Assembly: GCA_021234155.1 (NCBI GenBank)
Contig: JAJEKV010000028.1
Location: 17,038,825 to 17,102,824 of the forward strand
Source: Isoetes taiwanensis
Lineage: Eukaryota > Streptophyta > Lycopodiopsida > Isoetales > Isoetaceae
Direction: 5' to 3'
Length of the DNA stretch: 64,000 bases
This document shows, one piece after another, positions 1 to 64,000 of the stretch. The position numbers were made by a program, and so were the translations under genes. How positions within the stretch are numbered: the stretch's first letter is position 1; every line of letters begins with the position of its first letter. Under the pieces are notes generated by a model. It did no database searches. It was not told where the DNA came from and worked only from the letters and a program-made list of their open reading frames with translations.

Positions 1-48
1 TAGTTAGACTTTTGATCGCAGAAACTTTTGTACTAAAATATTATATAA

Positions 49-1992
49 TCTTATATTATAATGTTGTGTAATGGACCGCACCCTAAATCGGACGGCGAGG
101 ATTTGATTGACCAATGGTGGAGATGATGTGTGCGTGTCTTCAACTAAAATTTCATCTTGACTATGGCTTCAATATGAAAGGGAAAAGGAAAAAGGAAAAG
201 GAAAAGGGAAAAAGGAAAAGGGAGGGAAAAGGAAAAACGATGAAAGGGAAAAGGGAAAAGGAAACGGAAAAGGGGAAAGGAAAAGGAAAAAAAATGAAAG
301 GAAAAGGGAAAACGATGAAAGGAAAAGGGAAAAAGAAGAGGGAAGGAAAAGGAAAAAAGATGAAAGGGAAAAGGGAAAATGGAAAAGGGAAAACGGAAAA
401 CGGAAAAGGGAAAAGGGAAAAGGAAAAGGGAAGGGAAAAGGAAAACGATGAAAGGGAAAAGGGAAAAGGGAAACGGAAAAGGGGAAGGGAAAAGGAAAAA
501 TGATGAAAGGGAAAAGGGAAAAGGGAAAAAGGAAAAGGGAAAAAGGAAAAGGAAAAAGGGAAGGAAAAGGAAAAACGATGAAAGGAAAAAGGAAAAGGGA
601 AAAGGAAAACGATGAAAGGGAAAAAGGGAAAAGGGAAAAGGAAGAGGGGAAGGGAAAAGGAAAAACGATGAAAGGGAAAAGGAAGAGGGGAAGGGAAAAG
701 GAAAAAACGATGAAAGGAAAAGGGGAAAAGGAAGAGGGAAGGGAAAAGGAAAAACGATGAAAGGGAAAAGGGAAAAGGGAAAAAGGAAAAGGAATAAAGG
801 AAAGGTAAGAGGAAAAGGAAAGAGAAGGAGAAAAGGAAAAATGGAAAGATAAAAAAGAAAATAGAAAAAGGAATAGAATAGACGAGGGGGGAAAGGAAAT
901 AAAAAGAGCACCGCGAGAAGGGTAAGAAGTAAAGGTGAGAAAAGGAGAAAAGGTAAGGGAAAATAAGAAAAGGTTGCAAAGTCTATGGGAAAAAGAAAAG
1001 TAAAAAGGAAAAAGACGGAAAAAAGGAAAAAGAACTTGGGAAAAGGAACTTGAAAAAGAAAAAAGAAAAGGGCGGAAAAAAGGGGAAAAGAGAAAAAGGT
1101 GAAGAAAGAGAAAAAGGAAAGCAAAAAAAGAGCATCGAGAAAAAAAAGGAAGAGGGAAAGGATGGAAAATGAGGAAAAAGGTGGGGGAAATTAGAATAGA
1201 CAAAGGGTAGGGAGCAAGGAATAGGAAAAGAGGAAGGCTAAAAGGGCACGAGAAAAAAGGGAAGAGGGAAAGGGTGAGGAAATAGAAAAAGAAAGGGAAA
1301 AAAAGTATGGGAAAGGGAAAAGAAAAAAGAAACAAGAAAGGAGAAAGGGAAAGGGGAAAAGGGGAAGAAGATGGGGAAAGAAGGAAAAAGGGTACATAAA
1401 AAAAAGTTGAGAAAAGGGAATGGAAAGAGGCATATGAAAAGTTTAAAGGAAACGGAAAGGGAAAATCTAAAGGAAGGGGAAAAGAGAAAGGAAAGGGAAA
1501 AGGGAACATCGAAGCAAAAGGGTGGGGAAAGTATGAAAAGGAATGGAAAGTTGAAAGGAAAAGGGAAGTGAAAAAGGAGAAGGGAAAGCAAAAAGAGCAT
1601 GAGGAAAAGAGGAGAGAGAAATGGGAAAAGAGATGGGGAAAAGGGCACGTGATCAAGAGGAAGAGGGTGGGGAAAGGAAGAAAAGGGCACATGAAAAGGT
1701 AAGCAAAAGAGAACGAAAAAAATGCATGAGAAACGAGAAAGAGAAAAGGAAAAGGAAAAGGAAGAGGAAGGGGAAAAGGAAAGGGAAAGAGAGTAGTGGA
1801 AAAATGGGAAGAGCGGGGAAAGATAAAAAGGAAGGGAAAAAGCTGATAAGAAAAAGAGAAAGAAAAAAAGGGGAAGGGGAAAGGGAAGGCAAAGGGAGGG
1901 AGAACGGGGTTAGAAAAAAAAAGGGAGAATAAAAAAAGAAAGAAATTAAAGGTTCCTAATTTATGCCCAGCAAGGCTGGGTACCATTACTAG
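49..1992 (+). mobile_element. Non-autonomous Helitron with polypurine payload
   Basis: The insertion is defined by comparison with the uninterrupted site in copy I (about 11025-11045): sequence up to A48 joins directly to T1993. It therefore lies between A and T, as Helitrons do. The 5' end is TCTTATATTATAATG, typical of plant Helitrons. The 3' end is CTAG (1989-1992), preceded by a short hairpin (CCCAGC 1966-1971, GCTGGG 1975-1980) with an 8-nt spacer. There is no target duplication, as expected. It has no coding capacity, and nearly all of the interior is a purine-only minisatellite. The same first 17 bases occur at 40771, so this is a family. Transposition would need Rep/helicase supplied by an autonomous Helitron. 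Confidence 0.92.
170..1945 (+). repeat. Polypurine (GA-rich) minisatellite, about 1.8 kb
   Basis: The plus strand is almost entirely A and G, built from units such as GGGAAAAGG with an interspersed unit containing ACGATGAAAGGG in the first 600 bases. Order decays to the right. Long open frames here (Lys/Glu/Gly/Arg on plus, Phe/Pro/Ser/Leu on minus) are low-complexity artefacts. Such mirror-like purine tracts can form triplex DNA and slip during replication. Confidence 0.95.
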
Positions 1993-2099
1993 TATGAATA
2001 TAATTTCTTTTGCACTTTAAAATGCTTTGTTGATGTATTTTTGCCCCACAACTATACCAACAAACATAAACAATGCAAGAGAACAAGGAAAACTAACCA

Positions 2100-3420
2100 T
2101 ATAGCCATGAATTACTTGTGCATGCAGTTAGAGGCCTAGGCTCAGGGGAACGACAACGCCAAGACCTTAGGGAAGAACAGACCCCGCCCAGACCACCCCC
2201 GGCAAGGAACTTATTTGAAGAAATGGAACCCATGACCCCAGAGGAGGAGATATCCCGATGAGGACTTTACCTTGAGCGATAAAGGCTCCTCTTAGCCGCA
2301 CAAGCAGGAGCGGGTTCTGTGGGCAATGCTCAATTGCCACAAGCATCAGCTCGGAAAACAGGAAGGGACAAGAAGAGGAGCAAGAGAAGGAGATCCCCCA
2401 GCTCGGATTCCTCCGACTCAAGCTCTCGACTCGACCGACCCGGAGGAAGAAGAAGAGCAGCCCGGACCCAAATGATGGAGGGCAAAGGAACACCAAGAGG
2501 GAAGGCGAGGAACACCCCGGATGGACGACAAAGAGACACCGTGCCTCCGACTACCGTAAGAAGGTAGATTCTCGACCGGCAATGTATGGAAGGCCCGAAC
2601 CGGAACAGTTCCTGGGAGAACAGTCAGACTAGAAGCAGAGGCATGGCTGGACGAGATGAGCAAGTACCCAAGCAATGCTTATGGCATGAAGGAAAAAGAC
2701 AAAGGCAGAGTAGCAACAAATTTAACCCGGAAGGAGCAAAGACGATATGGTGGAAGGGGTATGCAAAGGCCCATGGCTTGAGCAGGATGCTTGCGTGTTC
2801 AAGAAGTTTGCTAAAGCCTTCTGCTTCACTACGTCCCAAGAGAGCATAAGTCCAAAGATGATGCAAAGAAGCTTCTATAGGCTCCAACAGGGAAACAAAT
2901 CAGTCCAGAAATATACAGAGGAATTCATGAGGTCGAGGTCAGAGGTGCCAAAGTTGGGTGAGAAGCATGCAGAGAAAGCTATATTGAGGGGTCGAATGAG
3001 AAGATCCCAAGAAGCTTGTGAGGGCAATAAACCCTAAGACAAGATCGTAAGCAGTCCAAGGCTATAAGCTTGCAAGGAACGGGACCCTCGAATAGCGGGC
3101 GAGGCCCGTGATAAAGGCAAGGCGACAGAAGCTATAGCCCCTAGGGCAAAGTCCTGTGTCCAAATTTAGAGCCCCATATGGTGGCAAACTGTGGGAAAAA
3201 AGCAGGAGAAGAAGCGTGTGTCCTTCAAGGACAAGGTGAGGGGTCAAACTACTCCAAAGCAAAGGCGATCCTTTTTGCGAGTGCTATGCCCAAGGAAAAG
3301 AGACAGAGTGCATAGAAAAGCAAATTTTGCTTCAAAAAGCTTCCACCAAAGCCATAGGACGTGAACCGCCTTTTACGCCATGAGTGCAAATAAGCGGAGT
3401 TGGGAGATTGGGACACTCGT
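2100..3420 (+). pseudogene. gag remnant of copy II
   Basis: Degenerate gag. Recognisable pieces match the intact gag of copies I and IV: the Ser/Arg/Asp-rich segment (about 2319-2450), the capsid core with YRLQQGNKSVQKYTEEFMR (about 2870-2930), and the stretch leading to the zinc knuckle (3240-3400). Indels about every 50-100 bp destroy the frame, and the CCHC knuckle is not intact. Gag would form the virus-like particle. This copy cannot. Confidence 0.8.
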
Positions 3421-4377
3421 CCCGACGACGACGGCGAGGAAGCCCGCTGACTACATTCGTGGTGAGTGTCACATCTTTGCCGCAATAGATACGTAACAAG
3501 CGCAGAGCCGTATAAAGTAATTTCCACGAAGAGGGAAGGCCAAGGCCAAGTCCTTCATAGTCTTGATAGACTCCTGAAGTAGCCATAACTTTGCATCCCC
3601 CGTAATGGTTCAAATGTTGAAGTTGAAACCACTAAAGTCAAAGCCAAGGCCCGCTTGTCTTAGCAAGTAGTGCAAGAAGACGATGGCGTGCAAGAGAATT
3701 AACTTCGACATCGACTTGCCGGTGGATTAAGATCCGGATGGGGCAGTAAGTAATGGGCATTGGCAAGCACGATTTGATCATAGGAATGGAGTATCTTGGA
3801 CCAGCAGGAGCCATCATCGATTGTGGAAAGCGGAAGGTGACCTTCCCAACACCCGACGGCAAGATCATCGAGATCACAGGTAAAGAAGTTGTTCCCATCA
3901 TGCAGTGCATGTCTTCTAAGCGGTCGCCTGGCGCATCAAGAGCGGTCAGTGGCATACATCTTCAAGCTTGAAATTGATGAGCCGTAATCGAGGAAAGCAA
4001 AGAAGACAGTGGTGCTCAAAGAAGTTGCCGAAGCAAATAGCTCACCTGATCACGTAATTCCATGATCTCTTTCCGATGAGATCAAGCAGCCTTCCTCCTT
4101 ATAGGGGAGTCGAGTGTGAGATAGCACTCGAGCCGGGAGCAAAGCCGACAAGTAAGGCTCCATACAGAATGACGACGCAGGAGTTGACGGAGCTGAAGAA
4201 GCAATTGCAGGAGTTGCTCGACCTAGGCTTCATTAGACCTAGTGTCTCGCCATTTGGAGCGCCCATTCTCTTTGTAAAGAAGAAGGATGGCAGTTTAAGG
4301 ATGTGCATAGACTATAGGCAGTTGAACAAGCACACCATTAAGAACAAGTATGCGCTCCCCAGATCAGACGACTTGAT
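3420..4377 (+). pseudogene. Protease and reverse transcriptase N-terminus of copy II (interrupted)
   Basis: Continues from gag through the aspartic protease region (about 3540-3640, with the protease Asp-Ser-Gly damaged) into the linker with [16 protein letters not shown] (3753-3971). It then enters reverse transcriptase fingers (4076-4377: [25 protein letters not shown]). The reading ends exactly at TTGAT, the duplicated target of copy I, and the rest of the domain continues at 18974. Several frameshifts are present. Confidence 0.85.
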
Positions 4378-5736
4378 TGTGACGTTCCGGACAAAGATAC
4401 GCCCCGTGACGATAATTTATCGCCGCCACGCGCATTACACGCCATCCCCGACCGACGCCATCGCCGACATATAGCCAAGTGGGTAGCCCTAGGGGGCAAC
4501 TTGCTAGAAATGTGCATTGGCATTAATGTGCACATTTACCAATGTACACATTAATGTGGGCACACATTTCCATATGGACACCTTATGCCAAGTGGGCCAT
4601 ACCCATAGGTGCAATTAATGTGCACAATCCCCAATGTGCACCTTCATTAATGTGCACACATTCCCATGTGGGCAAATTTTGCCACCTAGCCATTAATGGC
4701 AAGTGGGCCCATTCCCAATTATCCCACATGCCAAAAGGGGATAATTGGAAACCCTAACCAACCCCATGTCTATTTAGGAGGGGAAACCCTAACTTGCCCA
4801 TTTTCGTTTCTAGGGCTTTAGAACTCTGTTTTGGCTGCCTCAAGAGCCAAAACCGCCTCCCGTGACTTCACCGAGTGATTTGTACCCTTAGTTTCCATTG
4901 ATTCGAGTGTTTCAGCAGGATGGTCGAGCTCAGGTCAGGAGGAGTCCCTCAAGGATCAGGTATTTAGGCAATTTAATAGCTTAAACCCTCTTTTTGCCCA
5001 TAGCAGCCTTCTAGATCTCTAGATACCAGACTCTAACTAAAGAACCTAACTCTATGATATAGATTAGATCTTGTTCTTTAGTTCTCTTATGATGTATGTG
5101 GATGATGTATCTCTATGAACTCCTTGTATTGGGAAGGGGGTAGAGACCTAAAGCTTGGTAGTAGATGCCCTAGATTAGCCTCTCTAGCACCATATAGATT
5201 CGCCTCCAGTACAAGAGCCACACCGGGTTGTGGGGTGAAGGGGCTAGACTGGCTCATAAGGAGGTTCATGTCCCGACTCTTGAACGATCCACTCGGGCGA
5301 TAAAGTCTACCGGGATCATTGTGACTAGGTCTAATGGCTTGCCACCGAGTGTGGGCGGTGGCATGGGCTCGACACCCGGAAGTGGGGTTCACTTTCCATT
5401 GGGTTCAAGTCGAATAAGAGCAAAGGGCTCTCTAGTCTCCTTGAGTCAAGATGTAGATCTCTGGAGGGAGTGATCCCCGCCGCCCCATCGGACACGGGAG
5501 ATGTAACCCGTGAATAGCCCTTTCGGCTATGCATCCCATGAGCTCTGATCCAAGTCCCAACACTTTTCAACCTACTCGCAGAAAGTGTGCACAGGAGGGG
5601 CGGATGGAGTGGACTACCCAGTGCCATGTTTTTATGCCAGCCAAATCCATTGCCATGAATTCTGTCTGCAATGAACTCTGGAGATCCAAGCTTGTCAGTC
5701 CATCCCTGTGTCTGAGCCTTGGGTAGGATTCCCTAT

Positions 5737-5975
5737 CCCGGGGGATGCACTTGTACATAACGGGGGTATGGCATCTGCGTTCGGAGGGTAGCAAAAAACC
5801 CCCCTTGTATACACATTTTTAAAGGGCAATTTGACCCCTATGTGTATAAATATTGCTCCAGATCAGTGCCTAAAAACACCCCTAACCCCCAAGTATACGT
5901 ACGCAAATGGTCCAAAAAACACCCCTCCGTTGAACTCTCATGGGTTATACGCTAATAAAAGGTGAATCCCCCGGG
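5737..5975. mobile_element. MITE-like element with CCCGGGGGAT ends
   Basis: A 239-bp block bounded by CCCGGGGGATGCAC on the left and GTGAATCCCCCGGG on the right, near-perfect inverted ends. The interior has CA-rich modules (AAAAAACACCCC) and TATACGTACGCAAA. A related sequence with the same CCCGGGGGATTCAC end sits at 60322 inside the Harbinger transposase. I cannot assign a superfamily, and no clear target duplication is visible because a LINE fragment abuts its right side. Confidence 0.5.
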
Positions 5976-6555
5976 TTCCCAGGGATGGTTAAAAGATTTC
6001 TGGAATTGGGCAAAAAAGTGGGGGCTTTCAGAAACTAACTGGCCATCTGACAAAGAGGAAGCAAGAACACTATTAGAAAGGCTTGCAATAGACCTTTTAT
6101 GGGCTGTCCCAGGCAGCAAGATGCTATACTACAGAGGGAAAGTCAACCACATGGACGAATATAAGAGTCAACCATACTTAGATGCTGATATTCCAAAGAT
6201 ATACAAACAAACAATAGCGAGATATAGAACTAGCTCACACAGATTGGAGATAGAGACAAGCAGATGGTTTAGAGTTCCACAGGAAGATAGGAAGTGTAAA
6301 TTATGTGGTTCAGGTAGAGTGGAAGACGAAGACCATGCATTTTTACATTGTTCGGTTTATGCACACATTAGAGATGAGTTTGACATACACGTGGATGATT
6401 TCTTTACATTGCTAAATATGGAACCTTATTTTTTAGGTGAGTATCTAACCAAGGTTGATACACATCGGAAATTTTTGTTGACGTTGTAAATAGAGTGCTC
6501 CATGACCTCTCAAGGTCCTAAGAGAGCATCGACCAAATAAATAAATAAAAATAAA
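5976..6555 (+). pseudogene. LINE 3' fragment (zinc-binding domain after RT)
   Basis: An open frame (about 5985-6489) encodes the end of a non-LTR retrotransposon ORF2. It has a segment with LDADIPKIYKQTIARYRTSSH and then a Cys/His cluster, CKLCGSGRVEDEDHAFLHC, the zf-RVT-type module that follows plant LINE reverse transcriptases. The frame ends at a stop and is followed by an A-rich AATAAATAAAAATAAA tail, as expected of a 5'-truncated LINE. It lies within the LTR of copy I: sequence up to CCCTAT at 5736 resumes as ATGCATTG at 6556. The RT domain itself is absent. Confidence 0.75.
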
Positions 6556-6830
6556 TATATGCATTGTGCTGATCATTGTCTATGCAGATGTGATGTACCA
6601 CCCTAGGGGTGGGTATGTGATGCTTTGTATACTGACATGTATGTTTACGCTTCCGCAGCTAGGTAGGCCCTGAGGGAGACGGGGTAAATGACCCCTTCAC
6701 TCTTCCCACTGGAACCCGTCTCAGTTGCAGTGTCATGTGGAGGGCCCTGTATCGGCATGGCGCTGGTATGGGGGGAGAACTCCTGTTTGTATACGGTGGG
6801 AGCACCGTATACGAGTAGGGGACGTCACAG

Positions 6831-6842
6831 TGGTATCAGAGC
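6831..6842 (+). other. Primer-binding site, initiator Met tRNA type (copy I)
   Basis: TGGTATCAGAGC begins one base after the LTR end (ACGTCACA, 6822-6829). This is the standard plant LTR-retrotransposon PBS complementary to the 3' end of initiator methionine tRNA. It primes minus-strand cDNA. Confidence 0.95.
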
Positions 6843-7034
6843 AATGTTCTTGGTGACCAAGAGCAAAGCACTGACCATGTTCCCAGTAGTACTAACTTAG
6901 TAGGATCCTTAAACCTCGAAAAATGGGAAAATGTTTTCTCATTTTTGTAGTATTGCTAAGCTAGTAACATTTAAAATATATGAAACATAAAAAGAGTAAG
7001 AATTGGTGAGCCAACCTTCAAAAAAGTAGGGTGG

Positions 7035-7100
7035 TCTCACACGTCGCGCCAGGACAGGAAATGAGATTTTCATTTTCGGGCTGGGCGCAACGTGTGAGAC
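7035..7100. repeat. Type I hairpin module, unit 1
   Basis: Perfect 11-bp inverted repeat GTCTCACACGT and ACGTGTGAGAC. Inside it is a second complementary pair, GCGCCAG and CTGGGCGC, and a loop that is itself partly self-complementary (AATGAGATT, TCATTTTC). It lies upstream of the histone H3-like gene; its twin is at 7235. Confidence 0.9.
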
Positions 7101-7234
7101 ATTCAGCTTGAACACATTAAAAAGTCATGAATTACAATAAAATAGTTTGATAATTCTAAATTAGAGCTAAGAATCAGTAGAATTAGCAAGTTACATAATT
7201 AAAAAGTAGCAAATTTGATAGTGGGCCCCACCAT

Positions 7235-7301
7235 GTCTCACACGTCGCGCCAGGACAGAAAATGAGATTCTCAAAATCGGTCTGGGCGCAACGTGTGAGA
7301 C
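7235..7301. repeat. Type I hairpin module, unit 2
   Basis: Same outer arms and inner GCGCCAG/CTGGGCGC pair as the unit at 7035. Only the loop differs. It sits 92 bp before the TATA box of the H3-like gene. Confidence 0.9.
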
Positions 7302-7392
7302 CTTGCTTAGATTAAGGTGTTTTAGGTGCTCTAGATAACCCAAAAAGGTAGTTTCAAGTTTGACCTAAAAAAAAAAAAAAAAAAAATTGCCC

Positions 7393-7402
7393 CTATAAAT
7401 AG
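7393..7402 (+). promoter_or_regulatory. TATA box of the H3-like gene (copy I)
   Basis: CTATAAATAG, a consensus plant TATA box, ends 95 bp before the ATG at 7498. The same decamer lies at almost the same distance before the H3-like gene in copies III (24626) and IV (33478, minus strand). This suggests an internal promoter independent of the LTR. Confidence 0.75.
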
Positions 7403-7497
7403 ACCTCGACCCCCACATTTTTCGACCACTTTAGAAAAATTCGCCTTCTTTGCCAAGGCGATCTTTTGGCAGAGTCTGACGGCCGAACCGGCCGAAC

Positions 7498-8745
7498 ATG
7501 GCCCTGACGAAAACAAACCGCTAGAAAGCCTCGCCCGGCACATCCTCTAGCGCCAGTGACCCCAGTCTGATTCAAAGGGCACTTCGCGAACGCCTTCTCA
7601 ATCAGGGGGAATCTTCATCAAGCGAGGGGACAGACTCGGACCGGAGCAATCAGACGGAGATCATAGAGAAGGAGCGCCCGGACATCATGCAGCAAATCCT
7701 CGAAGAGATCGCCGAGGAGGAAAGGAGAAGCAGAGAAGAATCGAGCAGAGGGGACAGCCGATCAGTCGAACAACAAATAAGCTTGGGGCCCGGCCCGCAA
7801 GAGGAGGAGGAGAGACAGAACAGCAGCCGCCAAAGCTTACCCCTCGAAGAAGCAGACCTCGCTGCCTTCATCGCGAGTATGAAGACAAGGAGCCACGAGA
7901 GCAGAGGGACTAAGAACCGGGAAGACGGCCCAACCATAGCCGGCGGGCCAAAGAAGAGGAAGGCCAAGGGCATCAAGGCGGGCGCGTAAGAGTCGCCAAG
8001 GTTGGTGTTTTACGCGGAGGGCCCCGTCATCAATGAGCCGTCAGGTGAAGAGACCCCGCCTTCGACCGACGACTCGGACGACGATTATGTCCCCAACACA
8101 GAGGGGGCAAGCTCTTCGAGAACCCCGGTCGCAGAGAAGGAGGCACCCGAGCAGGTGGCGCCTGATGGGCAGCAGCCTGGGCAGCCGCAGAAGCCCCCAC
8201 CATTCCCGACGTGGGACAGAGTCAAAGCCCCGCGGACGCAATGGGAAGCTTATGTGATAGACCCCGTAAAGGTCTATCAGAAGAGGATCAAGGAGCACAA
8301 CGCTTACATGGCGAAGTGGGAGGCCTACAATGCCTATTACCAGGAGCACAGGGTGAGAACAATAGAAGGCGGACATCCGACAAGAAGCCAAACCTTGAAG
8401 CCGCCACCACCCAGGCCCAAGCCTCCCCGAGCACCAGGGAAGAAGCGAAGCAAGAAGAAGAAGTCGGAGGACGGAGCTCTCAAGGAGATCCGGCACTTCC
8501 AGAAGAGTTATGGACTCTTGATCCCTCGGGCACCGTTCCAACGCTTGGTCCGTGAAGTCATGCAGGAGTACAACACGGACATGCGAGTAACCGACGAAAT
8601 GCTGCTGTGCTTACAGGAGGCAGCGGAGGCGAAAATAGTGCAGCATTTTGAAGATTCGACGGCCTGCACAGTGCACGCGAAGAGGGTTACCCTCATGAGG
8701 CAAGATATGTATCTTGCCAGGCACATCAAGGGAGAACGCCCTTGA
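7498..8745 (+). pseudogene. Histone H3-like protein, retrotransposon-encoded (copy I)
   Basis: About 400 residues when frames are followed by eye. The start at 7498 reads Met-Ala and then, after a one-base slip in an A run, KQTARK, the canonical H3 tail around K4-K9. A Ser-rich and acidic part follows (7590-7900), a basic nuclear-localisation-like GPKKRKAK (7945-7970), then a conserved module with [10 protein letters not shown] and [18 protein letters not shown] (8200-8330), a Pro/Lys linker, and an H3-type fold (8476-8745). The fold keeps [25 protein letters not shown] and ends IKGERP; about half of some 87 positions equal canonical H3. Loop 1 has canonical length, unlike CENH3. Frame breaks lie near 7505, 7535 and 7990, but 8002-8745 is fully open. 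Likely nuclear. The nucleosomal role is inference. Confidence 0.9.
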
Positions 8746-8890
8746 GATTTTTGTAAATAACAGAAAATTTTGTTAATATAAAGAATTTTGTGAATAAATA
8801 ATGTGTCTAATCTAGCTTAATTAAGTTAAGTTATAGAATTCTAGCTTTTGTTTTGATAAAATTGGAGTTTTTGCGCAAAATTGAGATGAT

Positions 8891-8957
8891 GTCTCACACG
8901 TCGCGCCAGGACAGAAAATGAGATTCTCATTTTCGGGCTGGGCGCAACGTGTGAGAC
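8891..8957. repeat. Type I hairpin module, unit 3
   Basis: Arms GTCTCACACGT and ACGTGTGAGAC with the inner GCGCCAG/CTGGGCGC pair. It lies between the H3-like gene and the second accessory gene, as the first of a pair in front of the latter. Confidence 0.9.
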
Positions 8958-9089
8958 CATGCCCAAAAGTGCCCAAAACAGCTCCAAATCGACCAAATAA
9001 GGGGTCAATTCTGCCTAACTCGACGAGTTTAGTGGAATTACAGTCTTAAATCACCCAAATTGATTAAGTTTAGGCCATTTAGGACCCAT

Positions 9090-9156
9090 GTCTCACACGT
9101 CGCGCCAGGGCAGATAATGAACTTTTCAAAATCGGTCTGGGCGCAACGTGTGAGAC
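9090..9156. repeat. Type I hairpin module, unit 4
   Basis: Same arms and core as the other units, with an altered loop. The spacing to unit 3 (about 200 bp between starts) matches that between units 1 and 2, so the pair was probably duplicated or maintained as a promoter module. Confidence 0.9.
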
Positions 9157-9335
9157 CTCGCACCATTTCCTTCACCAAATGATCTCCAGTTGCTGCAATA
9201 GGATTCATTAGTTGTTCTTAGCATGCTTTAAACCAAGAATCAGCCTTCAAACCCTCAATTGCACCTCCTAATAGGTCAGAATCGCCCAACTCCAGCAAAT
9301 TCTAGGTCATCCAAAAATTAGGGTTTTCCCCTTTT

Positions 9336-9345
9336 CTATAAATAG
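9336..9345 (+). promoter_or_regulatory. TATA box of the second accessory gene (copy I)
   Basis: CTATAAATAG ends 113 bp before the ATG at 9459. The copy IV counterpart (31350-31359, CTATATATAG) lies about 110 bp before its conserved ATG. Confidence 0.72.
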
Positions 9346-9458
9346 GCCCATCATTTTCCAATTAGCACCCTGCAAGTTTGCTCTCCACTGCTTAGGCGAT
9401 CTTCCAGCTCCTTGAGGCGCTTCTGCATTCGCTTGATACTCCCTTCCTTGCTAGATCA

Positions 9459-10985
9459 ATGGCCACTGCTGACTTCAGGCGATGGTACAGCGCCAGTGCC
9501 CATGCTGCTGAGGCAGATGTCAATGACATCTTCCTCGTCTTCGGGAAGGAAATTGATATCCAAGCTACGCTGAATGCAACCCCAGCATATAGGCGAGTAT
9601 TAACAGAGTTCCAAGCTAGGGTAGAACCCTCCCTTGTCCAGGTTCCCCCCTGCATAGGATACTTTGTTCCCCGCCAATCCCTTCAAGCAGCCTTGGGTGA
9701 TGTCCCCAACATCGCCAAGTACTTAACCAACAAAGCGCAGAGGCTACCCGACTACATGGTCCTGACAGCTAACAGGACCAAGTACTTCTCCTACACCGCT
9801 GCCTTAGCCATTTTCTTATCCCACCGTGCCGAAAACCCAATGGGGGCAACCTCTATCCCTCCGATGGAGGTGGACCCCATAGCAGTGCAAGCAGAAGAGC
9901 AGATGCTTTTGCAGTATCAGCAAGAGCAGGAACGAGAAGACGAAGAAGAAGAGGAGTCCGACGACGATAAGTACACGGAGCTCGACTCAGAGGAGGAACG
10001 GCAACAAGCAGAACAGGAGATGATGAACTTCGAGCAGAGCCGGCAGAATATCAGAGTTGCTCCCCCACTCGGGCTAGGCATCACAAGCCTAGCCCCAATC
10101 ATCATCAACGGAGAGGAGTATTTGCTCCTCAGCGACATCCAGAACCTTCCCGAGTGCAGGGAGAGGGAGCTCAGATTGGATGAATTACTCCACCAGCTAC
10201 GGCAGTCAGACTTGGACGACTTCATCGTCCGGGGAGCCTCGGACTTTCCGCTCCAAGTGAGGGAAGCCGACACATACACAGGAGAGTCGACTCCAGACAT
10301 ACAGGCCTACAGCAGTATCAGGCAAATGATGGAGGAGCAAGAGCTGCCAACGGAGGAGGAGTTCCTCGCCCTCCAAGAACAGATGGGGATCCGTGGGAAG
10401 ACCACGAGCATTCTAATGCCAAGGCCTTCGACACCACCTCCAACAAGAGGAGCAGGAATCGACCTCAGACGAATCGACACCACAATCGAAGACTACCGGG
10501 AGCTCACCGAGATAGAGGTCGACAAATACGCCGGACGGCATAGAGCAGGAGGCCAAGCAAGTGGAGAAGCTTCAGCGACGCACAACGACAGGTCCCTGAG
10601 GTACTACCTGCCGCTGCTGCTAGATGGGAGAATAGCGGTAATCCACCGCAAGTTCAGCCCAAGAGGTGAAGAAGGAGTGTTCATGCTGATTGCACTCTCA
10701 GGCTTTGGCAGGCATGCTCGCTTAGCGCCAAACGTCGACTATGCTGTCCTGGTCAAGAGAGCAATGGCGCTTGACCTCTTCGATTTCGCCATACCCCATC
10801 GACGTCAGGCGAGATTGGCGGTGACCGCGGCCCTTACAACCGACCGCAGAGTGGAAGACCTGGCGAGAGCCTTGCAGGGCGGCTCGTCAGCAAGCGTCAT
10901 CAGGAACTTGGGTCATTCGGTAGGAATGGCCCAAGTTAAGAATTTCCTTGAGGACAACCCGTCTTACTGGCGATTTCAAGACTAG
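9459..10985 (+). CDS. Accessory protein of unknown family with acidic tract (508 aa)
   Basis: Intact 508-residue frame; the start ATGGCCACTGCT is conserved in copy IV. I do not recognise the family. The N-terminal domain (about 1-130) contains WYSASAHAAEAD and PPCIGYFVP. A strongly acidic tract follows (about 145-185, with EREDEEEEESDDD). A middle segment has GLGITSLAPIIINGEEYLLLSD and FLALQEQMGIRGK. The C-terminal domain (about 375-500) has RYYLPLLLDGRIAVIHRKF and GEEGVFMLIALSGFG. There is no signal peptide or membrane segment. It lies between the H3-like gene and gag with its own TATA box. Acidic tracts are common in histone chaperones and its neighbour is a histone, so a chaperone-like partner is a guess only. 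This is the only undamaged gene of copy I, and copy IV keeps its length. Confidence 0.85.
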   Translation: MATADFRRWYSASAHAAEADVNDIFLVFGKEIDIQATLNATPAYRRVLTEFQARVEPSLVQVPPCIGYFVPRQSLQAALGDVPNIAKYLTNKAQRLPDYMVLTANRTKYFSYTAALAIFLSHRAENPMGATSIPPMEVDPIAVQAEEQMLLQYQQEQEREDEEEEESDDDKYTELDSEEERQQAEQEMMNFEQSRQNIRVAPPLGLGITSLAPIIINGEEYLLLSDIQNLPECRERELRLDELLHQLRQSDLDDFIVRGASDFPLQVREADTYTGESTPDIQAYSSIRQMMEEQELPTEEEFLALQEQMGIRGKTTSILMPRPSTPPPTRGAGIDLRRIDTTIEDYRELTEIEVDKYAGRHRAGGQASGEASATHNDRSLRYYLPLLLDGRIAVIHRKFSPRGEEGVFMLIALSGFGRHARLAPNVDYAVLVKRAMALDLFDFAIPHRRQARLAVTAALTTDRRVEDLARALQGGSSASVIRNLGHSVGMAQVKNFLEDNPSYWRFQD

Positions 10986-11371
10986 TTAGACTCTTGATCC
11001 CGGAGAATTTTTTGTACTGAACTACTATATAATATAAATATAATTTCTTTTGCACTTTAAATGTTTTGTTGATATGCTTGCCCCACAACTATACCAACAA
11101 ACATAAACAATGCAAGAGAACAAGTAAATCTAACCATATAGCTATGAATTACTTGTGTATGCAGCTAGAGGCCTAGGCTCAGGAGAACAACAACGCCGAG
11201 ACATCATGGAAGAACAGACTCCCACCTGCACCACCTCCCAAGAAGGAACCTATTTGAAGAAATGGAACCCATGACCCCAGAGAGGAGGAGATATCCCCTG
11301 ATGAGGACGGACCTTGAGCGATAAAGGCTCTCGCTTAGCCGCACAAGGAACAAAGTTCGGGGCACGCCAAA
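10986..11371 (+). other. Leader between accessory gene and gag (copy I)
   Basis: Non-coding or degraded gag 5' end. It contains a TATA-like TATATAATATAAATATAA (11024-11042), which is the site interrupted by the Helitron in copy II. The part after about 11160 (GCAGCTAGAGGCC) aligns with the gag N-terminus of copy IV but is out of frame here. Confidence 0.6.
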
Positions 11372-12444
11372 TTGCCACAAGCATCAGCTCGGAAAACAGG
11401 AAGGGACAAGAAGAGGAGCAAGAGAAGGAGATCCCCTAGCTCAGATTCCTCCGACTCAAGCTCAGACTCAGATTCCGACTCCGAGGAAGAAGAAGAGCAG
11501 GCCCGGGACCGACCAGATGGAAGGCAAAGGAACACTGAAGATGGAAGGCAGAGGAACACCCCGGATGGACGACAAAGGGACACAAGAGTCTCCTCGACTA
11601 CCGTAAGAAGGTAGACTCGGCTTTGGGAAATGTTTGGAAAGCCAGAAAACTCGAGCAATTCTCGGGCGAGAACAGGTCAGGAATGGAGGCCGAGGCTTGG
11701 CTTGATGAGATGAGTGACTACGGCAACGCTTATGGTATGAAGGACAAGGATAAAGGCCGAGTAGCAACAGCCAACCTGAAAGGAGCAGCTCGCATTTGGT
11801 GGAAGGGGTATGCAAAGGCCCATGGCTTGAGCAGGGACGCTTGCAGGTTCAAGAAGTTTGCTAAAGCCTTCAAGCGCCACTACATCCCAAGAGAGCATAA
11901 GTCCAGCATGATGCAGCAGTTCTATAGGTTGCAACAGGGAAACAAATCAGTCCAGAAGTATACAGAGGAATTCATGAGGCTAAGGCTGTATGTGCCAAAG
12001 TTAGGAGAGAAGCATGCAGTGGAAAGCTATATTGAGGGGCTGAATGATGAGATTCGCAAACTGGTGAGGGCAATAAACCCTAAGACAGTATCAGAGGCGG
12101 AATGCAAGGCTATAAGCTTGCAAGGAACGGGACCTCAGAATAGCGGGCAGAGGCAGCAGTATTTCCAGGAGAAAGGCAAGGCAACAGGAAGCTATAGCCC
12201 TAGGGCAGCCAGTCCAGGTCCAGCCAGGGCCCCATATGGTGGCAACCAGGGGAAGCAGCAGGAGAAGAAGCAGGTGTCCTTCAAGGACAAGCAGGAGGGG
12301 TCAAACTACTCCAAAGCAGTACGATCCTTTTTGCAGGCTATGCCCAAGGAGAAGAGGCAAGAGTGCATGGAGAAACAGCTTTGCTTCAGGTGCTTCCAGC
12401 CAGGCCATAGAACAGCGAACTGCCCTAGCGGAGTGCAGCACTAG
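11372..12444 (+). pseudogene. gag polyprotein (capsid and zinc knuckle), copy I
   Basis: The N-terminal part (11372-11614) is basic then Ser/Asp/Glu-rich (RDKKRSKRRRSPSS, SDSDSDSEEEEE). A one-base slip near 11585 separates it from the capsid frame 11623-12444. That frame has the retrotransposon gag core (WKARKLEQFSG, GAARIWWKGYAKAHGL, YTEEFMRLRLYVPKL) and ends with a CCHC zinc knuckle [14 protein letters not shown]. Copy IV has the same protein in one frame, which shows the slip is a lesion. It builds the particle and binds RNA. The TAG just after the knuckle separates gag from pol here. Confidence 0.88.
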
Positions 12445-12449
12445 CGGAG

Positions 12450-15400
12450 TTGGGAGATTGGGACATCCTGTCTGACAACGACGGCGAGGAAGCCCGCGAC
12501 TACATTCAGGGTGAGTGTCATATCTTTGCCGCAATAGATACAGAGCAAGCAGAGAGCCAGTATAAGGTAATTTCCACAGTTGGGAAGGCCAAGGCCAAGT
12601 CTTTCATAGTCCTGATAGATTCAGGAAGTAGCCATAATTTTGCATCCCCGAGAATGGTGCAAATGTTGAAGTTGAAACCGTAAGTGGAGCAGTAAGGCAG
12701 ACAGCAGGCAAAAGGATCAACTTCGACATCGATTTGCCAGGAATAAACATTCAGATGGGGGCAGAAGTAATGGGCATTGGCAAGTATGACTTGATCATAG
12801 GAATGGAATATCTTGGACCGACAGGGGCCATCATTGATTGTGGAAAGCGGAAAGTTACCTTCCCGACGGCCGACGGCAAGATCATTGAGATCACAGGTAA
12901 AGAAGTCGTTCCCATCATGCAGTGTATGTCTTCTAAACGGCTGTTCAAGTGCATCAAGAGCGAGCAAGTAGCTTACATCTTCAAGCTTGAGATCGAAGAG
13001 CCGGAGTCCGAAGAAAGCAAAGAAGACAAGGTGCTCAGTAAGTTGCCGAAGCAGATAGCTAACTTGATCACGGAATTCCATGATCTCTTTCCTGATGAGA
13101 TCGAGCATCTCCCTCCTTACAGGGGAGTCGAGTGTGAGATAGCACTCGAACCGGGAACGAAGCCGACAAGTAAGGCTCCATACAGAATGACGACGCAGGA
13201 ATTGACGGAGCTAAAGAAGCAATTGCAGGAGTTGCTCGACCTAGGCTTTATTAGACCTAGCGTCTCGCCATTTGGAGCGCCCATTCTTTTTGTCAAGAAG
13301 AAGGATGGCAGTTTGAGGATGTGCATAGACTATAGGCAGTTGAACAAGCACACCATCAAAAACAAGTATGCGCTTCCCAGGTCGGATGACTTGATGGATC
13401 AACTTCAAGGAGCAAAGGTCTTCTCCAAAATCGACTTAAGGTCAGGATATCATCAGATCCGGATAAAGGAAGAAGATATTCATAAAACCGCTTTCAGGAC
13501 GCGGTATGGACATTATGAGTTCACGGTAATGCCTTTCGGCTTATCGAACGCTCCAGCAACGTTCATGAGGCTCATGAACGATATCTTCAGGGAGTTCTTA
13601 GACACCTTTGTGATTGTGTTCTTTGATGACATTTTGGTGTATAGCAGATCCCTTGAGGAGCACGTACAACACTTAAGGAGGGTGCTAGAAAAGTTGAAGA
13701 GGCACCAGTTGTACCATTAGAGGTAATTTGAGATCTCATTTTGTCCCATTAAGGGATGCTTAAAAAGCCACATCAGCTTTTTAAATTGTCCAATAAGAGA
13801 AGAGCTCCAGTGTATTTTATTCCAGTATTATGTGGCAGCAGTAATTAATGCAGTTCTAACTAACTTTTGCAGGGTCATTTTTCTACTATAACTTTTGATC
13901 AAAAACTCCGATTCGAACACTATTTGTGGCAATGGATTCATCTCCTCAAGATCTTTCTAATGACAACCCATTGTTATATCTTTTGGGATGTAAATATATA
14001 AGAAAAGAGCAAAAAACTATATTTTTTAAGGTTAACACATATGGCTTGTATTGAAATACATCATAACCATATATCACTTGAAAGATCTTTTCATTCTGCA
14101 TCTAATGCAACAAACGCCGCAGCATTTTCATGAGTAGAGAAAAGTTATAGGGAAAAAATGACAGCAATGATGTTGTTAATGCTGCATTAATTGCAGTTTG
14201 ATGTAGAGTACTCATTCTATTGGAGGATTCTTATGGGGACAAAAGGAGATTTCAAATTACCTCTAATGGCTAAGTTGTCGAAGTGCCACTTCGCAACGGA
14301 AAAGGTGGAATATCTTGGTCATGTGATCTCTGCAGAAGGAATTTCGACGGATCCTTCCAAGATTGAAGCCGTCATTCAGTGGCCGGCACCGAAGAATGTG
14401 CATGAGGTCAGAAGTTTCCTCGGCTTAGCAGGGTACTACAGGAAGTTCGTGAAGAACTTTGCTAAGATAGCGGCCCCGCTAACAGACTTGACGAGGGCGG
14501 AGAAAGTGAAAGACTGGGTAGATCATTGGCACAAGAAAGCCCAAAAGGGGTTTGAATTGTTGAAGGAAGCTTTAACGACCGCCCCCGTCTTAACTCTGCC
14601 AGATCCAGAGAAAGATAAGCTTGTGGCAACAGATGCGAGTAAGATAGCTACAGGTGCAGTGCTCATGCAAGAAGAGCGTGTAGTAGCGTACGATTCCAGG
14701 AAGATGAACGACGCCGAAACGCGCTACCCCACGCATGATCAGGAGCTGCTTGCGGTCGTCAGGGCATTAAGAATTTGGAGGCATTACCTTTTGGGGAGAA
14801 AGTTCCAATTGGATACAGATCATCAGAGCCTCCAGTATGTATTTACGCAACCACACCTCAACCTGAGGCAGAGAAGATGGATGGAGTTCCTTGAAGAGTA
14901 TGACTTTGATATAGTCTACAAGCCAGGGAAGCTCAATGTGGTAGCGGATGCGCTTTCAAGGCATCCCCTGACAACCAGAGTGCATTGCAATGCAATTTCG
15001 ACGCTTTCCAGCGACTTCGGGAAGAAGATCGAAGAATCCTTGCCAACAGATGTCGACTTCAAGGAAGTATGGGCAAGCTTATGCAGAGAAGCAAGAACAG
15101 ATAAGGAGCGGGAAGCCTTCAAACATTTTAAGAAGGAAGGTAACCTATTATATCATAAGAACAAGTTGTGTGTGCCAGAATCTTCAGGAGTAAGGAAGTT
15201 GATCCTCCATGACACACACAACAGTCCAATAGCTGGTCATGCGGGATTCATGAAAACATATTTCAAAGTACGCAGCAGCTATTATTGGCCAGGAATGAAG
15301 AAGCAGGTAGCTCGCTACATCAAGGAATGTCAGCTTTGTCAGCAAACGAAGGCAGAACAGCTTCGAATTCCAGGAGCTTTGGAGCCCTTAGCGGTGCCAA

Positions 15401-16511
15401 ACGCTAAGTGGGAGGTCATCAGCATGGATTTCATCACAGGGCTTCCAAGGACAGTAAGAGGGAAGGATGCTTTGATGGTAGTAGTCGACAAGTTGTCGAA
15501 GATGGCACATTTTGTGCCTTGCAGGACCACAGATACAGCTATGGATACAGCAAAGCTCTTCACCAAAGAGATCTTCAGACTTCATGGTATGCCAAGGGAG
15601 ATTATCTCCGACAGGGATCCGAAGTTCATGAGCGCCTTTTGGCAAGACCTCTTTGCGACCATTCAGACGAAGTTATCCATGAGCACGGCGTATCATCCTC
15701 AGACGGATGGCCAAACGGAGAGGACCAACAGAATTTTGGAGGACATGCTATGAAACTATGTCTGGAATAAACAAGGTATGTGGGAAGAATTTATTCACTT
15801 GGTGGAGTTTGCATACAATAGCACCAAGCAGGAATCATCCCAAATGTCGCCGTGATCAATTACGGCTATCAATGCCTAACTCCAGACACTTGGCACAATC
15901 CTGTGTCAAAAGTAGAAGTCTCCCAGCAGATGTTGGCCGATATGCAGCAGTTCGTGGAAGAAGTGTGAGGGTATCTCCTAGCAGCAAGGAGTCGGCAGAA
16001 GAGCATCGCCGACAAGCATCAAACAGTCAGAGAGTTCGAAGTTGGCGACAATGTGTGGCTCAAGATCAAGGTGAAGCAGGCGAAGCTCAGGATCGGGAAT
16101 TGTAAGAAGCTTGCTCCAAAGTGGGCGGGACCTTTCAAAATAGTCCAGAGAGTAGGTAGCCAATCCTACAAGCTAGAATTGCCGCCGCACCTAAAGATTC
16201 ATAAGGTCTTCCACGTGAGTCTATTGAAGAAACACACTCCAAATCCAGACGAAATCTTGGACACTCCAACGTTGTTGGAAATGACGGAGGAGGAGCTGGA
16301 AATAGTTCCAGAATTGATCCTTGATAAAGCTTTCAAGAAAACAAGGAGATCAGAGTTTCTTCAGTATTTGGTCAAGTGGAAACACTTGCCAGTGGAAGAC
16401 GCCACGTGGGTACTCGAGAAAGACCTAGTAAAAAAGTATCCACAGTTCATGGAGCAATGGGACGGCAAGGTACCTATGCTAGGTATGGGTTGCATGCGTT
16501 GTAACCGATGA
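12450..16511 (+). pseudogene. pol polyprotein: protease, RT, RNase H, integrase, chromodomain (copy I)
   Basis: Aspartic protease [11 protein letters not shown] (12600-12640). RT runs 13090-13710 with [26 protein letters not shown] and the catalytic FFDDILVYS; it is cut by a MITE and resumes at 14270 ([17 protein letters not shown]). RNase H is near 14620-14960. Integrase has a zinc-binding HHCC (CQLCQQTK near 15340) and a DDE core (MDFITGLP, SDRDPKF, ending TNRILEDML). A CGA-to-TGA change stops the frame at 15753, and frameshifts follow. The integrase C-terminus plus chromodomain is open at 16053-16511 (LQYLVKWKHLPVEDATWV). The chromodomain keeps the Trp of the methyl-lysine cage but has Ile and Leu at the other two aromatic positions, as in group II chromoviral chromodomains. 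Confidence 0.92.
13714..14269. mobile_element. MITE (556 bp) inside reverse transcriptase of copy I
   Basis: Inverted ends CCATTAGAGGTAATTTGA and their near-complement at 14230-14269, about 35 bp in all, running on into TTTTGTCCC. The interior is AT-rich and non-coding. It interrupts RT between ...RHQL and AKLSKCHF. The flanks read GTA and CTA, so the target duplication is unclear. It is absent from the same position in copies II and IV. Confidence 0.85.
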
Positions 16512-17309
16512 TGAGACCGCTACGGTGATCTCTAGGGCGTGGTGTAATGTCGATGTAGGCATGACCGCGTTTCCGCTTGGAAGAGTGGAAGGTAGATTAG
16601 AAAGTCTACTTCTGTCCCACGGAAGTAGACGACCTCGAGAGAAAGGAGGTCATGGAAGGATGCATTCATAGGAAAAGCACCTCTAGCCCCATATATGCTT
16701 TGATAGGAGGAATCTGGCCTTCACGCCCCCATACGGGAAGGACCTGTCCTCCACGCTGGGCAACTAGGGTGTAGGCATGAGAGGCATATAGGCATTTAGG
16801 CGCTGTCTCCTCGGCCATTATGGAAGATTCACCCTCTTCCTACGCCGGGAGATTAGCCATGCATCCATGTAGATAGGTGGGGTGGTCATCATATAACCAA
16901 AATTTTATTAATAATTAAAATGGTACTAACGTAGTGTCGACCTGCAGGCCAATAGAGCGCTCCGGAGGGCAAGGAGGTCGAGCTACGAAGACTTGCAACA
17001 CAAATTTTGTTGGAATGTGTTGCAAGGAATGAGGAGTACCTCGGACGTTAATTTTAATTTTGATAAACTTAATTGCCATGATAAGTGAATTATTGAATAA
17101 CCTGTTTTAATGATGTTGTGAATTGATGAGTTATTTCATAATATAATCACGTAATAATGTTCTAAAAATATTACCTTAAGGTAATGTTAATAATTGTGTA
17201 AATGTGATAGTAGTATATTGTATGTATCAGGGTGATTGCAGGTTTAGGAAGTTCCCAAGGTGGGGAGACCCACGATGCTGCGGACAGCATCATTTCAAGG
17301 GGGGGAGAA
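16512..17309 (+). other. 3' untranslated region and polypurine tract of copy I
   Basis: About 785 non-coding bases that align with 21560-22405 of copy II. It ends with the purine run AAGGGGGGGAGAA (17297-17309) directly before the 3' LTR, the plus-strand primer. Confidence 0.88.
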
Positions 17310-18968
17310 TGTGATGTTCCAGCACAGTATACGGCCCCAGGACGCATACGGTACTGCCCCGTCACGCGTACACGCCATCCCGACTGACGCGTACGCCGAC
17401 ATATAGCCAAGTGGGTAGCCCTAGGGGGCAACTTGCTAGAAATGTGCATTGGCATTAATGTGCACATTTACCAATGTACACATTAATGTGGGCACACATT
17501 TCCATATGGACACCTTATGCCAAGTGGGCCATACCCATAGGTGCAATTAATGTGCACAATCCCCAATGTGCACCTTCATTAATGTGCACACATTCCCATG
17601 TGGGCACATTTTGCCACCTAGCCATTAATGGCAAGTGGGCCCATTCCCAATTATCCCACATGCCAAAAGGGGATAATTGGAAACCCTAACCAACCCCCAT
17701 GTCTATTTAGGAGGGGAAACCCTAACTTGCCCATTTTCGTTTCTAGGGCTTTAGAACTCTGTTTTGGCTGCCTCAAGAGCCAAAACCGCCTCCCAGACTC
17801 TGCCTGAGTGATCTGTACCCTTAGTTTCCATTGATTCGAGTGTTTCAGCAGGATGGTCGAGCTCAGGTCAGGAGGAGTCCCTCAAGGATCAGGTATTTAG
17901 GCAATTTAATAGCTTAAACCCTCTTTTAGTCATAAAATTAGTAGGTTTAGCCTATTTAATTGCCCATAGCAGCCTTCTAGATCTCTAGATACCAGACTCT
18001 AACTAAAGAACCTAACTCTATGATATAGATTAGATCTTGTTCTTTAGTTCTCTTATGATGTATGTGGATGATGTATCTCTATGAACTCCTTGTATTGGGA
18101 AGGGGGGTAGAGACCTAAAGCTTGGTTGCTCCTAGATTAGCCTCTCTAGCACCATATAGATTCGGCCTGTGTACAAGAGCCACACCGGGTTGTGGGTGAA
18201 GGGGCTAGACTGGCTCATAAGGAGGTTCGTGTCCTGACTCTTGAACGATCCCTCTGGCGTGTAAAGTCTACCGGGGATCATTGTGACTAGGTCTAATGGC
18301 TTGCCACTGAGTGTGGGCAGGGCATGGGCTCGACACCCGTGAAGTGGGGTTCACTTTCCATTGGGTTCAAGTCGAATAAGAGCAGTGGCTCTCTAGTCTC
18401 CTTGAGTCAGCATGTAGATCTCTGGAGGGAGTGATCCCTGCCTGCCCCATCGGACCTGGGGAGATGTAACCCAGGAATAGCCCTTTCGGCTATGCATCCG
18501 GCGGGCTACAGTCAAGTCCCAACACTTTTCAACCTACTCTGCAAAGTGTGCACAGGAGGGGCGGATGGAGTGGACTACCCAGTGCCATGTTCTTATGCCA
18601 GCCAAATCCATTGCCATGAATTCTGTCTGCAATGAACTCTGGAGACCCAAGCTTGTCAGTCCATCCCTGTGTCTGAGCCTTGGGTAGGATTCCCTATATG
18701 CATTGTGCTGATCATTGTCTATGCAGATGTGATGTACCACCCTAGGGGTGGGTATGTGATGCTTTGTATACTGACATGTATGTTTACGCTTCCGCAGCTA
18801 GGTAGGCCCTGAGGGAGACGGGGTAAATGACCCCTTCACTCTTCCCACTGGAACCCGTCTCGGTTGCAGTGTCATGTGGAGGGCCCTGTATCGGCATGGC
18901 GCTGGTATGGGGGGAGAACTCCTGTTTGTATACGGTGGGAGCACCGTATATGAGTAGGGGACGTCACA
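17310..18968 (+). repeat. 3' LTR of copy I
   Basis: 1,659 bp, starting TGTGATGTTCC and ending GACGTCACA, flanked on the right by TTGAT. It lacks the insertion found in the 5' LTR and differs from it by scattered substitutions and small indels, so copy I is not very recent. Confidence 0.95.
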
Positions 18969-18973
18969 TTGAT

Positions 18974-21540
18974 GGATCAACTCCAAGGTGCAAAGGTCTT
19001 CTCCAAAATCGACTTAAGGTCAGGTTATCATCAGATCAGGATAAAGGAAGAAGATATCCATAAGACCGCCTTCAGAACGCGGTATGGGCATTATGAGTTC
19101 ACGGTAATGCCTTTCGGCTTATCGAATGCCCCCGCGACGTTCATGAGGCTCATGAACGACATCTTCAGGGAGTTTTTAGACACCTTTGTGATTGTATTCT
19201 TTGATGACATTTTGGTGTATAGCAGATCCCTTGAAGAGCACGTACAACACTTAAGGAGAGTGCTAGAGAAGTTGAAGAGGCACCAAGCAGTAACGCCAAG
19301 TTGTCGGGCGTCACTTCGCAATGCAGAAGGTGGAATACCGGGTCATGTGATCTCAGCAGAAGGAATCTCGACGATCCCGCCAAGATTGAAGCCGCCATTC
19401 AAAGGGCGGCCAAGAATGTGCATGAAGTCGAAGTTTCTCGGCCTAGCGGTACTACAGAAGTTCGTGAAGAACTTTGCTAAGATAGCGCCCCATTAACAGA
19501 CTTTGACGAGGGCGGAGAAAATGAAAGATTGGGCAGAGCATTGGCACAAGAAAGCCCAAGCAGGGTTTGAATTGTTGAAGGAAGCTTTAACAACTGCCCC
19601 AGTCTTAACCCTGCCGGACCCGAAGAAAGATAAGCTTGTAGCAAATGACGCCGAAAGTAAGATAGCTACAAAAAGCAGTCCTCATGCAAGAAGAGCGTGT
19701 GGTAGCGTATGATTCCAAGAAGATGAACGACGCCAAACGCCGCCTACCCCACCCACGATCAGGAATTGCTTGCGGTTGTCAGGGCATTAAGAATTTGGAG
19801 GCACTACCTTTTGGGAAGGAAGTTCCAGTTGGATACAGACCATCAGAGCCTCCAGTATGTATTCACGCAACCACACCTCAACCTGAGGCAGAGAAGGTGG
19901 ATGGAGTTCCTTGAAGAGTATGACTTTGATATAGTCTACAAGCCAGGGAAGCTCAATGTGGTAGCGGATGCGCTTTCAAGGCATCCCCTGACAACTAGAG
20001 TGCATTGCAATGCAATTTCGACGCTCTCCAGCGACTTTGGTAAGAAGATTGAAGAGTCCTTGCCAACGGATGTGGATTTCAAGGAAGTATGGGCAAGCCT
20101 CTCTAGGGAGGCTAGAACAGATAAGGAGCGGGAAGCCTTTAAACATTATAAGAAGGAAGGCAACCTGTTATACCATAAGAACAAGTTGTGCGTACCCGAA
20201 TCATCAGGTGTAAGGAAATTGATCCTCCACGACCGCTGCAGCCCAATAGGCTGGCCATGCGGGATTCATGAAAACATATTTCAAAGTGCGTGGCAGCTAT
20301 TATTGGCCAGAATGAAGAAGCGGTAGCTCGCTACATCAAGGAATGCCAGCTATGTCAGCAGACAAAGGCGGAACAGCTCCGAATTCCAGGGGCCTTAGAG
20401 CCATTAGCGGTGCCAAACGCTAAATGGGAGGTGATTAGCATGGATTTCATCACAGGACTCCCAAGGACTGTAAGAGGGAAAGACGCTTTGATGGTAGTAG
20501 TCGACAAGTTGTCAAAAATGGCACATTTTGTGCCTTGCAGGACCACAGATACGGCTATGGATACAGCGAAGCTCTTCACCAAAGAGATCTTCAGGCTTCA
20601 TGGCATGCCAAGGGAGATTATCTCCCGGCGGGGATCCGAAGTTCATGAGTGCCTTCGGCAAGATCTATTTCTTGGCGATTTATCTCGCGAAGGTATCCAT
20701 GAGCACGCATATCATCCTCCCATCGGATGGCCAATTGGAGCGGACCAACAGGATTTTAGAAGACATGCTACGAAAACTATGTCCGAATAAGCAAGGTATG
20801 TGGGAAGAATTTATTCACTTGGTGGAGTTTGCATACAATAGCACCAAGCGGAATCATCCCAAATGTCGCCGTTTATGATCAATTACGGCTATCGATTACC
20901 TAACTCGGATACTTGGCACAACCCCGCGTGTCAAAAGTGGAAGTTTCGCAGCCAGATGTTGGCCGATATCACGGCAGCCTTGTGGAAGAAGTTCGAGGGT
21001 ATTTGTTAGCAGCAAGAAGTCGACAAAAAGAGCATCGCCGACAAGCATCGAACAGAGAAGAGAGTTCAAAGTTGGAGATGATGTTTGGCTCAAGATCAAG
21101 GTGAAGCAAAGTGAAGCTTCGGGATCGGAATTGCAAGAAGCTTGCTCCAAGGTGGGCTGGACCTTTCAGAATAGTCAAGAGAGTAGGTAATCAATCCTAC
21201 AAGCTAGACTTGCCAGCACACCTAAAGATTCATAAGGTCTTCCACGTGAGTTTGTTAAAGAAGCACACCCCAAATCCAGACGAAGTCTTGGACTCTCCAA
21301 CGTTGTTGGAAATGACGGAGGAGCAGCTAGAAATAGTTCCAGAATTAATTCTTGATAAAGATTTCAAGAAAACGAGGAGATCTGAGTTTCTCCAATATTT
21401 GGTCAAGTGGAAACATGCCAGTGGAAGACGCGACATGGGTACTTAAGAAAGATTTAGTAAAGCAGTACCCACAGTTTATGGAGCAATGGGACGGCAAGGT
21501 CATCTCCGAAGAAATCGGCTCAGGCATGTCGATTTGTGTA
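18974..21540 (+). pseudogene. pol C-terminal two-thirds of copy II
   Basis: RT palm with FFDDILVYS (18974-19290), then a badly scrambled RNase H start (19300-19760). Next come RNase H/connection (19766-20250), integrase (20330-20790, MDFITGLPRT) and the integrase C-terminus with chromodomain (21111-21540). The catalytic SDRDPKF and the end of the DDE core are mutated, and the chromodomain is frameshifted within VKWKHLP near 21415. More than ten indels are visible relative to copy I. Confidence 0.88.
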
Positions 21541-22417
21541 GATTAATTCTATGTATAGTTAAGATTAATCTACGCATGCAACCTATGCTTGGTACGGGTC
21601 GCATGCGTGTTACCGATGATGGGACCACTACGGTGATCTCTAGGGCGTGGTGTAATGTCAATGTAGGCATGACCGCATTTCCGCTTGGGCGAGTGGAAGG
21701 TAGATTAGAAAGTCTACTTCTGTCCCACAGAAGTAGACGACCTCGAGAGAAAGGAGGTCATGAAGGAATGCACTGATAGGAAAAGCACCTCTAGCCCCAT
21801 ATATGCTTTGATAGGAGGAATCAGGCCTTCACGCCCCATATACGGGAAGGACCTATCCTCCACGCTGGGCAACTAGGGTGTAGGCATGAGCGGCATATAG
21901 GCATATAGGCGCTGTCTCCACGGCCATAATGGAAGATTCACCCTCTTCCTACGCCGGGAGATTAGCCATGCATCCATGTAGATAGGTGGGGTGGTCACCA
22001 TATAACCAAAATTTTATTAATAATTAAAATGGTACTAACGTAGTGTCGACCTGCAGGCCAATAGAGCGCTCCGGAGGGCAAGGAGGTCGAGCTACGAAGA
22101 CTTGCAACACAAATTTTGTTGGAATGTGTTGCAAGGAATGAAGAGTACCTCGGACGTTAATTTTAATTTTGATAAACTTAATTGTCATGTTAAGTGAATT
22201 ATTGAGTAACCTGTTTTAATGATCTTATGAATTGATAAGTTATTTCATAATATAACGGCGTGATAATGTCCTGAAAATATTACCTTAAGGTAATCGTAAT
22301 AAATGTGTAAGTATTATAGTAGCTTATAGTATGTATCAGGTTGATTGTAGGTTAGGATGATCCCAAGGTGGGGAGACCCACGATGCTGCGGACAGCATCA
22401 TTTCAAGGTGGGGAGAA
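21541..22417 (+). other. 3' untranslated region of copy II
   Basis: Non-coding. It aligns closely with 16480-17309 of copy I, including a run of AATTTTATTAATAATTAAAATGG and the final purine tract. Confidence 0.8.
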
Positions 22418-24080
22418 TGTGACGTTCGGCCGACGATTATCACGGTCCCGGGGCGTATCTTTGCCTTTGCCTAAATCCGCAGCATACCGCCACTCCGACC
22501 GGCGCGTAATGCAGCTAACGTGTAGCCAGGTGGGTAGCCCTAGGGGGCAACTTGCCAAGAAATATGTGCAACTATTAATGTGCACATTTTCTAATGTACA
22601 CATTAATGTGGGCACACATTTCCATGTGGACACTTGATGCCAAGCGGGCCATACCCAAGTGTGCAATTAATGTGCACATTTTCCAATGTACACATTAATG
22701 TGGGCACACATTTCCATGTGGGCACATTTTGCCACCTAACCATTAAAGGCAAGTGGGCCCATTCCCAATTATCCCACATGCCTAAAGGGGATAATTGGAA
22801 ACCCTAGCCAACCCCTTGTCTATTAAGGGAGGGAAACCCTAACTTGCCCAATTTTCGTTTCTAGGGTTTTAGAACTCTGTTTTGGCTGCCTCAACAGCCA
22901 AAACCGCCTCCCAGACTCGGCCTGAGGGAATTGCACCATTAGTTTCCCTTGATTCGAGTGTTTCAGCAGGATGGTCGAGCTCAGGTCAGGAGGAGCCACT
23001 CAAGGACCAGGTATTTGGCCAATTAGATAGTCTAAACCCTATTTTAGTCATAGAATCAGTAGGTTTAGCCTATTAAATTGCCCATAGCAGCCTTCTAGAT
23101 CTCTAGATACCAGCCTCTAACTAAAGAACCTAACTCTATGATGTAGATTAGTTCTTCTGTGATGTATGTGGATGATGTATCTCTATGAACTCCTTGTATT
23201 GGGAAGGGGGGTAGAGACCTAAAGCTTGGTAGTAGATGCTCCTAGAGTAGCCTCTCTAGCACACTATAGATTCGGCCTGTGCACAAGAACCACACCTGGT
23301 TGTGGGTGAAGGGGCCAGACTGGCTAAGAAGGAGGTTCATGTCCTAACTCTTGAACGATCCCTCTGGTGTGTAAGGCCTACCAGGGATCACTGTGACTAG
23401 GTCTAATGGCTCACCACCGAAAAGGGGGTGAGGCATGGACTCGACACCCGTGAAGTGGTGTACACTTTCCAGTGGGTTCAGTCGGATACGGGCAGTGGCC
23501 CTCTAGTCACCTTGAGTAAGCATGTAGACCTCTGGAGGGAGTGATCCCTTCCTGCCCCATCGGAACTGGGAGGATGAAACCCAGGAATAGCCCTTTTGGC
23601 TATGCCTCCGGCGGGCTACAGTCAGGTCCCGACACTTTTCAGCCTACTCTGCAAAGTGTGCAGAGGAGGGGCGGATGGAGTGGACAACCCTATGCCATGT
23701 TCATATGCCAGCCAAATCCATTGCCATGAATTCTGTCCGCAATGAACTCTGGAGACCCAAGCCGTCAGTCATCCCCTTGAGTCTGAGCTTTGGGTAGAGT
23801 TCCCCATATGTATTGTACTCACCTTGTTTATGCAGATGTGATGGACCACCCTTCGAGGTGGATATGTGCTTATGTTATATTCTGACATGTATGTTTACGC
23901 TTCCGCAGCTAGGTAGACCCTGAGGGAGACGGGGTAAAATGACCCCTTCACTCTTCCCACTGGAACCCGTCACGGTTGCAGTGTTATGTGGAGGGCCCTG
24001 TATCGGCATGGAGCTGGTATGGGGGATGAACTCCTGTTTGTATACGGTGAGTGCACCGTATACGAGTAGGGGACGTCACA
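22418..24080 (+). repeat. LTR shared by copies II and III
   Basis: 1,663 bp, TGTGACGTTC to GACGTCACA. It has a polypurine tract on its left and a PBS on its right, so it acts as the 3' LTR of copy II and the 5' LTR of copy III. This LTR-internal-LTR-internal order usually arises by unequal recombination between LTRs of one family. Confidence 0.92.
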
Positions 24081-24284
24081 GTGGTATCAGAGCAATGTTC
24101 TTGGTGACCAAGAGCAAAGCACTGGCCATGTTCCCAGTAGTACTAACTTGATAGGATCCTTAAACCTCGAAAAATGGGAAATTTTTTTCTCATTTTTTTA
24201 GTTTTGCTAAGCTAGTAACAGTTAAAATGAATGAAAACATAAAAATATTAAGAATTGGTGAGCCAACATCCAAAAGGTAGGGTG

Positions 24285-24351
24285 GTCTCACACGTCGCGC
24301 CAGGACAGGAAATGAGATTCTTATTTTCGGGCTGGGCGCAACATGTGAGAC
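24285..24351. repeat. Type I hairpin module, unit 5
   Basis: GTCTCACACGT paired with ACATGTGAGAC (one mismatch) around the GCGCCAG/CTGGGCGC core. It corresponds to the unit at 7035 in copy I. Confidence 0.88.
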
Positions 24352-24484
24352 ATTCAGCTTAAACACTTAAAAAGTCATAAATCACAGTAAAATAACTTGA
24401 TAATTCTAAATTTAAGCTAAGAATCAGTAGAATTGGCATGTTACATGTTTAAAAAGTACAAAATTTAGTAGTGGGTCCCACCAT

Positions 24485-24551
24485 GTCTCACACGTCGCGC
24501 CAGGACAGGAAATGACTTTCTCATTTTCGGGCTGGGCGCAACGTGTGAGAC
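24485..24551. repeat. Type I hairpin module, unit 6
   Basis: Perfect 11-bp arms and the usual core. It corresponds to the unit at 7235 in copy I and precedes the TATA box at 24626. Confidence 0.9.
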
Positions 24552-24625
24552 CTTGCTTAATTAGGTGTTTTAGATGTTTTAAGCGACCCAAAAAGGTAGT
24601 TTAAAAGTTGACCTAAGATTGACCC

Positions 24626-24635
24626 CTATAAATAG
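24626..24635 (+). promoter_or_regulatory. TATA box of the H3-like gene (copy III)
   Basis: CTATAAATAG ends 99 bp before the ATG at 24735, matching copy I and copy IV. Confidence 0.75.
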
Positions 24636-24734
24636 ACCTAGACCCCTCCCATTTTCGCATTCTTCCTTAGAAGTTGCTCGTGTTCGCCGAGGCGATCTTC
24701 TGGCGCTTAGCTCCGATCGACGAACCATCAAATG

Positions 24735-25995
24735 ATGGCCCGCACAAAACAGACTACAAGGAAGCCTAGCCGAAGCGGATCCTCCAGCGCCAGCGGTTCT
24801 GGCCTCTTTCAGATAGTCCTTCAAGAACGCCTTTTCCGGGAAGGCGAATCTTCCTCGAGCGAAGATGCAGGATCGGGTCGGAGCGACCACACGGAGATCA
24901 TAGACGACGACCGGCCAGACATCATGCATCAAATCCTAGAGGAGATCGCAGTGGAGGAGGAGAGGACCAGGGAGCAACGGGAGCCGACGGAGCAGCCAAT
25001 AGTTGAAGAGCAGCTCCCGCATCGGACCCCCACCCGGGAGGAACAAGGGAGAGAAGAGCAGCGGCCGCCGACTCTTAGCCCCGAAGAAGAAGCAGATCTT
25101 GCGCGCTTCATCAGCAAGTATGAAGCCAAAGAGCGCCGTCGGGAGCAGAGAACGAAGAACCGGGAAGACGACCCAACCCCAGCCAGCGGGCCAAAGAAGA
25201 GGAAGGCTAAAGCCATTAAGGCGGGCAAAAGAAAGGTTGTGAGGGTTGGTAAGCGAGGAACGGGGATCAACATCAACGAACCATCAGGCGAAGAGACCCC
25301 GCCTTCTACCGACGGATTCGAAGACTACATGCCCTAAGACAACAGGGAGCGAAGTTCGGCAAAACCCCCCTTTGAGAAGGAAGTGCCCCAAAGAAGAAGC
25401 ACCCGAAAGCAGGTAGCACAGAGCAGAGGAGGCCTGACAAAGTGGGTGAAGCCCCCCCACCGTTCCCGACGTGGGATAGAGTTAAAGCCCCGCGACCCCA
25501 ACGAGAGGCTTATGTGATAGACCCTGTCAAGGTCTATCAGAAGAGGATCAAGGAGCACAACACCTACATGGAGAAGTGGGAGGCATACAATAGGAGCACA
25601 GGGTACGGACAATTGAAGGCGGACACCCGACGAGGAGTCAGACTCTGAAGCCAACCCCACCAAAGCCCAAGCCTCCCCGAGCACCAGGAAAGAAGCGGGC
25701 CGGCAGGAAGAAGTTGGAGAACAGAGCCCTCAAAGAAATCCGGCACTTCCAGAGAAGTTACGGACTCTTGATCCCCCGGGCACCGTTTCAACGTTTGGTC
25801 CGCGAGGTTATGCAGGAGTATAATACAGACATGCGGGTGACGGATGAGATGCTGTTGTGCTTACAGGAGGCAGCAGAGGCAAAAATAGTGCAGCATTTTG
25901 AAGATTCAACGGCCTGCACGGTGCACGCAAAGAGGGTCACCCTCATGAGGCAGGACATGTATCTTGCCAGGCACATCAAGGGAGAACGCCCTTGA
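24735..25995 (+). pseudogene. Histone H3-like protein, retrotransposon-encoded (copy III)
   Basis: The start at 24735 gives MARTKQTTRKPSRSG, the H3 tail with Ala7 changed to Thr and no Ser10. An in-frame ATG at 24732 precedes it, but the second ATG matches copies I and IV. The frame stays open for about 200 residues: a Ser-rich part, an acidic part, and GPKKRKAKAIKAGKRKV. A stop at 25335 and several indels in 25340-25710 break the middle. The C-terminal histone fold (about 25720-25995) is open and differs from that of copy I by only one residue (Lys to Arg), despite about 29 base differences. It keeps [21 protein letters not shown] and GERP. Residues known for H3-H3' contact in canonical H3 (C110, H113, R116, D123, L126) are present. 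Confidence 0.9.
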
Positions 25996-26026
25996 ACTCC
26001 TTGTAAATAATGGACATTTTTGTTAA

Positions 26027-28304
26027 TGGGACTATTGTGTGTATCATTCAGGATTAGCTTCCTAACGTGAGAAGATTGTGGTACACACAATTTATTTTTA
26101 TGGTATAACAAGTTTCCCTCCTTCTTGTAGTGCCTGGACATCTCCCTTTCCTTGTCGGTCCTGGCCTCCTTGCAAAGACTTGCCCAAACTTCCTTGAAGT
26201 CGAGGTCCGTTGGCAAAGTTTCTTCAATTTTCTTGCCAAACTCGCTTACGAGTGTTGATATGGCGTTACAATGAATTCTTGTTGCCAAAGGCTTCCTAAA
26301 ACGGGCATCTGCAACCACATTGAGCTTCCCTGGCTTATAACTTATCTCAAAGTCATATTCTTCGAGGAATTCCATCCATCTCCTTTGCCTCAAATTGAGG
26401 AGTGGTTGTGTAAATATGTATTGAAGGCTTTGATGATCCGTATCCAACTGGAATCTTCTTCCCAATAGGTAATGCCTCCAAATTCTTAGAGCTCTTACTA
26501 TAGCCAGGAGCTCCTGATCATGCGTTGGGTAGCACTGCTCGGCGTCATTCAACTTCTTAGAATCATAGGCCACTACTCTTTCCTCCTACATGAGGACTGC
26601 ACCTGTTGCTATTCTGCTAGTGTCTGTCGCTACAAGCTTATCTTTGGTCGGATCTGGCAAGACCAATACTGGCGCTGTTGTCAATGCTTCCTTCAATGTG
26701 TCAAATGCTTTCTGCGCCTTGCTTTGCCAATGAATTGCCCAATCCTTTATCTTTCCGCCTTTTGTGAGATCGGTCAATGGCGCTGCTACCTTGGCAAAGT
26801 TCTTGACAAATCTTCTATAATAGCCTGCTAGGCCTAGGAAGCTCCTGACTTCATGCGTATTCTTCGGTGCCGGCCAATCAATCACGGCTTCGATCTTCGC
26901 AGGATCTGTGGAAATGCCTTCTTCTGTTATCACATGCCCTAAATACTCCACTCTTTCAGTGGCGAAGTGGCATTTTGATAACTTCGCAAAGAGTTGATGC
27001 CTTCTTAACTTTTCAAGCACCTTCTTCAAATGTTGGGCATGTTCTTCCATAGATTTACTATAAACCAAGATATCATCGAAGAAGACTATAATGAAGGAGT
27101 CTAGAAATTCACGGAAGACGTCGTTCATCAATCGCATGCATGTCGCTGGCGCATTAGACAATCCAAAGGGCATGACTGTGAACTCGTAGTGCCCATATCT
27201 TGTCCTGAACGCCATCTTGTGGATATCCTCCTCTTTGACCCTAATCTGATGATACCCTGATCTGAGATCTATTTTGGAGAAGATCTTCGCTCCCTGCAAT
27301 TGATCCATTAGGTCATCTGATCTAGGCAAGGCATACTTATTCTTAATGGTGTGCTTATTTAACTGGCGATAGTCGATGCACATCCTAAGGCTTCCATCCT
27401 TCTTCTTTACAAAAAGAATAGGGGCTCCAAAAGGAGAGATGCTAGGTCTTATGAACCCTAGGTCTAGCAATTCTTGCAACTGCTTCTTTAGCTCCGTCAA
27501 CTCTTCCGTTGACATTCTATAAGGTGCCTTGCTTGTTGGCTTCGTCCCTGGTTCAAGTGCTATTTCACACTCGACTCCTCTATAGGGCGGAAGCTGCTTA
27601 ATCTCATCTGGGAACAAGTCATGAAATTCCTTGACAAACTTTGCTATAGGCTTGGGGAGCTTGCTCAGCTCTTTGGCCTCTTTGCCTTCTTCGGGCTCTT
27701 GATCTTCGAGCTCAAGCCTAAGGAGATAGGCTACTTGCTGCTTCCTTATGCACTTAAGCAACTTTTCACTACTCATACATTGCATGATTGGGGCTACTTC
27801 CTTACCTGTTATCTCGATGACCTTGCCTTCTGGGGTTGTTAAGGTCACCTTGCGTTTCCCACAATCGATGAGTGCTCCTGCTGGCCCAAGGTATTCCATT
27901 CCAATAATCAGGTCATACTTGCCTATATTCATGACTTCCGCTCCCAATGCTACATTGATGCCTGGCAAGTCTATATTGAAGTTTATTCTCTTCCCTGCTG
28001 TATGTCTGACTGCCCCATTAGCTAACACAACTGGTCTGGGCTTGGACTTCAACGGCTTTAACTTCAACATGCTTACCATCTTAGGTGACGCAAAATTGTG
28101 ACTGCTGCCCGTGTCTATCAGTACTATCATGAAGGATTTCTCTTTGGCTTTTCCAGTCGTTGAAATTACTTGGTACTGACTTTCTGCATTTTCTGTATCA
28201 ATAGCTGCAAAAATGTGACACTCACCATGGATGTAGTCTCGTGCTTTGTCGTCGTCCGCATCCGATGGTGTCTCCCATCCCAGTTCTGCTAACGCTGCGT
28301 TCAT
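26027..28304 (-). pseudogene. pol of copy IV: protease, RT, RNase H, truncated integrase
   Basis: 572 residues open from 28304 to 26586. Protease is [13 protein letters not shown] has [30 protein letters not shown] and FFDDILVYS, and the connection reaches the start of RNase H ([12 protein letters not shown]). After one stop (26586-26588) RNase H continues (YDSKKLNDAE, YPTHDQELLAIVRALR, TDHQSLQYIF). The integrase N-terminus ends abruptly at NDTHNSPI. The zinc finger, DDE core and chromodomain are missing. The RT is the best preserved in the window. Confidence 0.92.
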
Positions 28305-29614
28305 AACCGGGGGGCAATTGTTCGTCCGATGTCCTGGTTGGAAACACCTAAAGCAGAGCTGCTTTTCTATGCACTCCTACTTCTTCTCTTTGGGGACGGA
28401 CTGCAGAAATTGCCTCACCGCTTTGGAGTAGTTAGACCCGCCTCCTTGCTCTTTGAAGCTCACCTGCTTCTTTTCCTGCTTGCCACCACTTATTGCCTTG
28501 CTTCCCATAATTGGGGTTGTATTGCGGTCTGCTGGCTACTGGGCTTGCCGCCCTTGGGCTATAACCTCCTGTTCCCTTTATCCTGGAAGTATTGCTGCCT
28601 TGGCGTATGTTCTTGTGGCCCTGTCCCTTGCAAGCTCACTGCCTTGGACTCTGCTTCAGATACGGTCTTGGGGTTAATCGCCCTTACAAGCTTGCGGATC
28701 TCTTCGTTCAGTCCTTCTATATAGCCCTCTACCGCATGCCTTTCACTTAGCTTTGGTACGTAAAGCCTCAATCTCATAAATTCCTCTGTGTATTTCTGAA
28801 CTGACTTATTGCCTTGCTGTAACCTGTAGAATTGCTGCATCATATTGCATTTATGCTCTCTTGGCACATAATGGCATTTGAATGCCTTAGCGAACTTCTT
28901 GAACTTGCAACTGTCTCTGCTCAGTCCGTGTGCTTTGGCATACCCCTTCCACCATATTCTTGCTGCTCCCTTCAAATTTGTCGTGGCCACCCTGCCCTTA
29001 TCCTTGTCCTTCATACCATAAGTGTTGCCATACTCTCTCAACTCGTCGAGCCAAGCCTCTGCTTCCATTCCGGATCTGTTGTCTCCTGAGAACTGCTCTA
29101 GCTTTCTGGCTTTCCACACATTGCTAAGCGCGGAGTCAACCTTTTTCTGGTAATCAGACTGTGACCTGTCCCTGTCGCGCCCTAAGTCTCCTCGGCGGTC
29201 TTGCCTTACTGCCTCCTGTTCTTCTGACCCTGAGTCCGAATCCGAGCTAGAGTCTGAGGAACCCGAACTAGGAGATCTTCTCCTTCGGCTTCTCTTTCTT
29301 TGCTGCACTGTTCGGCCCGCTGGTGTTTCGAGCAATGATACGTTCTGATCGTGCCCTGCTTGTGCTGTTGCTCCTGCTAGCAATGCCCTTATCTCATGAA
29401 TGTCGGACCTTATTTGGGATAACTCTTCTTCGGGAGTCACTGCGTCAAACTCTTGATACAAGTTTCTTGGTTGGAAGCGTCTTGGAGGGGTACGCTCTTG
29501 GTCACGGTGTCCTTGTTGCCTCTGTTCATCGATGTTTCTAGGCACTCTAGCTGCATGCACATTAGATTGAACCCTAATCATTAGTTCTTTGCTTTTGTTG
29601 TTACATTGTTTCAT
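28305..29614 (-). pseudogene. gag of copy IV
   Basis: 351 residues open from 29614: a polar N-terminus, a basic and Ser/Asp-rich region (KRSRRRRSPSS, SDSSSDSDSGSEE), then the capsid core (WKARKLEQFSG, GAARIWWKGYAKAHGL, YTEEFMRLRLYVPKL). The frame is lost near 28560. The CCHC knuckle [14 protein letters not shown] (about 28315-28356) lies in the same frame as pol, so gag and pol were probably one polyprotein. Confidence 0.88.
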
Positions 29615-29743
29615 TGATTGATGCAGTTAAGGAAACAAAGTTATTTGGCAAGGAGACACGGTTAATGCTACTGTTGATATTCATAGATATACTATTGCTT
29701 TTACATGCAAAATATATATATATAAAAGAAATATCTTTAATTT

Positions 29744-31239
29744 CTATTCCTGGAATTTCTTGAGGCAATCGGGGTGGTCCTCCAAAAATTTCTTCACTTG
29801 GGCTGTGCCTATTGACCCGCCTAAGTTTCTGAGGATGTTTGCGGCCGTTCCTCCTTGGAGTGCTGCCTCTATGTCTTCAGTTCTTCTCTCTGAAGTGTAT
29901 GCGACTGTCACTGCCAACCTGCCCTGTCGCCTGTAGGGAATTGCGAAGTCGAAGATAGTTAATGCAATCGTTCTCTTGATCAGGACAACATGATCGATGT
30001 TTGGTGCTAATCGAGCATGGTTTCCAAACCCTGAGAGAGCGATAAGCATAAAGACCCCTTCTTCGCCTCGTGGGCTAAATTGGCGGTGGATAACCGCTAT
30101 TCTTCCATCTAGGAGCAATGGCAGGTAGTATCTAAGGGCTTTATCATGCCCTGATTCTTCGGCAGACGACGAGGTTGCCCTATGCCTTCCCGCCTACTCG
30201 TCCACCTGCACCTCCTCTAGATCTCTGAAGTCCTGGTGTACCAGCTTCCTTAGGTTGATGCTGCCTGCATGCTGCCCTGGTGTTGTTGCCGACGAGCTGG
30301 GTAAGAGTGCTGATGTCGACTTACCCCTGATGCCCATCTGCTCCTGGATTGCCAGGAATTCTTCCTCCGAAAGCAATTCCCTCTCAGCCATCATCTGTCT
30401 GATGCCTGTATAAGCTTCTATATCTGATGATGTCTCGCCGGTGTATGTGCTAGCTTCCCTTATGTTGATAGGGAAGTCCTGAGTTTCTCGGTCGATGAAG
30501 TCGTCGAGGTCTGCTTGTTGCCGTAGGAGATGCAGAATCTCATCCACTCTGAGACCCCTGTCCCTGCACTGTGGAAGATTCTTAATGTCATGGAGGGTTA
30601 AGTATGCTTCACCTCCTATGAGGGTTAAGCTTGTGATTCCCTGCCCCAGTGGTGGGGCTCTTCTTGTTGACCTTAGTCCTTCCTCGAAGATCTGGATCTG
30701 TTGCTCCGCCTACTGACTCTCTTGTTCCAGGTCCATGTCTTCCGGGTCTGACTCGTATTCTTCTTCTTCTCCCTCTTGCTCGTATTCGAGGCGCATTCGT
30801 TCTTCTTCTGCTGCTGCCATGGCCATGGGTTCAACTTCTAGATGCTGAACTAAGGGTTCTCCTATCTGGGTTTGACCTCGAAGAGATAGGAAGATGGCTA
30901 CAGCTGCTGTATAGGAGAAATACCTCCTCCTATTGACAGAGATGGACATATAGTTGGGTAGACGAACTGCTTTGTTCTCTAAATACTTCTCTATGTTGGG
31001 GATATCCTGCAAGGCTGACTTAAGGGCCATGTTGGGTGCAAAATATCCTATGCAAGGTGGGAGTTCTACCAAGAATGGTCCTATCTTGGCATGGAACTCA
31101 GACATGATGTTCTGGTAGAAGGGAGTGGCATTGATGGTAGCTTCTACATCGAGCTCCTTCTGAAAGACACTGAAGATGGATTGGATGTCAGCTTCGGCCA
31201 CATGAGTTGTGGCGCTGTACCATATGCAGTAGTGGCCAT
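29744..31239 (-). pseudogene. Accessory protein of unknown family (copy IV)
   Basis: Homologue of the 508-residue protein at 9459. One frame covers almost the full length with two in-frame TAG codons (30710-30712, 30194-30196) and a short deletion just after the conserved ATG (31239). The N-terminal domain (WYSATTHVAEAD, PPCIGYFAPN), the acidic tract (EGEEEEYESDPEDMD), the QEQMGIRGK motif and the C-terminal domain (YLPLLLDGRIAVIHRQF, GEEGVFMLIALSGFG) are all kept. Conservation of length and domain order in a diverged subfamily argues for real function before decay. Confidence 0.85.
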
Positions 31240-31349
31240 GGTCACTGAGCAACTGGGGATGACAAATGGATGGGGGAGCGCCCTAAGGACCTGAGAAATC
31301 GGCTTGGAGCAGAGAGCGAGGGTGTAAGGCACAAATGACACTTAGGGTC

Positions 31350-31359
31350 CTATATATAG
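31350..31359 (-). promoter_or_regulatory. TATA box of the second accessory gene (copy IV)
   Basis: CTATATATAG on the minus strand, about 110 bp before the ATG at 31239, equivalent to 9336 in copy I. Confidence 0.65.
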
Positions 31360-31531
31360 GCAAAAACCCTAATTTTGGAAAATTTTAGGTTTGCAAGTTG
31401 TCTATCATTCTAGGGTCTAGATGTAGAATTTACAGGCTAATTATGCTCAAGAATAAGTTCTAAGGGTCCTATGGCAATAAATTTCGTTTATCTTGGGAGA
31501 AACTGGACAATTTGGGTCATTTCTGGCGTGA

Positions 31532-31604
31532 CCACTCACACAGTGCGCCAGGGTCGAATCGGTTTGCAAACCGAATTGGTTTGGGCGCACTCTGTGAGGG
31601 GTGG
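31532..31604. repeat. Type II hairpin module, unit 1
   Basis: Outer arms CCACTCACACAG and CTGTGAGGGGTGG, inner GTGCGCCAG against TTGGGCGCAC, and a perfect palindrome CGGTTTGCAAACCG at the tip. It has the same layout as type I but a different sequence. It lies upstream of the second accessory gene. Confidence 0.88.
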
Positions 31605-31735
31605 GGCCTTGTTTGTGTCAAGGGTGATGCTAAACAGGGAACTAAGGGTATAATCTTGCATATCTCGTCGAGATAGGTCGGATTGAGCCCTTGCTCGCCT
31701 CATTTGGGCAAGTTTTGGTCTAGTTTTGGGGTCGA

Positions 31736-31808
31736 CCACTCACACAGTGCGCCAGGGTCAAATCGGTTTGCAAACCGAATTGGTCTGGGCGCACTCTGTG
31801 AGGGGTGG
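31736..31808. repeat. Type II hairpin module, unit 2
   Basis: Same arms and tip palindrome as unit 1, with the inner pair GCGCCAGG and TCTGGGCGC. Confidence 0.88.
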
Positions 31809-31939
31809 AGCTCCATTCGGTTTAGGGTTGGCCAATCTCTACAAACTAAGGGTCAAATCTTACTATCTAAGATGAGCTGAGTCGAATGGTATACTTGCTT
31901 TCTGCACTTGGACAAGATTTGGCGTCAAACCATGCTCGA

Positions 31940-32012
31940 CCACTCACACAGTGCGCCAGGGTCGAATCGGTTTACAAACCGAATGGGTCTGGGCGCACTC
32001 TGTGAGGGGTGG
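31940..32012. repeat. Type II hairpin module, unit 3
   Basis: Same arms; the tip has one substitution (TTTACAAACC). The three units are spaced about 204 bp apart, close to the spacing in copy I. Confidence 0.88.
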
Positions 32013-32139
32013 GGTAAAAAATGCTTGGTTTTGCTCCAATTTTGTTGATTCTAAGTACAGAATTCAGTAATACATCCTACTTACACTCGGTAAAACACAT
32101 TAACTTATCCAATTACAAGTTTGTATTAAGAAAGTTTAT

Positions 32140-33377
32140 TTACAACAATCTCAAAATGGTTCCTTTTTTTATAAATTGAGCTAGTCTCATATCTTTAGGC
32201 ATGCAGGTTACTCTTTTTGCATACTGGGCACATGCAACAGAGTCTTTGAAGTGTTGCACGATGCGTTGCTCGGCCGCCTCCTGTAACGCCAGCAGCATAT
32301 CGTCCGTGACTCGCTTCGAGGGGTCAAATTCCTGCAAAACTTCCTTTGTGAGTCGTGCAAAGGAGGCTCTAGGGACGAGGAAGCCAAAACTCTGCTGGAA
32401 ATGCTTGATCTCTTTGGCCGCTCTTGAGAATTTTGAGTCCGCGTGTCTCTTCATGGGCTTCTTTGGAGGGGCTGGTATCTCAGGTGGCGGCTTGAGTGTG
32501 TTTTTCTTCATCGGCCGACCTCCTTCGATAAATGTCACCTTATGCTCCTCGTAATACTTAGAGTATTCTTCGTGCATTTTCATGAACGAAGTATACTCTT
32601 TCAACTCCTTCCGATATTTCAGGTCCTGTTTGAGCACATATGACTCCCTTTGTGGCCTCGACTTCTTTGTGTTGTCGCTGGGATGCTTCGGCGACAGCCA
32701 CCTAGGGTATAGCGGTGCATTTGCCACAATGTCCTCCTCCTCCCGCGCGGTGTTTGAAGGGCCAGAGCCCTCAGCTGGGTCAGGTCCTCCCGCTCCCTCA
32801 TCGGACTCATTGTCGGACGAGGATGGCGGCTTGTCTGGGTCTGGCTCCTGTATGGTGACTCCTTTGGCAGCCTTCGTCTTGGGCTTCTTCTTGGTGTCCT
32901 TGGGCAATTCGGGGCCTTTTCCCTTCTCTACTTTCTTCTTTGCACGCTCCTCTCTGCGCTTCTTCTTTTCCTCCTTCTTCTGTTTCTTCTCTTCTTTGCG
33001 CCTTTGCCGCTCCTCTTTTTCTTTGCGACGCTCCTCCTTTGTCTTCTTTTCTCCGCCCTCCTCCCTATTCCTCTTCCTCTTCTTGCCTCCCTGCTCTGTT
33101 TCGGTGCCGTCTCTGAAGATTTCTCTCTCCAGCTCCCTCTTTAACTCCTCTGCGGCATCCATTCGACTTCCACCTCCTCCAATGCCTCGAGATCTTGGGC
33201 CTGCGCTTCCTCCTGAGGCTTGGGGGCCTCGTTCTCGACTTCTGGGGGTGGCTGCACCTCTGGCTCCTCCTGGGTGGGCTCTTGAGGTTTTGCTGCCTTC
33301 TGTCGGACCGCCTTCTCTTGGGCGCTGACGTATCCAGGTGGCACAACTTTGCGGGCGGTCTGCTTCGTGCGGGCCAT
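32140..33377 (-). pseudogene. Histone H3-like protein, retrotransposon-encoded (copy IV)
   Basis: Starts at 33377 with MARTKQTARKVVPPG: the first nine residues after Met equal the canonical H3 tail, then it diverges (no Ser10). An acidic and Pro/Gln-rich part follows; a one-base slip around 33150-33190 moves to the main frame. That frame holds a very Lys/Glu-rich coiled region (about 32920-33110), an acidic patch, the conserved central module (RPQRESYVLKQDLKYRKELKE), and the H3 fold (about 32155-32430: KEIKHFQQSFGFLVPR, LQEAAEQ, YAKRVTCMPKDM). Compared with copies I and III, the fold keeps MPKD but has Tyr for His113 and lacks the GER end. The insert between tail and fold is over 300 residues. 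Confidence 0.88.
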
Positions 33378-33477
33378 GCTTTTGTTTGAAGGATTTCGAG
33401 CTCGGGCGCCTAAAGATCGTCTTCTGGGTCGAGCTGTTCTCCAGGGGCGCTGGGGACAAAATAAGAACCCTAATTTT

Positions 33478-33487
33478 CTATTTATAG
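33478..33487 (-). promoter_or_regulatory. TATA box of the H3-like gene (copy IV)
   Basis: CTATAAATAG on the minus strand, 100 bp before the ATG at 33377, the same position as in copies I and III. Confidence 0.75.
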
Positions 33488-33596
33488 GCAGGGGGATTTT
33501 AGGGTTTGGACCTGCAATTCCATATTGGGCCAATCTAGAAGACATTAGTGAAGATATGAGGGTTTCATTAGGTTTATTATGCCCTAAAAACATCCA

Positions 33597-33667
33597 CCAC
33601 TCACACAATGCGCCAGGACCAGTTTGGATTGCAAACCGAATGAGTCTGGGCGCACTCTGAGAAGGGT
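33597..33667. repeat. Type II hairpin module, unit 4
   Basis: CCACTCACACAATGCGCCAGG against CTGGGCGCACTCTGAGAAGGG, slightly decayed arms. It lies upstream of the H3-like gene of copy IV. Confidence 0.82.
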
Positions 33668-33800
33668 CATTGGTTTTTGGGCCTATTTTTCAATTTACAA
33701 AGGGTTTCTTAATGCAAAACTAGCTAGAACTAAGGAGATAAACTGAACTACACTATCAGTTTGGCTAACTTATGCATCTAATTAGGTCAAAAAGGGTCGA

Positions 33801-33873
33801 CCACTCACACAGTGCGCCAGGGTCAGTTTGGATTGCAAACCGAATGAGTCTGGGCGCACTCTGTGAGGGGTGG
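33801..33873. repeat. Type II hairpin module, unit 5
   Basis: Arms CCACTCACACAG and CTGTGAGGGGTGG with the inner GCGCCAGG/TCTGGGCGC pair. It pairs with the unit at 33597 in front of the H3-like gene. Confidence 0.86.
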
Positions 33874-34071
33874 CCCGCTTTTGGGCATTCTAGGTTGGGT
33901 TATTGCTACAGTTAACTAGCAACTAAGCATTGAACTATTTTCTACACCCGAATTGTAAAATTTTTCCCAATTTTTCGAAGTTCCTGCTTGGGTGGCTGTA
34001 CCCCAAGGCTTGAATCTATTGTTAGTCCTAAGGGAAAATGGCCAGTGCTCGATCTTGGCTGCCAAGATCAT

Positions 34072-34083
34072 GCTCTGATACCA
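34072..34083 (-). other. Primer-binding site, copy IV
   Basis: TGGTATCAGAGC on the minus strand, one base inside the LTR end, the same initiator Met tRNA type as in copies I and III. Confidence 0.93.
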
Positions 34084-34084
34084 C

Positions 34085-35696
34085 TGTGACGTCCCCTACT
34101 CCTTATACGATGCCCACATCGTACTCGAAGGAGGAGCATTCCCCCCGGCAGCTACACTGACAGGGGCCATCCACCTGACTCTACTCCCATCGGGATGGGC
34201 CAGCAAGGGAAGAGTGGATGTGTCATTCACCCGTCTTCCATGGGGTCGACCTATCTGCGGAAGCGTGAATAAACAAACGTGAGCACAGTTAACAGTATAC
34301 AAACACAACCACCTTGAGGGGTGAACATAATATGCCATCACAGAGATAACAACATCATCATAACATCAATACCATATGGAAGATCCTACCCAGGGCTCCG
34401 ACTCAAGGGGAATGACTGACGGCTCGGTCTCCAGAGGTTATTGCAGACAGAATTCATGGCAATGGATTTGGCTGGCATAGAACATAGCTTAGGGTAGTCC
34501 ACTCCATCCGCCCCTCCCGTGCACACTTTGCAGAATAGGCTGAAAAGCTTTGGGACCTGACCGTAGCCTGCCGAGTGAATAGCCAGAAGGGCTACTACTA
34601 CTGGGTTGCATCTCCCCAGCCCCGATGAGGCAGGAGGGAAGTCACCTCCCCTCCAGAAGCATCCATGCCCTTCACAGGCGGCTAGAGAGCCACTGCTCTT
34701 ATTCGACTTCAACTCACTGGAAGGTGACGCATCACCCCACGAGTGTCGAGCTCATGCCTTGCCCACACGCAGTGGCAAGCCATTAAGCCTAGCCCGCATA
34801 GACCCCCGGTAGGCCTTACACACCAGAGGGGTCGGTCTGTGTAGAGACAAGTTCTTCCTTATCAGCCGGTCGGATCCCTCCACCCACAACCAGGCGGGTT
34901 CTTGTGCACGGGCCGCATATAATTGGGAACTAATGGTGCTACCTATGATCATCTGCTACACAGCTTTAGGTCTCTAACCCCCCTTCCCAATACATGGAGG
35001 TCACAGAGTGAAATACATCCATCATCATAGAACTGAAATAGAGAATATCATCTAATCTATCTATCTACACAACAGAGTTAGATTCCTTGGTTAGGGCTTA
35101 TGATCTCGTGATCTATAAGGCCTCTAGAGTAGATCTAACATACTAAACCAGCCTAATGCCTTGCCCAAAGACGGCTTTGCACAACAGAATGACTGGATAC
35201 CTGCTCCTTGACCCGCTTCTGATCCTCGGAAGGCGTCCATGCTCTTGATCTTGCTGATGATGACTGCGAATCGCTAATCTGTTGTGCAAATCCGGCTTCT
35301 CGGGGCTCAGCAATGCGAATTGAAGTCCAGACTTGCCCGAAATGGCTCAAGAGAACCCTAAATGCGAGAATAGGAAAGGAGCTCTATGAAAGCCCTAAAT
35401 GTCAAGGATAGAAAAAGGGTTTAGGGTGTAGGGCTATAACCCTTATATAGACCCTTTTTAGGTTAGGTTAATCATTTGGCCAAATGGATTCATGCCATTT
35501 GGAAAATGGGGTTCAAGGGGGTTTTGTTGTGTATGTTTTATTAACATGCACAACATTCGAGGTTGCCCCTAGGTGCACTATTGGCTCCTAGGTGCAACAT
35601 TCTTCGGCTCTCAAGTACATGTCATCTATGGCATGTACGTGGGACGTGGCAGTATAATATACATATTAGGAGCATATATTATGCTGGAACGTCACA
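34085..35696 (-). repeat. 5' LTR of copy IV
   Basis: 1,612 bp. On the minus strand it begins TGTGACGTTCC at 35696 and ends GGGGACGTCACA at 34085. It is related to the LTRs of copy I in its termini and several internal blocks but clearly diverged. The outer side cuts into a LINE coding region. Confidence 0.9.
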
Positions 35697-36919
35697 GGAC
35701 CATTCTGTGGGGGTATGAGTGCTCGTGTCCCTTGAGGATCATAGAGTTGCTGCAAGTATTATTCCCACTGCTCATTAGTGATGTTTCCCGTAGGCTGGGC
35801 TGGCTTTCGAAGAACCTTGCGCCAAAAGGTTCTAGGATGGCTTTCCAACATGTAAAACAATTCCCTTTGATGACATGCAATGTACTGAGATTTCTTTGCC
35901 TTCAAGAAAGCACGATACTGTGTGGTAGCATGTGGGCGCATTGCAGGATCTGTGATCTGGCGGAGCCGGCATTTGTATTCCTTACCCTTAGCATCAAACC
36001 ACCGATTACGCGGGAATGTTGCAGTCCTTGTGATACTTCTCGGGCATGCTACCCCAAAATATCTTTTTGCGACAGTACCAAGTAGCTCAATCAGCTGACC
36101 CGTTTGCTGCTCTAGTGTGGGGGCCTGCAAAATTCCTGAAAGGTCATCTATGAGCATATCAGCATAATCCTTTGCCTGCTCATAATCCAATCTCAAGTGA
36201 GGTATATGAGGAGCTGCCGTAGAAGGGGTTCTAGCAGCCTGCCAAACCAACTGCAGGTAGAGTGGAAGGTGATCTGAGTCGGTCTCCTCATCTCTACTAT
36301 CTGTGCCTACCCGAAAGTGGTTGATCAAATGTACATCCTGCTCAGCGACTAATAGATAGCCCACTACACTAGATCCTCCACCCTGATTCTCTTGTCTGCA
36401 GGTGCACTTACAGGAGGAAGGCCACTGTGCTAGGCCATTACAAATTACCAAGTCAAAGACACCACATAGTAGAAGCAACTGCCTGCCAAAGCGCGTGACC
36501 TGACTATCATCTGATGTTCGTGGTCAAGCCGCCTCCGCGAGGCGCAGCTGTAACACATCCTGAGACAAAGGATCAAGTCTCATGGGCTGCTCTACTCCTG
36601 TCCGTGCATTGAAGTCCCCAAGGAGTACCACACTACCCAACTGTCTATGTTGTTGTATGTCATCATATAGATCGACATATGGAGCTAGCCTGTCCACATC
36701 TGAGTGGGCATGGTAAAAGTTGTTTTCTGCATGTGGAAAGTAGCAAGCAACCAAGAAGAGAGGGTTGCCACTACAATTCTGCACCCGCACCCACAAGTAC
36801 CAGTTGTGTCTGTCAATCTTGTGCAGGAAGACTGACTGTGCCAAAGACTCCCGGTAATAACAGGCAACCCCTCCATGTCCCCACAAGGCCCCAAAAAATA
36901 AACTACTATATTTAACCAA
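35697..36919 (-). pseudogene. LINE ORF2 N-terminal part: APE-type endonuclease
   Basis: Two adjoining minus-strand frames. 36919-36524 has GGVACYYRESL, YLWVRVQN and VVLLGDFNARTG, the core of the endonuclease/exonuclease/phosphatase fold of non-LTR retrotransposons. 36478-35759 contains the catalytic SDHLPL motif and then the linker toward RT (RNRWFDAKGKEYKCRLRQ, RAFLKAKKSQYI). The frame is lost near 36480-36530. The RT domain is not in the window: copy IV is inserted at 35696. Confidence 0.85.
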
Positions 36920-37295
36920 TACTAGATCGTCTAAAAACCATAGTATACGTGGCTTTTATGCACAAATTTATTTGATAGAAAAGAACCACCTATCATAGTG
37001 GTTTGTCAAAACTGATAGTGGTTTATGATATGGTTATTATACTAGATATGAATGCGATTGTGGTTTGTTAAAACTTATGTGGTTTATGAGATAGTTTTGG
37101 GCACAAAATAATGGTTCATTAAAACTAGTGATGGTCTTTGAAAACCATCCTAAATTTGACATGGTTTTGGAGTCTAGTTTTATTATGTCCAAAATTGAAT
37201 TGAAATAATTTATTCTTGCTCTTTTGAACTCTTAATGTCATGAAACGAGATTTACAAAAGTAATCTTTTAAGCTTTAAAACTTTTCAAGCGAATC
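36920..37295. other. AT-rich spacer with TGGTTT repeats
   Basis: No gene. It contains many scattered copies of TGGTTTRT and AAACCA in both orientations, like the subterminal repeats of a DNA transposon, and sits between the LINE and the truncated start of element V. No termini could be fixed. Confidence 0.5.
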
Positions 37296-37912
37296 AGCAA
37301 TTGCTTATAGATATACAGGCACTGGTTGAAGAAGTTCGAGCATATTTGTTGGCCGCGAGAGCTCGACAAAAGAGCCTTGCCGACCGCCATCGCACACAAC
37401 GGGAATTCCAGGTTGGTGACTCTGTATGGCTAAAGATTAAGGTGAAGCAAGCCAAACTTAAAATTGGCAACTGTAAGAAGCTTGCACCTAGATGGGCGGG
37501 ACCCTTTGAGATCACCGAGAGGATAGGTTCTCAAGCCTACCGGTAGCATCTACCCGCACATTTGAAGATCCATAAAGTTTTCCATGTAAGTCTTCTAAAG
37601 AAGCATAATCCTGATCTAGAAGAGATTCTTGACACATCAACACTTCTGGAGATGATCGAGGATCAGTTGGAGATTGTGCCTGAAGCTCTCCTTGATCGCG
37701 CATATAAGCAAACCTGCCGAACTCAAATCTTGCAATACTTGGTTAAGTGGAAGCACTTACCCACAGAAGACGCGACATGGGTTCTTAAAGCGGATTTGGA
37801 TAAGACTTACCCGGACTTTATGCAAGAATGCCAGGGCCGAACCATTCAAGATGCGATCGCCTCCAACCCTCATAGTAAGCGTTGTGTTATGGATCCGACA
37901 GGGATCATATGA
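37296..37912 (+). pseudogene. Integrase C-terminus and chromodomain of chromovirus V
   Basis: Matches the end of pol in copies I and II: VEEVRAYLLAARARQKSLADRH, WLKIKVKQAK, GNCKKLAPRWAGPFEI, HLKIHKVFHVSLLKKH, then the chromodomain (EIVPEALLDRAY, LQYLVKWKHLPTEDATWVL). A TAG replaces a sense codon after GSQAYR (about 37544). Otherwise it is open. The left edge is abrupt, so the 5' half of this element is missing. The chromodomain has the same group II cage pattern as copy I. Confidence 0.87.
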
Positions 37913-38069
37913 GAGGGATCCGACAGGGATCATTTTAGGGGTTGGGGTTACATGCATCTTAGGTGGGGAATTGGGCATATAGGCATTCATGATAGGACGT
38001 ATGCATCTACGACTATAATGGGAATATGGCCATTCCTTACGCCGAGACGACATGCAAACCTTAGACACG
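37913..38069 (+). other. 3' untranslated region of chromovirus V, part 1
   Basis: Non-coding, with a tandem pair of GGATCCGACAGGGATCAT. It is continued after the solo LTR at 39624-39980, which ends in the purine tract CAAGGGGGGGAGAA. Confidence 0.7.
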
Positions 38070-38074
38070 ATAGG

Positions 38075-39618
38075 TGTGACGTTCTAGGTATTTATACGGT
38101 ATATGTATGCATACCATGACACGTCACCAACATGTAGTAGGCCTAGGGGCCCAAGTGGGGTTCACCTAAAATGGGTTTTATTAGCTATGCTAATAAAACC
38201 AATGGATAATTATGGATTTTATTGGCATAATTAACCTAATTATGCTAATTTGATCTAATTAACTAAATATCACCAATGGGGGGTGCCACCTGGCCCAAAT
38301 TGATTGGCCAGAAGGGACTTGCTATTTTGGTTGGAGAAATAGGGGCCCTACCCCCATTTCCACCCAAATTCGAATTGGAGAGTGAGGAGGAGCAGTAGCT
38401 ACCAGCCTTAGCCCATTTTTGCCAATACCTACCAACAGCTCAAGCTATGGAAGCCTTCCATAACAACGGCTCCAGCCAAGAGACTGGCTAGTCTTTAGAT
38501 AGCTTCTATTCTGCTGACACTTCTTTGAATAGATGGAATGATTAAATTCTCTTTTGTATGTTGTTCTGGATACTTAGATAGTGTTTATATTCTTTCTTTC
38601 CGCTTCTTCCGTGTATTGGAAAATTAAGGGAAGGGTAGAGACGTAAAAGCCTCTTAGCAATAGAGATGTCTCTAGCTAGATCCCTTAATACCTAATAAAT
38701 GCGGTCTGTGCACAAGAGCCAATCTGGCTGAGGATTCTATGATGTGGTTCAACACAACGAGTATGATGGTGAATTGGGGGTGGGGTCTTGCCTAGCGTGG
38801 CTACATCACTCCTACAGTGTGCTAGGCTTATAGCCGGTCACCGTGTGTGGGCCGGATATGGGTCTGACACTCTCTGGGTCGCAGGGATGTGCCTATATGG
38901 ACGCCCTAGACTCGAATGGGCAGGTGAGCCGGCCTTTAGATTTAGGTGAGTAAGTCGGGTACGGATGCGGGGGTCGCTGATGCGGCACGTGTTCTTTAGC
39001 ACACCCAGGGATCCGTCATGCTCGGGAAGGAGACGCCTCTCTGACCTGTCTCATCGGACCGGGGAGATGTAATCCAGAGTAGTCCCGAAGGGTGATTCCT
39101 TGGGATTGCATCTCCGGAGGGCCACAAGCACGTCATAGCATGATTCAGCCTATCTGCAAAGTGTGCACAGGAGGGGCGGATAGAGTGGACTACTCTAGTC
39201 ATTGTCTTATGCCAGCCAACGCCATATTATACTTCCGTCTGTTGATATCTTGAGACCTTGACCGCCAATTGACCCCTTGGAGTCTGAGCCCCAGGGTAGC
39301 GCCTTGTCATGGTGTTTATTTCATGTCATTATGGTTGTACTGTCTTTTCGTTGATGATGATGGATGGGCCACCCTTCGTGGTGGTATATTATTTTAGCAT
39401 GATTGTTGTATGCTAACGTGTATGTATGCTTCCGCTGTATAGGATTCCTATAGAGGACGTGGGACGAATGACACCTCCGTGTTCCTCGCCCGGACACTTG
39501 GCCATCCCAAGTGGTCCGAGTATGACGGAGGGCCTTACCATGGTGATGTAGTCGCCATGGGAGGGGAATTCCCGTATTTGTACGATGGGAGCATCGTATA
39601 GATTCTGGGAGCGTCACA
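38075..39618 (+). repeat. Solo LTR (family B) inside chromovirus V
   Basis: 1,544 bp from TGTGACGTTC to GAGCGTCACA. It is flanked by the 5-bp duplication ATAGG (38070-38074 and 39619-39623), with neither PBS nor internal sequence attached, so it is the product of LTR-LTR recombination. It is the intact reference for the interrupted LTR at 39981/58478. Confidence 0.93.
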
Positions 39619-39623
39619 ATAGG

Positions 39624-39980
39624 ATTCTTGCATTCATATTTCTTTACTTTAAGGGGGGTGGTCCCTTCAACCACACTACTTAAATTATTTTGTAAATACT
39701 GATGTATTTTACTTCTGTAGGCCAGTAAGGCGTGTTGACATACTGTAGATCATCCTGGGCGTCACTCTGGGGGGCCATCCCTTGTATTTAAGACTTTGTT
39801 GTTATGAGTGCACTCTTAAGTTATTCGCATCGTAATTTCATATGTTTTGTTAAACGACTCCGGTCCTATGACACATATATGTAATCTTGTGTTACTTTCA
39901 AGGAATAAGAGTTATCTTCTATAGTTTTATTGTCTATTAATCCTAATGCTGAGGACAACATTAATCCAAGGGGGGGAGAA
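39624..39980 (+). other. 3' untranslated region of chromovirus V, part 2, with polypurine tract
   Basis: Non-coding, ending in CAAGGGGGGGAGAA immediately before the LTR at 39981. No gene is seen. Confidence 0.8.
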
Positions 39981-40007
39981 TGTGACGTTCCATATATTTA
40001 TACGGTA
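39981..40007 (+). repeat. 3' LTR of chromovirus V, first 27 bp
   Basis: TGTGACGTTCC to ACGGTA. It matches the start of the solo LTR at 38075 and is then cut by the Helitron. The rest of this LTR is 58478-59978. Confidence 0.92.
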
Positions 40008-40017
40008 CAAGACATGC

Positions 40018-40046
40018 ATGCGGCGGCGTTGTTGCCGCCGCCGCAT
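40018..40046 (-). other. 3' terminal hairpin of the autonomous Helitron
   Basis: GCGGCGGCG and CGCCGCCGC pair around a 7-nt loop, extended by two A-T pairs. The distance to the end of the element is ten bases. This is the usual place of the Helitron termination signal. Confidence 0.85.
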
Positions 40047-40770
40047 TAGTTGATTAGTTGGATAGTAAATGATTGTAATAGATTGGGTTTTAATATATTG
40101 TGTTATCTGTGGAATTGTTTTCTTTTGTCGTGGTATTTAAGTTTACAAACATCAGATGAATTCCAAGGTCAAGATGATGACACAATACAAATCTCCAAAG
40201 TAATTTTTATCTTTGTGTATGTGTAGCATATTTTTAGTTTTGTGTATAGTATTGCCATCTGAATTAAGATCGTTGTGGTGCACTGTTTTTATGTATGGTT
40301 AATATTAATATGTAAAATGATCTTGGGATAACATTATGATATCGTCATGGATTTTGAGTATGAAGTTGAGAAAGAGTAGATTAAACTCAATTGTCGAATA
40401 AATATGTATATTGTCGTTCATGTACACTTTGTTCATGTTATGCTAAATCAGAAGATCATTCTGTACGGGCAGAAATTAAAAAATAGCATTGCTGTAGAAA
40501 TTGTGTTCCATTGCTGGATAGTCAAACAGCACTTATCAAAAAGAGAGAATGTAATTAACGTCTTAAAAATGTTGCCAGATCATAGATAAGAATTACCGAA
40601 TTTGTTTCATGTGCCACAATAGATATAAATATGATTAAATAAAATGTAACAAAAGCTTACCAAGTTTTGGAGATCTCTGCTGCAAGTCTGCAAGTTGATG
40701 AATAAGATAAAAGAGTGTATTGGCAAGGTTTAGTCATAAGAAATAAATGTTCATACTTTGACAGCCGCTA
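40047..40770. other. 3' non-coding part of the autonomous Helitron
   Basis: AT-rich, no gene seen. It is bounded on the right by the 5' end of the second polypurine Helitron. Confidence 0.6.
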
Positions 40771-42600
40771 TCTTATATTATAATGTTATACCGTAAGTAG
40801 TGCATCGAGCCCTAATTTGAATGGCCGAGATCATCTGGATGCATCCGAAGGCCTAGATTTATTGCACGACTTACCAACACTGTGATTGGTCATGCTTCGA
40901 TCTCTTAAGGGGAAAGGGTAAATGAAAAGGGGAAAAAGGAAAAGGGAAGTGGAAAGAGAGAATGTGAAGGGCAAAAAGGCATGGGGAAAAGGGAAAAGGG
41001 AAAAGGGTAAAAGTAAAAGGGAAAAGGGTGGGGATAAGAGAAGAGAAAAAGGCATGGAAAACGAAAAAGGGAAAGGGAACCTGGGAAAAGGGCACGAGGG
41101 AAGGAGGAAGAGATAAAGTGGAAAAGGTAAATGGAAAGGGCATGAAAAAAAAAAGGAAAGAGGAAAAGGTTGAAAAAAGGAGAAAATGAAGGAGAAAAAA
41201 AGCATGGAAAAGGGGAGGAGAAAAAAAGCATGGGAAAAGGAAGGAGCATGGGAAAAGGGGAAAAAAGAGAAGCGTTGAGGAAAAAGGAAAAAGGAAGGGA
41301 CAAATGCCATAGGAAAAGGGAAAAAAAAAGAGAGGGAAAGGGAAGGGAAAAACTGCATCAAGAAAAGGGGAAGAGTGAAAGGTTGGAAAAATGAGGAAAA
41401 GGGAAGGGACAAGGGGGAACAAGAAAAGGATGGAGAGAGGGGAAAAGAAAAGGGGCATAGAAAAAGGGAAAGTGAGAAGAAAGAAAAAGGAAAGGGAAAA
41501 GGGGGAAAGGGAACCTAGGTAAAGGTCACAAGGAAGGGCATGAGAGATAAGGGAAGAGGAAAATGGTGAAGAAAGGGAAAAAAAAAAAAAAAGGAAAAGA
41601 AAAGGCAACAGAGAAAGGGTGGGGAAAAGAGGAAAATGGGTATAGGAAATAAGAGAATAAAACAAATGTGCAAAAGGCATGGAAAAAGGGAAAAGGAAAA
41701 GGAAAGGAAGGGAAAAAGTGCACAGGGAAAAGGATCGCAAAGGAGGAAAAACGGAAAGAAAAAAATCCATCAAGAAAAGGAAACGGGAAAAAAGGGAAAG
41801 GGAAAGGGAAGCGGGGGAGTGATGGAGGGGAGGGAAAGGGAAAAAGGACATGAGGAAAGGAAAAGAGAAAAGAAAAAGGAAGGGTTGAAGGAAAGGAAAA
41901 TTGCACGGGAAGAGGGAAAGGGTGGGAAAAGGAGGAAAAGGAAGCACGTGAAAATAGAAAGAAGAAAAGCGTGGGAAAAAGGGCATGGGAAAAGGGAAAT
42001 AAAAAAGAAAAAGAATGGAAAAGGGGGGAAATAGAGAGAGGCACGGGAAAAAGGAAATGAGGAAAATGGAAAAGGGGAAGAGAAAAAGGGAACATGGAAA
42101 AGGGAAAGAGGGAAATGGTGAGGAGATGGAAGAGAAGGTAAAAAGGGCATGGAAAACGGGAGGGAGAAAAGAAAAATGGAAGGAAAAAGGGCACACAAAA
42201 AAAGGAGGAAAAGAGTGGGAAAAGGAGGAAAAGAGAAGGGAAAATAGGCATGTAAAAGGGCGAAAGAGTAAAAGGTTGAGAAAAAAGGAAGACATGGAAA
42301 AAGGGTGGGGAAAAGAGAAGGCATAAAAAAAAAGAGAAAGGGGAAGGGAAAAGGGCAAAGAAAAAAGAGAAGAGGGAAAAGGTGGAGAAAGGAGCAAAAG
42401 GGAAGGGAAAAAGATTATCGGGAATAGGGAAGGGGGAAGGAAAGGGATAGAAAAACAAGGAAACATGTGAGTAAGACGAGAAAAAAAAAGGAAAAGAAAA
42501 AAAAAGTAGAGAAAATAAGAAAAAATGAAATGCGGGATACAGCAAAAGGGAAAGGGAAAGGGAAAGGGAAAGGGAAAGGGAAAGGGAAAGGGCTTTTCTC
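40771..42600 (+). mobile_element. Second polypurine Helitron (3' end not located)
   Basis: Starts at an A|TC junction with TCTTATATTATAATGTT, identical over 17 bases to the start of the Helitron at 49. After that comes weak similarity (CCCTAAWT, GGACGGC/AATGGCC) and then a purine tract. No CTAG with an upstream hairpin is seen right after the tract, so the right border is uncertain and the given end is only the end of the tract. It lies in the opposite orientation to its host Helitron. Confidence 0.75.
40912..42593 (+). repeat. Polypurine minisatellite, about 1.7 kb
   Basis: Plus strand almost all A and G, with scattered GGCATG and GGGCAC interruptions about every 30-60 bases. It ends in eight perfect GGGAAA units (about 42548-42592). 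Open frames on both strands are low-complexity artefacts. Confidence 0.95.
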
Positions 42601-42899
42601 ACTGCATCCCAAACTTGGCGAATGATCACTTTTTGTTTCTGGTTGTAATTGGAGTCAACTTGAAGGACACTAATGCGAAGCAGTCTGGGTATCCATGTTG
42701 CCTTCTTTAACTGGGTACGGTATGTTTGCTACGAAGATTCCTGTGTATGGAAATGTTTGATATTGTTGTAAGATTGTTTTGTGTAATATTGCATAGTAGG
42801 ACTGACCTGGTTTTTTATTGCGCATAATTGCTCAGCAGTATGTCCGAGGATTTGTTATGCTTCTTGATCAAATGCAGTAGCTCTTATTTCTCCAGTTGT

Positions 42900-44020
42900 G
42901 TCTATTAAATTACACGATAAAATGTATCTGGAAAGAAAAAAAAAATGTTGTTAGTGCGTCTGCGGATGGTATAAGTGAAGTGAAAAATACCTTTTGCAGC
43001 TGTCTGTGTTTTTATGGCAGTCATTGCACCAAAAAGTATTGTCATAGTTCACTACTTTTTTGTTACATGGCATGCATGCCTGGTACCACATGGGCTGCTC
43101 TGGATCAATGAAGCTAATATGGCATTTGACGTTGAAGTATGCAGGCTGTAATAAGGACAATTAGATTGGAATTCTTAAAAAGATAAGGCAATACCTGTTG
43201 AAAAAAAGATGCAATGGTTAGCGAGGGCTATGTATGAAAAGAATAAGCATGATATATCTAAGTTAGTCAATTAATAAACCTTGGAAAGTATTAAATCGAA
43301 GGTGACTGATTGTCACTATTGGTGCTTGCTCGACTATTTGCAGTAATTGGTTTCCATCGTTTAAAGCGAGTTCATTCCAAAGTGTCACATTGACTTTGGT
43401 TTGGCTGTAATTTTTTTTTTCCAGAGAATTGCACATTATAATGTATGCATATTGAATTGACTATTTATCTAACAGTTTAGGTTGACGTAATACCTTTGAT
43501 CCAAAAGCGTGATATCTTTTCTCGGAATTAATTGGTTATCGAGTTTTCTTCGCACAGGCATTGTGGAAGAAACATGAGAAACAATGCCGATAATATCTGT
43601 TGGATGTAAAACAAATGTCAAATATATAAATGTAGAAGTAGGATACCTTTAAGAAAAAAGAACTTTCTGAATTTACCAAGCAAAGTTTTGCTGTTGATAT
43701 AGTATGGTAGTTTGCTGATTTCAGTAAAAGATTGGGATGGCTTGGGCATCGCAGTTTGACATGTAGCTTCGTCTGGAATTTCTTCAATGATTGAATGTGT
43801 GTTTAGTACCATTTGGTAGTCGTTGTTTATAGGTGTATATTGCCTGTTTGCATGGCGTAGAGTTCCTCTCGAAATATAGTACATCTGTGTGTTCAGAAAA
43901 AAAGGAAAATTGTAGAAATTGTATGAATTTCTTGATTGCGTTTGAATATTACCTTGTTGACTTGTAGTTTGTTATAAAACATTTGCGCTGCTTTCTTGAA
44001 CATTCTGGAAGTATGATCTG
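42900..44020 (-). pseudogene. RPA70-like single-strand DNA-binding protein of the Helitron
   Basis: Exon-like pieces on the minus strand. About 44000-43950 encodes FKKAAQMFYNKLQVNK. 43884-43680 encodes YYISRGTLRHANRQYTPINNDYQM, matching the second OB fold of replication protein A large subunit. 43160-42950 has the C-terminal zinc ribbon, YQACMPCNKKV and WCNDCHK. Introns or decay separate them. Plant Helitrons often carry such a gene downstream of Rep-helicase, as here. It would coat the displaced strand during rolling-circle transfer. Exact splice sites were not fixed. Confidence 0.72.
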
Positions 44021-44382
44021 TCAGCAATGCAATGTAAGAAAAAAAACTTTATTACTGAAGTGGAGATGTCTTACATGTTCATCAATAAGTTCGACACTGA
44101 ACACATTTCCTTAGCCATGGATGTTATTATACGATTTCAGGCTGTTACATGAACCTTAACTGTCCAATTAGTCTCATATGGACTTAGTGCATGTAGAGGG
44201 CAGATTGCTTTTGCTGATGTGCTCGCCATGTAAAGTATTGTATCAATGTACGTTGCGCTGCAGAATTTTGAAAAGACAATAAACACAATTTGAAGACGCA
44301 CTCGAGATTATGATAACGTGTCAATACGATACAATCTATTTATGGTTTAAGACAATGGAAGATGTGGGATGTGCTTCCCTGG

Positions 44383-46736
44383 CTATTGGAGTAATTCTTC
44401 ATAGACTATATTCGTTGTTGTAAATGATGTGTTTTCTTCATGTAAGAGAATGAGCATATCTTCCTTTCTTCTTATGCGTGTTAATGCTGTGTATAGCTGT
44501 CCATGCACAAATACATTGTCTCTCAAGTCCAGCACCATTTTATCCAGCGTAAGGCCTTGGCAACTATTGAATGTCGTAGAGTACGCAAGTCTAAGAGGGA
44601 GTTGTCGTCTATGAACTGTCCAAGGTCTATTGTCTGGCTGGTAAAAGAAATCAACTCGATATATTGCATGGCGTGCATTAACTGATTTTGTTGTGCTTCC
44701 GATAACTCTAACAATGACAAATCTTTTATGGAGTTCTTCCACTACAACTCTTGCATTCTTGACCAAGCCTTTGTCTCTGTCTAGTGATTTCAGTATATGA
44801 CAGATGGAACCAACTTTAAGGGATAACTCGTGGTCCGGTATTCCTGGGTGTTTAAAATGCATCAAAAAGTCTGGGTTTGCGTATGGATGATCTTCTATAC
44901 GTTGATCATCTTCAGTGATGTGGTCCAGACTATAATACTTGTTTTCTTCTGTCTCTAGTAATGAAAGTACATGTTTATTGAAATCATCTACATTGCGCTT
45001 AAGCACAGATAAAAATGCGCGTTTTTCACACTGCGATGAGTTTTTTAATATTGCGGGTGGATAAAGAAACTTAAATCAAGACTTGTGGTTATCGCAAATA
45101 ATTTTATAGAAAGTGTTGGATTTCTGAAATCTTCGCCTATTCGATCCACATAATCTATTAGCTCTTTATCTTCTGCATTACGGACTGGTTCATGTAATCT
45201 CAAAATTTCAAAATGACTCCATAAACTGCATGATTTTATTGATGCATTGATAGCCGCAGTTTTGCCCGCCCTCGAACGATGGGAGCTACTTGGCTAAAGT
45301 CGCCTGCTGTTATAATGCACCTTCCACCAAATGGTTCTTTGTTTTCACATAAATCCTGAAGCAGGTTATTTACTGCTAGAATTACAGCTTTGTTCGCCAT
45401 GGGAAATTCATCCCATATTATCACGCTACTTTCCATCAATAGCTCTGCGTATCCAGATTTCTTGGACATTAAAGAATGGATATCTACATTGTTCTCCACT
45501 ACATGTATTTGGAATAATGAGTGTTCTTCCACCAGGATAAAGCAATGCAGCAAGTGTTGTTGTTCCACATGGCAATGTTATCAGCTTGGATGCTCGTGTA
45601 TATAAACATACCGCGTTAAGCAAGTATGTTTTGCCTGTACCTGCCTTTCCGTGGATAAAAATTGGTCTGATGGGACTTTTCTTGTCTATCATGGAGCGTA
45701 CAACATCAAATACCTCGTGCTGATTTTTATTGAACGAAGTTAACATCTGATTAAAGGTTATACTGTATGCATCTACATCTGCAAATTGAGAAAGCTCATT
45801 GAGAATTTCTCTCCTCATATATGTCTTTATTAGCAGTCTGAAGGCAGCAACGCTTGTAGAATGTTGAAGCAATGTTTCGTTTATTCAATGCAAGCATTCA
45901 TTGTAAGCCAATTCATCATTATCCGTATATCTGTCAAGCATATCTTTTGCCATCACATCTTTGTATTTATTCCATAGTTCTGTTGCTGGGGCCCGATCCA
46001 TTAATAATAGTGCAAACAGAAATCGGAGTTGGCTAGGTATTAATGCCAAAGCCACGGCCTCTTCCATGACTAAATGAGATTCGTTTTTTGCATCTGTCAA
46101 GCCAAGTGCTTCTGCTGCTTTTTGGTATGTCAGATATTCCATGTTATCTACTGTTTTCACGTCAGCCCAAGATCTGCATGCTTTGTGCAAAAGTAGCTGT
46201 CGCAAATAAAATGCTTCACCTACATGTGGAAGTAACAATCGAATTCGGCATACCAAAGCGTTTTTTCCACGTTTTCTGACAATGTTAACTGGATTATGTC
46301 CATCATATATCTCAATGATGTCTTGTTCTGTTCTTAGATGCAGCTTATCAGGAAGCAACATGTATTTTTCATAATATTCTACATAGGTTATTTTGTCAAA
46401 CTCTGGATTAGCTGGTCGCAGGAAATATCTATCTAGCAATGATAATGAGAATGCCGATTTTCCTTTTCTGTTGAATTGCTATTTATTCTGACCTGGCAAA
46501 TGTAATGGGAGACATTTAACAGCTGGTGTCTTCTTAGTAATGTTATAACCCAATATTCGCCAAGCCGCTTCTGTTGCAGATAAATAACGTACATTCAGAT
46601 AATCATGGACTTCATTTATTGGATGGTTTTGTTCACAATCTCCTTTGGCATCGTTCTCATCTTTTTTTATGTTGGCTAATCCATCACAAACATTTGCACT
46701 CCTTGTTCCTGTTTGCCTGCCTTTTGTTTGAAGTTG
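44383..46736 (-). pseudogene. Helitron Pif1-like helicase (C-terminal half of Rep-Hel)
   Basis: The minus-strand frame begins with VHDYLNVRYLSATEAAWRILGY (typical of the region after Rep), continues with the linker, and then the helicase. Walker A is GKAGTGKTYLLNAV (about 45640-45600), Walker B is VIIWDEFPMANK, then AGDFSQVAPIV, and motifs near the C-terminus are RLAYSTTFNSCQGLTLDKMVLDL and YTALTRIRRKEDMLIL. In-frame stop near 46479 and frame breaks near 45880, 45545 and 45240-45010. The 5' side is cut at 46737 by the CACTA element; Rep lies beyond it at 54857. Confidence 0.9.
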
Positions 46737-46749
46737 ATACACTACAAGA

Positions 46750-47600
46750 GAATGGACAATTTAAGTCATTAGTTATGTCATTTATGTACTTAAAATCATG
46801 TTTTGAAATTTTTTAGAAATTGATACAATGAATGACTAAACCCGTTGATGAAATAACATCAGCGATATTGTCATTGGTAACATCATCTGTAGCGTCAACA
46901 TTAGTATCATCCTTGTGTCATCCACCTTGACATAACAGTGTCACCTATGGAATCACTTTTATATTACCATTATACCACCTCTAATGCTATAACTAACGTC
47001 ATCTATAATGTCAACGTATATACCATAGTTAGTATCATTTATTTTGTCACAACTAATAACATTAATAGCGTCAAATACAATATCATGTATAGGGTCAAAG
47101 AGTGTACCAAATAGTATCAAACATACTATCATTATTTACGTCATTCCTAAGGTCATAATTTGCACAATTTATAACACTAATAGCATCAAGTACAATACTG
47201 TTTATATGGTCAAAATGTATACAAAATAATATCAAGCATACTATCACAATTTACATCATTTCTAAGGTCAGAATTAGCATACAATAGTATCACTTTTATA
47301 GTCATTTTACAAACCTTCTAGTGGTCTAATAGCATCACCTTTAATAACATTTAGCAATATTTGTTTTATCACCTATTTATCCAATTTCTATTTTGTTTTC
47401 CTATTTTTATTTTATTTTATTTATATTTATTATGCACATTTTTTTAATTTTTTTTTCCTTTTTTACGATTTTTGCACTTTTTACTTTGTATTTTATTGTA
47501 TAGATAAAGAATCAAAGTTTGAAACCACAAAATATATCATAAGGTGGTTCAAATATCTAAAAACTTTATATTAATATATTTAGATTCTAGAACAAAGATT
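46750..47600. other. Left subterminal region of the CACTA element
   Basis: AT-rich and non-coding, with many copies of ATAGTATCA, TAGCATCA, GTCATT and similar motifs in both orientations. Long homopolymer stretches follow at 47380-47480. Confidence 0.7.
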
Positions 47601-47666
47601 TCGCGAAGCGCGCATATAAAAATTGAAATTACGTAGTACAATAAAACTGAAATAAAACATTCTCAA

Positions 47667-48235
47667 GGGTTATAAGTTTGATTTGAAGTAGATGGTTCAG
47701 ATTCCCCACGCCGTGAATATATTTCTCGAGCAATTTCATGGCATGTTTTTTTCTTCTTCGGTGGTGATTGTCTGACTTGTGAACCTTCAGACTCATCTCC
47801 GCTACTTGAGCAACTTTCCTGTGATGCACTTGATGAATTAGTGCTGCCATCATTATCAGATGATTCACTTGTCTCTTTCTCGCTTGTTTCCTTGTCCTAC
47901 ATAGCAGCATTATAAGCATTAGAAAGTTCTTAAAAAAATGTGATATTGTGAACTCAAAAATTTCAATTGTAGTCATACCTCTTCATCCAAACCAATTATG
48001 TCTAACTCGTCTTCGGAGGACTCAGCGTTCTCCTTATCTTCTTGTTCTTGCTCAACAATATTTTTTCCCCCCTTTATATACAAGAAGAAATCATCAAGGA
48101 TTTATTTAGATCAAGCTATAGAAAGGCAATTGTAAGAAAAAACTATACATATGAACGTACCTTCTCGAAAACCTTCTTGGGTTTAAAAGTGCATTTTGTG
48201 GGACCCTTGCCCACAAAATCCCGTGCATCATACTA
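47667..48235 (-). pseudogene. C-terminal exons of a CACTA accessory (TnpA-like) protein
   Basis: Minus-strand exons separated by GT-AG introns. The first (about 48235-48160) contains DFVGKGPTKCTFKPKKVFEK. The second (about 48070-47980) is acidic (ENAESSEDELDIIGLDEE). The third (about 47896-47667) is Ser/Asp-rich with PPKKKKTCHEIAREIY and a stop. Likely the C-terminus of the gene whose earlier exons are at 51058-51569. Function within the family: DNA binding to subterminal repeats. No conserved domain identified here. Confidence 0.5.
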
Positions 48236-48239
48236 AGCA

Positions 48240-51050
48240 AAGATTATAACAGCGTGACTCCGTGCAACGAGAGCTGTTGGATAGGCATATTCATCCCTTA
48301 TTCCTTAATCTACACCGTACACAAAGTTCCTCGTTTGTGGGGTATAGATGTACAAAATTTGATATACTGTATAACAAGATTTGCAAAATACTATAAGATT
48401 TCAGGCAATATACTATATGGTGTTAATTTTGTACGTGCAAAACATAATTATAAGGGCTCTCGCTGCCCTACGTCAACCCCCGTGTGTGAATATGCACACA
48501 AACCAAAGGGGGTTTAAGGGGGATTTTAATTTAAATGTGTTGGACCCAATAGTTTATGTTAATAATGTTAATAGTAGTTGTGTGTTGGATGTTATACTGA
48601 AAAAAATTTTGGGCCCTTCGGGCCCTAGTAAATACTTAGGCGCTTTAACTTTTAAAGAAACACGACTTGTCCAAGATATATGAGAAACTCCATTCAAGCA
48701 CAATTGTTAGGATAACACAAACAATAATGGTTTGATCCAAATATTGAGAACTTTTCTCATGTCCAAGTGATGGACTTTGCATGCATTGCAAGTGCACCTA
48801 TATGTAATGATAATCCGTTTGGCGAACTTTTGATGATAATAACCGTTGTATTTCTAAGCCAAGTTAAAGGAAATTTTAATTATAGTTGTGGCCTTTGGAA
48901 GAGGAGAGGTTCCTGCTGAAAGGAAGCCTTCTAGGATATTTTAAGGAATCGACATGCAGATCACAAACGGACAACTACAGTAACTTTTAGACAACAATTG
49001 AAGTCCTTTTGTAATCGGATGGCCTGTGGGCAAATCCGATCTAGCTCCAACGAACTAGATCCAGCACCTATGATTGCCTTGTGGCAACTCCAAGCTAGGA
49101 AAGCTTCAGAAGGAGAATGCCCCAAGAAGTCTTCAACAGAATGCCCCAAGAAGTCTTCAACAGTATCTCGTTTGAAACACGGCTCATCTTCCAGATCTGC
49201 TCTGCAGTGGTCAACAAATTTGTCTCGATGCGTTCGCAGGTAAATGGGAACTATAATAAAGCAACACATCCATGGTTGAAAACTAACGTAATCTGCTAAT
49301 CCCTACCTTTGTAATCATAGAACTTTGTAATTGACTTGAGGCATGTTTTTTCAGATGCATGTTGCACATAGGGACTGCCAATATTCCTTAGCTGCAGCAT
49401 TCAAGTGTAAAGATGTATCCAACGAACGTTTTACGGCTCAAAACAACTTGACAATCATTTTTCAGCATGGAATGCGAGACAATTGGAGAAACCCCTGTAA
49501 GTCTGGATCAAATATTCAATAGAGTACATCTGCGTGACTCATTGGAAATGGGTTCAGACGAGAAATGGGTTCAAGAGATAGGTGTACTTACCTTCCAGAG
49601 CATTTTTGCTCGTGAAGAACAATCAGAACATCTCTTTGCATGGACTCATGGCGAGCGAAAATCTTCAACTCTTAGGAACTGCTTGTATTTACATTATGAT
49701 TCATTACCCGCTATGGTGGGAAGAAAATCCAACTATATGGCGGGAACACAAGCCCATGGTAACAACCGCGCAACCACCAAAATGTCGTATATCGGAAGAA
49801 TCATGTATGGCTTTCCCGGGACGTAAGTCTTTGCCATTGTAATCATAAAACTTTGTAATTGACTTGAGGCATATTTTTTCAAATGTATCTTGCACATAGG
49901 GTCTGCCAATAGTCGAAGCCTGCGGCATTCAAGTGTAAAGATGTGCGAAAAATATAGACAGATGCATTCAAATAATATACAAATTGTTTTTGAACAGAAA
50001 CAAAAGACATACCTCACATTGGTGGGCATGCCGGAAGGCTACAACAAGCTTGCGTTTGCGTGTCCTTGTGAAACATAGCAGATACTATCAAGATCTCCAT
50101 ATATGGATGTGAAGATTCCGCCGGACCCTCGGCTTGAAGAAAGATATGTCCCCATTAAAATGCCGAAGGGGCTCATTCCAAAACAATAGCTGTACCGAAT
50201 TTTCTGTGGAGATGAAGGAAGCCAGCTTGCTGAGACCCAGCTATGGCGGGAAGAAAACGCCAGCTATGGCAGATTCTAAAACAGATTCTCCAGCAGTGTT
50301 CTTGTAACACCATGAGCTAACAGAAGGCGTTTTCTCATCGGCTGAGTTGAAAGAAGTAAGGAAATCCTTGACTACGGCTCTTTGTGCAGGGGTGAAGGAT
50401 CCATACCGATGAGATAAACAAGTTCGAGAAAGATGTCGATGATAAGAGAGTCCGGGCGTCGAAGGCAAACACGAGAGGCATAGATTAGAGCTATGAAAAA
50501 CGGGATTCTAAGAAGGCCATTTTGCAACAAAAAGCTTGAGAAAAGTGAATGCGGGATGAGACAAGTATGTATAGCGAATCCAAATATGGCGGAAAGACAA
50601 GCCCATGGCAACAATCCCGGATAGAAGTGCTGCCGGATTCCTTGATATCCTAAAATCCTTGATACCCTAAAAAGAACCCTAAAAATAAATTGGGAGGATA
50701 TTTGCATGCATCCAACTTCTACACAAAAAAAAAAGCCTCCACCACAAGATTTGCCCCTTTCCTAAAATCAACGGCTAATAAATGGGTGCACTCTAGAAAT
50801 ACTATTTAGTACACCTGGATGAATACGGCCACTAAATCATATGAAAACCTTAGAGAAAACAGTACAAAAACAGAAAAAAAACCCCCTGTTATAATGCTAG
50901 ATATTCTTATCCGAGACTTCCTGATCTTTAATCCATCGCGAAAAACCACCCGCCTTTTTAATCTCACTAAGTTGAACATCCGTTGGATAGCCACAATAAT
51001 GCCTAAACTGCTTGATCATTTAAGGTCAGTAAGAACTAAAATAGAAAAAA
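48240..51050. other. Intervening region of the CACTA element with repeats
   Basis: No intact gene. Contents: a C/G-run-rich 250-bp block (48250-48540) resembling the CCCGGGGGAT MITE interior; a 23-bp tandem duplication (GAATGCCCCAAGAAGTC, 49115-49162); and two roughly 105-bp direct copies (49308-49410 and 49836-49940). A short plus-strand frame near 49467-49560 (GETPVSLDQIFNRVHLRD) resembles part of plant En/Spm TnpA-type proteins. Three GCCCATGGYAACAA blocks occur near 49750 and 50610. Confidence 0.55.
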
Positions 51051-51057
51051 GGCAGCT

Positions 51058-51569
51058 TTAGCCACATACAAATTCTGTTTTGATATAATCGTCTCCACCA
51101 GAGCCTGTGCATTGCTTCTCTTGCCTTGCAGCAGCAGCTCGTATAAAACGAGCATATACTTTTTTGCTGTCCTCTTTAAATAATTCCCAAGAATCTTGTC
51201 TAACCTCGTCGGGTTGATCCATGCTGGGATCTTCCCTCACCTCTTTCCTCAATTTAGTCCTATAATGTAAAATTCACAAGCATGGAAGATCTAAAAATGA
51301 AGATTTATAGCAAGAAATATTATAAAGCAATATAGTAACCTGTAATGGTTCCATCGCCGGCCAAGTCTCTTTAACACATCACGCTTTGAGAACCCAACAC
51401 CATAATGCGCCTTTAACTCAGCAATTACACGCGCCTTATGGCTCCTCTTCACTCTTGGCCATCTTTGATGGATGTCATGGCAATGAAATTTCATGTACTC
51501 CGCTGCTGAATTCATGAATTTCTTTCCTGCCCTATCCATATGGATTTGTCCGCCTCCAGATACACACAC
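51058..51569 (-). pseudogene. TnpA-like protein exons (plant Ptta/En/Spm type)
   Basis: Two minus-strand exons joined by a GT-AG intron (about 51261-51341). They carry FHCHDIHQRWPRVKRSHK, VIAELKAHYGVGFSKRDVLKRLGRRWNHYR, then KLRKEVREDPSM and WELFKEDSKKVYARFI. The pattern is that of the second CACTA protein, in which a conserved block around LGRRWNxYR is typical. The splice sites are intact. It is divergent to the transposase on the plus strand. Confidence 0.6.
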
Positions 51570-52153
51570 CTAATAATTCAAGACATCATAAATACCAAGT
51601 CATAAGTACAAATAGAAAACATGCTACAGTCTGCAGCAACATCATAAAAAACGCACTTAGATATGTCAAAAGATAGGCACTTATCTGATTAGGAAAATGC
51701 TCATGAGAAGATGGATGCAAAAGAAAGGCAGCCTGCAGTTGGATATGTTGGCAATGTGCAACTGGGATATGCCAAAAATTTTAAACTTAGTGCAATGGCA
51801 TAAAGAAGGAGAATAAACTTGCTGGTTTCAATCTGCTGCCTCAGTCTTAACAATATGTGGATCAAATATTGTGCTTGGCTGTGCTCTGCTTGGCTTATGC
51901 AAAAAGTTCAAATGGTGATGCATGTCTGATAGGGAAATACTAGATGCAGAAGAAAGGCAAATGAAACATTGTAAAAAAAAAGGTTCCAAGAGGAAGAGAC
52001 TAATACCTTGCCTTTGGAGAGAAATTTTAGCACAAGACTCCTTCCATTTGGATCATCCTCCTGTTCAAGAGTTAAAAGAGTTAAAAAATGACTTAAAAGA
52101 GTTAAAAGAGAAATGACTTAAAAAAGTTAAAAATCATGCCACAATTGTGACCA

Positions 52154-54078
52154 TTGGATAATGGAAAGTGCAAGGATGCACCTTGGGTTCTCAACAAACA
52201 AGAGACTAGACAAGTCAAAGAAGTGATATCTAAAATGAGAACACCAACGGGCTACAGTGCCTCTCTACGTCGGGCATTTACAAAGGATGGTGAACTTACT
52301 GGCTTGAAATCACATGATTGGCACAAGTTTCTTCAGGTAAACCTAGATTTTCTTTTAAGATTCATCATGTGTTTTCTTACATATGCATGTTCCTGTATGT
52401 AGCATCTACTACCATGTGCCATAGATAATTGCTTGACACCAAGAATTCGTGACGCCATTTATCGACTAGGCAAATTTGCAAGGTATCATACTAATTGAAA
52501 ACCTCATTTTTTTTTGTAATATGTGATTTTAATCGTTTACTTTTATATAAAGATGGGTATCGTTAAAAGAGATCAATGCCTCTGAAATATCAATGATGGA
52601 GGTTGAAGTTGCAGAGTTGTTATGCATATTAGAGCGAAACTTTCCTACTAGCTTGTTTGACCTTCAACTTCATCTTCTTGTACATATTCCTGAAGAAATC
52701 CGTTTGGTTGGACCAGCTCCTGGTCATTGGATGTTTTTCTTGGAACGATATATGAAAGTTTTGAAAGGCTTTGTTCGTCAGATGGCTAGACCAGAAGCAT
52801 GCATGGCTGAAGGGCATTTTGTGCAAGAGATTCTTTTCTTTATGAGTGATGCAACCACATCAATAGATGTTGATGCTCCACGCATATGGCAAAAAGAACA
52901 ATGTATAGAAGATATGGGAGAAGTTCTTGAAGGTATTGGTGTGGAATGCAAACTTAGCAAAGAAATGTACTTGGAGATAAACAAGTGGGTAATGGCAAAC
53001 TGTGATAGCTTAGATGCATGGAGAGAACAATATAAGGTTGCTTGTATGGAAAGAGAGGAAACTAGAAAAACTCATGGTTTAGGAAGGAGGGCAAGACGTG
53101 GAAAACGCACAAGAACCTCAAAAGATCTTCAACCGTTGCCAGAAGCAATGCCACGAGAGTGGTTATTAAGTAAGATGGAAGAAGCAGAACGTCAAGGCAT
53201 CAAAATTCCAGTAGATGACTATAATGTAGCTCTTGGATGTTCAAAGAAGGTATATCTCAAATTTACATTTTTCCACTTTACTTGTTGCTATGTTGTTAAT
53301 CTTTAACTTTTGCAGGCAAGATTCCACACATCAATGTGGGCATATGGACAACATTTTCGAGTCATGAGCACTGATAGAAGTAGAGTTACATTTGATAGTG
53401 GTATTGCAGCATGCTTTGAGCAAAAAAGTCAAGCTTCAGCTAGAGACACTCAACCATTGGAAAGTGATCTGAATTATGTTGGTCAAATAACGGATATCAT
53501 TGAAGTAGATTATCGCTCCTTCAAAGTCAATGTGTTGAAAGCAAAGTGGTTCAAAGCATGTTATCGAGGGAGAAATTGTACAATGCTCATCCATCAGGTT
53601 TTTATGAGGTTAGTTTTTAAGAGAAATGGATGAGCCATTTGTTTATCCTAGACAAGTTGAGCAGGTTTTCTTCCATACAAATCAGAGGGACACTGATTGG
53701 TGGATCGTAGTTCATGCAACACCTACATCACGACGCATGATTGATCCTTCTACTTTAATGCATACAGATTTATCATCCTTCGAGACCGACCCAACCCCTT
53801 TACTTGAGGGAATTGATGCTCGAGAAGACAACATCAATGAAATGGCAAGTGATCAGGTAGAAAGTCATGATTCGACTGACAGCGAGGATAATTCACTTGA
53901 AGGTACGCTACATCTACAAATGGATTCACCAAATCATCAGATTATAGATTATGACGATGATGACGAAAATGAAGAAATTGGTACTGTGCCTCAACATTTA
54001 TTGCAACTACAGCTTGGTGATGATGAACTAGATGATATTGCACATGATATAAGAGATGAAGTGGCAATTGAGATTTAG
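52154..54078 (+). pseudogene. CACTA transposase, C-terminal exons (DUF4218 and DUF4216)
   Basis: Exon 52154-52336 contains VLNKQETRQVKEVISKM and LKSHDWHKFLQ. After a GT-AG intron comes 52403-52482 (LLPCAIDNCLTPRIRDAIYRLG). After a second, 52553-53249 is DUF4218-like: FDLQLHLLVHIPEEIRLVGP, WMFFLERYMKVLKGFVRQMARPEACMAEGH. After a third intron, 53316-53600 is DUF4216-like: YVGQITDIIEVDYRSFKVNVLKAKWF. A one-base slip then leads to VYPRQVEQVFF and an acidic C-terminus ending at 54078. The splice sites still look usable. The N-terminal catalytic domain is not seen upstream. Confidence 0.82.
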
Positions 54079-54853
54079 CCAGTGTAGAATCTTTTCTTAA
54101 AAAAATCATTTTGTGTACTTTGCCAATGAAATTGAGTTACTTTGTGATTCTATAATGGTAGACATGAAAATCCATTTTTTATCTAGAGAAAATGATACCA
54201 ATGCCAATGAAGAGTGATACTACATCTAACATAAATAAAAACAAGAAGAATATCACATTGATACAAGTGGTGATGCAATAGATATCTATAGTAGAAACAC
54301 ATATAGTGTCATATTTGTAGATATTGACACAAGCATAAATGAATTAGATGATATTATAAGTGATACTAAAACTGATATAACTTATAACACTTGTATGGTC
54401 AATTTATAAATGGAAGAATTATTGACGATAATAATGATGCAAGTAGTGATACTATCCATGATGCTATTAGCAACATACATAGTGTCATCTGTGTGTACTG
54501 ATATATTATTGCCATCACGTGTGATACAATAGATGATGGTATGATTGGTACTGTAATTGCTATAAGTAATAGCATTTGTATGGTCATTACTATAACTATC
54601 ATAATATTGATAGTAAGAGTAATGTAAGACATGGTATTATCTCTGATGGTATTAACAACAACTATAGTGTCATTTGAGAGTACTGATATAATTATTGATA
54701 TTAATTTTGGTACTATGCATGGCGCTATGGGTGCTACAATTTTCGTCAGTGATAGCGTCATTGTGCCCTCAATAGCATTATTAGCATCATATGGTACTTT
54801 TTTAGATTCTAAGTGATATTTTTTTGACGCTAAAGAGCTTTCCTCTTGTAGTG
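54079..54853. other. Right subterminal region of the CACTA element
   Basis: AT-rich non-coding sequence packed with GATACT, GTGATAC and similar hexamers, ending in the inverted terminal repeat. Confidence 0.7.
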
Positions 54854-54856
54854 ATA

Positions 54857-55865
54857 CTTAACAGAATCAAACCCTTTATAGATGTAATTGTACAAAAATG
54901 AAAATATGTGGACAGTTGATGCGATATCAACTGTTATGTGGCAATCTAATTGTTCTAATAAGGATTATATGGCACAATAGATCTGTCTTCCTCATGCCTT
55001 CTTCTGTATTGAACGTAACCTTTCTCGTCAACATAAGTAGATGTGGTAATAGGTATAGGAAAATTCCAACAGCATGGTTTACCATCAGAGCATCTAGATG
55101 AATGGTAATGTACCATATATTTTTCAACCCTTATATGCTCAGATATATCTGTTGGTAATTCTGCACAAATAATTTCATCAATCGCGCTTATTGGAATATC
55201 TATTTCTGTCTGCAATACCAAATGCGCATGGGGTAAACCCCTTTTTTGAAACTCTATGATATGTATCATGTAGGAAATGCGTCCGAAGTATCGTTTTAAA
55301 AGCTTCTTAAGCCGATGCAATGCTCGACAAACAACCATTGGAAAATCTGTTGCTGTTCTTCCTTGGGTTACTTTTTGACGAATTTCATGCCAGTCTGGAT
55401 TTGTGGTCATTGTTATAAAAAAGGTTGGATGCCCTTTTGATCGTGCTAATGCAAGGGCGTCTGCTACTTGAGATGTACACCATCGTCGACAGCCCGGAAA
55501 TGATGATGGCAAGATAATGTCATCCCCCGCATCATTACTGCTCTCTCCAAAATCGTCTTTACTAGACCCCTGTTTTTTTGTAAATCCTTCAGCTGATATA
55601 TAATTTAATCTTTCTTCTTCGGTGCGGGAAAACATATCAATCAAATATTCACTGCAAAGGCGTCCCAATTGACTAAACCTTGGTTCATGTAATATTCGCT
55701 GTCTATACCATTCAATTTGAGAAAGACCAAATTCATTGTGTGGATGCCATCCTAACGTTCCATGCGGGAAAAATAATGGATACTGCAATGTTTCATATAA
55801 CGGATCTAAAATATTTATAAATCTTGGTGATCCTTCATGTTGTAACCAAAAACCATATCGTAACT
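54857..55865 (-). pseudogene. Helitron Rep (HUH endonuclease) domain
   Basis: Minus strand, starting in LQYPLFFPHGTLGW and continuing GCRRWCTSQVADALALARSKGHPTFFITMTTNPDW. The HUH motif is GLPHAHLVL (about 55215-55240). A frame break near 54950 precedes a segment that still encodes FLYNYIYKGFD, the catalytic tyrosine region. Another break lies near 55855. Rep nicks and joins the strand during rolling-circle transposition. The CACTA element follows immediately, separating Rep from the helicase. Confidence 0.9.
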
Positions 55866-57248
55866 GTATTGCTTACATCAGCGATAGCAGCTATTTCATC
55901 CTTGGCAGTTGTTCCACTAATAAGCAGCATAACATCTTTTTTTTCAAGTTGTGCAATATTTTTCAAGGCTCGAGCGAATGGATTTATGCTATTCAGCATG
56001 CTAGCTATCTGTGATACCCACTCAAATTTAACTAGATGTGAACGTGCCATATCATATCGTTCTGATTCGTCGTATATATACCATCGGAGATGATTTGCTT
56101 CTTGTGAAGTTGGAAATAGTCTATGATATGTTCTTCCCATAATACTAACAGATGATGGCGCCCTCAAATGGACAAATAGTCCGTTGACACCAAGAACGGT
56201 AAAGCAAAATAAATTGTTTACCTTTCGTGAATCCTTAGAAAACTTAGGGTCAGAATACAGCTCATTTATTCGCTGTGGTAATTGAGGCAGCTGTGGCAGT
56301 CTCCACTTTCCTTTATTGCAACAAAACCCTTTCCTTTCCGCATTTAGCAATTCTAGTCCACAATTGTCACATCTTTTATTCCATTCGCATGTAATTCCTT
56401 CTTTTCCGATTTTCATTTTCATTTCTGATGCTAATCGTTCCCAATGGTTTTCTTTCTAATCACAACTTACACTATTATCTATGTAAACATATTTGTTCTT
56501 CTCAATCTTGCTCTCTGTTTCATTCAAGTTGATCTGCTTTGATCGACGTCTCTTTTGCGAGGTTGGCATTCCTTGAGCCATGCATATGTCTGCATTGTCC
56601 TTAGAATCTTTGGCAACGTGCTTTGGTCGCCCTCTTTTACGGAAATTGCTCATATTTTCATTGTCCATAAAAACCGAACTACTATCCAGAGATCGTTGCC
56701 AAACAAAATTGCTGCTAGATGCATTTCCTTTTAGAGTTTTACACTTTTCTTCATCCCTTGCAATGTCTGTATCAATTTTACTATCTTGTTTTTTACGTCC
56801 CTTTTTTTTCATCTCACAATTGAAAGGCTTGTATTTGCTATCGTCAGCATTATTATCTATTATTAATCCAAAACATACACTATGATTTTGTAATTTTTTT
56901 ATTTCCAATCTCTTTTATCGGACAGCTTTTTTTAGGAATATCAGTCCTAATCTCAGTATTTTCATTATGCAAAAGACCGTTCGGTCCATAGTTATTCAGT
57001 ATCCATTCAGCGTCAATCTTCTTCCTTGGGCGGCCTCTTCTGCAAACACCTGCCCTATCCTCAGGCTTCGTAAATACTAAGCTACTGTCTAAGGACCGCT
57101 GCCACACAAGCACAGGTTTAGATGTATTCTTCCTTTGTCTCTTAGTTCCCTTTCCATCCGTTTCAGCACTTTGATCGTCTAGATTTTTTTCTTTTGGACG
57201 TCCCCTTTTCTTTGCTCGCTCACCCGAGATTTTTTTTATCATGATCAC
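55835..57248 (-). pseudogene. Helitron N-terminal region with zinc-finger-like and AT-hook modules
   Basis: 56422-55835 contains NKRCDNCGLELLNAERKGFCCNKGKWRLP, the Cys-rich N-terminus of plant Helitron Rep-Hel. Upstream, in frame except for one TAG (56456) and one slip in an A run (about 56895), lies a basic extension with three AT-hook cores: KKRGRPKEK, RRGRPRKK and KRGRPKHV. A module beginning VWQRSLDSS and ending in an AT-hook occurs twice, at about 57115-57000 and 56710-56620. AT-hooks bind the minor groove of AT-rich DNA. An extension like this is not a standard Helitron part I know. Confidence 0.8.
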
Positions 57249-57944
57249 TACAATCCATCATGGACCCCAGGATAATATTTCACAACGAAGACATATCTAG
57301 GCGAGCATAGATGTCTATAGGCATAGGATTTAGTACAAATGCCTGGTCCAGTAGTGACATATGAGAGTAGTCAGCGCAAGAGATGAAAATCTTCAAGTCT
57401 TGACGTATCTAGATGCAGCTCTACTCAATCTTCCCTACTTATCCCTACTAGCGAATTCCCCACTAAACTCTTTAATGAATGTTGGTATCCCGAGGTTTGT
57501 CACAGAGGATGGAATTTCCACTAGCTCTTAGACTAAATAATCTCCTAAAGACCGTTAATTCACTCTGAGCATTCGCCACGCCTATCTATCATCCTACATA
57601 CATCTACGGAAAACAAAAAACTTTAACCTAAACTTATACATCAACATAAATAATCTAGCCCACCTGGAATCGCTCCTTTTCTTCTCCAATTATCCCTTTA
57701 CTTTCGTTTCGTCTTACTCCAAGTCAGCAGTATCTCTATCAGAGGAAAACAGCATATCATGATGTAAGCAAACTATCCAAAGAAAACAGCAGCAAGCATT
57801 TACTCTGTTTGTGCTCTTTGTAACAGGTTATTTCTAACTTCTAAAGTATTCTAACAGCTAGTGAATCATAGATTGTTCACATTAACCACACCTTATGGCA
57901 TGGCAGAGCGACAAATATCGTAGCAGGAATTCTTCCCCGCCATC
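57249..57944. other. 5' non-coding region of the autonomous Helitron
   Basis: No gene seen. AT-rich, with no striking repeat. Confidence 0.5.
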
Positions 57945-58115
57945 ATGTTGGATGCTGGGCTACAGATAGCCCGTCAACACTTAGGTGCGAAAGTTAATAA
58001 TCGTTCGGTGACGTGCAAGAATTGTGACAGTGGCAATCCAGCAGTCAAGGAAAGACGGACCAAATTCTATCAGTGTTTTGACTACCAAAAGAATCTCGAG
58101 GTAGGAATTGCTTAG
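57945..58115 (+). other. Short Cys-containing ORF, possible captured fragment
   Basis: 56 codons from ATG to TAG on the strand opposite Rep-Hel, with VTCKNCDSGNPAVKERR and FYQCFDYQ. It could be a piece of a host gene exon picked up by the Helitron; the sequence after CTCGAG (GTAGGA) resembles a splice donor. I do not recognise the family and the length is near chance. Confidence 0.25.
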
Positions 58116-58477
58116 TATTAAAAAAAAATATCATTCTTACTTGGAACTTCGTCTCCTTTGCTCAATTCGTCACTCACCCTTTCCCACTGCAGAGCAATCC
58201 TGTGCATCTGCACACAGCAAATAAAAACAAAATTCAGTCCGGTTAGGGCCTGCACAGAACCCTTCCGGCAAACGAAACCCTTACCTCCGGTCGCTTCGTC
58301 CTTCCTCTCTTCGCCCACGTTTCCGTCCGTCCCTATCCACTCAGTACTCCCATCCAGTTGGATTTTTTCCATACGTCCACCTCACATTTTTGTCTGCCAT
58401 ATCACACTCCATATGCATTTTTCTCATCGATCCACGTCATCTTTTTCGGCTGCTGACATATTTTTATATGAAGGAGA
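58116..58477. other. 5' terminal region of the autonomous Helitron
   Basis: Non-coding, with several TTTCCG/CCTTCC-rich blocks. It ends at 58477, which is the TC 5' end read on the minus strand. Confidence 0.6.
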
Positions 58478-59978
58478 TATGTATACATACTATGACACGT
58501 CACCAGTATTTTAACTAAACCCCTAAGGGTCAGTAGGGGGTAACTTAGGTTCACTTAAAAGGGATTTTATTAGCTATGCTAATAAAATTAGTGGATAAAT
58601 AACCTAATTATGCTAATTAGGTTATAATTAGTTAAATGGAACCTATGGGAGAGCGCCACCTGGCCCAACTCGATTGGCCAAATGGGACTTGCCAATTTGG
58701 GAGGAGAAATTGGGGTCCTACCCATTTTTGCCCCAAAATTGATTGGGGAAGAGGAGAGGAAGAGCAGCTACCAGTTCTTGCCAACTGACCCGAAGAATGG
58801 AGGCTTTCCGTGATAATGGCTCCAGCCAAGAGACTGGTTAGTCCCTAGATATAGCTTGTACTTCCGCTAACACTTCTTTGAATAGATGGAATGGTTAAAT
58901 TCTCTTTCATATATTATTATGATGATGATGGATACTTGGATGGTGTTTATATTCTTTCTTTCTGCTCCCTCCATGTATTGGGATTAAGGGAAGGGTAGAG
59001 ACCTGAAAGCCTCTTAGAATTAGAGATGTTTCTAGCTAGACCCCTTAATACCCAATAAGCGTAACACATTGTGCACAAGAGCCCACATTTGTAGAAGCTA
59101 TTATTGATTGGCGCGGACAACGAAACACGATCATGAAGCAAGAGTGGAGTCTTGCCTAGCGTGGCTACAAGACTCCTACAGTGTGCTAGGCTTATAGTCG
59201 GTCTCGCGTTGGGGCTGGATATGTGTCCGACACCTCCTGGGTCAAGGAAACATGCCTATATGGACGTCCGGGCTCGATGGGCGCGCCTAGCGGTCCATGG
59301 ATTTTGGGGGGTTCCAGTCGGGTACGGCTACATGTGCATCTAGTGGCACGTAGTCTCTAGCACACCCAGGAATCCATTATGTTCGGGGAGAGGACATTTC
59401 TCTAACCTACATCATCGGACTGGGGAGATGCAACCCGGAGTAGTCCCATAGGGTGATTCCATGAGACTGCATCTCCGGAAGGCTACAATCATGCCATAGC
59501 ATGTTTCAGCCTATATGCAAAGTGTGCACAGGAGGGGCGGATGGAGTGGACTGCCTTGGCCATTGTCTTATGCCAGCCAACGCCATGTTATACCTCTGTC
59601 TGTTGATATCTTGAGGCCCTGACCGTCAGTTGACCCCATGGAGTCAGAGCCTCGAGTAGCGCCCTTGTCATGGTATATCGTTCATGTTATTTAGGGTTGT
59701 ATTGTCTTTTGGTGATGATGATGGATGGGCCACCCTTCGTGATGGTATATTATTTTAGCATGATTGTGTATGCTAACATGTATGTACGCTTCCATTGTAT
59801 AGGATTCCCATAGAGGACGTGGGACGAATGACACCTCCGAGTTCCTTGCCCGGACACTTGGCCATCCCAAGTGGTCCGAGTATGACGGAGGGCCCTACTA
59901 TGGTGATGTACTCGCCACGGGAGAGGAATTCCCGTATTTATACTATGCGAGCATCGTATAGATTCTGGGAGCGTCACA
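58478..59978 (+). repeat. 3' LTR of chromovirus V, remainder
   Basis: Resumes the LTR at TATGTATACATAC and runs to GAGCGTCACA. Together with 39981-40007 it gives about 1.53 kb, against 1,544 bp for the solo copy. It is followed by TGGTT and then by Harbinger coding sequence, so V was inserted in the transposase gene. The matching left duplication is not in the window. Confidence 0.9.
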
Positions 59979-61446
59979 TGGTTGCTGCACTCAGTTTATG
60001 TAAAGCCTCCCGTGCACTTGCCTCGTTTACTTCTAACTCAGCGGCTGCTTCATTGACCCAATCCTCATCAAATGCTTCATTATGTATAATGCATAAATTG
60101 TGCATCACGAGACAAGCAACAACAACCATTGATACATGTTTTAGATGTGTCTCTGTCTTCTTCAAGAGTATATGGAATCGTGCTTTTAGTATCCCGAAGG
60201 CCCGCTCCACAGACATTCTAGTGCTCGATTGGATGAAATTCCAATGTTTTTCATGATCCTTAAATCCAGTCCCTTTGTTAATCAATGGGGTCAACAACCA
60301 AAGCCTTGGAGTGTATCTAGCCCCGGGGGATTCACCTTTATCACATGAGCATATGCCACCTGCGTGCTTAAGGTGAGAAGAAACACCCCTATATGTGTAC
60401 GCAAAAGTGTTGGAAAAACACCCCTTCCGTAGAGAAAATACACTAGAATGTCAGTAAGAGGGGGATTTAAACCCCTAATGTATGTATGAAAACATTGAGA
60501 AAAAACCCCCTTCCACGCTCACTAGGTTTACATAGGTCTTCTGTGTGACCCCGAGTATCCAGCATCACCAAGCAAGCAATAATTTTTCATTTCACCAGAC
60601 TCAAATTTAGCATAAGCTGTTGTTCTTTGCATTAGAGCTCAATTATGCATGCTTCCCCCCCACCCAATATCATAGTTCCATATCAAACATCTGGAATCTA
60701 CAATGGCATGTAGAAGTATGGAATGGAACCCATTTCTATTGTAACAGTCTGCTCCATGATCAACCGGAGCTGTGATCGGAATATGACTACCATCCACTGC
60801 CCCAATGACATTTGGAATGCCTTGTTTTGCCTCATATGCAATAGCAAACTCTTTGCGCTAATTTTCATTTGGCCAATGTAATACACAGCGCAATTCTCTC
60901 ATTTTCAGCTTTATAGCTCGTTTAAATTCTAGAACATATCTATGAACAGTTGTGGTGCCAACTCCATATAATTCTGCTACATAGTCTAGTGTTGATCCAA
61001 TAGCTAGGCATGTAAGTGCTATAGCAACCTTCTTTGGCACTTCTATTGCCATTCGTACATTGGTATCTCGTTTGAATAAGACGGTGCAAAACATCACAAA
61101 GCCAATGAAAGGTTGTTCTAGAGATTCTCATTCTTTGACGAAACATTCTATCTGTGTGGCTCACTGACAACATGTTCTCATAGAAGCCCTCCACCCACTT
61201 ATGCGCCCAGCAAATAGGCTTTGCCCTCTTCATAAAAGACATATAGCTTACTAATTCAATCAGTTGCATACATGCCTTCATGTATCTTGTAGATGGTCGT
61301 GCATCACTAGGCCTCAACAACTCAAGCATGATGAAAACATGCAGTGCTTGGCAAACTTGAAGTAGACCCTGCCGCAAAGTTGGATCCATGCCAACTACGG
61401 ATACCAAAAAAAAAAAGTGTGAGTTAGAGGTTACAAAACAAAACAC
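59979..61446 (-). pseudogene. PIF/Harbinger DDE transposase
   Basis: Minus-strand pieces in order. 61446-61180: WVEGFYENMLSVSHTDRMFRQRMRIS. 61097-60860: EVPKKVAIALTCLAIGSTLDYVAELYGVGTTTVHRYV, the helix-turn-helix part. About 60830-60690: GAVDGSHIPITAPV with the first catalytic Asp, then FHSILLHAIVD. 60297-59979: LTPLINKGTGF, RMSVERAFGILKARFHIL and LVMHNLCIIHNEAF. Frames shift between blocks, and a MITE-like insertion sits at 60322-60540. The C-terminus is cut by the LTR at 59978. Confidence 0.88.
60322..60540. mobile_element. MITE-like insertion with CCCGGGGGAT end
   Basis: The left end CCCGGGGGATTCACC equals the end of the element at 5737-5975. The interior again has AACACCCCTATATGTGTACGCAAA and AAAAACACCCC. 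It interrupts the Harbinger transposase. The right end was not identified; the given end is approximate. Confidence 0.45.
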
Positions 61447-61527
61447 GAAAAATGAAACAAAGCCTTAAAAAAGACATAAGTGATATGTAAGTATATGGAA
61501 ATGAAACAAAACTTGGTAATTCCACAA

Positions 61528-62685
61528 TTAATTGGTTGGAGCATCAAGAATTGCAAGACTAGTTTGAAATTGAAAAACAACATTGGAAACAAGACAAGTG
61601 GAAAACAAGTAAAATACTAGTTTTGTTAACCCGAATTGGCTATACTGTTGTAGTTTGTCAAAAAGGCCTTGCAAACTCTGAGATATTCCCTTCAACATAT
61701 TTAATTTTTCCTTCTGAAGATCAAGGTTGTCATCCTGGGCCTTTTCACTTATTTCAATCATTCTTTTGATTGCTGCTGCAACCTCATATGCTGCACCTTT
61801 TGATTTTCTTTTTTTCTTTGGATTTACATTTTTATTCTCATCAGGTGTCATCCTCTTACTCCCATCTTCATCAATAGATGTCTTACTACTCTCTACACCC
61901 TTCGTCTTGACAATGTTTTCCTCTTCCGTATTTTCTGCTATGGGTGTATTAGCATCTATGGCGCTGTCATGAGAATAACAAACAACATAAGCACGTTTAC
62001 TCATATACTGATCTATTAGATCAAACCATTTACACTTCTCAGATCTTTCTGCACCTAAGAGATTATTTTGGGCTTTGTCATTTATATAGTCTCCATAAAC
62101 TGCTTGCCACTTCTTCCTGCACCCATCAGAATCTTTATCCAAGTCTGGACAACGTGCCACTAACTGCAAGTACAGTTTTCGCCATATATCAAAACCCTGC
62201 TTTCCAACTTTAGTAATAAATTCTTCGTGCATTTTGCCACGTAAATGAATTAGAGCAACTACCCAATTATCTTTCCAGTTTGTGCCTCTACCTTTCTGCA
62301 CATCTCTAGCAGGGGCTTTTGCAGGCTCCTTTGCTTTTTTTCCACGAGGCTTTCTTTTTTGACTTGAGTCTGGAACTGCTTCAACAGGGGTTTGACTTGG
62401 CTCTGTTACAATAGGTGGACCAGAATAAGGAAATATTTAAGGGATAGTAGATCGTCTTGCAACAGGAGCACGTGATAGTGGCTGAAAATGGATTGGATAG
62501 TTTGGAAGTTGAGGAATAGGATGAGAGGAAGGTATCTCTTGAGATTTAGAGTCCTCAAGGCTCTGAACATAAGGATAAGATGAATATCCTTGAGGCATGA
62601 AGGAATAACCATCAAAACAATCAAATTCTGCCATGGCGATGTCTGGGAATCTAAAATGCAAAATAAAGAAAAAGAAAACTAGCAT
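61528..62685 (-). CDS. Harbinger Myb/SANT-like (trihelix type) partner protein
   Basis: Minus-strand gene. The main part (62301-61528) starts GTNWKDNWVVALIHLRGKMHEEF and has RKLYLQLVARCPDLDKDSDGCRKKWQAVYGDYINDK, a Myb/SANT-like DNA-binding domain. An acidic/Ser region, the basic PKKKRKSKG and a Leu-rich C-terminus follow. An upstream piece (62632-62437) begins MAEFDCFDGYSFMPQGYSSYP; a frame change near 62440 separates the two. PIF/Harbinger elements need this protein to bring the transposase to the nucleus and the element ends. Both genes lie on the same strand. Confidence 0.8.
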
Positions 62686-62699
62686 GAGTCGAAAAAGGC

Positions 62700-63263
62700 C
62701 AAAAAAAATGCAAAGAAGAAAATGATGTGCAAAAGAACCAAAAAAAAAAAAAAATGCAACATAGAAGCAGAAGGAAATGATGTAATCTACATTTTAAATG
62801 GTAATACATGATCTTTGCAACCATGAGTTGTGACTATTGCAAAAGATTAACATAAAATGATTGCATGAGATGCAAAATAATGCAACAATGCAGACTGAAA
62901 TTGACTATACAATAAACAATATAATGCAACAATAAACTGTATAATGCAACAATAAACTGAAATTGAAGTTGACAGAATTGGAATTAGACAAGTATAATAA
63001 CAGACCCATCATGAGAAGCACAATCATAAATTGGAATGCTAACTATAATAACAGACCCATTTTTATAACAGACCAATAGAAAGTACAATAACAGAGCCAT
63101 TTTTATTGAACGAACAGAATCGAAAATGACCAGCTTGAACAAAATCAGAAGAACATGGACAACAGAAAAAATAGAAGAACATGGACAACAGAAACTAGAA
63201 ACAACAGAATAATCCTTATAGAAATAATAGACATGCAATTCGATCTGCAAGTAGAGGAATTTC
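62700..63263. other. AT-rich non-coding sequence
   Basis: No gene. Several near-identical short repeats, e.g. AATAACAGACCCATTTTTAT and ATAATGCAACAATAAACTG, and A runs. Probably 5' sequence of the Harbinger element or its flank. No terminal inverted repeat could be fixed. Confidence 0.5.
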
Positions 63264-63400
63264 GGCCTGCAAATAGCTTGAAGTCGGCCTGCAAATAGCT
63301 TGAAGTCGGCCTGAAAATGGCTTGAGGTCGGCCTCCAAACAGCAAAATCGGCTTCCAAATAGCCCAATCGACCTCCAAACAGCCTAATCGACCTGCAGCA
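63264..63400. repeat. Minisatellite, units of about 23 bp
   Basis: Five to six imperfect tandem units of TCGGCCTGCAAATAGCTTGA type, decaying rightwards into CGACCTCCAAACAGCCTAAT. Confidence 0.8.
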
Positions 63401-64000
63401 GATGGTTTTCGACTAGCCCAATTCCATCTGCAGCGACTTGCCTTCCTCTACAAATCTATACAACCCTTCTGGCATAAAAAAGGAGGATGGATGCTTCGAT
63501 TCTAGGAAGTGGAGCAGTTCTAGGCGGTTACAGTTCCAATCCATAGACATTCCAGTCTGATGCAGCGATTCTTCTTCGATTCTTTTTTTTTATGACTCCC
63601 TGAATTTTCGGCAAGGAAGGCTTCTCATTGGATAGGTGTGGTGGTCGTATTTTCTGGCTGGCGGGGGATTTCCCCAGGAAGAAAATAAGGCTCCATAGCA
63701 GTACGGCCTTCATATGCGACGTGTCTTAAATTTTTAAGTGGAAAAACCAGTATGACTTTTATGCTTATGTGGCCCAATTATCTCTTCAGAATATAAGACA
63801 GCACTACCATGGAAAAAGCGCCTAATAATGCAAAATAAAATAGACTAAAAAATTTGAGTGGAAAAGGTTCCATAATGGTCCAAATGGGTCCAAAAGGAAG
63901 GGCCCAACTTTGAACATGGTGGCCTGGACAAATTTGCCCTTCAGTGACGGGCGAAATGAAGGGCGGAGCTTTTTCAACAGGCCAGCTATGGCGGAAGTGG
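63401..64000. other. Non-coding right end of window
   Basis: No gene supported. It ends with CAGCTATGGCGGAAGTGG; CAGCTATGGCRG also occurs near 50261 in the CACTA interior. Confidence 0.5.

Follow-up and report, generated by a model that had tools for sequence, protein, structure and literature searches.

We found that a chromodomain-bearing Ty3/gypsy retrotransposon of Isoetes taiwanensis carries a histone H3-like gene between its primer-binding site (PBS) and gag, and that copies of this gene recur at the same place in many elements of the host genome. We read the product as an element-encoded variant of histone H3 lying between the PBS and gag of many chromodomain Ty3/gypsy retrotransposons of this host, a reading to which we give a probability of about 0.55; we regard it as close to certain that the gene truly belongs to the element and is under selection there.

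An H3-like gene in a chromodomain retrotransposon

The window, that is, the whole stretch of 64,000 nucleotides analyzed here, holds three copies of the gene, named A, B and C like the elements that carry them. The gene of element A has its ATG at 7498 and a stop codon ending at 8745 on the plus strand, exactly as originally predicted, and the genes of copies B and C occupy the same element position. The features are as follows, with the basis of each in brackets.

Element A, plus strand
4375-6829: 5' LTR, truncated at its 5' end (self-BLAST against 17307-18971; end read from sequence)
6831-6841: primer-binding site TGGTATCAGAG (sequence match)
7032-7103: palindrome 1, upstream of the H3-like gene (folding as DNA at -24.1 kcal/mol, z -8.1)
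7233-7304: palindrome 2, 201 bp past palindrome 1 (z -6.9)
7394-7402: TATA-like box TATAAATAG, 104 nt upstream of the ATG (sequence match)
7498-8745: H3-like gene, tail damaged, two in-frame stops (reading frame, Pfam)
8467-8742: H3-type histone fold (PF00125 E 9.3e-28; dN/dS against copy C 0.019)
8889-8960: palindrome 1 upstream of ORF2, the second beginning 199 bp on (z -9.0)
9337-9345: TATA-like box TATAAATAG upstream of ORF2 (sequence match)
9459-10985: ORF2, 508 aa, no Pfam match (open frame)
11539-12444: gag (Retrotrans_gag, Ty3_capsid)
12638-13720: part of pol with reverse transcriptase (RVT_1 E 8e-35)
14191-15753: RNase H and integrase part of pol (RT_RNaseH, Integrase_H2C2, rve)
15969-16511: integrase C-terminus with chromodomain (Pfam Chromo PF00385, 43.2 bits, cut-off 25.1)
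16477-18968: 3' LTR (self-BLAST; TG..CA ends by eye)

Copy C, plus strand
21586-24080: LTR before copy C, 90% identical to LTR A (ends by eye)
24627-24635: TATA-like box TATAAATAG, 108 nt upstream of the ATG (sequence match)
24735-25995: H3-like gene, MARTKQTTRKP..., frame broken mid-gene (reading frame, Pfam)

Copy B, minus strand
26586-28376: protease and reverse transcriptase (RVP_2, RVT_1)
28559-29626: gag (Retrotrans_gag E 3e-17)
29744-31282: ORF2, two in-frame TAG, ATG in another frame (open stretch)
32140-33377: H3-like gene of a diverged lineage, MARTKQTARKVV... (Pfam; frame break near 33150)
33478-33486: TATA-like box TATAAATAG, 109 nt upstream of the ATG (sequence match)

Element A has the LTRs, PBS, pol order (reverse transcriptase, RNase H, integrase) and C-terminal chromodomain of a chromovirus of the Ty3/gypsy group. 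The predicted placing of the gene between PBS and gag held, with the PBS at 6831 upstream and ORF2, a Ty3/gypsy gag-pol and the chromodomain downstream. The same PBS, which we take to be of the initiator-Met tRNA type, occurs at 6831, 24082 and 34083 (minus strand), once for each of copies A, C and B. Pieces of the 5' LTR are 91.6% and 98.9% identical to 17307-18971 by self-BLAST, and this LTR contains an insertion of ~820 bp (5737-6555) with a LINE-like zinc-finger ORF whose zf-RVT match falls below cut-off. Similarity of the element A pol to copy B ends near 13707. In the chromodomain, the cage positions, which we set by eye from an alignment to an HP1 sequence, presumably read I, W and L; the W is kept and the first and third aromatics are missing, so that the three cage aromatics of group I (Y24, W45, Y48) are not all present. 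By eye the domain looks like those of plant group II, which are without two of the three cage aromatics and have no known ligand.

The region 4375-24083 is a tandem array of elements with common LTRs, with pol-LTR fusion junctions near 4377 and 18971. Elsewhere the window contains long low-complexity repeats whose long ORFs, rich in F, S, P and L, are spurious (169-2016 and 40831-42728, both minus strand), Helitron-like pieces (44383-45075 and, on the minus strand, 54955-55872; Pif1 2B domain and Helitron_like_N) and a DDE_Tnp_4 transposase piece (59974-60450, minus strand).

The C-terminal part of the protein has the fold of core histone H3 by three measures. The Pfam histone family PF00125 matched element A at 97.4 bits (E 9.3e-28, residues 133-247 of window:7990-8742), copy C at 98.3 bits (25594-25992) and copy B at 69.7 bits (32140-33477, minus strand), making the proposed histone match highly significant for the A and C genes. 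Searched against the PDB, the element A fold returned only histone H3 among the best 60 of 175 distinct sequences. Aligned to the host's own H3, it is 53% identical over 98 columns, close to the "about half" estimated by eye in the original prediction. An AlphaFold2 model of the element A protein was of moderate confidence (mean pLDDT 68, with block means of 80-88 over residues 181-250), and its best Foldseek matches were nucleosome and histone-octamer structures (E 3.3e-6); the rmsd was near 10.7 Å, so the claim of a fold rests mainly on sequence. The layout is not that of host H3, a protein of 136 aa with its tail joined directly to the fold; intact element proteins have 411-427 aa.

The gene of element A is broken: it starts MALTKTNR-stop, with an in-frame stop after eight codons, and has a second in-frame stop at 7987-7989. 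Because these two stops break the frame, its tail becomes readable only when aligned with copies beginning MARTKQTARK; the predicted H3-like tail is found in those copies and is damaged in A itself. Tail and fold, thought to lie 250-300 charged residues apart, are separated by about 320 residues in intact copies, and the spacer, charged in its linker as predicted, also includes a conserved middle segment (dN/dS 0.047). Copy C, a near relative of copy A, has a single substitution in its tail (A7 to T), and its frames are broken. Copy B, absent from the original prediction, has the exact start MARTKQTARK followed by V at residue 10, and its fold is ~60% identical to that of copy A.

The box TATAAATAG also precedes ORF2 in element A, and a TATATATAG-type box does so in copy B. 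Of 20 close copies fetched, 15 could be oriented, and a TATA-like box lay upstream of the H3-like gene in 13 of them; it was present in none of the 15 loci examined, out of 20, of the other lineages described below, so that as a general trait it is unsupported beyond the window's lineages; an inverted repeat was upstream of the gene in 3 of those 15 loci. As a match to a consensus, the box is a candidate promoter only and no proof by itself. Palindromes of 72-79 nt, ~200 bp apart, lie upstream of the boxes of both the H3-like gene and ORF2 (regions 7032-7304, 8889-9160, 24285-24556, 31504-32012 and 33593-33873). All five palindromes tested folded with z between -4.9 and -9.0, and by eye their stems are conserved despite sequence differences between A and B, making them possible cis-regulatory sites or cruciforms. 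ORF2 itself had a dN/dS of 0.17 over its first 204 codons in five copies (5 of the 12 loci tried), and its structure model was uninformative (pLDDT 41). Its one homologue outside this genome among 8,000 candidates scored was P0053 (501 aa, 47% over 99%), which comes from another public data set; ORF2 thus exists elsewhere.

Recurrent position and selection across the genome

A protein search of the assembly with copy A found at least 150 places 77-100% identical, copy A included, from 11,676 first-look candidates. Many of these genomic copies are broken, as are those in the window. The available text of PMC8566536 describes an assembly from Nanopore reads with polishing, so some of the broken frames could be assembly errors. 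Among the 20 best matches to copy A (L029-L048), which we fetched as close copies, eight have intact frames. The start pattern MARTKQT(A/T)RK occurred 1,071 times in the assembly and not once in a reversed control. In a search with an H3-like protein, at least 16 of the 92 places scored were full H3 of the host type, a count that would miss genes with introns. As only these 16 appeared among the matches listed, most of the 1,071 starts are probably not host H3, and none of eight tail sites sampled from them was.

The position of the gene recurs as well. ORF2 had at least 85 scored places in the assembly, and at 35 of these, among the matches listed, an H3-like place lay 1413-1474 bp 5' on the same strand; among the matches listed, no pair within 6 kb had any other order, and chance would give 0.0003 pairings per ORF2. 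As both sets of matches are minimum counts, the remaining 50 ORF2 places weigh neither for nor against this order. We then considered 20 further loci (L009-L028), drawn from the best 150 Pfam scorers and chosen for their fold, mostly with long open frames. An exact PBS lay 1.58-1.81 kb 5' of the fold in 16 of the 20, and gag or pol followed 3' on the same strand in 18; within the stretches fetched, none had gag or pol 5' on that strand. The two exceptions were L010, with only 3.4 kb of downstream sequence, and L016, with ORF2 only. In L013 the H3-like gene sits directly upstream of gag-pol, without ORF2. The gene is therefore no pseudogene confined to one insertion, given at least 150 places and a recurrent order at the 35 listed ORF2 places and the 20 further loci, and a non-canonical ORF is kept across copies, as in extra-ORF LTR retrotransposons.

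These further loci revealed a second architecture. In the window's lineages, an H3 tail (residues 1-9) is followed by a long linker with the conserved middle segment and a fold 41-54% like host H3. In the 20 other loci, the fold comes after an N-domain of ~190 residues and a linker and is 83-89% like host H3, and the 1-9 tail is absent from all 20. The first ~190 codons of L009-L028 thus encode an N-domain (..RIPYPIFHFNERF..) fused to an almost canonical H3 fold. This domain has 42 invariant columns in five sequences and had no Pfam match in the four scanned; no relation to ORF2 was seen by hhalign (probability 0.1%). A tree of the folds sets the window-type copies apart from the other lineages. 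A single clade of all 27 element folds was not rejected (p-AU 0.185), and on this sequence comparison one ancient capture of H3 is possible.

Selection on the gene is purifying. The last 92 codons of the gene, which encode the fold, differ between copies A and C by 28 synonymous and 3 nonsynonymous changes (dN/dS 0.019), a comparison unaffected by the choice of loci. Among seven intact copies (21 pairs), dN/dS was 0.18 in the linker and 0.041 in the fold; these copies had been found by the MARTKQ pattern, which makes their tail dN/dS of 0 partly a matter of construction, and an eighth intact copy, L032, was excluded for its shifted C-terminus. The other lineages (groups of 9, 4 and 2 copies, 15 of L009-L028) gave 0.14-0.19 for the linker, 0.09-0.13 for the N-domain and 0.008-0.043 for the fold, the last value being biased low by the choice of mostly long frames. 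Across the H3-like gene, pS between A and C is ~0.48, far above their LTR divergence of ~10%, a gap that we read as recombination, or homogenized LTRs, between element lineages.

For the tail, we used 20 loci picked by similarity outside it and without the MARTKQ pattern; two could not be aligned at the start, five were gapped there and 13 were counted. Residues 1-9 had a pS of 0.42 and a pN of 0.011 over these 13 loci (78 pairs). The exact start MARTKQTARK was present in 12 of the 20 close copies, with a change in one of the 13 counted, and their residue 10 is Pro, not Ser as in H3. At the eight sites sampled from the genome-wide list, which were picked for codon variety among the first 100 listed and have the tail by construction, the sequence after the tail differed widely and position 10 was P, V or Y.

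Possible functions of the element histone

Which parts of the fold have been kept bears on what the protein may do. We compared element folds with host H3 by position class, using assumed H3 contact positions whose classes overlap at two positions. At the nine positions of the H3-H3' bundle, agreement with host H3 was 100% for the 20 other copies and 89% for six window-type copies, making this interface the best-kept class; unclassified fold positions agreed at 82% and 52%, and DNA-contact positions at 87% and 39%, respectively. Copy B showed 78% agreement at H3-H3' positions versus 39% at unclassified ones. Because DNA contacts agree less than unclassified positions in the window-type copies, these proteins may not wrap DNA normally, and judged by sequence they may form H3-H4 units with a loose hold on DNA. 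As the fold is kept, a histone partner is to be expected, most simply host H4.

We put about even odds on the protein working by entering chromatin as an H3 variant, and rank such incorporation above a decoy role and above the packing of cDNA. The gene's own promoter would drive production of the protein, the fold would pair with host H4 and, via the kept H3-H3' interface, the element H3 would enter H3-H4 tetramers or nucleosomes, to be deposited on element DNA or on sites used by the element. Host enzymes could modify K4 and K9 of the tail; no Ser10 phosphate would be possible, and a mark on the tail would be hard to remove by that route. Integrase or host readers might then use the mark for integration or for setting the element's own chromatin. 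The integrase chromodomain is a tempting partner of the tail, and direct reading of K9 methylation by it is unproven, since the domain appears to be group II, without known ligand. Tail and fold need not share one function everywhere, as the other lineages keep the fold without the 1-9 tail.

Overall, the data suggest that these elements make or mimic chromatin to their own advantage. A further-reaching proposal is that retrotransposons write their own histone code, placing an H3 that has a K4/K9 tail and no Ser10 on element DNA or at target sites and thereby tagging element chromatin for integrase or against silencing; we advance it tentatively, as possible but doubtful. Were it true, the roughly thousand tail-bearing copies would give the host an additional pool of H3, of selfish origin. 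Entry into nucleosomes, if it occurs, would give a transposon influence over its host's histone pool and would make the element-made H3 tail a direct candidate ligand for group II chromodomains.

Alternatively, the protein could act against silencing without being a working part of nucleosomes, by offering its 1-9 tail to host writers, erasers and readers of K4 and K9 or by poisoning host nucleosomes at silenced copies, allowing escape from heterochromatin. Constraint on residues 1-9 with free variation after them, eroded DNA contacts in window-type copies and a TATA-like box of its own that could permit expression apart from the LTR would all suit such a decoy. Nevertheless, a decoy has no need of a histone fold held at a dN/dS of 0.01-0.04 or of a kept H3-H3' interface, and lineages that lack the tail retain the gene; we consider this explanation unlikely. 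A further possibility is packing, a role proposed for viral histones: the protein might compact element cDNA inside the particle or within the pre-integration complex, which would suit its charged linker and the presence of gag and pol in the same element. Such packing would require host H4, since a Pfam scan saw no H4-like gene in the window's elements, and would make the H3 modification tail unnecessary, while in the window's lineages the gene's own TATA-like box would uncouple it from gag-pol, leaving this option more improbable still. That the gene is a functionless passenger, a captured host H3 fragment or pseudogene, fits the broken state of the window copies and of many genomic ones and is nonetheless very hard to credit given purifying selection, open frames in the eight intact close copies and a shared position across lineages that have only about half of their fold residues in common.

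Two specific origins were also rejected: a host H3 pseudogene is ruled out by codon statistics and the recurrent place in elements, and capture of CENH3 by the lack of a loop-1 insertion.

Comparison with known systems

The original prediction knew of no described LTR retrotransposon with a histone gene, and among the matches listed we found none in the open-licence literature, which is not proof of absence. The word "histone" is absent from the accessible portions of PMC7264820, PMC10541799 and PMC8566536, occurs once in PMC6317226, about chromodomains, and occurs twice, for other matters, in the accessible portion of PMC9289625. As far as the available text of PMC8566536 goes, repeats matching plant proteins were removed from the Isoetes taiwanensis repeat library, a filter that would probably discard these elements; annotators who filter by plant-protein match could lose histone-bearing elements in this way.

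Searches of a large protein set found no full-length relatives (best query coverage 51% among 52 matches in one search, and 22% among 28 matches, with 7,999 scored, in a second). The ENA protein P0081 reads MANTKQTARK and continues into a divergent H3 fold. Twenty-six ENA proteins among P0054-P0080 are long-tailed H3 on large contigs, and the seven read share one charged N-terminus. They resemble the element protein in being multi-copy, with a long charged N-terminus and an H3 fold, but the N-terminus of these 7 of 26 is different and without the 1-9 tail, the four placed in the tree form a separate branch, and only the fold matches in the Isoetes genome. Membership in the same family is thus unsupported by the tree and by the fold-only match, and they may represent another H3 that was amplified, or is carried by elements, independently.

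Chromoviruses are known as readers of chromatin; the chromovirus-like element described here encodes, in addition, one of chromatin's components, at high copy number and under strong constraint. Plant chromoviruses with group II chromodomains have the same LTRs, PBS, gag, protease-RT-RNase H-integrase and C-terminal chromodomain, but are not known to have the H3-like gene, usually with ORF2, between PBS and gag, or the TATA-like boxes of the window's lineages.

Core histones encoded by selfish elements have precedents among viruses, in giant viruses and in the H4 of bracoviruses. Unlike these, the histone here is one protein of H3 type that has a long linker and is encoded by a plant element replicating through reverse transcription. 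Its divergent H3 fold, IPRAPF-like stretch and long N-terminus recall CENH3/CENP-A. CENH3 has a longer loop 1 containing W, whereas the element protein has no loop-1 insertion, V in place of that W, the H3 1-9 tail and a location in a transposable element.

Bdelloid LTR retrotransposons reportedly carry captured extra ORFs. Among plant Gypsy elements, those of Phalaenopsis carry an extra ORF for a functional AlkB demethylase, according to the accessible part of PMC9289625, and there too a host-type domain in an extra ORF has been kept through many rounds of replication. Extra ORFs in plant Gypsy elements are thus already known, and the domain captured in Phalaenopsis is not a histone; the core histone is the new part of a chromovirus-like element.
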